DNA of 64,000 bases from Branchiostoma floridae. Taxonomy: Eukaryota > Chordata > Leptocardii > Amphioxiformes > Branchiostomatidae. A model generated the notes under the pieces. That model searched no databases, was not told where the DNA came from, and saw only the letters and a list, made by a program, of their open reading frames with translations. Of the stretch, positions 1 through 64,000 are shown one piece after another (position 1 is the first letter of the stretch; each line of letters begins with the position of its first letter). Where the stretch lies: contig NC_049979.1 of the NCBI RefSeq assembly GCF_000003815.2, forward strand, positions 23,954,724-24,018,723, written 5' to 3'. The translations under genes were made by a program, and so were the position numbers.

Positions 1-273
1 CTATATAACCATTAATCACAGTCATCCAATCCACTGTGTGAAAAAGTTCAGCCAACAAATCTAGGTGCTGTGCTTAGAAGATGGTGGGTAAAGTCGCTGA
101 CATATTTCATATGAAACACTAGCACAACCGTTACTATGGTTAACGTTACTTCGTGCCGAATCATAACTGCTATGATATCTAACGATGTTTTTGACTGGAA
201 AATAATCGTAACGAAGAATCAGGCATTAAATTGGCGTAATATTATACAGAGAAACTATTGTCATAGATATATT

Positions 274-519
274 TCATATTCCAGAACACCAAAAACAACG
301 ATGTTGATGTTGACGACCCCCGGCTTGCAACCCCTTACGTACCCAGTAGTCGGCGCTGTAGGTGGTGCTCCATCTGGTGCGGCACTTACTAAACGGCCCG
401 TCCTTACTCAGCACGTTGTCTGCCTGTAGAACCTTCTGTAGTTTGACGGCGGGGTCTCTCCTCTTAGCTCCGTACAGATGAGACAAGCGACCGCCGTGGT
501 GCACCTGGGCTGTAGCCAT
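274..519 (-). CDS. Candidate orphan first coding exon, unknown protein
   Basis: An 81-codon open frame on the minus strand starts at an ATG (519) and is clearly richer in GC than its surroundings, which suggests a real exon. The first 65 or so residues are basic and aromatic, with a Tyr-Gly-Ala-Lys-Arg-Arg stretch and a late Asp-Tyr-Trp. Composition turns low-complexity after about residue 66. Donor-like GT sites occur inside the Tyr-Trp-Val-Arg-Lys region (near 345-350), so the real exon probably ends there and the rest is intron. I do not recognise the family. The style (short, basic, many Tyr/Trp/Arg) recalls small ciliary or sperm microtubule proteins, but that is only an impression. Downstream exons would lie at lower coordinates, beyond the left edge. 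Confidence 0.3.
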   Translation of the reverse strand: MATAQVHHGGRLSHLYGAKRRDPAVKLQKVLQADNVLSKDGPFSKCRTRWSTTYSADYWVRKGLQAGGRQHQHRCFWCSGI

Positions 520-663
520 GGCACATCTGGTGCAGACTGATCCAGGTCACCTCAGGTCACTTTCAACTTCACAATGACGTAATGGACGTAAACAATGTCG
601 TTCTTTGTCATCAATCCCATGATGCCTCCAAACACAAACGTACACAGCAACCATTCATTTATC

Positions 664-900
664 CACTTATTTATTACCTCCATGGAAAATGGAGGTATAG
701 TTTTTGGTTTGTATGTTTGTGTGTGTGTTTTTCCGTAGCAATAGCCTGACTACCTCTGGATGGATTGTGACGATATAAGTGTACTTGTTGCAAACACATA
801 GGTCAGGGTCGATCGGGGCCATATGGCAGCTTACCTTGGTACTACAGCAAAATTCCCGTTTTTCATATCTCTCGGTCAGCAGTTTACGTATTTTTCCTTT
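664..900 (+). repeat. Dispersed repeat with ACCTCCAT/ATGGAGGT hairpin and TG-rich stretch
   Basis: A small hairpin (ACCTCCATGG..ATGGAGGT, about 676-697) is followed by a TG-rich run and a 'CTCTGGATGGATTGT' segment. The same order appears reversed near 30,955-31,207 and 39,300-39,450. Three dispersed copies indicate an interspersed repeat of unknown class. Apart from this repeat, 520-1,441 shows no coding signal. Confidence 0.5.
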
Positions 901-1441
901 TTATTTTTCGATTTTCTAGTATTTGCATATTAAAGCCGCACTAGTACTAGTACATGTATAGTGCATTTTCGCCCTTCGATCCCAAATTAAACGTTTTGTG
1001 GTGTATGCTGCAATTTGTCGTTCAACTCACTTTAGGGCACAATTCACATTCATCGCACGATAGTCGTGCGATCGCAAACTGTTGACATTCGCGTAATAGT
1101 CGTGTGTATGTCGTACAGAACTCAGATGTACATGTCTTGTTACGGAAATGTTGTCTTGGATCTTTGTCGGCGGTTGGCTCTGTTACAGTCTGCTTGAAAA
1201 TTCTTCAACATCAAAATCGTACGGCTACGTACGGCATGCGATTGCGACCGTACTTGACAATTGGTTGCCTTAGTATAGCGATACAGTTTTCTATGCTTTT
1301 AAATCCTATCACCGTCTTTCCAAACTTTGGCGAAACAAATGTCAATAAGTTTCAGAATGATTAAGAATAGATGGAAAAGAATAACGTTAACGTTAGATCT
1401 ATTTCAATTTTGATTGGAGTCTGTCATTCAACGTGGCTCAT

Positions 1442-1592
1442 TAAGGCTAACGTCACATTTCTAAACTGGGGCCCGGCCGGGCTTTTCGACTATTCTCTTC
1501 ACCTCTTGTGTAGTTTGGTGTCTTGTTTAATAATACTTTTCGTTCACTGAAAGATGCTCGGCCAGGCCCCGGTTTGGACATGTGACTGACGT
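1442..1592. mobile_element. MITE, family with GTCACATTTC..GGGGCCC termini (copy 1)
   Basis: The left end reads AAGGCTAACGTCACATTTC followed by AAACTGGGGCCCGGCC. The right end carries the imperfect reverse complement (GGCCAGGCCCCGGTTTGGAC). The outermost right bases have diverged. Related copies lie at 5,360-5,563 and 6,224-6,432. Confidence 0.55.
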
Positions 1593-3016
1593 TTGTAGTA
1601 CTCGTTCATCACTGCAAACATATATCCCAATAAGGCCATGTTGATTTGATTATATGGATGACATCCTCTGGGAACCCAAGTTTGACCAAAAAAAGTTGCC
1701 TTCATAATGAAATCTAAGCGGTCAGGAAGGTTGAACAAATGACTGAACACACAGAATATAGTATACCCAGAAATTTGTGATTCTTCATTTTTGTTCATTC
1801 ACATCCTTTTTGACCTTGGAATGAGATTATTAGACATTTTTCCAATATTTGATTTTTTGATCCATGACATGCATTTGCTTATTTTGCAGCTGTTTTTGTA
1901 CGATTTACAGTATTTTGTTTTAAACGGACGAAAATTGATGCGCGCGCGGATGTCATCCATATCATTTTTTTATAATCAAATCAACATGGCCTTATCGGTG
2001 ATTAATTAACGACAAGTGTGAAATGACCGTGATCTCGCCTGTGACGGGTTGTCTGAGAGAAGTGGGCGGGACGGTTTGTCGACAACTGCTCAAACAAACT
2101 ACACCTCAAACACAGACGTGTGAAAACTAACAACACCCGATTATAGCTAATTAATTTCGTCACTGAAATGGGTGGATCCTTGGGGTGGATCGGTCGTCAG
2201 ACAAGAGAATGGCTGGAAAAACCTCGTTCCCAGGTGCTGTGTGTGTCTGTCACCATTGCAGTAGGCGTGAGCCTTCAATGTCTGGTACCCAGGCTACACA
2301 TGTCTATCAAAGCCAAAGCCTTGTTCTGTGTGGTGAAATTAAACGACGTTTCGTACGGTACAAGAGCCTAACAAACAGAATGGAAACTCGACTCATTGGA
2401 TCGATTACAATATCATCAATCGATCGATCATAACTTCTGCTCACACGAGCACAAAAAGCACACGGAAAAGAGGGTTCAAACAGACTAAAACATGTTATCA
2501 TTTACCAACCACGGTTTCATTTCAACACTTCTTGCAATTTTTGTCCCGCTCCGTTTGACCTACTCCGGACCAGAACACTTTTACAAGTTATGGGAGATCG
2601 AGGAGCTTTTATCGATGTAGAACGCATGGAACGCGGATGGAACGGCACTATGGATGACGTAATAGATTCGTTCTTTCTCTACCTTAGCAACCGTGATCGT
2701 TCGAATCACCTTTCTCAGGTACTAACAAGATGGCGTCGTATTTACCTGCCTTTACCATCATATCTTGTAACTATTTGTAGCGTCTTTTGATGCAAGACAA
2801 GTTTTGGTAAAAGATATCAGAGGAGGCCAGCAAGTATTTGCATCCCGGTGGATTTGGGCTACTTCCATCTATGTGTGCTATTTTGAGCGTTACCCATTTT
2901 CGGTTTGTTTGGCTTTTTGGATAAGGACTGGTTTCAAGTGTCCCGTTGCTACCCATCCGGTTCTGTATATGGTATCGCCCGGCCAGCGGCTAATCTCTTC
3001 CCCGCATCTGTGTTCA
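1593..3016. other. Intergenic / probable 5' flank of the ANKRD9-like gene
   Basis: No convincing exon is visible. A GC-box-like GTGGGCGGGAC at about 2,062-2,072 and locally higher GC up to 2,240 could mark a promoter and noncoding first exon. A CCCAG|GTGCTG donor-like site lies near 2,232. An acceptor-like TGTTCAG lies just before the ANKRD9-like start (about 3,011-3,017), so a noncoding 5' exon is plausible. Short open frames here look like chance. Confidence 0.3.
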
Positions 3017-3023
3017 GTGAGGC

Positions 3024-3980
3024 ATGGCACAGGACGGGGTCTCGGATGCACCTGCTACCCTAGCCGGGCTCTCATTGGTGGACGCCCCTCCATCCCAGGA
3101 TGACGTATTCACGCAGTATTTACATAGTGGGAACCATTGCTGGTCTAATCGCCCGGGACCCCGTTGTCTAAGCGCTACGTCGTCTTTCGCTTACAACAAG
3201 CAGACCAGGAACAAGATGCTTTTGACCCACCAGGAGATACCCTTCCACCAGCGCCCTCTCCACCTTCTGACTTTGGAGGAAGAGGAGTTTCTCTGGGAAG
3301 ATGAGGAGGACAGAGAGCTGACCCCCAGCGAGGCACTACGACTGGCCATCACGGATTATTGCCACGACTACGTCCGCGCTCTGATTGACAAGTACCCTGC
3401 GAAGGTCCTTGAGGACGGGGGCAACTGTTGTCCTGCTTTAGTCCATGCCGTGTCGCGCGAACAACCGGAGATGGTGGAACTCATTCTACGGCACAGTAAA
3501 AAGGTGATGGGGCTGACAGACTACGTGAACCAGCGCAGCTGTCATCTGGACCAGCAGCGCACTGCCCTGCACAAGGCGGCGGAGTTGGGCAGCCTGCCCT
3601 GCGTCAACGTTCTGCTGCGTTACGGGGCGGATCCCACCTTAACGGACGCCACCGGTGCCACGCCCCTGGATGTTTGTCTGCGAGGCCCGCCGCCGGTAGA
3701 TCCGAGAATACCTGTGCAACTCGACACCAGGTACCTGGACTGTGCTCAAGCGCTTATTCAAGCTTCACCACCGAACAGTTACCAGTCTACGCTCGTCCGG
3801 GTCTTGCCAGAACACGCAGTGTTTTCTCCGTTACGACAGTATCTGAGGGAGCCCCCGAGCCTGGTGGAACATTGCAGACTGTCTATCAGATCTGCCATGG
3901 GACCACGACATCTACCAGAGGGAGCCAAGAATCTCAGTTTACCAAAAATGCTACAGGCATATATTCAGCTGGAAAAATGA
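3024..3980 (+). CDS. ANKRD9: ANKRD9-like ankyrin-repeat protein (probable Cullin-RING substrate adaptor)
   Basis: An intronless 318-residue frame, matching the roughly 317 residues I recall for vertebrate ANKRD9. Residues 1-65 are a variable N-terminus. A family-typical Thr-Pro-Ser-Glu-Ala-Leu segment lies at about 101-106. Two or three ankyrin-type repeats follow; the clearest is Thr-Ala-Leu-His-Lys-Ala-Ala-Glu-Leu-Gly (about 183-192), leading to Leu-Leu-Arg-Tyr-Gly-Ala-Asp. The last 50 residues contain Pro-Pro-Ser-Leu and a Leu-Pro-Glu-Gly..Leu-Ser-Leu-Pro pattern that aligns by eye with the vertebrate C-terminus. Vertebrate ANKRD9 is reported to act with Cullin-RING ubiquitin ligases (as I recall, controlling IMPDH2 levels). 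The first ATG is used, just after an acceptor-like CAG, so a noncoding 5' exon is likely. An ASB-family (ankyrin-SOCS box) member is the main alternative. Confidence 0.75.
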   Translation: MAQDGVSDAPATLAGLSLVDAPPSQDDVFTQYLHSGNHCWSNRPGPRCLSATSSFAYNKQTRNKMLLTHQEIPFHQRPLHLLTLEEEEFLWEDEEDRELTPSEALRLAITDYCHDYVRALIDKYPAKVLEDGGNCCPALVHAVSREQPEMVELILRHSKKVMGLTDYVNQRSCHLDQQRTALHKAAELGSLPCVNVLLRYGADPTLTDATGATPLDVCLRGPPPVDPRIPVQLDTRYLDCAQALIQASPPNSYQSTLVRVLPEHAVFSPLRQYLREPPSLVEHCRLSIRSAMGPRHLPEGAKNLSLPKMLQAYIQLEK

Positions 3981-4491
3981 TGATTCTTTTTATACAAAAT
4001 TTACAAATGGAACCGTACTGAATTGACGTTTTACAAATTTCACCGTATTTCGCCTCTAATTAATATATTGTAGTAATACTAGTCTGATGTTGTACAGGTA
4101 TACTTGTGAACGTTGAATCGTAGCTGTCTATGTTGAAATTCAAATACCGCTCGGAGTCACTCCCATAACACGGTTATCCACTTATGGATGACTTTATTTT
4201 ACGGTATGTCTGCGATTGTAATGAAATTATGTGTTTTGATGTAGAATTGTTGTAAATATCTGTCGAAGCGTGAATGCGAACAGATCACTACTATGATTAA
4301 TATATTCATTATTTATGACACAATTACGGCATATTCATTCTATAGCCCTGTCTGCCATTTTAACGACTCCCTTGACAAATGAAATGTTATGTATATCATA
4401 TGTGTATATATGAAATGCTTCTGGCTGTGAATAGATGGCATATCAATAGATTTCTGGACCTTGTGGCTTTTTTCTGACGCAGAAAAAGGGA

Positions 4492-4497
4492 AATAAA
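4492..4497 (+). terminator. Candidate polyadenylation signal of the ANKRD9-like gene
   Basis: AATAAA about 510 bases after the stop codon; other AATAAA-like sites follow near 4,759. Position is reasonable but use is unproven. Confidence 0.35.
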
Positions 4498-5359
4498 ACA
4501 CGTTGTTCATGTTGTATGGTATCATTATCAAGTTGCCTCGCTCTTTGTGTGACCTATCTAATTGATCGCACGACTGGATCTACATGTATGCTATATCATT
4601 GGCTTTGTTGCCCCCATTTCGGATGAGAATCCCATAATCAGTATGTGGACAGGGGATTGGTATATGTTGTACCTGCGTAAACCGTAATTATAGTGGCATT
4701 TTAAGTTCATGCATAAAACATGTCATCTCTTGGCAGAGGGAAATTGATTTATGTACTAATAAACAGCCGCCAAATGAAAACATTTTTTTTTCGATTCGTA
4801 TATCGAATATACACCGAGGTACTGGCAATGGAAATATGCACGTGGGTGCTCTAAATTATGTTTAGATGTTTATAGGTTAATGCGATAGTAAAACGGGCCA
4901 GGCCTTCTCTGTATCTGCCCAACCCTATTTCTGTAATCTATTTTTTTGGCGTCGACAGAAGTCTGGTATAGTCTTAGTACTGTATGAGGGGAAATGTTCG
5001 TGGTGACTTCAATGCTCGCGGTTTTCGCGGTGACGCGAACTTAGAAGCAGCACGTACTGTCTTCTGTCCGGCAACCCCCTTGTTTTAACCGAGAACTTAA
5101 AAGTAAAGCCATTGCGTACAGGCCAATTTATCCTCGCCGCGGAAATAAAATCCTCTCCAACATTTTCCTTTTAACAGTATTTGTCGTTCAAGACGACACA
5201 TTCGATCCAACAGACACCAGAGACACATTGAGAGAAGACAACAAATCATCCTTGGCGCCACAAAGACCGAAAACCTGCTGGAACATGTACCGTACTGAAA
5301 CGCCTGTCCCCTGGGACCCGATTCAGCTGTTTCTTCCGCCTACTTATTAGGTAGCCTGG
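4498..5359. other. Intergenic, no gene seen
   Basis: AT-rich sequence with no long open frame and no exon-like block on either strand. Confidence 0.5.
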
Positions 5360-5563
5360 TAAGGGTAACGTCACATTTTCACAAAGGGGCCTGGCCGGGC
5401 AGTTTCGGGGACAAAGTACGATATAAAAGACAACAAAAACACAAAACGGACCAAAAATAATTCAATAGCGTGCCCTGTACATATATTTCGGCATAAACAT
5501 TAATTTTTCGTTTCCGCAAACAGCCTGGCAGGGTCCCGGGTAGGAAATGTGAGGAAGGCCTAA
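5360..5563. mobile_element. MITE, GTCACATTTC..GGGGCC family (copy 2)
   Basis: Left end GGGTAACGTCACATTTTC with GGGGCCTGGCCGGGC inside; right end GGGTCCCGGGTAGGAAATGTGA then AAGGCCTAA, the imperfect inverted counterpart. The interior includes a TATAAAAGAC stretch shared with copy 3. No coding capacity. Confidence 0.6.
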
Positions 5564-6223
5564 TCTCAACGAGTCAGGTTTTTTTCCGATCGACCCAAGC
5601 CCTACTAAGAAATGGCCATTTTTTTTCTGACGGCTTATCTTTACGGCCGACCTTTTTGATTACTGCTGGAACGAATGTAATTGAAACCAACCCCGTAAAA
5701 AATTTCCCAGCTTGCGCTGATGAACTGGGCGGGTGGGAACACTCACAGCGCCGTAGAGATAGCGGGAGCTTACGGTGGTATACCTTTGGTCACCAACTAT
5801 TAGGTCAATGTATATGTGAAATGTCTGGCTTGGAGTTACAAATTAATTCATATATTATACGTATGTCTTTGTTGGGTCATCTGAGTACGGAATACATGTA
5901 GATTAATATTGACCCTACATTTAATTGTCTGGCATGCGTCCGTATCTTTGATTAAAATCCGATCATGTCATATGCTTGGTACAGTTATTTCTCATACAGT
6001 CATTCCTGCATAGTTATACAGTTGGTCTTACTCAAAGCTAGCCTGACTTAATCGCGCTTCTCAGGCCCGTCGTACATTGCCGTGCCCAGCTGCAGGAGGA
6101 GGCTACAAGCTCCGGATAGCGGAGTTTGCGTTACACAGACTAACTCAAAGCAAGCACATAAGGATACAGAACTCGGTTTACGTAGCTACATAGACTAATG
6201 TGAAAATGTGAAAGGCTCACAGA

Positions 6224-6432
6224 CAAGGCCTATGTCACATTTCCAAACCGGGGCCCGGGTGGACAGCTTTCGGGAACGAAAAGGATTATATAAAAGACAC
6301 CAAACTACTAGGACGTAACATAACAGTCGTGGGCATTATTAGACTAAGTGTATATTCTTATGTATAATTCTATTTTTTGTTGCCACAAACAGCCCGGTCG
6401 GACCGCGGTTTGGAAATGCGACGTTAGCCTAA
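6224..6432. mobile_element. MITE, GTCACATTTC..GGGGCCC family (copy 3)
   Basis: Left end CAAGGCCTATGTCACATTTC then AAACCGGGGCCC; right end GACCGCGGTTTGGAAATG then CGACGTTAGCCTAA. This is the best-preserved right end and suggests the ancestral terminus TTAGGCTAACGTCACATTTC. About 209 bp, AT-rich centre, no coding capacity. Confidence 0.65.
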
Positions 6433-7860
6433 ATGCAGTACTTCTATGCGTCATCTTGGCTGTCTGCCCCATCCTAAATGACTGAGCGGCGAAACGCCAA
6501 TTGGAGCGATCGACCTTACAGTCCGCAAGCCGTACGGGTGATTATAAACAGCGTTTATTTACATTGCAAATATACTTTCCCTGGCACCTTACAATCTCTT
6601 ACACGAGAGAACAATGGTGCTTATTTAATCTGGATGCCGGGGATTGGAGGACTTTGATGAAGACTAATATGCTTTTATGCGACCTCTCAGACAACAGCAT
6701 GGCACATGTGAGGGTGGGCACATGTGGCTTGGTTGATATTTTACTCTTTCACTTCTGATGGCCTTTCAGGGTCAGCGAACCATTATTATAAAACGAACAC
6801 CGAATTATACCATATCAGCGAAACATTCGTGTCCATTCCAAGAAACTTTCTGTTCCAGGAGAGAGAAAATGAACCAATCACCAATCATATCGTAGTTTGC
6901 TTCCACCCCACGTCATTTTCGTTTCATTTTTTATTCAAATATTTATTGTCCTGTCGGTCTCAGCGCACAGAATATCACATGTCCAAGCAGATGTTTCACA
7001 ATTCCGGCGACAAGTCAGCCCGCACAGGCCCGAGAATGTATCCAGGCCCAACAGTGTAGGCTCTGGATACTGTTTAAGCCCGGTGGATACTGTCCAGGGC
7101 CAGTCCAGGCACTGAATCCTGTCTTACAAACCGGAAGATCTATTTTGGGATTACAGAACATCATATGATTGAGAGTTGCATTTGGCCAACATAACTTTAC
7201 TAGTTACCTTTGCAAAGAGGGTCATGTTGTCGGCAGCGTTTGAGTGTGTCTGTGTGTGAACATGATGGTCCGTGAATGCCTGGATGGAATGTCTTGATAC
7301 TGATACTAGGTATGTAAATAGGTCTTATTGAGACCTGAACATGATGAGATTTTGTGCCCCCTGTAGGCTATTTCGTACTTATGATGGTACTGCAGCGGGC
7401 CTTCTGGTTTAGATATCTCGTCCCGGACGAGCCATCGTCACGAATTTTGCTTGGCAGAAAGCTCTTGTGGTAGGGAAGAAGCAACTTAACTTTGGACTTC
7501 ATAGCGTCTTCCTTTGTAACTGTAAGTATTGTTCTATCTACATAACTTTAAAATAGGATATTAAAGTCAACAAGGGATAAAAGGATTTTCTTGATTTATG
7601 ACCAGTGAGTGACGTGGATAAAGACCGACGTGATGTTCAATACATCAACTATGCAGATTAGGATTTGTATATTTTTCGCACATATATACCATTTTTCGTA
7701 CATTTTGTATTTCGATTATGTTGAATCAATCAGGTATCTTAACCCCCTTGGTTACACTAGTTCCCCTTTTTGCTAGTATTTGGCCCGGCCTGCTGCAATG
7801 CCGACTGCTGTGTAGTAAAACAATGGTTTAGAAACTTCTCAGTCAATTTTGTTCTCGGTC
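6433..7860. other. Intergenic upstream of the HSP90 promoter
   Basis: Several open frames of 60-110 codons occur (for example 6,724-7,059) but they have no family resemblance and no splice context. A short duplicated phrase (GGATACTGT ...) sits near 7,065-7,092. Nothing else supported. Confidence 0.4.
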
Positions 7861-7861
7861 T

Positions 7862-8038
7862 TTCTGACTGTTCCAGAAATAACCCCGGTGAACTTTTTGC
7901 ATAATAGTGTAAAAATCAAAGCATCCGGGATCATCTGGAACGTTCTGCAAAGTTCTAATGCCGGTTCCACCACCGAAACCTAGTCAGATGGTACAGCCCA
8001 GTTTACTTCCGGTCTGAACATGTGGAACGTTCTGGAAA
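7862..8038 (+). promoter_or_regulatory. Cluster of heat-shock elements (HSEs) upstream of HSP90
   Basis: Three HSF1-type sites (alternating GAA/TTC every 5 bases) are visible. At 7,866-7,878: GACtgTTCcaGAA. At 7,938-7,955: GAAcgTTCtgCAAagTTC, four units with one mismatch. At 8,025-8,037: GAAcgTTCtgGAA, a perfect three-unit site. A two-unit GAAtgTTC also occurs at 8,271-8,278. The array lies 200-400 bases before the inferred first exon, as expected for a stress-inducible HSP90 gene. Confidence 0.75.
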
Positions 8039-8249
8039 ACCGTTGTACACTTGTACACTGTTACTTCCGAAAAATAGTCCCGAACCTATGTCAGTATAAA
8101 TCAATTTATATACGTCTTGACTCATATAACAAACGAATTTATGACAAAATGTATATTCTGTATAAAATTTCGAAGTATTTTTGCTCTTGAGTACTTTCAA
8201 AACAATTTATTGGAAAACCGCGGGAAAGTGCGGATGAATATCAAAGGGG

Positions 8250-8357
8250 TAAATAAAAAGGCGGAGCTTTGAATGTTCCCCAGGCAAGTAGTCAATAGTC
8301 CAGAAGAAGTTGTATGAGGAAACGTTTTCTGCGACCTATTGCGTCGAACGGCTCAAG
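8250..8357 (+). promoter_or_regulatory. Core promoter and noncoding exon 1 of HSP90 (inferred)
   Basis: A TATA-like TAAATAAAAAGG lies at 8,250-8,261. About 20-30 bases downstream begins a stretch ending CTCAAG|GTAGGC, a good donor (exon end 8,357). The coding region opens directly after an acceptor at 9,844-9,845, so an upstream noncoding exon is needed. Vertebrate HSP90 genes have the same arrangement. The exact start site is not visible. Confidence 0.5.
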
Positions 8358-9845
8358 GTAGGCTCTTTTCAGCTGTGGTAAGGCTTTATTTATGATTTTA
8401 TTTTGTTGGCATGGACACTGTGGCTCGGTCAAACTCGCGTATGGCCCTTGACCATTTAAAGGTCCTTCAATGAATCTGTGCAGGGAGTCCTTGGTCTAGG
8501 CGAAGCAGGCCAAAGGCAAATGCTTGTCGCTTCAAATCTTTTTTTAATTCAACATCCTTGCTTTGACAATTGACAGAAAGGGCTGAGAAAGAATATGCTA
8601 GAGTACCTTTTATTCTAAAAATGTCTGTTTAGGTCATTAGCTAACAGGTTGGTGGTTTCATTTAACGTTAACGTTACCCATTTTCCAAGGTACATGTTGC
8701 TAGTTTAATAGCCCAAGGCCAATGAGTCCAAAAACGAGGACAAAAGGGGACATGTTGTAGAATTTTGAAACAATGTTTAGTTTCATAGAGAAAAAAAGGA
8801 TGGTTTAAATTCCACTAACCATTAAGGGTCATCATTAAGGACCTTTTTTTGTCCGCACTGGCTCGTCATATATGCGGTGGGACACCTCACTGCTGCATGT
8901 CGGGATACAGAGCCTTCCAGAAATTGGACTTTAAGTTTCGATCGAGACATCATGCATCACCCATTCCTAGTTCCTGTTTCACAAGGAAAACAAATACTAG
9001 TACACAGTATGGCATAGAAAAAGAACAGAAACTGTATTTTGTCACCAGCTATGATTTTTTGTCTGCTTGCATCACTTTCACTTCGCTTCATTTGTTTAAG
9101 CAGGAGTGTACACCAAGGGGATTATAGGATTAACGTTATAGGCTATAAATAGCCTTACTAAAATCGCGCCCCTAGCGGCTGGCCCTACAATTGTAATTAA
9201 CCCCAACCAGCGAGAGATTGTGTAAACACAGGCTAGGCTAGGCTATATAAATAACTTCCTTGCATGGATGTTGATGTCACCAAGAGCCTACCAGTAAAAG
9301 ACATGAATTGATTTTTGCCTTTGCCAATATTTCAGGTAGTGTTTGTGTGTGTGTTTGTGTTTGTAGAAGACCAGCATACTGCAAATGTTCAACCTTTTGC
9401 GGTGGTTTTTCTTTTGAGGTTTCTCTGGCTTGTTTTGGAACTGCAGGGGCTGGCCTAGTGTCAGACTTTGAAAGGGAATTACTTCAGGATTGATGATTTT
9501 TGGTACATGGATAGCTTAGTGATGCTTCATATATCATTTACATAAATATAAATTATGCAAATCTAATTTGCATAATTAATTAGGAAAATCCCCTCTGTTC
9601 CATTATAGGACTATTGCAACATGTTTCATTTGTAACTGAGAAATATAAGAATATTGATAGATATATTATGCAAACAAAGACCTAATTTGCATAACTAATG
9701 TTAAAATCCAATTGTGGTAAAGATGGGAATTTCTTACTTGTGGCATTTGGAGGTTATGTACAGGTGAACACCCTTGCTGACAACCTTATTGACTCAATCA
9801 CTTACTCTTAGTTAAGGATAACTTTTTTATTCCTGTGTTGTTTAG

Positions 9846-12800
9846 ATGACTGAAGCGGAACAGGCCCAGCAGGAGACACCCATGGAGGATGAGTCGGAGG
9901 TGGAGACCTTTGCCTTCCAGGCAGAGATCGCCCAGCTCATGTCTCTCATCATTAACACCTTCTACTCTAACAAGGAGATCTTCCTGAGGGAGCTCATCTC
10001 CAACTCTTCCGACGCGCTGGACAAAATCCGCTACGAGAGCCTGACAGATCCCGGCAAGCTGGACTCCGGGAAGGACCTCAGCATTCGCATCATTCCAAAC
10101 AAGGAAGACAACACCTTGACCATCATGGACACTGGTATTGGGATGACCAAGGCTGACCTGGTCAACAACCTGGGAACCATCGCTCGCTCTGGCACCAAGG
10201 CCTTCATGGAGGCTCTGCAGGCCGGCGCTGACATCTCCATGATTGGTCAGTTTGGCGTGGGTTTCTACTCCGCGTACCTCGTGGCCGACAAGGTGGAGGT
10301 CGTCACCAAGCACAACGATGACGAGCAGTACAGGTGGGAGAGCTCAGCGGGAGGATCCTTCACGGTTTGCATGGATGCGGGGGAACCGATTGGCCGTGGC
10401 ACAAAGATCATTCTCCACCTGAAGGAAGACCAGGCGGAGTACATCGAGGAGAAACGCATCAAGGAGGTGGTGAAGAAACATTCTCAGTTCATCGGCTATC
10501 CCATCAACCTCGAGGTGACCAAGGAGCGCAACAAGGAGGTTAGCGATGATGAAGACGACGAGGAAGATGCGGAAGAAGCCGCCAAGAAAGAGGAAGGAGA
10601 GGGGGACCAAGAGGAGAAGCCTAAGATTGAAGACATTGACGAGGAAGAAGAAGAAAGTAAGGCCAAGGATAAGAAAAAGAAGACCATCAAGGAGAAGTAC
10701 AAGGAAGATGAGGAGCTGAACAAGACCAAGCCCATCTGGACCCGTAACCCTGACGACATCAGCCAGGAGGAGTACGGAGAGTTCTACAAGAGCCTGACCA
10801 ATGACTGGGAGGATCATCTCGCTGTCAAGCACTTCTCCGTGGAAGGTCAGCTGGAGTTCCGGGCCCTCCTGTTTGTCCCCCGCCGTGCTCCCTTCGACTT
10901 GTTCGAGAACAAGAAGAAGAAGAACAACATCAAGCTGTATGTGAGAAGAGTCTTCATCATGGACAACTGTGAAGAGCTGATCCCAGAGTATCTGAATTTC
11001 ATGAAGGGTGTGGTGGATTCAGAGGACCTGCCCCTCAACATCTCCCGTGAGATGCTCCAGCAGAGCAAGATCCTGAAGGTCATCCGCAAGAACCTTGTCA
11101 AGAAGTGTCTGGAGCTGTTTGCTGACCTCCACGAAGACAAGGACAACTACAAGAAGTTCTACGAGTCCTTCAGCAAGAACCTGAAGGTGGAGTAAAAGTC
11201 TTCAAAATCTTAAGTTGCTACAAATGCAGTATGAAAGATATACTCAAAACAGTAAATTTAAGGGGAAGCTAACAAACACTTCACTATAAATCACTTATTG
11301 TCAAAACCGTGGGTATAGACATTTTTATTATAAAAGTGGAGTTGCAAATTTCCAAAAAGAATGACACCTTTGCATTCCTTATCCATTTCCTTATTCCAAA
11401 TCCATGATTGCTTTGTGTCTAAGTCTAATTTTGACTTTTAACTACGTGTACTTATACTTCTAAGGACTTGTGTGTGTCTTTGTCATCAGCAATTTGCCCT
11501 GATATCTGTTCTTTACTCCTTTACAGCTTGGCATCCATGAGGATGGGCAGAACAGGAAGAAACTGTCGGACCTTCTGATGTACCACTCCTCTGCTGCTGG
11601 AGAGGACATGACAACACTGAAGGACTACGTCTCTCGCATGAAGGACAATCAGAAGGACATCTACTATATCACTGGTGAGTAGACTCTGGTTTTCTTTAAG
11701 AAGGATGCGACTCTAGATCTGTACTTTAAAAATGCATCCCTTACCCCAGGGAGCTGACAAGATTCCACACTTATATTGTTTATTTTACTGTCTGTTCCCT
11801 GTGTTCATAGGTGAGTCCAAGGCTTCAGTGGAGCACTCTGCTTTTGTGGAGAGAGTTACCAAGCGGGGATTTGAAGTGCTGTACATGGTAGAACCCATTG
11901 ATGAGTATGCAGTCCAACAGCTCAAGGTATGCAAGCAATTTTCTTACTCTAAAATCATCTACTTAAAACTTGCATCTTCATGAAACACAAAGCATTGATA
12001 GGAATTAGTGTAGTTTGTTTTGCATAACCGGTAAACCATCTTTAGGCTTCACACACTGGTTTTGTACGGTAAGGACAAGCTGCATAAGACTGGACTGTAA
12101 GGATTGGTCAAGTCCACTGGGAAAGACTTCTTCTCTTTTTGATAAGTGTGGAGGGTTCTTTTACATGCTCGAGGTGTGGCTCTCTTCTGGCTTTGCATCC
12201 CATCTAATTGGATGTCCCTAACTGAAACTTTGTAGTTGAGTAAAGAAATAGGCGTTAAATGCCTTTCCCAAGGGCACCAGATTGGGGCTTCAGAAGATTT
12301 GAACCCTGAACCTTTAGGCTCTAAGTCAGGTATAGTTGAGTGAGGAAATAGGTGCAAAGTGCCTTTCCCAAGGCACAATATTGGGCCCTGCCAGGGATTT
12401 GAGCCCAAAACATTTAGATTCAGTCCCTATGCTGAAGACCACCTTTCCACCATTTGTTTCCTCTGTCAGGAGTATGATGGGAAGAAGCTGATCTCTGTTA
12501 CAAAGGAGGGTCTGGAGCTGCCTGAGGAGGAGGAGGAGAAGAAGCGACGGGAGGAGCTCAAGGCCAAGTTTGAACCTCTCTGCAAGGTCATGAAGGACAT
12601 CCTGGACAAGAAAGTGGAGAAGGTGAGTCCATGTCACAGTGAAGAAAGAAAAAGCAGTGTTAAGTCTACTTATGGCTTAATTTTATTTGCATAATGTTTA
12701 TGTATACTCTACAATGGCTCACAGGTTTGGACAAATCTACTAGCCCTATTGTCCCGGGCAAGTGACGATTGGGCAAGCAGATGTCCTACGCAACTTGCCC

Positions 12801-14057
12801 GATCGGGCAAGTAAGAATTTTCCATTGGTGAGATTTTGATATACTTTTCAGTCATGATCAAGCATCGGTCAACACATAGAAATAAAGCCAATAATAAAAA
12901 TTCCATTGCTGGAAGTGAAAATACACGTGAAAAGTTGTTTCAGGCAAGTTGATTTTTTATGTACTTGCTCAACCCAAACCCAAACTTGTCTAACCCTGTC
13001 CAACCTTATAGTACAGTCTCAGAGAGTTAAGGGTAGAAGAGTAGATGTAAGACTGACACTGGGTGTTCCCCATGCAGGTTGTAGTGTCCAACCGCCTGGT
13101 CAGCTCCCCCTGCTGTATCGTCACCAGTCAGTACGGCTGGAGCGCCAACATGGAGCGCATCATGAAGGCCCAGGCCCTGCGCGACAACAGCTCCCTCGGC
13201 TACATGGCCGCCAAGAAGCACCTGGAGGTCAACCCAGAGCACCCCATCATCGACTCGCTGCGAGAGAAGGCTGACGCAGACAAGAACGACAAGTCTGTGA
13301 AGGACCTGTGCATGCTGCTGTACGAGACGTCGCTCATGGCGTCTGGCTTCACCCTGGAGGATCCGCAGGTCCATGCAGGCAGGATCTACAGGATGATCAG
13401 ACTGGGATTGGGTAAGTTAAGGATAATACAGGATGATTAAGCTGGGAGTAGGTATGATTAGGTTGGGATTAGGCAAGTACAGGATCAGCATAAGTACAGG
13501 AGCAGCATTTTACATCTGTTTTCATCATTAGCTAAAATGCGGAGAAAATGTACAGAGCATAAGGATATAAAGTTAAAGTCGTTTGCTTGGCCATAGTTAG
13601 ACATTTGGAAACTTAAATTTTGTGTCTTCAAGCTTTTAGGGAAGTTTTCATCAATTGATTATGTAATTGTACTGTAAAAGAGCAAACAGGTTAAAAGTAC
13701 CCTGGAGACCAGACTTTAAGCCAGAGCTGGCAGAGAATTTGTCCGGCAAGTCTTCCCGAGTACCTTAGATAAGCACACTTGGGAAGAGAGTTGCCTGCCT
13801 AGCTATGCTAAAAGTCTGGTTTCCAGGGTAGGTTAAAGGGGGAAAAAAATACATCTGCTTTGTCAGTATTTCTCTTATGGTGGAAACAATCAAAACAATT
13901 TTGCACAGTCCTTAATGCAAGAACTTAACCCATTGTCCATACTGTGTCTTCAGGTATCGATGAAGAGGAGACAGCTGCAGAAGAAGACGTGACAGATGAG
14001 ATGCCTCCTCTGGAGGGGGATGATGATGACACATCGCGGATGGAAGAGGTGGACTAA
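9846..14057 (+). CDS. HSP90: Cytosolic HSP90 molecular chaperone, six coding exons
   Basis: Coding exons: 9,846-11,186; 11,527-11,674; 11,811-11,926; 12,470-12,622; 13,078-13,411; 13,954-14,057. All have GT-AG borders and join in frame to 731 residues (human cytosolic forms are 724-732). The N-terminal GHKL ATPase domain shows the Glu/Asn helix (Leu-Ile-Ser-Asn-Ser-Ser-Asp-Ala), Asp-Thr-Gly-Ile-Gly-Met with Asp at about 95, and Gly-Gln-Phe-Gly-Val-Gly-Phe-Tyr. An acidic/lysine-rich linker spans about 230-285. The middle domain contains Asn-Ile-Ser-Arg-Glu (about 398-402), whose Arg contacts ATP phosphate. The C-terminus is Met-Glu-Glu-Val-Asp, the TPR-cochaperone docking motif of cytosolic HSP90. 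It folds kinases, steroid receptors and other clients in an ATP-driven cycle. The first ATG follows the splice acceptor directly. The alpha/beta split of vertebrates postdates this lineage, so no paralogue letter is given. Confidence 0.97.
12230..12425. repeat. Tandem pair of a tRNA-SINE-like repeat in an HSP90 intron
   Basis: Two adjacent copies of about 95 bases share TAGTTGAGT, AAATAGG and TGCCTTTCCCAAGG, then GATTTGAACCC / GATTTGAGCCC. The last motif, read on the minus strand, resembles a tRNA-type B box (GGTTCAAATC). A SINE-like origin is an inference. Confidence 0.4.
13698..13830. mobile_element. Short TIR element (TACCCTGG ends) in HSP90 intron 5
   Basis: Left TIR TACCCTGGAGACCAGACTTT and right TIR AAAAGTCTGGTTTCCAGGGTA (given here as read) are reverse complements with few mismatches. 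Nine-base flanks GGTTAAAAG and GGTTAAAGG look like a target duplication (8/9). Length 133 bp, no coding capacity. Related termini occur at 28,385, 46,455 and 52,572. Confidence 0.65.
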
Positions 14058-14204
14058 ATGTTGTGCCCGCCACGTGCGACAACAAACTATATAGGGCATC
14101 TAGTCTGAATGCAATCTGGTGAATTGGCATGGTTGGACATTTTTTGAGGAATAGTCCAGATAACAGTGCTTAACAAGAATTCGTGTTTGGCTCTCAAAAT
14201 ATGG

Positions 14205-14618
14205 AATAAAGATCTGAGCCTCTGTAGTGTGTAGCATAAGTTACGGTCCTCACGTAAAATTATGCAAAAACTACCTTAGAAGTATTGGTCTGTGCCATTT
14301 AGTTCAGCTCTGTTGTAGCAAGCAATAGTGTACTTGGTACTATGGCTTCAACAGTGATCTGCACAGCTGTTATGGCTTTCTGAAAGGACTTGATGCTTTC
14401 CTGAACAACTATATTAAAAGCTGGTGAACAATTATAGAGGTTTGTCATCTGAGGTAGCTGTTGGCTGAGACCCACTAAAGCATTCCTCTGTTATACATTC
14501 ATTATGGAATTATGATTGAGATTGAAGGAACTACTGTCACTTTCTTGTAGAAATTTTGAAAGTGTTGCTTAAAATTTGTATATCATGGTTTACCCGTTGT
14601 ATAATATATATGAATAAA
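14205..14618 (+). terminator. HSP90 polyadenylation signals
   Basis: AATAAA occurs at 14,205-14,210 (about 150 bases after the stop) and again at 14,613-14,618. Either or both could end the transcript; the second is only about 230 bases before the split-repeat element begins. Confidence 0.5.
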
Positions 14619-14845
14619 GTGATTATCAAAATACATTTAGTTGCAATTTGTTTTTTGATGGATGAAATGTGCAATTGAGAACAAAAGGTTAGGAGATGAT
14701 ATTGAATCCAGATTTTCAAGAGGGGTGAATGATTATTATTATTTGCATTCCGTCTACTGTCTAGCCCGTTTACAAGATTCCCAATGTGCTTTGACTCAGC
14801 TATCTTCATAGTACAACATGTTTAAGAGTCAGGGTGTACTAAATC

Positions 14846-14948
14846 GATTCCCAATGATATCACAATGGAATGAACTCTCGCGAGATCTCCACTCGCGTGA
14901 GTTTATGACATGTGATATAACTCCCCCTCTATTCACAAGTGAATCATG
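14846..14948 (+). repeat. Split direct repeat A1 (left end of element)
   Basis: 103 bases starting GATTCCCAATGATATCACAA and ending AAGTGAATCATG, repeated at 19,084-19,186. It contains nested dyads: ATATCACA...TGTGATAT outer arms, AACTCtCGCG...CGCGtGAGTT inner arms, and TTCACAAGTGAA at the end. These could be recombinase or transcription-control sites (inference). Confidence 0.85.
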
Positions 14949-16089
14949 AGCCGCACGAACAGGACGTTGCCAAGCAGAGCTCCTGTAGCGCGGTACCAGC
15001 CATGTGCAAGCCGGTGACATCTTTTACTTCTGGGAACGTATCTTGCCGGCAGCAAAGGACTGAGTAGTTTCCTTTGGCGTTAGTGTCACTAACCTAGAAG
15101 GTACGCAGTATTGCCTTGCCGCCTTATGGCGTGTTCTGGAATTTTCGTTTGGCGGTCTGTTTCCCGCGCTTTGGCGGGACAGTGTTCTCAGTGCAGAGAC
15201 ATTTTGCTGTCTGAATTTCGTTTTATTATTCTGTGAATTTGTTTGCTCACCTTTCCTAAGGCGTGCAGCTTGTGTTTTAGAGCATATTCGAGTTTTCAAA
15301 TGTTCCTTCTGATACTCGTGTCATTTATGAGTGGAATTTGCATCTGTATGTGGAGCGCACGTGTTCGGGTGCGCAGGTGAGATTGATTCAACTTAGCGTG
15401 GTTAACTTGGCTTCGGATGCATTGTGATTTCCTTGTTTGTTTGTTTTTTCGCATGAGTTAGGTATTCAGACAAGGCTGTATCACCACCAGGACTGCCGTA
15501 ATCCTTGTTTTCTCGCGCAAGGAGCCTAATGGAGCAGAACAACACTGAACTGATCACCGAGGGCCTGGAGGAGCACCTGACATTCCTCCCCTGACGACAG
15601 TAGTGGTTAAACTTATTACTGACACCGCTGTGGGTGAGTTAAGCCATTTTTTGGAAACTTTGGGCAGTCGTCAAAGTGGTGGTCAGTGTTTTTCTGTGTG
15701 TGCCGAAGCGCCATGTTTCGGGTAGAGTTGCCTGATTGGGCTGCTCTCGTTTTAGCAGTGTTGCTTGTCTGTTTTACCGTACAATTTTGCCATGGTTTTC
15801 TGTGCTAGGCCAGCATTTCTGCAATCTGTGGAGCAGTCAACAGCCCGGAAAGTGGTTGGACCAGGCTCAAAGACTTCATTACTCCGGCAGTAGTCAACAA
15901 TTTGCAGCGGTGATTCCAAGTTGACTGTGATATCCTTTCTGAAAGTGTTTGTTTTTGCACTTCAGGTTGTCGGACAGCCTGTACGCTAGTAAGAGATCTT
16001 TTAACCGTCGTGAACTCGTGATGTTTCTGTTTTCTCAGTAATTTTTGCCGCGATGACGTAACATGTGATGTGCCCTTCTTCCAGTTTAC

Positions 16090-16468
16090 CAGCTCCTGTC
16101 ATGCTGATCGGCGGGGCGCAGTTCGGGGCGGGTCGCAGGTCTGCACTAAACCGGCGTTCTCTCCACCACAGCCCCTGTCGGGCTGATCGGCGGGGAGCAG
16201 TTCGGCACTAACCCGGCGTTCTTTCCTCCCCAGCTCCTGTCAGGCTGACTAGCGGGGAGCAGTTCGGCACTAACCCGGCGTTCTCTCCTCCCCAGCTCCT
16301 GTCAGGCGGACTGGCGGGGCGCAGTTCGTTACTAACCCGGCGTTCTTTCCTCCCCAGCTCCTGTCAGGCTGATCAGCGGGACGTAGTTTCGGAGTGGGTC
16401 GCAGTTTTGCACTAACCCGGTATTCTCTCCTCCCCAGCTCCTGTCAGGCTGATCAGCGGGGCGCAGTG
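16090..16468 (+). repeat. Tandem array, 62-bp unit, six copies, splice-acceptor-like
   Basis: Units begin with CAGCTCCTGTCAGGCTGA at about 16,090, 16,169, 16,231, 16,293, 16,355 and 16,435. Spacings are therefore 79, 62, 62, 62 and 80. The two longer units carry a 17-18 base insert (GGGTCGCAG...). Each unit ends in a pyrimidine run plus CAG (TTCTCTCCTCCCCAG), which looks like an acceptor site. It lies inside the split-repeat element. Confidence 0.85.
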
Positions 16469-16571
16469 GTCTGATTTCTTAGTACCGAGGACGTAACTTT
16501 TGTGGGGAAACTTTAGGTTTTGACTCTGTATGACTGAGGATCGTCGATCGATTTAATGTTTTAATTGGTTA

Positions 16572-17850
16572 GAATTCGCTGTCGGACAACGGCACCGTCG
16601 GATGACGTAATAAAGTAATTGTTGTATATTGTATTCGCTGTCGGACAGCAGCACCGTCGGACGGTGTGGTACAGTAATTTGTGTTTATTGTATTTGCTGT
16701 CGGACAGCGGCACCGTCGAACGGTTTGGTACAGCAATTGTTGTATATTGTATTGGCTGTCGGACAGCGGCACCGTCGGACGGTGTGGTATAGTAATTTGT
16801 GTATATTGTATTTGCTGTTGGACAGCGGCACCGTCGGACGGTTTGGTACAGTAATTGTTGCATATTGTATTTGCTGTCGGACAGCGGGCACCGTTGGACG
16901 GTGTGGTACAGTACATACATCCTGTATGTTGTATTTGCTGTTGGACAGCGGCACCGTCGGACGGTTTGGTACAGTAATTGTTGCATATTGTATTTGCTGT
17001 CGGACAGCGGGCACCGTTGGACGGTGTGGTACAGTACATACATCGTGTATGTTGTATTTGCTGTTGGACAGCGGCACCGTCGGACGGTTTGGTACAATAA
17101 TTGTTGCATATTGTATTTGCTGTCAGACAGCGGGCACCGTTGAACGGTGTGGTACAGTACTTTGTTGTATATTGCATTTGCTGTCGGACAGCGTGGCCGC
17201 CGGACGGTGTGGTATAGTATATGACTGTATGTTGTATTTCCTGTTGGACAGCGGCACCGTTGGACGGTGTGGTACAGTACATGGTTGTATATTGTATTCG
17301 CTGTTGGACAGCAGCACTGTAGGACGGTGTGGTACAGTACATACATGGTTGTATGTCGTATTCGCTGTTGGACAGCGGACTCCGTCGGACGGTGTAGTAC
17401 AGTACATGATTGTATGTTGTATTCGCTGTTGGACAGCGGCACCGCCGGACGGTGTGGCACGGTACATACATGGTTGTATGTTGTATACGCCGTTGGACAG
17501 CGGCACCGTTCGGCGGTGTAGTACAAGTACATGGTTGTATGTTGTATTCGCTGTTGGACGGTGTGGTACAGTACTTTGTTGTATCTGGTATTTGCGGTTG
17601 GACAGCGGCACCGTTGGAGGGAGTGGTGCAGTATATGACTGTATGTTGTATTTGCTGTTGGACAGCGGCACCGTCGGACGGTGGGGTGCAGTACATGGTT
17701 GTATATTGTACTCGCTGTTGAACAACGGCACCGGTGGACGGTGTGGTGAGATTGTTGGACAATCGTGTAGAGAATTCGTTGTTGGACAGCGGGGTGCGTC
17801 AGACGGTATAGTGGATTTTCGCTGTAAGACAACGGGCGCCGGTGGACGGT
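16572..17850. repeat. Paired-hairpin satellite array, about 60-bp unit, about 22 copies
   Basis: Each unit has two adjacent short dyads with a shared core: GCTGT-YGG-ACAGC and CACCGT-YGG-ACGGTG, followed by an AT-rich spacer (TGGTACAGTAATTGTTGTATATTGTATT type). Arms are conserved while the three-base loop varies (CGG, TGG, CAG, TGA). From about 16,817 to 17,175 the array is a 120-base dimer repeated three times. Units decay towards the right edge. Long open frames on both strands (up to 459 codons) exist because the unit length is close to a multiple of three and lacks stops; I do not consider them genes. Confidence 0.9.
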
Positions 17851-18865
17851 AATCGTAACTTTGTTTGATTTGAGTCGGTGTTTCATTTGATATGACGACA
17901 GGTTGTTGGACAACCTCAGATTTTGTTTGGTTTGTTGCATGGTTGGTGAACAAATCCATGGTAGGTAACAAACCGTACGGTAGTACAGTGAAGACCTACC
18001 TTGTTGGACAGGTCAGAAGTAAAGGTCAAAGGAATGGAGGACACAATGGGAACAATGGAACTTCGTTTGTCACAATTAGATTGTGACCTTGGACGACATG
18101 CAATTTTCGATAAGGTCCGCAGCGTCTGCACGGTAATGTTGGATGGTGATTTTACCGTTGACTGAACCGGTGTTTGCGTTTCTTGTTATGCAAGTTTGGA
18201 ATAAAGACAAAGATCATGACGAGTTTCTCGTGTCACATTCCTTCCTACCATTGGATTTTCTGTGTTCCTGTTTATTGGCTACCTTTAGCTGGCCTAGTTC
18301 TCACTCGTGGACCGTGTTCAGCTCCCTTAAGCTGTTGCCACCCATACTGGCTTCGGCCTGGTGGTCCGGGAAGCGAGTGGGGCCTGTCCAGACTGAAATA
18401 CATAGAACTGTGCGTAAAGGTCGACAGTTACAGGTTAGATACTGAGCAAGCATTGTGGTGATAGCTTTCTCTGCAGCTGGAATATTGTTCTTGTATACGC
18501 AGAGAAATCAATGTTTGATTTCCAACACGACGCAGGATGAGTTGAACTACTGTAAACCTGGGAGAGGTTGGTCTCAGGTAATCTCTAAGGGTTCTCTATC
18601 TAATCGGACTGGTCGTCGACCATTCCACTGAGTTCGGATTGGACAGGTCCCACTCGAGCCGGACCTTAGGCGCCCAAGGAACTTAGCTGAGAACCAGGGA
18701 TCAATCTGCATTCCTGAGGAACACCTAAAGACTGATGACTGTGACTGTGATAGTATTACACCCACCCTGTTGATAACAACAAGCATGCGCAGCAGACCAT
18801 AGGGGATGCTGCTGTGTTGTCAAGGTGGCTTAATGCATACGTAGAGGGTTTTGTACGGAAAGGCA

Positions 18866-18985
18866 CAGAGGTGAGGGAGTAAATATAAGGGATTGGGGGA
18901 ATGAAGACAATAAGGATTGGGAAAAGGGAATGGAGAAGAATAAGGATTGGGAGAGGATTAAATGAAGGGAAATGTAGGAACTTAA
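18866..18985 (+). repeat. Purine-rich tract inside the split-repeat element
   Basis: About 120 bases of nearly pure A/G with repeated ATAAGGATTGGG and GGGAATGGAGAAG phrases, between the satellite array and the B1|A2 junction. It could serve as a priming-like or structural tract; that is speculation. Confidence 0.5.
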
Positions 18986-19024
18986 ATTAGGGGAATAATG
19001 GCACTCGGGAGAAGCGGGTGCCGA

Positions 19025-19186
19025 GGTCTTCTCACCCCAGTCCTTAACTCTCCACTGAGGCAACGTGAGTGGGAATATATTATGATTCCCAATGATATCA
19101 CAATGGAATGAACTCTCGCGAGATCTCCACTCGCGTGAGTTTATGACATGTGATATAACTCCCCCTCTATTCACAAGTGAATCATG
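19025..19186 (+). repeat. Internal B1|A2 junction of the split direct repeats
   Basis: B1 (19,025-19,083; starts GGTCTTCTCACCCCAGTCC, ends AATATATTAT) runs without a gap into A2 (19,084-19,186). This would be the sequence of the closed circular intermediate's end-to-end joint in an Ngaro-type element. Confidence 0.85.
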
Positions 19187-19359
19187 TGCCGGACGGGAGG
19201 GACACAGCCTAGCAAGAGTAGACTAGTCTAGCTACAGTCCACGGTCAGAGGCAATGTAGGTTTCTAGTGTAGCCGTTTTTCACCAGAGGGATATCTCCGA
19301 TCTGTGTGGATTATCCAAAGCTCCGAAGTTATATGCAACTACTACCCTACATGCGCTAG

Positions 19360-19512
19360 ATGTTTGTGTACTGCAGGGACCAGAGTACACGAACAACCAA
19401 AGCTAGTAGTCAACTGGTTGTCCCAAAGCCTAAGCGAGAGACCTTCAGAAGATCAATAGCCTACCGTGGGCCCAATGTCTGGAACAGCCTACCGCCAGAC
19501 ACAAAGAGTGTA
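19360..19512 (+). pseudogene. Reverse-transcriptase C-terminal tail fragment
   Basis: About 50 codons lying between A2 and B2 read ...Leu-Val-Val-Pro-Lys-Pro-Lys-Arg-Glu...Phe-Arg-Arg-Ser...Tyr-Arg-Gly-Pro...Trp-Asn-Ser-Leu-Pro. This pattern is common at the extreme C-terminus of non-LTR (LINE-type) reverse transcriptases in marine invertebrates. No catalytic palm motif is present nearby, so it is a relic. AATAAA-type signals follow at about 19,544 and 19,613. Confidence 0.5.
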
Positions 19513-19841
19513 TGGCTCTTTCTCATGTGGTACAGCAGTCGGAATAAAACCGAGTGTCAGTCATTTGGTACTTTGTGTAATAATAGTTGCCATATCATGT
19601 ACAATTGTCGGGCAATAAAGTTCTGTTCAAGTGTAGGTGTCTTTTCTGTGTTATATCTGAACAACAGAGCGCAACACATGATATCAAGTTTCGGAGCAAT
19701 TCTTCACCTTTTCTGCTGAAGAGGATATTAGTAGATGGGGGGAGCACGGGAAGAAGTGCAGTCAAATTTTTAGCCCCCCCACCCACCCACCCCCTAAGTA
19801 TTTTACGGGTAAGCATGGAATCTCGGATTCCACGATGCCTC

Positions 19842-19900
19842 GGTCTTCTCACCCCAGTCCTTAACTCTCCACTGAGGCAACGTGAGTGGGAATATATTAT
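19842..19900 (+). repeat. Split direct repeat B2 (right end of element)
   Basis: 59 bases identical to B1, ending AATATATTAT followed by unrelated flank CATTTATCTC. It defines the right boundary of the split-repeat element. Confidence 0.85.
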
Positions 19901-22900
19901 CATTTATCTCGAGGACACAGTTTTATACTTGATGATTTGGGAGATGCAGAGCTTTATGGTTGTGGCCTTGGAATATTCCAATTTAGGATGTGTTCATTTA
20001 TAAGAAGGACTCCTAGGGGAAATAGGTGGCAAGACAGGAGGACCACTTCAGCATGTACATATTTGGTAAGGATAGGCATTGGGTGGGGTGTTGTGAAACT
20101 GATGCCTTCTTTTGTTTCCAGTGGCTATGTTACATGAAAGGTGCATTAGGTCCATCAATATTTTGAAAAGTGACAAGTATTCACAGTGTCCATCTCAACT
20201 TTTGTAAGTACTTTTTTTTTATAGAATTCAAGATGGCAGGCAGTTTAACAATCAATACAGCACTCTTGGCAAAGAATCCATATCTGAATGGCATATGATA
20301 AAATTATAGAGCAATAACTTGAATAAGTGAAAAAACATTCATCTGCAACCAATGGAATTAGTAGAAGGAAATTTGATTTTTTTCCCCTACATAAGAAAAT
20401 GACATTAGATGATACACAATGCAGCAAAATACATGTACCATTATATAACTGCCAGGTACAATTTTGCTGAGAGTATGCTGTTCACATTTAATTGGATTAC
20501 TTGCAGAAGGTATTGATCTCAGTGTAAAGCTTCCAAGAGCACTGCCAAGAGCCTTATTGTGTTATCTGGCAGATGGTGGAAGAGACCTTTGCTTTCGTTA
20601 CAAAATTAGATCTTGATGTCAAGGAATATTGTTCATGCCAAGATGGTGACCTTATTCTCACTTGACATAAGCATGGGTAGATATAATTTACCAGGGGTAG
20701 GATGTCAACATTTTCCCCTTGTCATTCATTACAAGATACTTGCTAGGATTTTTACCCCCATGAAAATGTTAGTCCATTTCTCAATTTGCTTGTCCAGATG
20801 TGTGTACAAGTTTGTTCAAATCTGCCCATGTCCAAGGATGGCCCCATACAGTAGCATTATATGGTGTAACTGGAGACTTGCATTCACGGAGGTATTATTT
20901 CATATTGTATCTTGAAAATGCAATGCCCTCTTCTTTATGACATTATTGTGATGATGACATATTTTTTTATTTCCCCAAGCTGGACTTTTTTCTGAAAACA
21001 ACTAAATTTTGATGGACTCTGCAGCTTAATATTAAGCTAATACTCTACCCACCACCACAATGTATGCAAAGCATTATGGCAAAATGCTCAACATTTGCAT
21101 TTACTTTATGCATACTTAAAGTTGAAATAACAAGGTCAAAAATAACAAGTTACACACTTGTGGATAGATTTATCATAGAATACTTTATTCACAGGTGTAG
21201 TGATTTTTTGCAGCAGATTATACAAACGACTCTCAGGTACATACAGGCAGCTCTACCTAGCCATGTATTTTTTTTTTTATCTATGAAGTATTATGTACAC
21301 TGTACATAAATACACGGGCCCTGGAGGGGTTAGTGCTTTCCATCTTTTGGATTATAAAGGGCTTGGACCAGGCCGATAAAATTTTTTGCAGCTTCTGTAC
21401 AATATAAGGTGCCCCTCCCTACATCAATGTCTTATTTATAGTGTGCAAAACCTTCATTGGTTTTCCCTACACACACTAAACTCCAGTCACAAGAATGCCT
21501 GAAGTATTTCTTCTTTAGAAACCCAGATGCTAGCAAAGCAGTCAAAATGCCTGTGGTGACTTCAGTTCTTAGTTCTATCCGGTAAAAGTGTGACATTTGA
21601 CAGCAATATTCCTCATGAAAGGAGGATATCTTAGGAGAAAGCTTTCTTTTTCTAGTTCCAACATTACTTTCCAAGTTTCCTGCAATGTGGCTTTACATCT
21701 TTCTATTGTTAGCACATCAAATCATTCTCAAACAAGTGTCTACTAGGCAAGAGTGCTCGTTATAAAATACTGTACTTAATAAAAGACTGTACACTGCTCA
21801 GAGCATGTGGAATGGGTAGTTCACTTGTAAAAGTAAAGGTCATAACGATAGCTCTGTCTTTTCTACTATCAAGAGCGTTAAGACTCGTAAAACTATGGAG
21901 AGGACTTTGCTTTTTCAGACCATTATACACGCTGGAGACAGCTATACCTTACTTTTTAACACACCCTTGGAAAAGAAAACTACAGCATTTAACAATATTG
22001 TAGGAGGAATCAGAACAGAAAGCTGAAAAATTAAACATCAACTGTTGATGACTGGCATTTAAAACATTCTTCTTATCCCTTCCTTTAACAAGGTTAAATA
22101 AAAAGAGAGACTGTTGGTGTGCAATGTTAACATTTATCTGCCTGTTCCATCATTTGCATATGATAAATTAAGACATTTCCTTAATTTAAAGTGGTTAATA
22201 TTAGGTTTTCAAATGATAAATAGGGCTGTACTGTTATTGATAAATTACAAGTGTCAGCTTTAAGCATCATGAAGATTGAAATGACTCTCCCAAGACTTGA
22301 ACATTACAATCACTTACAATATTCCATTCTTCACAATTCTTTTCATGGTATAAAACTTACAATCACAGTTCTACCGACAAATTACCTCCACAATTCCATT
22401 CGGTGATGGCGATAGAGTTAGCCTGATATTTTGACATGTCTTTGGTCAGACGCACTGATCTAATGTACTGAAACATAGCCTTAAATTATCCATTGTCCTT
22501 AATTTGTTTAAAAAGACTTGATTGCTTGTATGATTACTTATTGAAACTGAGACCACTTTTCTATCAGTTGGTGACACCTGCAGAGACATTTCGTTACTTA
22601 GTAAGGTCATCTCCAACATTACTTCATTACTTTTGATTTGTCAAACAGATGCAATTAGGTCCTTACTTAGTGCACTGTTGCTACAAGATCAACTTCAAGT
22701 TGGGTCAGCACTATTCACTTGTAATTTCTAATCACAACAAAAAGGCCTCTTTAAATGTTTTCTTGATACGTGTACTTACTGCGGTGAGCACATGGTACTT
22801 TATGGCTTTCTTTCCCATTTTTCAAATGAAAGGGAAACAAAGTTAGGTTACTGCTTGTACAGAGTGTTGAATCTGAGGACCAGAACTGTGAAACAACTTC

Positions 22901-24577
22901 AGTGTTAAGTTGGTGGGTGGAGGATACTAGATGGGGACCATGAGTAACAATTCAGAAGCTTCTAGGGATGCTTCTATTTTATATTTGGATAATCTCAAAA
23001 CCTGTTTGAAACTTATGGGTTGAATATAATATCTTTTAGGCCCAATTATTTTGAAAGGACAGACCTTGTTTTTGATTGATTTAACTAATTTTCACTTTAT
23101 AAGGCTCTTAACCTTTCTCTTTAACATTCAATTCATAGTCATCATTTCTTCATATGGAAATCCTTTGTACATTTTCTTTAAATACAAACAAATACCACAG
23201 GAATTAATTACATCTCATGCAAAGGCAAAGGTGGCTCTCAGGTTCAAGTTCAAGATAATTATTAGGAACCTTATAATTTACCATAAAATTAGCACATGTT
23301 ACAGTCACTAAAAAGCACCAATTTTTTGCATTTACACTTGAAGCACACAGCTTTTCTTAGTTACAGTTCAGAATAAATATTTGTGCAAAGCAGGTTACCT
23401 TTAATTTAACAGTAAGAAACTTAGTGATGGAATAGGAGACATGCTACTACTAGTATGTAATGGTCCTTGTCACTCAGAATGAATTTTCTTAGTTTCGATC
23501 CCCATATAGTAAAGACAACAAATGCTAAAATGGAAAGAGGCATATCGGGATATATGTCATAGTAAAGGAATGCATCGTTTCAAACACACTGCTGGATTTG
23601 GGTAAGCAGCCAAGCCATTTTGTGTGAGGGACTATTTCAAATGCATCTTTGTTTGATGATCATATCATACGGGGGTACTGACAAATTCTGTCATTTTCAT
23701 GAATTGCGGATATTCATTTTCTTTTGCCCTGAACATTTTACACAAAGAACCTTAAACTTGAGAACCCACACTTGGAATTAATGGGCAATGTACATTGCGA
23801 AAGGGTGGAAACGTTATTGCCAATGTGCCTTATTGCAAGTGTCTTGTACGTCTACATGTATTTCATTTTCAGGAAAAACATTTACTGCCTTTACTTAAGC
23901 CGAGAGTTGTTCAATCTTTCAGGTATGAGGTCTGAATTTAGAGTTCTCTTCTATTGTAATGCCTTCTAAGATTAATTTCAATTCCTTTCAAATAGTGTCA
24001 AGAGTTAGTATATGAAAATATATGGCCAGGCACTACAAATGAAGTATACAGTGCATTCCATAACCAAGTAGAACTCGATGTCATTCCAGCTTTGTTTCTC
24101 GATTGGGGGTGGGCTGTTGTAGTGCAGTTACCCAGAGTTACCTTGTCCGAATATAACAGACTCAATGTACGCTATTCTTTTACCCTTGCATGCTTGTAGC
24201 AGTTTCAAGTTTGAAGAAGTTGTTTTTAGTATTGTATAAAATATGCGTTCTTCAAGGTAGGACAAGGAAGGCTGTGGTTCCAGGAAGAATACCTTAAGAT
24301 GATCCTAAGACTACAACAGAAGTAATCAGCTAGATGCTATATTTAATCAGTTAGCCATTGCTCGTGATTCTTAAATCTTATCTTGGTGCCAGTCCTAACA
24401 TATTAATTGTCTACTCACAGACAGAACACATGGGTCATAAGGGAACCACATGCTTGTTACAAGGAGTGTACAGAAAACTGGGCACTGTCTACAGGTACAT
24501 GTACAGGTGTGTTGGCTTGTGCTGCCTCCAGGTGATGCGGGCCCCTCCCGGTGATGCCCCGCCCGACTACACGGGGA
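19901..24577. other. AT-rich intergenic stretch between the element and WDR20
   Basis: 4.7 kb with no exon-like block on either strand; open frames are short and of biased AT composition. It may include 3' UTR of the long WDR20 form on the minus strand. No clear repeats recognised. Confidence 0.45.
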
Positions 24578-24628
24578 CTATACCACCGTCCCGCCCGTGG
24601 AGTGTGTGGAAGAGGTCTGACTCAGACC
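24578..24628 (-). CDS. WDR20: Candidate alternative last coding exon of WDR20
   Basis: On the minus strand a good acceptor (TTTCTCCTACAG) precedes 16 codons and a TAG, in phase with exon 3 if that exon is spliced just after Pro-Gly-Lys or Pro-Gly-Lys-Val (donor AAA|GTGGTG or GTG|GTGGGT near 25,710). The peptide is Ser/Thr-rich and ends Gly-Gly-Thr-Val-Val. I recall a vertebrate WDR20 isoform that also ends in Gly-Thr-Val-Val after a Ser/Gln/Pro-rich stretch. The block is a GC-rich island in AT-rich DNA. Intervening exons are not ruled out. Confidence 0.55.
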   Translation of the reverse strand, partial: GLSQTSSTHSTGGTVV

Positions 24629-27600
24629 CTGTAGGAGAAACACACAAGGAAACATCAACACAATATAAGTATGGTCTTCTAAGGCCATTAAAAATAAATT
24701 TTATGTATGACATCCACTTCAGATCTATGGCAAGAGTGCCCAAAATGCCTATATCTCAAAATAGAGACCATAAACATTGTATCTGTGATTAGGGCTTGTG
24801 TTCTGGTATCCTGAGTTACACAACCGACCCTTGCAAAAACCTGCCAACCCTGTATTTCATGTTTCAGATTAAAGCTTTGAACAGCTGATGTACTTCTTTG
24901 TTCAGTTTATTGATTTGTTTGTACAAGATCTGTACAATATGATGTTGGAAATACCGTGTCCTGATGCCTTTCAGTTTCACACTGATAAACTGTATTTGTT
25001 GGATCACTTTGGCCAAAGTAAAAAAAAAAAGTAAAAAGAAAAGAGAATCCATACTAATTGTCCCTTCAGGACTGTCATCAAGAACAGAACATTAACTTTC
25101 CCACACGTCCTTATACATGTCAAAGGGCTACAGATAAATACACTGTGTGGTGAAACTACGTGTCAGTGCTGAAACAAATGTAAACTGTACGTGTTGATGT
25201 TATGGCACGAACAGCCTACAAGAGGGGATATCTCATACCAGATTCCCATTTCTATCATGACATACCAACATATAGAGGGATCAACGCACACATCCAAGGC
25301 CAAAGTGTGTTGATGGAATAAAACATGAGGGCTTTCCTGCCTTCACTTTCAGGCAGAGGTAATGTATGGGGGCAGGCAGTCCACATCAATACCAATGTGT
25401 TTGTGCTTGCTGTTGGAAGACATAATGGCTGCATGACACAAGCAGGAAATTTGACTTCTTACAACTGCAACCTGTCTTCTTTATGACGAAGCTGATACCC
25501 TCTTTTCTGTCTAAAACATTTTCCTGCATCTTTACAGCATATAACCTTCAGCTTGTTAAGATAGCTGTTTTGCACCAAATTTGCAATGGTTTTCAGTTTA
25601 GGTGGTGTTAGGGGGTTAAAGAAAATCTAATGTTAAGAATGTAAATGAACATCACATACATGTAATAGGTAGAAAACTGTCATACATTGCAGACACCCAC
25701 CACTTTGCCTGGCCTGGCCCATGTGCAGACGAACCCCTCTTGACATCCCGTTACTATGCAGTCTTCCCTAAACACTAGGGCTGTAAGTCTCTCCTGTGCT
25801 ATCTTCTTACACACCAAAGGTTCTAATAGAGGCACCTCGTCCAGTTTAGGACAGCAGGGGGTGCCAAGCCTGGCATAGTCTTCCAACATTTTGGAGTGAG
25901 CATTGTGACCTTTGCTTATCGAGTTCAACTTGTCGCTGCTCTTACTAGACAGACTGTAATTCCTCTTGTGTTCGTGCTTCTCGTGTTTGTCTCTCCTGTC
26001 CCCGAGAGTCAATGTCGCGAACTTGCTGGTGATTCCGGAGGCTATGGAGCCGTCTGTCAAGCTCTTCTCCTTGGCGTTAGGGGCGGACCCTGTGGAGTGG
26101 ACTGCATTGTGAGGGAGGCTGTTGCACCTGGGCATGGTGGCACTGCCCGAGGGCAGCGGGAGAGAGTTTGTTAGGTTCGTATGAGTCCGTGCTCTTGTCA
26201 AAGGCTGCTGCGGGTACAAGACATCCTCCGTCAAATCCCATATGCAGAGCTGGGTGTCCTGGCCGACCGACCCAAACCGGTACGTCGTCACATTGCTGGT
26301 ATCCGCATTGCAGATGGACGCCCGGGAGTGACTACTGTTCGCACGCTCCCTCATAGAGCCGGGGTTGGACCCGGGATTAGATCCCGGGTTGTTTCTACTT
26401 GTTTGAGAGTCGTCGCCTTCGTCGTCGCTCCCACTGAAGTCCCCCGCCTCGCCCTCCACCACCATGGTGGTGAAGGGGTCGAACGCGACCACACTTACCC
26501 AGGATTTGTGTCCATGCCCCCGGGCCACTACTCTTTTCTCTGCAAAAGACCAGACAGTCACTAGGTCATCCTCACCGCCTACTGCCACAAGCTTACCATC
26601 AGGGCTCCAACATATACACAGCAGTCCTCCAAAATAACTCTTCATCATCCCCTTTAACTCCATTTGGTCAAAATCTATAACCCTAAGGAAACCGTCCTGG
26701 CTGACGCAGGCGATGTGCTTATTGTCCGGGGAGAACGAGAACTCGTTCAGCGCGCCGTCGCCGATGACCCATCTGAAGATGGGGTTCCGCGTGGACTTGG
26801 ACTTGCACGTCCAGACGGAGAAACCCTCCCCCTGCTTGAGCAGCTGGTAGTGGGGTGCAGTGGTGCCACAGGGGTGCTCCTCATTGTACATGTACATCTG
26901 ACCGCTGGCGTGGGACACCAGGAACATGTTTTCTGTCCCAGGAACCCACTTTATACACGTTACCCTGCTCTTGTCTATTAGTCTCTGTAGAACACAAGGA
27001 CAAAAATCATAATAATATGTGTTAGTGCAAGGCAAGAACTTTTGATTAACATACAACACTAACAGTGTGAATATCATTAATTATCTACTGAGAGCAATCT
27101 TAACTAAAATGTCCTTCTCTTCAATACTACATTTGTTGGTATCATGTACTTTGTTGGGACTCCCATGTTAGTACTTAGTCAGGCTTCCATAGTCACCTGC
27201 CTGGCCATGTTGTGGGAAGGAGTATATTCATAACTATATCGTGTTTCATCGAATGTTCAATAGTTTACACAAGTCTACATGTACTCAGTGCAAGACCTTT
27301 TCAACACAACAGTACTTGCGAGCACACACATGTCAAAATAAGTGCTTACTTCTTCATTGAAAAGCTTGCTAGTTTCCTTCTTGATAGGGTCGATGAGTTG
27401 CACTTGTCCCGCTGAAAATCCTACTAACAAGCTGACGCTGTCGCTGGTGCAGGTCAGCTGGTTAAAATCATGGCACGTCGGTAACGTTCCCTTGTAGACA
27501 CGTTTGTCTACTGGTTTGGTCAAATCAGCTGCCTGTATATAACAAACAACAAAGAATGGTCACTTTACAAGATAAATCTTCATTCATTCAAGGCCGTACT

Positions 27601-30600
27601 ATTCTATACTTATTACCAGGTGAAGGAGATCAGTAATCTTGTTTCCACTTATAACTATAACTCAAGATCATTTTGATGTATGTTTGGAAACATAACCAGT
27701 TTCTCAGGTTTTAGAGAATGATCTCAACAACATCTTGTAGAAAACCATCAAGTGCTTTTCTGTTCATTTTCTACGCAATGGTCCAACATCAGCATTAATG
27801 TAACAATGTACTTAATACCTCACATGATAAAAGATGTATAGCCTAATCTTCATGTCAGCAATATTGTATCATTTATCTCCTGCCCTATGAAACCCCAGAT
27901 TTATGTTAAGGACCAGTATCAACTGAATTTGATCCGGCTATTTCATCACTCTCTGCAGTTCAAAAGATGCCAGCTGGGGGGAACCTTATCGCGATGCACC
28001 TCTGGCCTGGATTTCAGCTGAAGTGGCGATACAGAAATCCTCTCTTCATCATTTATAAGTTCAACTTCAAGGTCTAATCGAGGCAGGCAACCATATATCT
28101 ACTACCGGTAGTACTGCACGGACGACTGGACACCTGAATTTCAAATTCAATCTTACAAATTTTGATCCAACAGAAAATCAAAGCTTTAATCAGCAACCCT
28201 GGCAAGGGAAAAGCAAGCCTGGAGACAGCTCTCTATCTTCATGTCCCCAACGACTTGGAGGTCAAGGGACTAGGGAGGGAGGTAATTAACAACAATGCAA
28301 AGAAAAAGGGGGTCAGTTGCAAAGCTCAAACTCATATACTATAGCCACTGGAAATTCTAAAGAAAGTCTACCTTTAAGATTGACTAGCCTGGGTACCATC
28401 CTCCATGGTAACTCAGCTGGCTCAATCTTTTTGCCATAGTTAGCAAGCAAAAATCTTGAGTCGGTGGAGGATGGTAGTACCCAGGCTAGAATTTGACCAC
28501 AATATTGTGCTATATCAATCCACCCAGATTATACAACTCTGATCTGTATTTACACCCAAATAAAACTGGTAAGCTGAACAAATTTGGACCAAACTGGAAA
28601 AGCTTAGACCCAACAGCCGCTAACATGGACCAAAAATTTCAAGGCAAGACAGAAATTTCAAGGCAAGACCCCTATTGTGCTAATCAACTGTGACTTCTGC
28701 CCTTGGCACTTCCATCCATTGCTACCAGTCAGGTCCTGAATCTGTATGAACACTATGTGAGGTCCATACCAAATTTTCCAATTTGGGACTGACTGACAGG
28801 AAGTGTAATTTGCCATGAAGACTAAATGAGCCATTACCGTACAGTAGGCACCCCATCTCACTACAAGTGTAGAATAGCTGGACTGCCATTTTCCACATCA
28901 CTTCAGAATATTGTATTTTCTTTTCTAGAACCTATAAGACTTATTTTGTCACAGTCTATCCTGTCTAGTATTTACCAGGACCGTATATATCATAAGCAGC
29001 CTGGACATTTGTTGCAATAATAATTATTCCTCTGATGAGAATTCATTAAGCTCTTCTAGCCCAAATGTACAGAGCAACTTGAAGACAACATAAAATACAG
29101 GACTGGTAGATATTGTGTGTGTTTGTGTGTGCACTGAAATAAAAACAGCTTTATATAAAAAACAATTTGGGAGAAAGAAAATTCTATCATATCTTTATTG
29201 TAAATGCGCAAATGCCTTTAAACTTATGGTAGTGAGAACATGGAGTGTTTTCAGTGGTTTTAAGTTTTCGGTATTGTATGAGAGTCACATACTGTATAGT
29301 AATGGAAATGCTAGTTTCACATTCATGGCAAAGAGGTCACAGCTAAAACCATGAACGTAAAGCAACCACAAAAATGTCAAGAATAACAGTAACATATTGA
29401 AGAGGCAGAATAATCAAACATCTATGGCCCCAGTAGTGACAAATCCCTGGAAGTCCATTTTATATAATTGTTGAATTTTCTAAAAGCAGGAAGCGATCAC
29501 AGCGGATTTAATTACGCTTATGAAAACAAGAATATAGTAAATTTCCCATGCGCCCTCCTGGGGATAAACATTTGCAGTCATTAGCTGACTACAAGGTCAC
29601 TCCAGGCAGTGCTATGCCAGAAATGGCCTCTTTTACATATACAATGTAAAGGTTATCCCCAAATGTACTCGGGCCTGGATTGGATCTTATTTGTATTACA
29701 TGCAGGCCTAGCATCTTTTAACAGGGCTCAAAATTCATTTTTGAGAATAGGTGGATAAACCTTTGGTGCACCGAGAAAATTTAGGAGCACAACATTAACT
29801 ATATCAAATAGCAGAATTATAAGATCAGCAAAACATGATTACAAACCTTACCACCTTTCTCCAGAGCTTGAATTTCTATAGCTGTCTTCCAAGAACATAA
29901 ATATCAAGAATATGCTTGTCCTGTGAGGTGAGGTAATACTAATAGAATAATTTTGTAACTAACTAACCCTACTCAAATGTCAAGATGCACTCAAACTAGT
30001 GTATCGACAAATCAAAAATTTGGCAAACAGCTTCAATTTTGGGTGCACAAAATGCAAATGCACCCAATATTACAAGCCTATTTATGAATTCTCTATGACT
30101 TTAGTATGAGCTGAAATTGGTTACAAATGTCATCAACATCCCTACAATGATTATACAAAACAGTATTGACGTATTGAGAAACAGATTTGGATGAAACAAG
30201 GAGAAAGTCGAGAAACTGTTCCTGTTTCCTTCCACATTTTGTCTGCAAAGACGTTTGGAGAAGCCAGTTGCAGGTGGTTTGAAGGAACGTCCCCAATCAG
30301 ACACCGCATTAATCATAATCAAGGGCACGGCCGGAGCAACCGTGTAGAATGGTACCTAATCAAGGGGAGGTGAACACAGACATGTCTAACAGGAGCATCG
30401 ATCCATCCAAGTCCATGGCTGTACTGTACATGTGCTGATGAAATATGGTATCTCAAGCATGAGAGACAACTCCACAAAAGATAACATAAGGCGGAGGATA
30501 TTGGATTTTTACAGTGCAAGCAAAAACCTACTCAGCAATTAATTCATTGTAGACATTTCATTTTCATGCTGGTGTATTCATGAGTTTCTGTCAAAAATTT

Positions 30601-33600
30601 CTATTGATGAATGTTTTTTTCCACAAACACATGCATCGTTCAATGCTAACAAATATTGAAGTATGGCAGACATCATAACAGCTGGTTCAGCCAGGAAATA
30701 TAACTCTTAGATAAGTTCTATTTAAATCAAATCCAGAATAGTGATGCTTCTGACAATACACATGATGAGAAACAAGGATGGTGACACCCCTTACCATCAT
30801 ACACCCCTGGTCTCCCTTAGCATGATGGGAAATAAACATGTCGTTATCCATGAATAAACAAACAGAAAACATGGCGGCACCCTTGAAAGGCAGCAAAACC
30901 AAAACAGGTTTTGCCATCACAAAGCTGTAAACAAGCTATCTACCACCAAAAAATCAAGACCATAGCATGTCCAGGTCAAAGGATGAGAAAAAAGAAAGTT
31001 CTGCAGCAGTACCCAGGTCATACACCAGGGGGCCCCAAATCGACCTTGTTTTCTCAACCGGTACCCACATGACAAATATCATTACAATCCATCCAGAGGT
31101 TCTTGAGTTATGGTGACCACAAATATCTAGACACACAAACAGACAGACTCACAGAGACACAGACACACTAAAAACTATACCTCTATTTTTCATCGAGGTA
31201 ATAAATAACGGACAGCAATGTTGTTTTTTACTCCACAAACATGTCTATCTAAATAATTCTAATCTAACTTCTACATCATCGAATTTTGAAGTAGATATTC
31301 CACCTTTATATCTATTTATCTATTTATTTGGCCGGCATTACAGGTAGCCAAGTCCATTTATTTCACAATATAGACTTCCCTATTGCACACCTAATCAATG
31401 AATTCCAATGGCTTCTAGTAAGTCTTCACATCTTAGCAGACTGTGGCAACTTGTGAATGCTTCAACTTGTTCATGAGTATGAATACTACATGTATGTATG
31501 TATGTATGTATGTATGTGGCAGCAAACAGTTGTCTCTATTGCAGCACACAATGTCAGTTGGTATTTGAACTTCAACTGTATCTATCATAGTCTCCTATTG
31601 GCATCATACCCAAAGGAACCCCAAGGTGAGACCAAGAACATTGGCCATGGGAATATATGGGCAATGGGGTATCTACTGATAGCAATGGCATACAGGTCAG
31701 AAGAGTCGTTCTAAGGTTCAGCACACGTGTGTGACAATATAATTCTGTGGTGGGGAGTAAATGGAATGTTCGTGGTGGTTTTTAGTTTGTGTTGAAACAA
31801 GGGGGCAGGCGGGCTAAAAACAGAACAAGCATGTTTGGGTTGAGGTTATGAATATCAAAAGACTCAGAATATAAAACCACTGCAAACATTTCCACATTTA
31901 CAGTACACCATTACAGACAGCCATCAACTTGGACCCCCAAGATGAATTAACATCTACACACATAGGAATCACAACCACGCTTTTTGATTTGTACAGCACT
32001 TGCCTCCACAGCAGTGATGAAGGGGCTTTGTTACAGAATTAGAGAGTTTGATATTTCGATCCACGCTCCGACGCACAAAGTTATAGGAGTGGCATACAGA
32101 TTTTTGCACTGAGTCAGGTAATGCAGATTAGGTAGACCTCCATATGGTACCATCAATAAGTCAATGTGTCCAGACTGCTTCAGTTACACAAAAGGATAGG
32201 ATAACCTGGATGCTTCAGTATCAAGAGAGCCTATGATTCTTCAGTTAGCTTTATCTCTGCATAGTGCTAGAAGTAGTGAGACATGTTGTCTGAAATATGG
32301 ACACAAATACCATCCTTTTACATTGTATATTACCATCTTTTCCACGGCAAAGCCACGGATTTGCCACCTGAAATGGAATTGGCACATATATCGATGTCAG
32401 GTTCTTTTAACGGGGGATAAAAAGTCCATACATTTTGAACATTTTGAATACACAACTTCAACTTCAAACATTTTACCATTTCTATAATTACATTGCATGT
32501 ACAAGGTTTTGACTGAGGAGAAAGAAAAATGCAGAAAAGACTGGCTCCAAAACTTTCTGCTCAGTGTTGTATATTGTATATACAGTAGCTCACACTCATA
32601 CATTGATCTTTAATGCAATGTAGGCTGTAAAAATTGCATCAAACAAGACTTGACATTTCACAAGTCAGCACAACCAAATTGTCTCTGGTAATGTTGTACT
32701 GTATCCAGATAAGGGCCTACCTCAGAACTCTGTACCAAAAATCAATCTTTCATATCATCAGCGCTACCATAATCATATCAAAACATCAGCACACTTTCCC
32801 GGCTCCCTTTCTCCTCTCACGCATCCTTAACAAGCCGTTAAGAGAGTAAAGATCTGGGCTTTCTAATTCAACTGGGGAAATAAAGCGCTTTTAGCTGAGT
32901 CTTAGAGGGCGCTGAAGCACATAACTGCGGTGCGAGATATTTCATGGGGAAAAACAACATGTGTTGTATTGTTCTTATATTATCAAGGATTAATAATTCT
33001 GGACCATGTTTATCAACACCTTTGTTTCACCAAACCATTTCCTTTCAGCTGCAAACACTACATCATCAGCACAATCCAACAGCTTTGAAACATCAACCTA
33101 CAGACTACTTGGCAATCTTACAACACATTCACCATGTACTGTGTTAGTAGTTTACTACCGCAAGATATTCATCAATTAGGACAAACCAGAAAGTATTGAA
33201 AAAAATGTCAGCAAAAAGAAAAAAAAATGGTAATAAATAAGTTTGGATAAGACGAAAATTGTGCCGGAAAGGCTGCCCCAAAAATGGCCTGAGAATACAT
33301 AGCAGTTAAAACCAATATTTTCCAACATGGTTGCAGTCTACATTATTCAGCAAAAATTTTCTCTAAAACACCATGGTCTATGAACGTGCAAAACAATTAG
33401 CCTCCATAGCAGGCTCTCTATGGGCTTTTTTGGCACTTTTTGTACTGGGTTGCTAAAATGGGCGGCTATGAGAGAGGCCAGCAATCAGCGACCCAGTACA
33501 AAAAGTGCCAAAAAAGCCCATACAGAGCCTGCTATGGAGGCTACAAAACAATTAGGTTGCTACATTTCTTCAGTAGCTGTAATTCATGTTCCTGCCTAAG

Positions 33601-36600
33601 GCATTTCTCCCCTGCTCCTGCTGGAAAAGCTGCATGTCAATTATCATATGTCATCCTGTCTGCCGTGAAACTCACATAAATGTCATTAAGGCTGACTACA
33701 CCCAAATGGTATAATTCCATTTTTTTCACAAATACTCAACTTTTATCTAAAACTCTACAAATCCTTTTTAGTGAAGTTTGCAAAAGTTCAGTTGTGACAA
33801 TGTGTATTTACTATAATTTAGAAAAAAATGTTTACAGAAATTTTCTGTGCAGTTGCTCTTGCGACTCCGTAGTAAGTTCCTATGAACAGATGGAGCTCAT
33901 AACTCCCCACCTGTGGTTATTAAAGGCAATTTTCACTACCATGCGTCGCACACCATGGGACATTATGACTCGTTGCAGCCGAGATAAATGTTCGATACCA
34001 CTGGTGGCGATAATCAAATTTTGCCCTCCGGCACGATGATGGAAGCATTTAATTACGCAGCCCACCAATAAATATGAGATTCTTTCTACCAGAAAGCCAT
34101 ATTGTCTCAATGTAAATAAAATTTCATGACAGCAGCTGGATTCTGAAATGGAATATAAGTGATGCCAAGCACAGAGGAAGCTTGGCACGATATCAAACTA
34201 TCCTGTTCTGTAATTTCGTATCAAAGAATGTTATGCAACATGTACCATAGATACTAGATAAGGGAAACACAAGCGTGTGCCACATACTGAAATTTCACAA
34301 AACTTTGTGTATCAACGTGAGGAAACTTTGTGCTGCATCTACTGTGTAAGGTGATAAGTTACCTCCATCTCACCATTGTGATAAATTAACTAACCTTTAC
34401 CAACAGATGTGTGGGAGATGTGGGGAGCAGGCCTAATTGCAGGAAGTCACTACAAGTAGCCAACATCATTTTATCAACATTTGGGAGTGTTTGACATGGG
34501 GACATATCCAACTCATCACATTTTCAAACCACGCACAAAATACATTTAGAACAGCTCACATTAGTGAGATTCATGAAGAATTTTATCAATCATAAAAAAA
34601 CTCAAAATTATTCAAAGCTAATTTCATTGTTGATTTTGTCTCCAAGACAAAGCTTAACTTTGACATTTTGTTCGGATAGCATTGCTCATAAAAGAGAGAT
34701 GATACATCATAGATAAGTGAAATGGCTGATTTATTAACGTGGGGGGAGAGGCTGCCATTTACACTTGGCCAATACCCGGCAGTATGATCTTGGATGGTTC
34801 ACAATAATAGACCTATCCTGTTAATCACCAATTACAAGTTCAAATAATAATTAGCAGAATGCAATTAGCAATTCATCAAATGACAGAACGCTGGATTTCT
34901 GTCCAAATATTTTCATTTTTCAAATTTTTTTTCAGTAACTTTTGATAAAGGTGGGCAGGGCAACGCAATCAGTCTGTTCGATAAAAGTGAAATGTTTACA
35001 ACAAATACATACCGTATACATGTACTATCCCAGGGAACATACTAACATAAGGCTTGTAGGGTAACAATATCTTGGCCTGTCTCTAAGCCATGCTTGAGTG
35101 AGATTTCAACCCATATTGGGTGGAACTTCTGTTTTTTTAATTGACATTTCATGGGACCATAAGGTATACATGGACAGGTCATCACTAAAGACAGGATTCT
35201 TAATGTTGGTGTCAAGGGAAAACTATCTAAGGGACCACCAAACAGTGGTCACACTGGTCAGGTGGTCCTAATGTAGAGGAGGTCACTTGTACAGGTTTGG
35301 CTATACATTGTATATCATCAGCCTGCTTATCCATAGGCTCCACACCTGAGGCATCGCCAAAAACCTGGCCAAGCTAACAAATTGCTGAAGGCAATCTGTG
35401 CATCACATAATGGCTATCTCCCATAAAGGACAGCTGCAGCAAGCTGTAATGGGGGCGTCTGCGACACCTGCCTGTCTAGACCCAGGTCAGCTGCCACCCC
35501 CAGGGGCCCAACAGCTACACACGCTAATTGGACGTACATGCCTATATGACATAGGACCTGCCTTGGGCCAATGTAACAAGAACATGCCTATACCTAGAGA
35601 TATTCACAGTAGTCCATACACAGGAGCTTTCCTTGCTATAACTTATAAGGACTACTGGGAAAATCTCTAGGCATAGGCATCTTCTTGAGCTAATAAATGT
35701 GCATGTCAGTCTGTAAAAAAAACACTTGAATGAATAAAAAATTAGTACAATCTGAACAAATTGCTCAAATTAGTTTTTGACATTTTAGTATACCACACAA
35801 TTGCATACATGTAGCAGCAGTCTGGAGACTTATGTACATGCACATATACACACGTACATGCAAACATGCATATCCACATACTAACTTTCTAACTTGCAAG
35901 AAACTGTATTACAGATACCAACAGTTGGAAATGCAGGCACAAATCATCTCTAAGCCTTGTTGCTTTAAAAATGTCCATTGCACAGCAAAACTGCACAGTC
36001 TCACAATCTTGGGATTAAGCGCAAGGTCCTTCAGCATGGGTGGCCCAAGGAGCCCACCTTGAGATAAGACTGCCCAGGTATCCACTGAGAACCATTATCA
36101 CAATTATTACCTGTTTACAGTATTCCTACAACTGTGCTTCTTCTCTTTCTTCACAGTTAACAGTTCTTACACATCCTTTTATAGATGTGACTCTTCAAAT
36201 AAGGGCTTACATTCCTTCTTGGAAGAAGCTGGCACATCAAGGGTTCCATCTCTGTCATACTGGATAGTTCAAGTTGTAAAGTAGTAAACCAACACGACAA
36301 GTCATGCATGGTGACAACGGACGTCATTACAGAACCTTGGGAGTACAAATAGCCATAATCCCGGCTCTGTGAGGACGTAAAATGTAAACTTGCAGACTGC
36401 GAGAATGATTTTCTGTCGAGTTCAAGGGAACAGTCAAGCATCAGATACATACATACATAATCCTCTGCAATGAGGCGACAAGGAGTAGCCATTTGCAGAG
36501 ATTGTGATAAGAGAGACAAATTACTGGAGAGTATCATCATACAGTGGGGTGAAGCAAGGTGTTTGTTTAAATGCTTTATAATATAAAATGTTTCTGCTTT

Positions 36601-39600
36601 TTTTGACAAAAATGTAGGCCAGTGCATCTTTGTTGAAAGCTGTTAGTACATTCTGATATAAAAATGTTAGAAATACTGTACTATTGCAAAAAAGTTTATT
36701 TTTGACATAAAGAATACAAACTTTAAGTAAAAAAAAGAACTACCACTGATAAACCAATATCTTCTACTTGATGTAAAATTTACACAAATTATTTCCCTAC
36801 TGGGTCACCCCCATTTACCAATGGACTAGTCCTGACAGTGTAATGTCCAAATCCAAGTGATAAACCTTGTCATGATTGGTGGCATCATGACATGTCACAT
36901 ACTGTGTCATGTCACCCATACATGTAGTTCAAGAATCCACATTGGAGTCTTCATCTCCATATGATTAGCAACAATACTATCTCAAGAGTCTTCCTTATTA
37001 ATATCATTAGTTTGATGTACATTACATTAATGAGACTATATATAAAAAATATACCTGAAAAAAAATTAGCAAACATGATGACAATTTGGTCCAGTTACAA
37101 CAATTCAAGAGTCGAATACATTAAAACAGCTTTAACCTATAACCATATGAGCATGAATTTGTCAATGGGTTTTATCACAAGAAACAAACATGAGATAGAA
37201 ACTTTGGACATTCTGCTACAGTATCAAAGAAAGCTGCCAGGGGGGCCAAAATCTATCTTTGATACGACCATTAAACTGGAGCTAATATAAAAACAGAGCT
37301 TGTTAGAACAAGAAAGAATAAATTTTCTCCATAAAATATTCCACCTGGTATGCTGAAACACAATGTAATAAGTATATTCCCTGCTCACAGTTCCTAGTAA
37401 AGTTCTAATCTATTCTTTTGAGATATGACTTTACTTTCTCTTTCATTCAAGCATGTCCCCATATGGATGTGCTGTTCTGTTTCTTAATTCTCTTTACATC
37501 CCCTGACAGTTGAGGTTTACATTTGACATTTCCTGATTCAAGCAAGGAGAGCAAAGAGCTTGTGTGATGAGCAAATCTAAGCACAGAGGTTTGCTTTTCT
37601 CTTGACTTGATCTAATACTGTACAGTTGATCCAGAGATACGTCATGTAACTACTAGTATAACCTTCAGTACTCTGATGGTGACATACTAATGTAAAGCAC
37701 AAAGGTTGTGCAATACAGTGGCCACTGTGTCACTTCTGTAAATACTTAATAATATCTGTACACTTGGAAACACCATATAGAAAGGGTTGGAGTTTATTAC
37801 CATAAGATTATCATTTCAGTTAAGGATAGTAAGTTTGTAGTTAATCCAATTCTAGTTGATTGATAATGTTAATTTCCTGTTAGTCCTTTTCTTATCCTTA
37901 ATAATAATACCCACAGTTAAGCAGGATTATCTTGTCTTACCCTTGCACATTTGCGAAACAGGGCTCGAAAAATTTGGGTGCACAACATAAGATAGTCTGC
38001 AAAACATAATTACAAAACTTATCAATTACTACCTTTCTTCGGAACTTGGATTTATAAATCTATAGCCACTTCAAAATTTTTAACAAGCAATACAAAAAAG
38101 TGCAATATAGTTTTTATTGCTTTGTTATTCTGATGCTCAAATATCAAGCATATTTTGTATACTGGTGCACAACATGACCCTTAAACTACAGCGTACAAAA
38201 ATATCTAGGTGCACAACTCCAATTTTGGGTGCACAGAGGTGCACATGCGCCATGGATTTCGAGCCCTGCAAAGGAGTTTACTTAAAAGCCTCAAGGCAAA
38301 CAACAAACATTCCCTGCATACAAGTGAGCTTACACTCTTACAGACATCATAATGTTTGTTTTACGGCATTTTGTGAGGTAAAACTAAGTAAAACTTAAGC
38401 GCACCCATCGTAAACTGACCCCCGAATGATACATTTAAAGCCTATAAAGAAGTCAGCACATGATGTACACTCTGTAAGGTGACCCCCAGTGACCCCACTC
38501 CTAAATGACCTGTGTCCATTTCATTCAGCCCTGACCACTCATGCCACCACACCCTCCTCAAACACATCATGCCACCTGTTAACCACACCTCCCCTGTACT
38601 CTGACATGCCCTGCCACCAACATTAATCATTTTCCTTTTTCAGACCGCTCGCACGCTTTGAAAGTCAGGGAACAAAGATAAAAAGGATAGATGACATAAA
38701 AGATGGCAGACCACATTCTCTTTGCTTGTGTTACTTTCATCTTTCAGAAGGTTAGACAACTTGTAAAAACATGAGGCCTTTAGTGCGGCCTGCTACTTTG
38801 TAGGTAATGTTAGCTTTTTTAAATCTTCTCAATAAAACATAAGAATATGAAAGATAACACACGTTTCATCTCTTTCTGACATTTGTTCTTGTTTCATTTC
38901 TCTTTTATGTGGCAGTCCCTGGGACCCCAAACCCAATAAAATGGATGGCCATGCTGTATATCAGGCAAACACTTCCTCTCTTCCCATGGTGAGGACGTGC
39001 TGTACAGATATCATCAAGGGCAGGATGATCGCATTTCCGTCCTCCGCAGGACCAGCATCTGTATGGCGACGCCCGCTAACTCATTTGGACTATTTACTCA
39101 AGGTTATGTCGGGACATCAAGTGTAATATAGATTCTGATGTGGCACATATAACAGACATATAGCAGAACTTAGAAATTTTACCAAACATGGGCATGGAGC
39201 ATTTCCGTATGCTACTCTGCTTCTCCCTCATACATCCATGTACTTTAATTTGACCTTTGCTTATATTCTTCTACCTACATAAGTCATAATTCCCATTAAA
39301 AGGACAAGTGCATAAGTCATGCCTTGGGCTTTATCAGATGAGAACAAGACCTAACCACCTTCCAAATATCATCACAATCCATCCTACAGAGCTACAGACA
39401 CAAAGAAAGACACACCAAAAACAATACCTGTTTTTCATGGCGGTCATATAAATAATATTTGCACCAGTACACAACTTCTCCATGAGTCATCATTTTTTTA
39501 CAAATTACAAAGGAACTTCTTACTCCACTTCTACTAAGTTCTTGTACTACAATATAGTACAAGGGTAAAAACAGGGTTTTGTTAAGTGTAATGCCAGCAA

Positions 39601-42600
39601 TGTACACATGTACTGTAAAGGTAGCTGCCAATCTTGCTAGTCCAGGTCACTTATTCAGTCACGACTCGACTCCCATTTTCTCAGAATGGCCAATTTCTCT
39701 ACCAAGTAGGGGCATTATATTAGTGCAGTGTGCAATGCCAAAAAATTTACCTAACGTTAGATGATAGAGGTGGCTAACTGATATGCCGACAATTCGGCAA
39801 CAGAGGTAGAAAAACAGTTTTAAATATTGCAATCTTCTGGCCATGAAATGAATATTTCAATCATTTCCTGATAATTTCCAACATTTGACAAACATGTATA
39901 CATGTGTCAGTATCAGCACCAAGTAAATGTATATAAACATAGACGTACATTCAAATAAGGTACATGTAAATTCCAAAATGTATCAACTATTCTTGTGTCG
40001 ACGTTACCCACATAAAGCTAATAAAGGGCTATGGTAAATGCTTCAATTCCAGCTGAATATAAAACAGTCTATGATCATCCACGTCTGCCGTGAAAACACC
40101 TCATTATCCCATCACATTATTGGTGTTCATGAATATTCAGTGTTTACCATATTCTTGCCTTTTGTTTCTACTGACAGTTGTACAAAGCTACATGGTATGA
40201 CCTGCCCTCAGGGGGCTTATGACTATATTGATAAGTATATAGCAATATAATTCTGGTCTTGCCTTGTTTGGTTTTTCAAAGGTGTTCCACTATTATGAAC
40301 AACAACAAGAGCCAATTATCCGTGATCACCACACCATGTGTGTCTGTCATCAAATGGTAATATCACGCTTACGACATGTGTTGCACTACAATGAAAGTGA
40401 TATGCAAAAGGCAAGGGTGATATATTTCTTCCATGGACGGAATGTGTAATCATGTATGCATCAGGCCAAGGACAGTCTTCAGTAGGATACAGATGAAGGT
40501 TACGTCATCTATCAAGAGTCACTGCTGCTTTTTAAAAAGAACATCAATGTCATTACTTTAATATCAACTCTTCTAAAACATGCTGAATAAGCTGGTAACA
40601 CTGCATCTCAGAATCAGAATTGCAATTGTTTATTCACATGCGATACAGAAAAAAATTGTGTGTACAACATAACATAAGATATAGAAGATTTGTCAGCAAA
40701 ACCTAATTACAAAATCTATTGCCTGGAGATCCTTAGAACTTGAATCTGCAATTCTACATATAGCTAACTTCCAAAATTTCGAACAAGTTACACAGCAGTG
40801 CTTTGACCATATTTTCTGATACTCAAGTATTGAGAATACGCTATTTTCTAGACTAACATACAAAAATGTACAGCCTTAACATGTGTAACCCTACATAAAT
40901 AGTAACAATATCTACTGTGCACCCACAGTAAAAGAAATGGGTATACACAATACAGCTGCAATATTGATAGCACAAAAGTCTATGTATACTCCGAGTATGG
41001 GATTCATTTCAACATGCAGCAAACACTTTTATTGACCTATAATAGAAAATTGCAGCTTGAAACTAAGGCCCACTCCTACTACTCCTTAATATGTATACAA
41101 AGATTCCATTCTACCACGCCCAAATTGTGGATACAGTTGTACGTGCCTTTGCAATCTTGCACAACCTTCCTTTTACCTTATTTGAACAGTGCTGCCACTC
41201 CAATGGATAGTGCCCTGTTCATTAAGCCTGACACATACATGTACATGTTACTACTAAACAACCATAGCAGTGCCATACCTCTTTATTTTCAGGTGTTTTT
41301 TTAGGAAGTCCTAACATTCCAAAGATGCATTTGCACAACATTGCAAGGCTTAATAAGCACCTTTGCAACACATTTTTATGGACTTGACTCTTCTAAGTTT
41401 GAGGTAAGATCCCCTAAAGTGATTCCACATCCTAATAACAGATTACAAGATAAGGTTATTCTCCCACATAAGGGCACATTTTTCTGTGCCATTAATTCCA
41501 TTGAGATAACAAACTCTACATGCACAAGATGTTGGGGGAGAATACTGTAAATGCTTTTAAGTTTGCAGTGATTTAATTTTGCAGTTTGGAGAAAATGAAG
41601 CACAGTTTTTAAGTTCATGGCAAAACAGTTACAGCATGAACCATTGTGCAGATTTAAAACATTACTGTACTTGCAGACAATGCCGTATCTGGTTACTACA
41701 AGATGATCTTGAATTCCTTACATAAACTTTTCTTTACCTTGTCTATCCATATGACAACAATAGTCGAGGAGCTGACAGATACTAGAACTAGTGATGCATC
41801 TACAACATATCATTACAAGCTGACGTGAAAATGATACATAGCAGTATCTACTTACACCTGCTGCCAACACATGGAAATGCACTCACCAAATGTTGGCTCC
41901 ACAGACAGATTTTCTACTTCAGATGAACAACTCAGTTGCTTTTAGCACTATATTTTAGGTTGAATACTACAATATTAAGAACGTCATGTACTGATATAGG
42001 AAAGCCAAGGGTTTCAGAATTATTGGCGCTGCTTTTCAACAACCTGTTGCTAGGGCTAACAGATGCCCTTGACCCCATTGAGTGTATGCCCTATTTCAAC
42101 TTTTTTCACTGTATCTGATGATATGTAAGACTAACTGCTTTCCCATATATGTCCAATGTACTGTCAATCCAATACACTGTATATCTTTACCTGCCTTACC
42201 TGTTACAAAATTCTGCACTGTTCAGTATCCAAAGACACGATTACAATTGGCTTTTACATTCCCAATCTGTCCAGGTTATATATAGAACCCCTCAGGTCTG
42301 GTATGTCTCTGCTAGTGAAGGCAACCGGAATTGAAAATGTCACGACAAAGTCATACCAGTTGTCAACACAACTAATTACCTGGTGGGAAAACATGTGTCC
42401 CATATTCAGGAAAGATAGCAGGGCCCATAATTAAATATAAATATCCAACGCTGCCCAATGAAACATACATGTAGCCTCCTGTTTACATGTTTCACTTTCA
42501 ATTTTATCATCTTCCTCCTACCAAATCTAGCAACTTAAACCAGCGTCTAATAAACAAGCCCATGCTTTAACTTAAGGCTTTAATTCGAGATGCCATGTAC

Positions 42601-45301
42601 CAATGCCTCTTTTACTTGCTATGTTAGTATGTATGTAGAAGAATATTTACTGACTTGGCAAAAAAATAACTATCTTTACCAAACAATTGCTTTCTTCAGT
42701 TGTAGGAAACAAATCTACAAAGACTTCTGTGTATCGACGAACAAACATGCAAAAACAAGGTACACTGTAGCTTATTGCTTCTCCCTGATTTAAACCACCA
42801 CATCATAACTAACATCCATCCACAGCAAAACTTCACTGACCTGATCTGAAGCATTTCATCTATCAACATAATTAGTGCATGTATTGGTGCAGACCCTACC
42901 TACTGACATATTGAAACCAAAAGTGGAACATGTCTTTATAATTGTGCCTTTGAGACCTGCATTAAAATCAACATAAAACATGTGTTTCATATAGACACTT
43001 TGTAAATGAATGTTTTAGAAATCATAACTTGCAAATTAAGGAAACACTATAGTTCTCACATGAACAGCCTGGATTAAGTCTTTTGTTATTTACTTTTCAT
43101 AATGGCAATTATGGGCACTGGGAAGAAAGATGGTGATTGGTGAATATACATAACTAATGTGAGGTCTGCCAAAAAAGTAATTACCTCTCTGCAGTTTGTC
43201 AATATCATGGCCAAACATGTCAATAGCTTGGAAATATGACTTTGCACTTGACAATGGAGGCATAACAACTGTAATAAACCTGACACCACATATGTCACGT
43301 CTTGTAAATCAGCTGAATGGATTCTAACACTCAAAATACCCAATATATACAGCTAATAATTGAAGTATATGTATATTTGTATGGATAGGTCTACAATTTT
43401 CCCTCTCTAGGTGACAGCACACGAACCTTATATAGCAAGACCCCAAAACGACCTCCTTAAAGGTCAGACCTCCCAATTGCACATTACCAGAGGTCGTACA
43501 GAACACAGGGACTCCCCTTTCCAGGTGAGTTGACACCTGGGGTGGGGGTGGAGATGAGACGTGCACAGAATGAAGGAGTCTGCAACAAATTGGCCGGGTC
43601 CTTAGGGTTCACTTTGTCGTGTGTTTACTGACAACAAAACCAAACAGCCTTCAAGGATAATGTTGTCAGTAGGCAACAGCACTAAAGTCAACATCCACAT
43701 GCTTAGACATGCTCAAGGAATACCTGAGGACCAGTGATGATATCTGTCTGTTACATAATATCTCAATATATTCTATCAGTACTACAAATAAGGTAGTACA
43801 GAAAGTATGTGTTATACTCAATTGCTACTGCAACATTACAGATGAGGTTCAAGTTTACCAGTGCCAGTCTCTATGAGTCTATCTCTAAATGCCTATCTTG
43901 ATGACATGATAAGTAGCCTGAACATTACACCAACTTTTGGGCACTGTTCCTGGCTTCCCTGATACTTAAAAGGAGAGGGATCATTAGCTTGAGAATGGAC
44001 TATGTTGACCAGTCAAGCTGGTGAAAGCAATCCTGAAGGTTCAAAGTGGCATTGCATTCCCAAATGGAACTGCTGTCTGTATCATTCTCACAGTACACAA
44101 GATGGTATCAACATTGATGGATGTGGTCCGGCACCATTATAGCAGTAAGCTCCTTTGAACTTACTGCTCAATAGACTTTGGCAGTGATGCCCATCTGTCT
44201 TCATGATGGAGGAATAAAAATACAATACCTCCTGCGGTGCTTTCCTGACCTTTTGCAAGTGTGTGCTTCAAGATGCTATCCCCACAGAGATGGCCTATCA
44301 TTGATTTTTATATATACCTATGGTCGGCATCGTGGAAACTTAGCAAGAAGAGAATGACTGAGGCAACCTACATTTCCTTTGCACAAACATTGAAATTAGC
44401 TTAATGCTGCAATTCCAGCATAAGAAAATATAAATTCATAGGGAATAGGTGGGGGTAGAAATAATGTCATACCGCAAATGGCCCCAAATTAACTCATTTA
44501 TCTTGGTGGCAAATCGAGTCTAATGTGATAAGCTACATGTCACCCTTCCAAGGAAGAAATTGCATTACAAGAACGACCTCTTCTCTCCTTGAACAATCAT
44601 CTGCGTCCCTGGGTGATTCAGAAGACAACGACAAGGTATGAAAAACACCTGTTTTGGCAGGTAACACTGAAGGGAACAGTTCATATATAGCTCTTGCAGG
44701 TGGCATCTACGTGCGGCAACAAACCACGTCTGATGCGGCAGGCTGGCGTTATGGATTACGTACAGACTAATTCGACGTCGTGACCCGACGCCTTGGCCGC
44801 ACGCCATGCCCGTCCCACCAGACTAGATCCCAACAAAAACCTGTTTGAAGTGTGTGATCCTCCACGCCTCACTCGCACACGCCTACCAACAAGCTCTGAC
44901 CACCCCATCTCCAACATCCGACTTCACATCGTCCCACTGCACACAAACCTCTCCACAGGAGCCACCACACACAGCCACATCCCCACCCACTTAACACTAC
45001 ATCCTAAGACTTCTATGACTATTTTCTTGAAGACTTCCGTACGGTTGTTTACCTTGCGGACACCTTTATACGGGTAGAAGTAGAGCTCGCGGCCTACGTT
45101 GAAGCAGATCCGGTCGCCCGAGCCGTCCTTTTCCCCGCTCACATTGATGAAAGACACCCTGACGGGATGGCAGCCCTGTGCGTTGTATGGTACCCTATTC
45201 GGCCGGGAGTATTCTGAGAGGGAGAGCAGCTTGTAAGTGCCCTCTCTGGTGGTAAATTGTGTCTTGAGTTCGTTCTCTTTTCCTCCTCCCTCGGCCGCCA
45301 T
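24578..45301 (-). CDS. WDR20: WDR20: WD40 cofactor of USP12/USP46 deubiquitinases
   Basis: Exon 1 is 45,053-45,301 (83 residues, begins MAAEGGGKE). Exon 2 is 27,350-27,532 (61 residues). Exon 3 starts at 26,984 and, read through, stops at 25,680 (434 residues), giving 578 residues against 569 for human WDR20. The joints Gly-Val-Arg-Lys|Ala-Ala-Asp-Leu and Phe-Asn-Glu-Glu|Arg-Leu-Ile-Asp-Lys are in phase and match vertebrate WDR20 as I know it. WD repeats include Gly-Gly-Leu-Leu-Cys-Ile-Cys-Trp-Ser-Pro-Asp-Gly and Trp-Ser-Val-like blades. A low-complexity Ser/Asn/Pro insert (a four-residue Asn-Pro-Gly-Ser repeat) replaces part of the human acidic loop. The protein is known to activate USP12/USP46 with UAF1; vertebrates also have the paralogue DMWD. 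Intron 1 is 17.5 kb. A second 3' end may use the exon at 24,578-24,628. Confidence 0.93.
28385..28488. mobile_element. Short TIR element (TAGCCTGG ends) in WDR20 intron 1
   Basis: Ends TAGCCTGGGTACCATCCTCC and GGAGGATGGTAGTACCCAGGCTA form a long inverted repeat around an 60-base centre. Flanking nonamers AAGATTGAC and GAATTTGAC agree at 6 of 9 positions. No coding capacity; 104 bp. Confidence 0.6.
29722..30078. mobile_element. CAGGGCTC-ended repeat (copy 1), possibly hAT-type
   Basis: Left end CAGGGCTCAAAAT; interior shares GGTGCAC, GCAAAACATGATTACAAA and CAATTTTGGGTGCACA with 37,959-38,268. The right terminus has decayed. Confidence 0.5.
30955..31207 (-). repeat. Dispersed repeat (ATTACCTCGATG / TGTGTCTG type), reverse copy
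   Basis: Contains ATCATTACAATCCATCCAGAG, then an ACACAGACAG-rich run, then ACTATACCTC...GAGGTAATAAAT. It is the reverse-orientation relative of 664-900 and of 39,300-39,450. Confidence 0.5.
31489..31517. repeat. (TGTA)n microsatellite
   Basis: About seven perfect TGTA units in WDR20 intron 1. Confidence 0.9.
33398..33543. mobile_element. Fold-back MITE with 9-bp direct-repeat flanks
   Basis: Ends TAGCCTCCATAGCAGGCTCT and AGAGCCTGCTATGGAGGCTA pair over roughly 55 bases, leaving a short centre. Both sides carry CAAAACAAT (33,389-33,397 and 33,544-33,552), a perfect 9-base duplication. Nine-base duplications are typical of Mutator-like elements. Confidence 0.75.
37959..38268. mobile_element. 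CAGGGCTCGAAA-ended TIR element (copy 2), possibly hAT-type
   Basis: Left end CAGGGCTCGAAA and right end TTTCGAGCCCTG are perfect 12-base inverted repeats, with subterminal GGTGCAC repeats. CAGGG-type ends suggest the hAT superfamily, but no clean 8-base target duplication is visible. About 310 bp, no coding capacity. Confidence 0.6.
39300..39450 (-). repeat. Dispersed repeat, reverse copy (relative of 664-900)
   Basis: Shares AAATATCATCACAATCCATC, an ACACAAAGAAAGACACAC run and AAAACAATACCTG...CATGGCGGT with the other two copies; more diverged. Confidence 0.4.
40655..40930. repeat. Diverged copy 3 of the CAGGGCTC repeat, ends lost
   Basis: Interior phrases GCAAAACCTAATTACAAAAT, CTTAGAACTTGAATCTGC and GTGCACCC align with the other two copies; both termini are missing. 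Confidence 0.45.
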
Positions 45302-45512
45302 GTTGGATTTCTAGGAGTGAACTCTGCAAGGCCCCGGATGTTACTAACTACGCATGCGTACTATAACCAGATTACCCAAAGGCCTTTGCAAAATTTCCCG
45401 CGAAACTTCGTCGTGGTTTTCGTTTCTACTTGCCGTTTTCACATTTCCAAGGTCACGTTAAAGGCACAAGCGGTCCTTGAAACATGTGAATTTGATATGG
45501 AACATAGAGGTA
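45293..45512. promoter_or_regulatory. Probable bidirectional promoter of WDR20 and the YqaJ-like gene
   Basis: On the minus strand the WDR20 start lies in AACATGGCGGC, a YY1-type motif overlapping the initiator ATG, which is common in housekeeping genes. A palindrome TACGCATGCGTA at 45,349-45,360 resembles an NRF1 site. The plus-strand gene begins within 1 kb, so a shared promoter is likely. A donor-like CATAGAG|GTATGA at about 45,512 could end its noncoding first exon. Confidence 0.5.
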
Positions 45513-46256
45513 TGAAGAAGTGCTCAGATTAACACGTTGGGTTGTAGAACGAGGGAACAAGCTGGGCCACGCCCTCTACCAGCGCCCCCCTCCCCTCCCG
45601 GTCTCTGTTTCAACTTCATGCGACACACAGGCAAAACGGCGTTCTCTACTCACTCCATCGTCTGACAACTTGTAATAGCATTACTACTGTGCTTGGCAGG
45701 AAAAATTTTAATGAGTAGAAGGATTGTTTGGTGATTGTGTTGTGTTAAAAATAAAGCAATCTGACTCCACTGAGGTTGAACCAGACAGTTAACACTTTTT
45801 GTAGATTCAGATAGTTATGATCATGTTCACCTTCCCGGAAGGAAAATGAATATTGCTCCTTTTTTCTTCTCCAAACAACTTAAGTAAATGACCCGGACCA
45901 GTTTGTTGTCACCGTGGTCACTGGAGGTGTAGCAGACACCCAGTCCTGTTTGATAACATAATGTAGCAAGTGGCAGGACAGACCCGGAGTGGCTGGTCAC
46001 TATATATACAAATTTTGTTAAAATGAATATCATGTGAAGGTAAACATATATTCACTTGCAAATGTTACCTTACAAATTTGGTGGTTGTATTCCAGTGTGT
46101 TGTATTATGTGGAAAAATAGCTTATACAAATTAGTGTCATCAAGCACATGTCATTTATTTAACAGTAAGTCATAAAAGTCAAGGTTAATTTCATGTGACC
46201 TATTAAAGTTGCAAGATTTTTTCTATTCATAGGGACAGAGCCAATTATGCTCGATT

Positions 46257-49200
46257 ATGGAGATCCATGTGAAACAGCGGACAGAGGAGTGGTACGAGTT
46301 GAGGCGGGGAGTCGTCCTGACTGCCTCCCGGTTTGGAGAAGCTCTCGGAGTGGGAAAGGGACGGCCATATGACTTCTTCTTGTCTCTTGTGTCAGATGAT
46401 CCTTTGTATGAGGTACATGTATTGCCTTTCTTTTTGAAGTCTGCCTTTTGCTTTTACCCTGGGAAAACCAAACTGTGCCCCCACAACACCCGCCCACCTG
46501 ACAATCCACCTGGCCTCAACTACTAGTATCACTTGCCTCTCACGCCGGCTCTTAGGAATTTGGTTTTCCCAGGATATTTTCTTTGTACCTTTTACCGAGT
46601 TTCTTATGGTCAAGTATGATTATAGAACTACATGTAGGATCCACTAAAAGGTGAGGTGAGTATCCATTAAATTAATGGAGATATTCTGGTATATCTATCT
46701 ACTCTCAATTTTTACATATATTTTACATCTAGAGAGGTTTATTTTGCATTGTGTACTTACTAAGTAGGGTTCTTATGGATAGTGGCTTGATTGTTACAAT
46801 AACTGATTTCCAAGAGAAGTCATGATGAAGATTACAGCTGCCAAAATCGTCATCCATACACGAAGTTGTTAGTAGTGCGTAGGATATTAAAATTTCATTA
46901 CACATGCTTAAGATTAGATAAGCCAAAACTTCTCATTTTACAAGATTCTCATTCTAAAAAGATTCCATATAATTAAGATGAACTTGAGGTCATATATTTT
47001 GTCTTTTTACTATTTTTTAATGACATTATTGTGTCTGCATAGGGAGATAGTGGCAACTCCTTTACACAGCATGGCATAGATATGGAGCGTATAATAGATG
47101 AGATGTATGGACTTCTGACTGGCAACCACACAGAGGAGGCAGGTTTCTGGGTACCACAGCCAAACAGTGTATTATACAAACTCTGTGGAGCATCGCCTGA
47201 TGGAAAGGTAAGTTAAGGCTAGGAAAAATTATGTGTTTCAGACTAGAGCTGTGTACTTAGACAAATTCTTAATAGATGCAGGTCTGGGTCTGTACCTCTA
47301 CCTGAACTACTTGTTCAAACAAGAGTTTGGAGGCCTTATACCTCCATGAGATATTTGAAGCTTTTTCTTTTTGCATTTATGCAAGTGTATTCTGTATCAA
47401 ATCTCCAAGCAGAATGTTCAGTGGTCATGCCCTGCTTTTAGGTGGTTAATGATATTTCTCCCATGCAACAGCTAAGGAGCCATTTTTCAACACATCAATC
47501 ATGATGTACAAAATGTATGTCAATGTTACATTTACTGTCTATCCACAGGTGTATTTTGGTTTGGAGACCCAACCAGCAGGGCTGGTGGAATATAAGGCTC
47601 CCGTCAACCACCTGTACACCCAGCAGAAGCACCCCCCACATGGCATACCTCGAAACTACATGGCACAGGTTCTCTTTGTTTGTATTGCATACGGAGCAAA
47701 TCTCCTTGTGGCTATTAACATTTCAGGTTTGTTCTGAAGCATGCAAGGCAAATATCTGAACAGATTTATGTCATCCACTCACACTAAGAAGAAGCCCAGC
47801 TTTTTCCGTTAAGTCTGGTGGTGGTTGTGGTGGTGGTGGTGGTGGTTAGGGGGTGTTACAAGCTAAGTAGCACGGTGGATTTCTTCAAACACAGGACCTC
47901 CATTCAGTGTCCTTTTCTGGGATTTCCTTAACCTAGGCCAGGTGCTCGTTTTCACCCGAGTGAAGTGAGTAAAAGAAACCAACACACTCAGCAAGACCCA
48001 GGGTATGCTAGGCTAAATATGTGACCCGTAGATGCCACATTGCACTACATGCACTAGCTAACAAAAAAGTATCTTGACATGATTTCTCCTCTGTCTGAGA
48101 TACTTTACGTTATCGTTTGTTATTTATGTTTATGGCTAACAGATACAGGGTCAGATGGCTTTCTCCGGTCTTCCCTGGTGTGACTTCATGGCAGTTTGTA
48201 CAGCAACAAGGGAGATGATGTTGAGGAGGGTTCACTTCCACCAGAAGTACTGGAGCTTCCTGGCTAACCGACTCAAACAGTTCTGCCTGGCAGTGCAGGC
48301 GGCACGGCGTAGGAAAGAAAATGGGCTGCCCTTTGACAAAGTACCAGGTCCGGACACAATCACTGTCACATTCTCCTATGCAGAGCTTTGGCGTAGTCCA
48401 TACAATATACCTTGGGAATCTTTTTTGCCAAACGAAAACTTTTGGGCAATTTGGTACAGAAACTATTGGGGGTACAGACACTACTGGGGGTACAGACACT
48501 ACTGGGGATAGGGACACTACAGGGGTTATGGACACTACAGGGGTAGGGACACCACACTTCTGCAGTACTTGAAAATTACACTAGAGGGCACAACAAGGTT
48601 GCCATATGCATACCGTATGCCCACTAGGAGGAACAATGTGTTACATGTAGCTGTGTTCAATATAGGTAATTGTCTATAGCTGGACACAGTATGGTGATTA
48701 CATCTCAAAATAGTACATTGAAGTAAAAAGTGTTCCATTGTTTAATGTTTGAAAGGAACAATATTCTTTTATATAGGTTAGGCCACACTGTTCTGGCATA
48801 CCATGTTCTGTGTTTTGAATCATTTGTCAATTGTCCTAACCACATATATTCCATATTGAATGTGGCAACTTTCTAAAAATATTATTAACACTCTGACATC
48901 AGTTGTGGAATGCCCAGAGGGTGTCATCCATCTTATAAATTCAGTAGAGGCCTCTATGGCCTTACCATGCCTCCCATCATACATTTGAGTGTATGTTATT
49001 GTATTTACCTATCTACGAGGGGCGTTCAATTAGTAATAACTCTGACCCACTTCCAGTTGTCTGATCTAGATGAAATTTTGCATGTGTAATGATTCATATC
49101 TTTATATTTTATGTTGCAAAAAAAGAGCTCTGAACTAATTGTGGTTTCTGATTTACTGGTGTTTGAACTGAGTTAGGTGTGAAATGGACCAGGTGTGAAA

Positions 49201-50182
49201 TGGAGCCAGTTGAGTGTCGCGCAGTGATCCGGTTTTTGTATTTGAAAGGACGCACACCAAAGGAGACCTTTGATGAAATGAAAGAAATTTATGGTGATGA
49301 TGCCCCATCATATGACCTTGTAAAACGCTGGCCTCCTGAATTCAAACATGGCCAGAAGTCTGTGGAAACAGCTCCCAGACCTGGTCGTTCCTCTTCTGCC
49401 ATTGATGAGGCATCTGTTGGAGGAGCAACCTGAGGTGTCCTACAAAAACGGTGTCCAGAGCTGCATCAGACGATGAAAGAAATGCATAACTCTGGGTGGT
49501 TCCTATGAAGAGAAAGACTAATAACTGTGCCAAGTTTCATTAATCTCCTGCTATGGGAAATGAGTCAGAGTTATTACTTATTGAACGCCCCTCGTACTTG
49601 TATATACTGTGTGTTTTTATGAGCCCTGGAAGATTAGCTCAATAAGCTAAAGGGCATCTCAATGAACTCAATAAACTCAACTCACCTGTACCCCCGGCAG
49701 GTGTGCCTGTACTCCGGCAGCTGCAGATGTCCAGGAGCCTGTTCCCTGGGGAAGCGGACATCCATGTGGAAGACTTATTACAGGTAAGTTTTCAGTTGTG
49801 GAGACAGAAACAAGGGAAGGCCTGACAGATGGATGCAAATATTTTGCATATTGTGTAAATACTGTACATAGCATCTGTCTTCTCCGTCATGTCCAGTGGA
49901 AAGATGGCTCTTTAGTGAGCTAATCTAGTTCAAAATCCCTGTCACTTTCTCTCATGAACCATGATATTGTAAACAAGTTTCTTGTTCTTCCAGGTGAATG
50001 AGAGAAGACAGTACCAGTCTACTGCAGGTCGGTGGATGGACTACAATTTCCTGATGGGAATAAGTCCCGAGCCTTCTCTGACATTCCCACCACACCTTTC
50101 TGACATCTTGTCTAAACTTGATGCAGAGATTGACCAAAAGAAAAATGAGAAAAATAAAATGCTCACTATAGAAGGACTATAA
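46257..50182 (+). CDS. YqaJ / lambda-exonuclease-like nuclease, six coding exons
   Basis: Coding exons: 46,257-46,412; 47,043-47,207; 47,549-47,668; 48,143-48,347; 49,701-49,783; 49,994-50,182. Borders are GT-AG and phases agree, giving 305 residues. The PD-(D/E)XK nuclease core of the YqaJ family is complete: Arg-Thr-Glu-Glu-Trp-Tyr-Glu-Leu-Arg-Arg-Gly with Thr-Ala-Ser-Arg-Phe (residues 8-26), Glu67, Gly-Ala-Ser-Pro-Asp-Gly with Asp105, Glu121-Tyr-Lys123, and the Gln-x-Gln-Gly-Gln helix (147-151). A lysine-rich tail follows. Such enzymes resect double-stranded DNA 5' to 3' in phage; the animal role is unknown. The frame stays open upstream to an acceptor at 46,231-46,232, so an added 5' coding exon is possible, but ATG 46,257 fits the domain start. 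The gene is spliced and has its own promoter, which argues against a live transposon. Confidence 0.82.
46455..46576. mobile_element. Short TIR element (TACCCTGG ends) in intron 1 of the YqaJ-like gene
   Basis: TACCCTGGGAAAACCAAA at the left and TTTGGTTTTCCCAGGATA at the right are inverted repeats with one mismatch. Flanks TTTTGCTTT and TTTTCTTTG are a possible degraded 9-base duplication (6/9). 122 bp. Confidence 0.6.
47817..47848. repeat. (GGT)n microsatellite
   Basis: About ten GGT/TGG units in intron 3 of the YqaJ-like gene. Confidence 0.85.
48455..48553. repeat. Minisatellite, about 18-bp unit
   Basis: Five or so copies of GGGGTACAGACACTACT, drifting to GGGGTTATGGACACTACA, in intron 4 of the YqaJ-like gene. 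Confidence 0.8.
49016..49594 (+). mobile_element. Internally deleted mariner element
   Basis: Ends CGAGGGGCGTTCAATTAGTA and TACTTATTGAACGCCCCTCG are near-perfect inverted repeats of about 31 bases, flanked by TA on both sides (49,014-49,015 and 49,595-49,596), the Tc1/mariner target duplication. An open frame at 49,179-49,433 matches the N-terminal helix-turn-helix part of mariner transposase (Leu-Lys-Gly-Arg-Thr-Pro-Lys-Glu, Ala-Pro-Ser-Tyr, Lys-Arg-Trp, Glu-Phe-Lys). The catalytic DD34D region is gone: full elements are about 1.3 kb, this one is 579 bp. It lies in intron 4 of the YqaJ-like gene. Confidence 0.92.
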
Positions 50183-50383
50183 CAAACAATAGCATATTGT
50201 TGTTGAAGGAAATTTATTTTTTCTTTAATTTTAAAATCTTTGATCATGTGTAGTCTATATCTATGTTTGACTTTAGAGCAAGTGTGTATATACTGTAGAA
50301 TATACTTAGACCTAACATTACAATTACTCAGGGTACATTGACGAATGCATTGGATGATTGACAGTGAGTTAAGTGTCCATTTA

Positions 50384-50604
50384 TACTCTCCAAGCAGAGG
50401 TTAGGCTCCGGCTAGTTGTTTTTTTTACATCTTTTGAGGCATTTTTATTTGGCGTTCTATTTTATCAGGGTTTTTTTTTATCCACAAGCCAAAAAGAAGA
50501 CATTAAGAAAACCTGACAAAATAGCACTGTTGCCATAAGAATGCTTAAAAATGCGTCAAAGCAAGGTCAAAGCTAGTCAAAGCCTAACGTCGGCTTGGTG
50601 AGTA
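50384..50604. mobile_element. Fold-back element with TACTCTCCAAGC ends in 3' UTR
   Basis: Left TACTCTCCAAGCAGAGGTTA pairs with right TAACGTCGGCTTGGTGAGTA; the interior also pairs (TTCTATTTTATCAGG with CCTGACAAAATAG). The whole 221 bp could form a long hairpin in the transcript of the YqaJ-like gene. Same terminal motif at 52,453-52,560. Confidence 0.6.
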
Positions 50605-50832
50605 ATGTATTTTGACCTTCAATGATGTACAGTGTGAGAATGTCAATATTGGTGAAATATATTGTTATGTAACAGAAAGAGAACACCAAAACCTAACATT
50701 GTACCTTTGACAATGCATACATTTATATTGCAATTACAAACATGTGTATTGTTGAAAATCTATATATAGATATTTTGTATTTTAGTGTTATTTTGTTGAA
50801 GCTTCAAGAGTTGAATGTTCTGATAGTATGTA

Positions 50833-50834
<2 letters not shown>

Positions 50835-50862
<28 letters not shown>
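50835..50862. repeat. (AT)n microsatellite
   Basis: About 14 AT units in the 3' region of the YqaJ-like gene. Confidence 0.9.
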
Positions 50863-50867
<5 letters not shown>

Positions 50868-50990
50868 GTTTCATGTATTCGTTTTTAAAAAGAGAACAAA
50901 GGATTTCTTTTGTGGACTTTTCAGTACTAAATGTTATCTTTTGCATTCCAGTTTGAAACTGCCAATTACCTCAAAAGATGCTCAGGACAT

Positions 50991-50996
50991 AATAAA
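50991..50996 (+). terminator. Candidate polyadenylation signal of the YqaJ-like gene
   Basis: AATAAA about 810 bases after the stop codon. Confidence 0.4.
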
Positions 50997-51528
50997 ATGT
51001 AGTACGTAATTAACATTTAGATTTATTTTTAAGAAATGTTTTGAAAGAAGTTAAAAGAAAAAATATGTGTTTTTATTTGCGCATTTGTTTTTATTTCTAT
51101 ATTTCTGTTTTATATTGGTTGGTTTACATAAGGTTACCTTGTCACTTAATGTAGTATCAATGGCTGCCGGATGCTTGTCGAATTTCCGATGTTGATTTCT
51201 GTAAAATCGTGTCAGGAAATTACATGCGTTCGTCTTAGGCACTTGATTACGGACATCCCAATGGGAGTAAAATCAGCCCAATTTCCGGAACTGCAGGTGA
51301 CTGTAGCACGTGCACAGGAATATATTCACTGCTTGTAAATGTCACCATGTCGTTTTATCGAGCACTAAGGGGTTTAAATATCCTTGACTACCCCTGCGCT
51401 TCAGGAGGTTAAAAAAGAATCCTTGGTTCAACCCTCATAGGCCCGTTCACCTCCGTCAAACATGGAAATACAAAATAACACGTAATTACGTAAAAGACGC
51501 AACTGTTTGACGGACATGCAGCTCTCTC

Positions 51529-51643
51529 ATTGGTCGAACCGATGATTGTCATTCTGTCATTGGTTAAACTAGTGATTGATTGACAGGCAGGATCGGTCTG
51601 TTCTTCAGGAGTGTTGGATTGGAGGTGACCTTGGTGCTGAAAT
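51529..51643 (+). promoter_or_regulatory. Candidate promoter and noncoding exon of the GPCR gene
   Basis: Two inverted CCAAT boxes (ATTGG at 51,529-51,533 and 51,559-51,563) precede a segment ending GCTGAAAT|GTAAGTCC, a near-consensus donor. The next plus-strand gene is the adenosine-receptor-like GPCR at 54,857. The link is an inference. Confidence 0.35.
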
Positions 51644-52452
51644 GTAAGTCCGACAATTCTACCTATCCAGTAACACGCAGTGTTGGTGCCTCGTTATGTC
51701 GACTTGTTTGAACTTATGTTTATTCATAACTTGACATACAAAGCCTAGATTGACCTGCATGTCGCTTTTCATTGTCCTTGAGGTCATGCGGGATCTGGAG
51801 GTCATAATTACGCATACGGCAACATAAACGATTTGTTTTCGGAATAGATTATATAGAAATGTAATTAACACCATACCTGCATGCAGGCAAAAATATCCAC
51901 CAAGAACTATGTGTATAGTCTAGCTCATTGGAAGGCACATTTGCATTTATCATTCAAAATCGCTTTAATGGCTTTTCCATTCATACCCAATGTAGTATAA
52001 CATGGCCATCATCCCTCAGCAAACCAGAACTGAATATTTCTTGTGATGAAAATCCATATAGTGTGACTACCTAGCCAGAATGCAGGCAGGGGAGCGAGCG
52101 AGACAGCGTACTAAAAAGTAAAATGGTTGGCATCGATGCGAGTGATTACCCAATAGCCTGAATAGGGGAGTACTTAAATACGAATGATTTTAGACTACGT
52201 ACAAAGTCGGAGACACTATGTACTTCAAAAGTGGGTATCTCGTAAAACTGCGATACGTTGGCGGCGTCGCTGCGTCCTAGTGATTTAACGCAGCTCTCAG
52301 GGAATTTCATCGATAAAAAACGAATCTTTGTACGCTTTGTTGTTTATACTTTACTGTCACACGTTTTGCACGATAGTTCCCATTATACAGTCAAGGGTAA
52401 CACAAATTCAATTGCAACGCCGCCAACCTGCCGCAGTCCAGTAAAGATATCT

Positions 52453-52560
52453 GACTACTCTCCAAGCAGAGGGTGAGTCGCGGAGATAACGTTATAGTAG
52501 TAGTCGGAAAAATTACTACTACTATATCTCCGCGACTCAAGCTCTGCTTGGAGAGTAGTC
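52453..52560. mobile_element. Fold-back element with ACTCTCCAAGCAGAG ends
   Basis: GACTACTCTCCAAGCAGAG at the left pairs with CTCTGCTTGGAGAGTAGTC at the right; pairing continues inward (GAGTCGCGGAGATA with TATCTCCGCGACTC). 108 bp; no clear target duplication. Confidence 0.65.
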
Positions 52561-52571
52561 TGACGAAGTGA

Positions 52572-52655
52572 TAGCCTAGTATCCAGCTGTATTATAGCTC
52601 CCGAATCTCTTCTGTCCTCGACTCGGAAGCTATATTACGGCTGGATACCAGGCTA
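52572..52655. mobile_element. 84-bp MITE with perfect 9-bp target duplication
   Basis: TAGCCTAGTATCCAGCTGTA pairs with TACGGCTGGATACCAGGCTA. ACGAAGTGA occurs on both sides (52,563-52,571 and 52,656-52,664). It is the cleanest member of the TAGCCTGG-ended group. Confidence 0.85.
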
Positions 52656-52758
52656 ACGAAGTGAACCCTTGGGCCACCAACAAAATCATGATTCCAGAAT
52701 ATACTAGTAAACTCGTCTGATTCAATCACCAAGTTGCTGTTGGCGCAATCAGTTCGGG

Positions 52759-52789
52759 CAAGGACGTTATATCAGATACAACGTCCTTG
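52759..52789. mobile_element. 31-bp palindromic micro-insertion
   Basis: CAAGGACGTT and AACGTCCTTG flank an 11-base centre. The palindrome is bracketed by GTTCGGG direct repeats (52,752-52,758 and 52,790-52,796), as if a tiny TIR relic or a fill-in insertion. Confidence 0.5.
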
Positions 52790-52797
52790 GTTCGGGC

Positions 52798-54856
52798 GAA
52801 TGTTTTGTCGTTCCCCCATCTCCGCACACACTGTGTATCGGCACTTAACTCATGACCACCTACTGGGTCCCTACTTACCCCCCGTCTGTGAAAACGCGAT
52901 AAGGACAAGAGGTAATTTAAAAGGTGTGAAATGCCTAATGTAAATGCCACTCCCAGAAGGCGAGGGAAATGCGTCTGCGTGATGACCATCAGTGATCTGT
53001 AGAAAGACTGCTCGTCCTTGCCAGTACTGGGAGATTTTGATCCTGATTTCGACCTGAACTACAATCTGCTATTCCGTAAATACTGGTTAGGAGCCCAGAG
53101 TCTGAGACAACCTTCTGTCGTGCAGAAATCCTTGCGTCGCCGTTGGAATTCAAATATTTGGTAGGTACGACACAACATTCTCTGAGCATTCTCTAGTTTT
53201 GTACATGTATATGTTTTAACATATTTTCTGAGCAAACAGATCGGGGTGTTTTCGGCTTTATCGGTAAGTAATTCTTACTGATAGTTTTCTTTCAATGTGC
53301 TTACTTTGCGAGTCGTCCACTGAAGACTGCACAATTCGAAAGGCGAACCAATGAGCTTTTTTATCGTCGTTGATAAAAGCTCCTTGGGCGAATCGAACAA
53401 ACGAGTACGCAAGTGAAAAGACGGCATATTCAAAAACACGCCATAGCCAAACCTCTTCTTGGAAACAGTAACAAGTCTGACTATTCTTGGTCTAGCAACT
53501 TAAGCAAAGAATATCCTTCGACGATTCCTTTATTTTACGCATTTTTTAGGTTTTGTCAACTGGTACGGCTGAAATGTGTCACATTTTTCGACCGTAAGAC
53601 TGAGCAAAGGGTGAACAAAAACACATCATGATGATTAGCATACATTTGTTTTTTCTTCATGCATGCACCGCGATCCATGCGTGTTATATTTATACATGCA
53701 CGGACTTTACGCCGTGGTGTAATGTTTACAAGGTCGTGTTGGCTAACATACAGTTGTGATGTACAGAAGACGTGAGAATGTTTGCGCATTTTTAGTAGAC
53801 AGATACAACGCCTTCTCATCCGCAGGACAATTTTCTGTGTCGTTTCTGGTAAGCAATTAGGCACAAACATGTCACCAAAACAGTGATAAAGTACATGTAT
53901 ATAGATAGACAAGATACCCGAGGACCAAAAAGGATATATTATGTATTTTTTTTCCGGGAGATTTTTCAAATAGTTTAAAGTTGAGCACAAAAAGATCAAT
54001 GGTAGGCATATTTTATGCTTTGTTTCAATCAACAATGTTATATTATATTATAGAGAAATAGTTGCATGTCATAATGGATAGTTTGTTGAACACACACATT
54101 TGGTTAGATACTAGATTGTGATTGGTTAACAATTATTTCCGTTAGGACACGGTAAGTAAATTTTGCATTGATCCTATCCTCTGTGGACGCCAAATTAAAT
54201 GTAAGAGTGCGAATTGCGGAACAAAAATAAGACAAGACCCATCCCTTGAAAAGAGGCCAAAACTTTCAAAATAGAGGCCATACAACATTGTAACTAGAGT
54301 TGAAGCGACAAAACATGATATCACAACCAAGTAGCTTTTTATTATTCTGTACTCAAGAAATGACACTAGCGTGGTAGTCTATAGTATATTATCACTTACC
54401 AAGTTGGAAACTAGTACACTCAAGGCTAGCACATAGTGTCGCTCCACAACTTTCGAACAAGCGGTCTTCGACAAGTAAAATAAGGACATATTGTGGGTCT
54501 TAAGTGATCATGTTTTTTTTACAAGACGGGCGAAAGCAGTCATTCATGAAATTACTTGCTGGACAAATACGATGAAAGAGTTCTTATCTTCCATATGTAC
54601 TTTGTTTCTCTCTATTTACGATAGCTATAAGAGAGAATCAAGATAAACAGCCGGCCTGGGGCAATATTTGTTCAGTAGCCAAGGACACTACATTATTTAT
54701 CTAGTCACCAGGCGCCACCGGGCCGTATGGCGGGTGTCCCCGGTCGCTGTGACTACTACAGCCGGCAGGCCGACTTAGCCAGCCCCGGACATTTTGCCTA
54801 CTGTCTTTAACATCTTCATGTGTTATGATGCTAGTATTCAATGACCAGAGTTTGCC
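52798..54856. other. Intergenic / probable intron of the GPCR gene, no exon seen
   Basis: Mostly AT-rich with short chance open frames; two CA/TA-poor GC patches (52,800-53,150) show no recognisable product. Confidence 0.4.
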
Positions 54857-56246
54857 ATGTTTACAGAGAGAGACCTCACAGCCATGGGCCTTGACTGGAA
54901 CATGTCTTGGAACTCGTCCGGTGTTGACTGTCCTGACAAGTCGTACCAACTCAGGTTCTATGTGTACACCGTGGTTGAGGTGAGTTTACTATACGTAGTA
55001 CGCAACTTACCGTTGCAATGGGCATTCAAAATCCATCGTCTCTCCAAACACACACGTTATACTCTACATTTCACATGACTGTTTATACAACAACAAATAT
55101 GGCACAGGAGAAACCCAGTATCAACTGGTAAGTAACATGCAGTAATATTAATTCCAGGTCAACAATGTCAATAATTATTGGGGCTGTTGTAGGCCTGAGG
55201 TTGGCGACATAGTTATATCCAACTAATTGACCTAAATCGTTATCATTTTGTTTGTTTCATATTGTTTGTGTAACATTTACAAACTCTATATATCTGTTCA
55301 GGTGATGATAGCGTTCCTGTCCATATTCGGGAACACCCTGGTGTGCGTGGCTGTCCTGCGGGGGCGGCGACTCCGCACGCCGAGCAACCTGTTGGTCGTG
55401 TCCCTGGCTGTCGCCGACATCTGCGTTGGGCTTTTCGCCATCCCCTTCGCCATCGCTACAAGCGTCGGTCTGCCTCTTCACCCCTACGCTTGCTGTTTCA
55501 CCCTATCCTTCATCATTATCACTACGCAAACTTCCATATTCGGCATGCTGGCCATTGCCGTGGACAGATACATGGCGGTCGGGCTGCACCTGTCCTACGC
55601 CCGCCTAGCCACCACCCGCCGCACCTGCCTCACCATCGCCGCCACCTGGGCGGCTGCAACCGTCATCGGGCTCGTCCCCATGGTGTGGCATCGTTCCCAG
55701 TCCGCCTTCATCTGCTGCTACTTCGAAGAAGTCATCAACATGTCTTACATGGTGTATTTCAACTTCTTCGGGACTGTGCTTCCACCGCTGGTTGTGGTGG
55801 CTGCTATATACACGCGGGTGTTTCTCATTGCGCGGTCGCAACTGAAGAAGATATCCAAACTTAACATCGGTCTCAGCATTAGGGATCGTAGGATTGCCAA
55901 AATCAAGAGAGAACTTCGAGTGGCGGTCTCCCTGGCCATGGTTGTGGGAGCATTCGCCGCCTCCTGGTTGCCTCTTCACATCATCAACTGTATCAACTTC
56001 TTCACGACCACGAGAGTTCCAAACCAAGTAGTTCTCAGCGCCATAGTGTTGTCCCATGCTAACTCGGCTGCCAACCCAGTGATCTACACGTGGAGGTTAG
56101 AAGAATTCCGTAACGCCTTCAAAGCCATTCTGACATCTTGGTGTCAGCAAACGTTTCGTCAAGACGAGGAACGTCATCTGAAACCTGTTCGCAGCTACGC
56201 TCAGTTGAACATGATAGAGATGCAAAAATCTCGCTCATTTCCATAA
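54857..56246 (+). CDS. Adenosine-receptor-like class A GPCR, two coding exons
   Basis: Exons 54,857-54,979 and 55,302-56,246 join in phase 0 (Val-Val-Glu|Val-Met-Ile within TM1) to 355 residues. The N-terminus carries possible N-glycosylation sites (Asn-Met-Ser, Asn-Ser-Ser). Landmarks: Asn52 (1.50), Asp80 (2.50), Asp129-Arg-Tyr131, Trp157 (4.50), Asn299-Pro-x-x-Tyr303. Residues that bind adenosine in human A2A are kept: Phe182-Glu183 in loop 2, Trp263, His267 and Asn270 in TM6, Ser292-His293 in TM7. The stretch Met-Val-Tyr-Phe-Asn-Phe-Phe and Leu-Pro-Leu-His-Ile-Ile-Asn-Cys are adenosine-receptor signatures. The usual Cys of the TM6 CWxP motif is Ser262 here. The ligand is probably adenosine at the cell surface, signalling through G proteins; subtype cannot be set by eye. 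Confidence 0.88.
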
Positions 56247-56319
56247 TATCAGAAGAAAACGTTCATTACAGACTCATGTGCGATAGGAACACAACAAACT
56301 TGAGATTTCTCTGTGCCAA

Positions 56320-56351
56320 CCTGTCCGCAGCTACGCTCAGTTGAACATGAT
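56320..56351 (+). repeat. Duplicate of the GPCR coding tail in its 3' UTR
   Basis: A 32-base segment (CGCAGCTACGCTCAGTTGAA core) repeats 56,184-56,215 of the coding region with one mismatch, about 136 bases downstream and after the stop codon. Confidence 0.8.
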
Positions 56352-56424
56352 CCTCTGGTCAATCATGAATCACTCAGTGGAAGTCCGGAGGATGATTGAC
56401 CATGATATGCTTATCTTAGCTTCG

Positions 56425-56430
56425 AATAAA
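56425..56430 (+). terminator. Candidate polyadenylation signal of the GPCR gene
   Basis: AATAAA 178 bases after the stop codon. Confidence 0.45.
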
Positions 56431-56659
56431 CTGCTTTTAGATATTTCTAATGTGTACATGTACTGTACAGCTGTACTCGTTAAGTATCACTTTGACAAGG
56501 AGTTGTTAAATGTGAAAACGGTGTAAAGACGGTAACATGGGTGGGTATTATTATTATCCAATTTTGGAGGCTATAAAAGTCGAACCCACCTGTGAATACA
56601 TCACTATTCCAAGCATGGACCTTCTGTCCAAAGCAAAAGATTTGAAAAATCCTTAATAA

Positions 56660-57162
56660 GGCCACAGCAAGTAAATTTTATGGATGACGTCAGCGCACGC
56701 ATCAATTTTTGGATGATTTCAGAAGAAAAAAAATTTCATTTTTCTTCGAAGATGGTCAACATGACGAGAATGTACCAAAATGGACAAATATGTTGTGTTG
56801 TAGGTTAATGGTTGTACATGTACTTGTAGAAGTAACACAAGCCAGGTAGCCATGACAGTAGTTACAGAAGTGAAACTAAAAATTTAGTTAGATAGTTGTA
56901 AAAGTGGCCCCAATAATGAAGCAATGAGTGTAGTGATACCAGTCTACCACACTAGTGTCACCTTTACTACACTAGTTCACGTCTTTAATAAATAAATGCC
57001 CGATAGGCTGTGATACCATGTTTCCTCGCTTCAATTTTTTTTACCGTTAATTGCATATATTTGGAAAATTTAGCCATCTTGTTTTTTTTCGCCCTATCTC
57101 ACTATATTTACCATCTGCAGAGGATGTCATCCAATGGACCATAAAATTTACTTGCTGTGGCC
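56660..57162. mobile_element. Harbinger-like TIR element with TAA duplication
   Basis: GGCCACAGCAAGTAAATTTT at the left and AAAATTTACTTGCTGTGGCC at the right are perfect 20-base inverted repeats. TAA flanks both ends (56,657-56,659 and 57,163-57,165). The 3-base T-A-rich duplication suits PIF/Harbinger. 503 bp, no transposase. Confidence 0.75.
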
Positions 57163-57654
57163 TAAGTTATACATTACTTAGTTGGTGAAACTCTGGAAAA
57201 TGATTTGCCATCATATGAAACTGACTTAGCTACACCTATGGATAAACTGGTTTAGATATCTTGGACATGCAATTGTGAAGTATTACTTTGATAAAGAATT
57301 GTTAAATGCAAATATGCTGACAAGAAGGAAATAACTGTTGTGATAGGGCTGCTGGGGTGTGGGTATTATCATTATCCAGTTTTGGAGGAAATTAAAGTTG
57401 AACCCACGGCTATATGTGAATACATCACTGTTCCAAGCATGGATAGTCTTTTCAAAGCCTGTCTGCCTACCTAGGCCAGGGATTGGGCCTTGCTCCTCTC
57501 CCCAATGTTCTTTTCCAAGCACAATTGTACCAGTATCTCTTACTCTAATGCATGAATGCCTTTGATTGTATTAAGAACCATATATTTTCAATGTCTGAAT
57601 GTCTGGAGTCTCTGGACTAAAAAACACAATGACAATAATGGCATCTAAATTTGC

Positions 57655-58062
57655 AGCATATTTGAATCTTTACTCTTTGAATTTATGACATCAATCTGCA
57701 CAACAGATTCAAAATGCTTGTAAGAAAGCAACTATGATAAAGGAATGTTATGTGTAACATGCAAGCATTATGGCACATAGTAACAGTACTGTGCATGAAC
57801 ATGAAGTACTACAATGCAATTTGTTTGCACAATATAATGCAGTACAGTCCATTGTAAATCAGCATTTGAATCTTTACTTTTTGAATTCATGACATAAATC
57901 TGAACAGATTCAAAATGCTTGTAAGAAAGCAACTATGATAAAGGAATGTTATGTGTAACATGCAAGCATTGTGGCACATAGTAACATTAATGTGCATGAA
58001 CATGAAGTACTACAATGTGATTTGTTTGTACAATATAATGCAGTAGAGTCCATTGTAAATCA
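57655..58062. repeat. Tandem duplication of about 205 bp at the Kelch gene 3' end
   Basis: Two head-to-tail copies (57,655-57,860 and 57,861-58,062) share long runs such as ATTCAAAATGCTTGTAAGAA and CATGAACATGAAGTACTACA with few differences. The right end of copy 2 includes the stop codon of the minus-strand Kelch gene, so the unit is its last codon plus proximal 3' UTR. Confidence 0.9.
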
Positions 58063-59760
58063 GCAATAGTTTAGAATTGTGATGCAAGGGGCGAAGTATA
58101 GACCCATGACCATGTTTCCCACACGCCTGAGTGACTGGGTTTCTGGATCAAGGCACATGACAGCAGCACATCCATTATCAGTTGTTTTCTCATAGCCTCC
58201 ATAGGTATAAACCTTCCCCTTCAACACAGTCATTCCACATCCCCATGGAACACCTGATACTACCTTACTCCAGACACCACCGTCTTGGTCTGGAGTGAAA
58301 GAGAAAATACGAGAACATATCCCAGTATAGATACTAACACTGAGGACTGCGGTTGTGATGTATGCAGTAGTTTTCGGCATGTCCTTCATCAGTTGCCATT
58401 TTGAGTCACCTGGGCTGAAGCGGTACACGGTAGATGTTGTTTTCTTATTATCATGCTTATCAAACCCACCCATCACATATATGCTGCTGTCCAACACAGC
58501 AACTGCATGAGAGTACCTTGTCTGTGGGAGAGGAACACCTGCAGTCCACTTATTCTGTCTCCGGTCATAGACCTGAACTGATGATACAGGTGTAGATTTG
58601 TCTACACCACCAATCGCGTACACTTTACCATACAACACTGCCAGCCTATGATTGTTCAGGTCCAAGTTCATCTGAGCAAGCTTGGACCAAGAGTTCAGTT
58701 CTGAGTGGTACAGCCACATATCCTTCCCAGCAGACATGACAATGTCACTTGAGCCCAGGACAGCCACAGCACATGGACTGGTAAAGTTCAGAGTTGGTTT
58801 GGTCATAGAATTCCAACTATAGATTGTTGGCTCAGCAGAGTAGGTCATTGCGATATGGTTGATGTAATGACTATCTTCATCCCTCCCGCCATATATCCCT
58901 CCAAAGACCACTACTGCCTCCCTCAGGCCACTGGCATGGCGGGGATGGGTGCGAGGTGACTGGATCTCTCCTGGAAAGAGCTGGCATCTGCGAGCTTCTG
59001 TCATGATATCCTGACAAGACTTCCTTATGGCCTCGTTGCTCTCTACATTCTCAAAGAAATACTGCTTGTCCATGAATGGAAACCTGACCAGTTCCATCAG
59101 CTCTTTCATGTACCTTTTCCTCTTCTTGGTGTTGTGGTTGATCCATGTCATCACTGCTGTGTACACTGTTTCTTCTGAAGCTTTGAGGTCATCAGATGAG
59201 ATAAGTTTGATGAGCTGAGCTTTAGTCAAAGAAAGAAACTCAGGTGTTTCACTGGTTGCTTTAAACTCCTTCGTGGTATACAGCCATGCTTTCTTTTCCA
59301 AGTCTGGGCAGGACAGCATGTTGCCTAGGTGCATCATCTGCAGACAGTCTTTGGCACTCAGGTTGTTGGATATGAAAGTCACACAAGCATCACGTACAGG
59401 TAGGATCCGGAAGAAGTTGGCCCCTTCTAGCAGTTTCACAGCATTGTCCTGTGTGATGGTCACTTTTGACGTGTACGCGTAGTCAACAAGAAGCTGCAAG
59501 GCACCTGGGGTGACTTCATGTATAGTTACTTTGTGCTCTTTGCTCTCACGGTGTCCGTTACAAAACATTGCACGGAAGTATTCACAACAGGCAGCCAGAA
59601 CATTTCGATGGCATGGAATCTCTTTTCCAGAGACACATAGGACAACATCTGTCAGGAGGTTCTCAGATCGCAGTTCCTGTAAGCCCTGCAAGAGTGAGCC
59701 TGCATGTGGATTGTCGCAGAAGTCGAGTGATGTCTGTGATCTCTGTGCCTCCGCCATCAT
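58060..59760 (-). CDS. BTB-BACK-Kelch protein (KLHL6/24-like), Cullin-3 adaptor
   Basis: A single-exon 566-residue frame. The BTB domain (about 25-135) has Thr-Asp-Val-Val-Leu-Cys-Val and Cys-His-Arg-Asn-Val-Leu-Ala-Ala-Cys-Cys-Glu-Tyr-Phe-Arg-Ala-Met-Phe. The BACK domain (about 140-245) follows. Kelch repeats (about 285-560) show Tyr-Ala-Ile-Gly-Gly-Val, Tyr-Val-Met-Gly-Gly-Phe and Tyr-Thr-Tyr-Gly-Gly-Tyr strands; at least one blade lacks the Gly-Gly pair. Family members present substrates to Cullin-3 ubiquitin ligases. The BTB reads closest to KLHL24/KLHL6 by memory, but amphioxus-type genomes carry many lineage-specific KLHL copies, so orthology is not claimed. An acceptor-like CTTGCAG lies 10 bases before the first ATG, implying a noncoding 5' exon; a CCGCAG|GTGAAG donor near 61,846 is a weak candidate. 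Confidence 0.85.
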   Translation of the reverse strand: MMAEAQRSQTSLDFCDNPHAGSLLQGLQELRSENLLTDVVLCVSGKEIPCHRNVLAACCEYFRAMFCNGHRESKEHKVTIHEVTPGALQLLVDYAYTSKVTITQDNAVKLLEGANFFRILPVRDACVTFISNNLSAKDCLQMMHLGNMLSCPDLEKKAWLYTTKEFKATSETPEFLSLTKAQLIKLISSDDLKASEETVYTAVMTWINHNTKKRKRYMKELMELVRFPFMDKQYFFENVESNEAIRKSCQDIMTEARRCQLFPGEIQSPRTHPRHASGLREAVVVFGGIYGGRDEDSHYINHIAMTYSAEPTIYSWNSMTKPTLNFTSPCAVAVLGSSDIVMSAGKDMWLYHSELNSWSKLAQMNLDLNNHRLAVLYGKVYAIGGVDKSTPVSSVQVYDRRQNKWTAGVPLPQTRYSHAVAVLDSSIYVMGGFDKHDNKKTTSTVYRFSPGDSKWQLMKDMPKTTAYITTAVLSVSIYTGICSRIFSFTPDQDGGVWSKVVSGVPWGCGMTVLKGKVYTYGGYEKTTDNGCAAVMCLDPETQSLRRVGNMVMGLYFAPCITILNYC

Positions 59761-60598
59761 ACCTCAATCCTGCAAGACACAAGGGCTTATTGATCAGTTG
59801 TATTTACAGATAGAAGTTGTGGCTTTTATATATTTGAGTAGTTTTTGGCAAAGTTAATTAAGTTTTATTTTACTGTGTTAAAACTCCATGAATTTTTTTG
59901 TCTCCCGAACCAACAAATAATGTAAAAGGGGAGATGTTTGTGTTTGTTTTAAGTTCGCTATGAACCATCGCAAAAATTCTTGTCTTCTGCTCTGCCATAC
60001 CCTTGTATGAATTGCAAACACCTAATTTTCTCTGTTCCAAGAAATTAAATCTCTGCAAACATTTCAACTTTTACAGTACTGTTCCAATGATACTAGTACT
60101 TGCCTTTTTCATCTCATTCAATGATTATGCAAATAAATCAGACGCATATTCAGGTGTATTGACTATAGTACATGTATATACGGAGTCCGTTAGTATAAAA
60201 ATAATAATACCCACATTGGTTGCTGAATTCAAGAGGTAAATAAATTGGGTGTTTACCAACATATCCGAATTATATTCCACCAGCAGATCAAGAACAAGAA
60301 ATCCCCAATTTCACACCAACAAGCCAAACACCACAAGAAACACTCCATGATCTGAATGAATGGTTGTTATCGCAAGATGACTCCACTTTGTGATATTTCA
60401 CAGGGAAATGAAGGCGGGGCCAGTAAACCAGACTGATTCCAATAAATTTGAGCAAAAAAAAAAACAGCGGTTAAAATACGAAAGACACACATAAACTTTA
60501 AAACAAGTATAATGGCTCCATTAATCTACCGTCTGGGGGTTGGGGGCACTACATTTCATACAGGAGGGCATAAATTACGTTGATCACACAAGGCAGAC
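59761..60598. other. 5' flank or intron of the Kelch gene, no coding signal
   Basis: AT-rich; only short chance frames on either strand. A poly-A run lies near 60,455. Confidence 0.4.
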
Positions 60599-60601
60599 AT
60601 T

Positions 60602-61333
60602 GACCCCATTCACACTCAGAAAAACTATTCGAATAAAACATGTTATCCGAATAAAACTACCCGATCCGAATAAAACTTAGCAGTATGAACGCTCCCAAAT
60701 CACTTGGATTTCATCGATTCGAATCCCTCGCGATCCACCTCGGGGAGGTAGATAGAACTTCAGGAAGTGGATAAAACTGCGCCGCGGGGAGTCTCGATTC
60801 ATGCGATTCGGCAGTGTGAACGCGCAAGTGGATAGGATTCACTTTAAGTGGATAGGATGCAACTTATCAAAGGTGAGTTTGCTCAATTAGAAGTTTTTCT
60901 GCCAGTCCGAGTCTGAAAATGTTCAAAGCACAATGTTGTTCCACCAATCATGGCTTCGCTCCCGCTCCCAGATCGTTCTGTCTGTCGCTCTGGTGGCGTA
61001 CATCTGAGCTGTACTACAGCTATCCCAATATGCAGAAGATTTTGTCGGTGAAACCTTCTCGAGATCAAAGACCATCGATTGCGTTCCCATCTACGACTAC
61101 AGAACATTCTCCAGAGGAACAACAGCATCAAAAGTTGGTGGATTCCCGCCATTTTGAGCTGTAAGAAATGACGCTACCCTTTGACTTCAACATAATGTTT
61201 CATTCGGATAAGACTGAGGGCGCACTAATCGGATTGCCGAAGACGAGTGTGAACGCAATTTTGGATCGGATAGAATTTTTTTTATTCGGATAAATGTTTT
61301 ATCCGAATCGTTTTTCTGAGTGTGAATGGGGTC
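60602..61333. mobile_element. 732-bp TIR element, GACCCCATTCACACT ends, ATT duplication
   Basis: GACCCCATTCACACTCAGA at the left matches the reverse complement of the right end; inverted similarity extends about 70 bases through several ATCCGAATAAAA repeats. ATT flanks both sides (60,599-60,601 and 61,334-61,336). A 3-base duplication and a C/G-rich end followed by ATTCACAC suggest PIF/Harbinger. An 89-codon minus-strand frame (60,883-61,152) inside has no recognisable transposase motif. Confidence 0.75.
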
Positions 61334-61336
61334 ATT

Positions 61337-62496
61337 GTTTTTTTATCAATGACAAAAATTTGTTGGCGATGATGGGGAAAAAATTTTGGAAGGATTTTTC
61401 CATCAATGACAATTCGACTGACAGAAAAAAATCGAGCCGGTCCTGGTGTATACTAGCAAGAACCTCCTTGATACTAGTAAGTGTGTGGGGCCCAGAAAGG
61501 GTGGCCCACCTTTTTCGGAAACCCGTCACTGTGACTAAACCCACGCCTACCCTCAGCGATATTTGGTGAGAACAAGGTCTTTTTCAACTCCTTAGTGAGA
61601 AAAGGGAGGCATGCAGAATGATTATTATAGTTTTAAACTTAGTCTGATCAGAGCCATAACACTTTTGCCTGCTTGCTCAGTAATAAATAGAAACAGATAG
61701 GCCAAGAAAATCAACCTACCAAGTTCCAACCAAGGAGGTTAAAGAAAGAGTTGTTTCAACACACGATAAGTTAACATTTTAAATAGAACTAGACACTTTT
61801 CACACCCACCCTGAAGAATTTCTTGATTCGAAGGGTTACTTCACCTGCGGGGGTCGAGAAACGAGCATTCAAACTCTCGTAGTAATAATTTTGGTCTGCA
61901 ATCTGCAAATTTTCCTTCACGGTCGTCTGCGCGTCCAGAAAACGCAAGGGCGGGAAAATTCAAGGGAGGTCAAAGGTTATTCCTGGGACAGTCGAATATA
62001 TATGAGGGGGGAATTTACACCATAAAACCTACATAAAACGATGTTTTTTTAGCCCGCCCTGTTATCTATCTGGTATATTTGCAGCCAGTGCCATAGGCAG
62101 GTACCCAAAGTGAGTAATGAGGCTGACTAACGTGGTCGAGAAGATTACCAAGGGAATTATTCTTGTTATAAAATGTCCTGATGTTAAACAGCACTTTACT
62201 CAAAGACGCCCTAATTTGCGTACTCTTCATTTTTAAACTTCAATAGTTTGCTCTTTGTTGGTTTGCCGTATGCTATGACAAAGGAATCTTTGAGTTTGAT
62301 GCTACTAATAGCATTCTGTTGTTTTGTAAAAATGATGAATAAACATAACTTCTGTATTTTATGATACATGTACTGAGTTTCTCCGCTTGACATCATTTTA
62401 ATATGGACCGGGAATTGCCATGTATATACAGTATAGTAAATTACACCTTATCACAAAGAACAAAATACTGCCACAAATTATTGAAATAACAATGAC
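61337..62496. other. Intergenic between Kelch and HSP70 genes
   Basis: No exon-like block. A GC-richer patch at 61,840-61,990 may hold the Kelch promoter and first exon (minus strand), see that entry. Confidence 0.35.
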
Positions 62497-62502
62497 TTTA
62501 TT
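62497..62502 (-). terminator. Candidate polyadenylation signal of the HSP70 gene
   Basis: AATAAA on the minus strand, about 690 bases after the HSP70 stop codon. Confidence 0.4.
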
Positions 62503-63193
62503 CACTAGATACCTACTGGCTGCAAAATACACCCGGTATTATATTTGATAACAGTTTTTGCTTCCACATATATCTGCCAGTGACACGATTGCACAAATTT
62601 GTTCACTTCCCTGCGTAACGTTACGTCCTCCGACCAAAGTTCTACGCAAAGTTGTACAAGGTCCAAACAACCTATTACTTTGTACTTTACATACCAATGT
62701 GACTACACTAGACACAAAAAGATGCTTGGACAAGCCAATACAATTTTCAAGTTATATTTTGTACTATTTACATACATATTTTTGATTACTACTACTGTGG
62801 ATAATATCGGTGTTGATCATGCAGATATATGCCATACATTTGTGAGTCTTGTATTCCATTGACTTAATCACATCATCCATTCAAAACGAATTATATTCAG
62901 AAATGACCTTTTACTAGTGTTAGTTATTAGAACTTACTAGTACTCGCAAAGACGTCTTTTTCATGATTCTATGAACAATACTGGCTCATCATAGTAGATA
63001 CGATGAACTCTTTATAGCTATAGCTATATCATAGGTATATATGATCATATATTAATCAATCATAATTATTGGCGTCCTGTTCAAGTTCTTTGATATGACA
63101 TGCATGCCCGTAAAGTGATTACTCGTTTTGTCTAGTCTCTGTAGTCCACATGATTACGTCATACTGCATATACAATTTTGCTCTCACTTAATC

Positions 63194-64000
63194 TTAGTCC
63201 ACCTCGTTGATTGTAGGTCCCTGTGCCCCGGCTCCGCCCTGCTGTTGTTCCCCTGCAGCGCTGTGCAGTTTGGTCATGATGGGAGCACACACCTTCTCCA
63301 GTTCCTTCTGCTGTTCCTCGAACTCCTCCTTCTCTGCCAGCGTGTTCATGTCCAGCCACTTCATGACCTCCTCGCACTTGTTCAGCACAGTGTCCTTGTC
63401 TGTCTGGGATAGCTTACTGGACACGTCCGGGTTGTTGACGGTGGAACGGAGGCTGAACAGGTAACTCTCCAGGCCGTTCCGTGCGTCGGCCCGCTGTCGA
63501 GCCTGCGCGTCCTGCTCTTTGTGCTTCTCTGCGTCAGCCACCATCCGCTCAATGTCTTCCTTAGACAGCCGACCCTTTTCGTTGGTGATGGTGATTTTGT
63601 TGCTGCGCCCCGTACTCTTCTCGACGGCGGAAACCTGTAAGATTCCGTTGGCGTCGATGTCGAAGGAGACTTCTATCTGTGGCACGCCGCGAGGCGCTGG
63701 CGGGAAACCGCTCAGTTCGAACAAACCCAGTCTGTTGTTGTCTTTGGTCATGGCGCGCTCGCCCTCGTACACCTGGATGGTGACGCCTGGCTGGTTGTCG
63801 CTGTACGTGGTGAAGGTCTGGCCAGTTTTGTAGGGGATGCGCGTGTTCCGTTCGACTAGCTTGGTCATGACGCCGCCTGCCGTCTCGATGCCCAACGAGA
63901 GAGGCGCGACGTCTACGAGAAGGACGTCCTTTATCCCGTCGTCCTCCACGCCAGACAGGATAGCTGCCTGCACGGCTGCTCCGTACGCCACGGCCTCGTC
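63194..64000 (-). CDS. Cytosolic HSP70, C-terminal part (runs off the right edge)
   Basis: About 268 codons without an intron; the frame continues past position 64,000, so the ATPase domain is missing only because of the window. The visible part begins [12 protein letters not shown], then the linker [10 protein letters not shown], the substrate-binding beta-sandwich (Val-Glu-Arg-Asn-Thr, Phe-Glu-Leu-Ser-Gly, Phe-Asp-Ile-Asp-Ala-Asn-Gly-Ile-Leu) and the helical lid. The tail is Gly/Gln-rich and ends Asn-Glu-Val-Asp rather than the usual Glu-Glu-Val-Asp. HSP70 binds unfolded peptides in an ATP-controlled cycle with J-proteins and hands clients to HSP90. Inducible versus constitutive type cannot be judged without the promoter. 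Confidence 0.95.

What the first reader, a model, noticed from the sequence alone, without database searches (positions are those of the whole stretch)
14846..19900. Non-autonomous element with exact A1...B1A2...B2 split direct repeats
Two blocks (103 and 59 bases) recur with the permuted order A...BA...B. B1 abuts A2 with no gap, and both pairs read as identical. Known Ngaro/PAT elements have this plan, but they encode reverse transcriptase and a tyrosine recombinase. Here the interior is satellite arrays instead, so the element would have to be mobilised in trans. The identical ends suggest recent movement.
Basis: partly seen in the sequence, partly recalled or inferred. Interest (0 to 1): 0.85.

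Follow-up and report, generated by a model that had tools for sequence, protein, structure and literature searches.

The report
Non-coding parasite of an ALOG-recombinase retrotransposon
A 5-kb gene-free mobile element, present in dozens of closely similar copies in an animal genome (probably amphioxus), has the terminal layout of tyrosine-recombinase retrotransposons, and a protein-coding relative elsewhere in the genome shares its junction site and its repeat array.

Summary
A1 14846-14948 = A2 19084-19186 (103 bp), B1 19025-19083 = B2 19842-19900 (59 bp), B1 abutting A2. Genome-wide, 68 A starts and 68 B ends fall into 42 loci; 26 read A-B-A-B. Within a copy, A1 and A2 share variants that differ between copies, as if the ends are re-copied each cycle. 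One copy sits in a high-copy repeat; 12 of 12 fetched empty repeats show no duplication or loss at the junction. NTT follows the right end in 19 of 31 ends (2.4 expected), the DIRS-order signature.
A coding relative exists: a 13.5-kb element on contig C8 with the identical 23-bp B|A junction, its own A1...B1A2...B2, zinc knuckle, RT, RNase H and an ALOG-domain tyrosine recombinase. It carries an array with the same palindromic core and an 80-bp piece 97.5% identical. So the 'satellites' are at least partly shared cis-sequence. Mobilisation in trans is inferred. The C8 copy has a gap, RT and RNase H in different frames, and ends only about 80% alike outside the core, so it may be a cousin of the true helper.

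The parts
14846..19900 (+). whole non-autonomous element, 5,055 bp
   Evidence: ends common to fetched copies; no similarity between flanks of different copies, 18 copies compared; empty site of another copy
14846..14948 (+). A1, 103 bp identical to A2 (match runs to 108 bp in 17 of 18 copies)
14857..14918 (+). 62-bp imperfect palindrome inside A1
   Evidence: single-strand DNA fold z -5.4, 0 of 200 shuffles as good; not significant in the coding relative, z -1.0, 28 of 200
16127..16437 (+). first tandem array, 62-bp unit, 4 to 5 copies
   Evidence: TRF 16127-16380, the repeat finder to 16437
16574..17807 (+). second tandem array, 59/60-bp unit with CTGTYGGACAG and ACCGTYGGACGGT palindromes; core shared with the coding relative's 5' array
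18314..18393 (+). 80-bp piece 97.5% identical to sequence just upstream of the coding relative's RT frame
19025..19083 (+). B1, 59 bp identical to B2
19069..19091 (+). B|A junction core GTGGGAATATATTATGATTCCCA: 7-bp inverted arms TGGGAAT/ATTCCCA around 8 bp; identical in the coding relative; proposed recombination site
19084..19186 (+). A2, identical to A1
19337..19503 (+). piece 88-91% alike to five other genomic places; probable captured non-LTR retrotransposon fragment (name from a recalled motif)
   Evidence: Pfam on the 19360-19719 frame gave no credible family
19842..19900 (+). B2, right end
19902..19904 (+). ATT of the target; an NTT stands here after 19 of 31 right ends

Best explanation
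The element is a non-autonomous member of the DIRS order (split-direct-repeat type), mobilised in trans by a gag/RT/RNase H/ALOG-recombinase element of the kind seen on contig C8. Proposed cycle: an RNA is made and packaged by the helper's Gag; RT copies it; the missing ends are completed on the internal B1A2 copy, which keeps A1=A2 and B1=B2 and closes a circle with a B|A junction; the recombinase recombines the core GTGGGAATATATTAT|GATTCCCA with a genomic NTT, without target duplication. Shown: the plan, the family, paired variants of the ends, insertion without duplication and the NTT target, and a coding relative with the same core and a kindred array. Inferred: RNA intermediate, circle, packaging, and which element is the actual helper.
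For: A-B-A-B in 26 of 42 loci. A1/A2 mismatches within copies: 7 in 19 copies against a permuted mean of 23.2 and minimum 11; without L028, 2 against 18.0 and minimum 8. 7 of 18 complete copies carry the same variant in both A blocks. Closest copies differ by 0.09-0.16% in three segments. NTT after the right end 19 of 31, binomial p 5e-14. Empty sites 12 of 12 fetched. Coding relative: core identical, A1=A2 over 107 bp, B1=B2 over 60 bp, ALOG 1.9e-22 and Phage_integrase 3.5e-5, RVT_1 1.2e-3, RT_RNaseH 5.3e-5, zinc knuckle 2.1e-4. Shared array core, 93.8% over 32 bp at best, and shared 80-bp piece. Searching gag, RT, RH and YR of the relative in the 20 fetched copies gave one match, 24 residues at E 0.84, so the proteins must come from elsewhere. 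NTT and absence of TSD are published for DIRS1-like elements (PMC3266345, passages).
Against: The relative's A and B blocks are only about 80% like the family's. It is one assembled copy with 5,936 N in its middle. Its RT and RNase H lie in two overlapping frames (409 and 340 aa), whereas most related loci have one frame of about 700-780 aa over the RT match: programmed frameshift, assembly error or damage, so this copy itself may not be active. RT, RNase H, zinc knuckle and integrase scores are below Pfam's cut-offs; only ALOG is above. No transcript, circle or cDNA was seen. The A palindrome is not significant in the relative. Confidence was lowered from 0.88 to 0.86 on rechecking, for the split RT/RNase H frames.
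Confidence: 0.86

Rival explanations
1. Two tandem units, A1...B1 and A2...B2, each a recombinase-mobile DNA cassette; the composite moves as a DNA circle with no RNA step, as a Crypton would.
For: The plan is formally two A...B units head to tail; a lone A2...B2 unit exists at L039 and an A...B element without B1A2 at L040.
Against: A DNA-only route does not readily explain paired A1/A2 variants. The coding relative with the same plan encodes RT and RNase H. The lone units can arise by A1 x A2 recombination or internal deletion.
Confidence: 0.08
2. Helitron or other no-TSD DNA element with fortuitous direct repeats.
For: No target-site duplication.
Against: Ends are GATTCCC...ATATTAT, not TC...CTRR (recalled motif); no A|T target preference: -1 A in 12 of 33, +1 T in 11 of 31. 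The direct-repeat plan and NTT are unexplained.
Confidence: 0.02
3. Segmental duplication or satellite spread rather than transposition.
For: Internal tandem arrays.
Against: 42 dispersed loci; sharp common ends and dissimilar flanks in the 18 copies compared; empty target copies for one.
Confidence: 0.01

Closest known systems
ALOG-domain DIRS1-class retroposons (Iyer and Aravind 2012, PMC3537659; abstract and passages)
   Same: Reported from Branchiostoma floridae, cnidarians, molluscs and Ectocarpus; RT-RH, ALOG domain joined to a tyrosine recombinase; Ectocarpus copy with terminal direct repeats. The C8 element fits.
   Different: The window element encodes none of these proteins. The paper infers metazoan copies to be recently inactivated; the C8 copy, with RT and RNase H in two frames, may agree with that, but the closest family copies are only about 0.1% apart, so some machinery worked recently.
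Ngaro and PAT elements with A1-B1A2-B2 split direct repeats (PMC4157794, PMC9210276, PMC8547959; passages)
   Same: Same repeat order, identical A pair and B pair; solo A-B units reported in Cafeteria.
   Different: Those described there encode RT/RH and YR; this one is non-coding, 5 kb, with arrays.
SIRE, the short relative of VIPER in Trypanosoma cruzi (PMC6681497, PMC12278014; passages)
   Same: Short non-coding relative of a YR retrotransposon; SIRE spans A2-B2, like L039.
   Different: SIRE lacks A1...B1; whether it is mobile or a remnant is left open in PMC6681497. This family keeps the full four-block plan.
LARD/TRIM non-autonomous LTR elements (search listing only; otherwise recalled)
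   Same: Long conserved non-coding interior, ends re-copied, proteins supplied in trans.
   Different: LTR ends and integrase with TSD there; recombinase and split direct repeats here.
Ngaro-like element beside the VCBP2/5 genes of amphioxus (PMC2632668; passages)
   Same: Same probable host; split direct repeats noted.
   Different: Coding; its repeats could not be compared here.

Membership tests
DIRS order, split-direct-repeat type (as a non-autonomous member) | A1 ... B1A2 ... B2 order with identical pairs and B1 abutting A2 | tested here: met
   26 of 42 loci
DIRS order, split-direct-repeat type (as a non-autonomous member) | insertion without target-site duplication | tested here: met
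   abutting flank identity 0-1 base in the 17 copies with both flanks readable; 12 of 12 empty repeats for one copy
DIRS order, split-direct-repeat type (as a non-autonomous member) | NTT trinucleotide at element start and target | tested here: met
   A begins (G)ATT; right flank NTT in 19 of 31; rule from PMC3266345 passages
Ngaro or PAT, autonomous | encodes gag, RT/RNase H and tyrosine recombinase | tested here: not met
   no credible match of the relative's proteins in 20 fetched copies; so not filed as an autonomous member
DIRS order, split-direct-repeat type (as a non-autonomous member) | coding relative with the same plan and junction in the genome | tested here: met
   C8:13656027-13669504
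ALOG DIRS1-class (for the C8 relative) | ALOG domain fused to tyrosine recombinase | tested here: met
   PF04852 1.9e-22 (above cut-off), PF00589 3.5e-5 (24.1 of 27.1 bits); PDB 8p5q 4.6e-12
PAT rather than Ngaro (for the C8 relative) | methyltransferase-like domain | tested here: inconclusive
   no methyltransferase match in the RNase H frame in Pfam, NCBIfam or PDB
DIRS order, split-direct-repeat type (as a non-autonomous member) | RNA intermediate and circle | not testable with these tools
   needs transcript and circle data
Helitron | TC...CTRR ends, A|T target | tested here: not met
   ends and flank counts; motif recalled
LTR retrotransposon | 4-6 bp target-site duplication (recalled) | tested here: not met

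The most novel reading that the evidence does not exclude
The palindromic 59-70-bp array is a conserved cis-acting signal (for packaging, RNA export or recombinase/ALOG binding) of this ALOG-type retrotransposon lineage. A gene-free parasite has kept only this array, an 80-bp piece and the A/B blocks, and amplifies to dozens of copies on a helper that is nearly single-copy. That would make the minimal cis sequence set of a trans-mobilised DIRS-order element readable from one genome, and give a natural DNA target for an ALOG domain, the domain that plants turned into developmental regulators.
Probability: 0.5. Interest if true: 0.78.

Novelty: new variant of a known kind. Interest (0 to 1): 0.65.

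Why it matters
Non-autonomous partners are well known for LINEs, LTR elements and DNA transposons but hardly for recombinase retrotransposons: seven phrases found no paper in the held library, and SIRE's mobility is left open in PMC6681497. Here family, coding relative, shared site, kindred array and empty sites lie in one genome. Comparing parasite with relative suggests which sequences the machinery needs in cis, and the exact B|A core gives a defined substrate to test what an ALOG-recombinase binds. The close similarity of copies argues that machinery of this class worked recently in a chordate, where metazoan ALOG copies had been inferred inactive.

Tried and rejected
Rejected: chance or ordinary dispersed repeats (controls; order); Helitron, LTR and segmental duplication. 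Ten of the 51 recombinase matches were cut out as 3.2-3.5-kb loci and had no A/B similarity; the relative was found only through the junction core (whose reversed control had 1 match). Of the B-only places, L076 (C158:490621) and L077 (C8:2036329) hold pieces of the element and no listed frame longer than 133 and 119 aa; C158:398156 was not examined. The 80-bp piece shows no special RNA fold (z -0.2 and 0.05) while two array units fold better than shuffles (z -3.4). The A palindrome is strong in the window but not in the relative, so I do not rely on it. Hairpins before B1 and B2 and at the junction were not significant as folds (z -1.5, -1.0, -1.2). L032, between tRNA-Gly-like repeats, gave an ambiguous empty site, paralogues carrying extra bases near the junction. 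In one search all 40 scored rows belonged to L022's flanks, so the other four joined flanks were not assessed. Rfam: nothing at gathering score in the window. The gag frame used was wrong and was redone, without a match; one A1/A2 comparison (C13b) was shifted by a base, and the pair agrees by eye. A paper search for an ALOG target motif found nothing. NTT was first noticed on 17 ends (9 of 17 by eye) and then seen in 10 of 14 further ends (by eye). Left out of the 31 ends: L025 (N), L034 and L037 (no right end), L048 (B end altered). Papers listed but not opened include PMC5633606, PMC9004415 and PMC9341512; PMC12477816 (passages) curates autonomous and nonautonomous families in Ectocarpus, 15 of them Ngaro, and I could not see whether any Ngaro family there is nonautonomous.
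Full report
WHAT IS THERE. The two repeat pairs are exact and in the stated order. The window lies at C1:23954724-24018723 of a 513,431,437-base assembly of 431 contigs. The host is probably Branchiostoma floridae: the assembly size is recalled, and PMC7269912 (passages) gives 19 chromosomes for it; this is an inference.

FAMILY. Searches found left and right ends genome-wide (40 of 79 and 40 of 668 candidates scored, so lower bounds). Pattern searches listed 68 A starts and 68 B ends with no control hit. Grouped by contig and strand within 16 kb they make 42 loci: 26 A-B-A-B, 1 A-B-A-B-B, 1 A-B-A, 2 B-A-B, 1 B-A, 3 A-B, 1 A-A-B, 4 A, 3 B. Two of the four A-only loci were examined and run into the left region with 98.2-99.9% identity for about 1.3 kb; what follows there, and the other two, were not examined. 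Twenty copies were fetched whole; 18 have both pairs, L034 lacks its right end and L037 lacks part of its right side. The A1-to-A2 distance varies, 3,352-4,946 in 16 of the 18, 7,070 and 7,449 in the other two.

ENDS ARE RE-COPIED. In 15 of 18 complete copies A1 and A2 are identical over 103 bp; B1 and B2 are identical in 16 of 18, one of the other two differing only by an N. In 7 of 18 both A blocks carry the same non-reference variant (bases 11, 42, 59 or 91), while single-sided variants are private (L027, L029) or look like a lost end (L028). Total within-copy mismatches are 7 in 19 copies; permuting partners gives a mean of 23.2 and never fewer than 11 in 20,000 shuffles. A diverged subfamily carries its own paired changes in A and B (two A pairs identical). 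This is the LTR-like signature of replication through one template. Outside the arrays the closest copies differ by 0.09-0.16% and the most distant of those compared by about 3% (only copies covering over 90% of a segment were paired, 17, 17 and 18 of 20). L034 and L037 are lower over some parts (93-96% to the window), and a subfamily lies at about 77-93%, so the family is not uniformly young.

TARGET. No abutting duplication of more than one base was seen in the 17 copies with both flanks readable. After B2, T stands at position 3 in 23 of 31 and at position 4 in 25 of 31 ends; both in 19 of 31 against 2.4 expected. The left flank (33 ends) has no position below p 0.01; there the element's own (G)ATT stands. 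PMC3266345 (passages) reports for DIRS1-like elements an NTT terminal trinucleotide, a 3-bp circular junction, recombination with an identical genomic sequence and no TSD. Copy L022 sits in a high-copy repeat: all 40 scored hits of 1,585 candidates cross its joined flanks. Twelve of these were fetched; all 12 read CCCA|AATTTCC at the site, the occupied copy CCCT|element|AATTTCC. Nothing is duplicated or lost at the junction; one base (A to T) differs at the left edge, the base that also precedes A in the B|A junction. L022's left flank lacks 11 bases that lie more than 20 bases from the junction in the empty copies.

CODING RELATIVE. The core pattern GTGGGAATATATTATNATTCCCA had 30 exact matches, 29 in the family and one at C8:13656332. 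That locus holds an element on the minus strand from A1 (C8:13669504) to B2 (C8:13656027): 13,478 bases, of which 5,936 are N. A1 and A2 are identical over 107 bp, the B pair over 60 bp; the right flank reads TTTTC. In order it has a tandem array, a gag-like frame ending in a zinc knuckle, the gap, an RT frame (409 aa), an RNase H frame (340 aa) and a 422-aa recombinase frame with an ALOG domain. The R...HxxR...H...Y residues are visible (motif recalled). RT and RNase H lie in different, overlapping frames, while most related loci show one frame of about 700-780 aa across the RT match; this copy may therefore be damaged, misassembled or use a frameshift. It is the only assembled copy: next best 38% (recombinase, 63 of 63 candidates scored) and 58% (RT, 102 of 222 scored). 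Two A starts like its own lie on C11, with 70-76% similar sequence behind them.

SHARED CIS SEQUENCE. Around the core the relative's A and B blocks are about 80% like the family's. Its array has a period of about 70 bp (TRF, 3.8 copies); one unit begins CGCTGTCGGACAGTGGGCACCGTCGGACGGTGTC. The family unit has the same palindromic core with a different remainder; best short match 93.8% over 32 bp, E 9e-9, longest about 73% over 102 bp, E 2e-10. On the + strand GTYGGAC occurs 30 times in 1.3 kb of the window array, 4 times in the rest of the element and 4 times in the other 59 kb. A unit nearer the relative's 5' end scored 38.3 bits against at most 31.9 in 300 shuffles. The 80-bp piece at 18314-18393 is 97.5% identical to sequence just before the relative's RT frame; kindred pieces lie at C9:1739533, close to an RT fragment, and at C213. 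Order in both: A1, array, 80-bp piece, B1A2, B2. The left third of the family element and the 62-bp array have no counterpart in what could be read of the relative, which has a large gap.

SOLO UNITS. L039 is a lone A...B with the A2-B2 body; L040 joins the first 247 bases of the left part to the right part, lacking B1A2. PMC8547959 (passages) reports isolated AB repeats, and SIRE corresponds to A2-B2.

MECHANISM. Best reading: RNA-mediated, trans-mobilised, ends restored on B1A2, circle, recombinase insertion at NTT. The RNA and circle steps are inferred from the known family, the coding relative and the paired variants. The C8 element shows what kind of helper to expect; it may be a cousin of the true one.

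NOVELTY. Plan, integration rule and helper class are known. A gene-free, recently spread element with the full split-direct-repeat plan beside a coding relative was not found in the held library under the phrases tried (broader lists, of which some papers were seen only as listings). Subscription papers and Repbase were not searched. I rate it a new variant of a known kind.

Noticed in passing
window 9846-14056: HSP90-like gene, its last codons reading MEEVD (by eye; recalled motif); the element starts about 0.8 kb downstream.
   Followed up: no
window 3024-3980, 25680-27077, 55248-56246, 58060-59760, 63194-63991: Long frames that read as ankyrin-repeat, WD40, GPCR, BTB-kelch and HSP70 C-terminal proteins (names by eye, not searched).
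   Followed up: no
window 19337-19503: Piece inside A2-B2, 88-91% alike to five other places; reads like the C-terminus of a non-LTR RT (RGPNVWNSLP, recalled), so probably captured.
   Followed up: partly
L032 flanks (C17:15264102): Copy inserted among tandem repeats that read as tRNA-Gly (tRNA by eye).
   Followed up: partly
C2:28399096-28405118 and C7:24510868-24521683: The A1 end of two copies lies about 6 and 11 kb from the rest of the left part, suggesting nested insertions.
   Followed up: no
C8:425827: A third B end about 1 kb beyond B2 of one copy.
   Followed up: no
C8:1298552-1302240: A-A-B arrangement, perhaps a rearranged older copy.
   Followed up: no
window 57660-58065: 201-bp tandem duplication, 93% matches, next to the kelch-like frame.
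   Followed up: no
genome-wide: 16 further loci match the ALOG-recombinase at 36-39% identity over 300 or more residues, 14 of them without a stop inside; their ends were not examined.
   Followed up: partly
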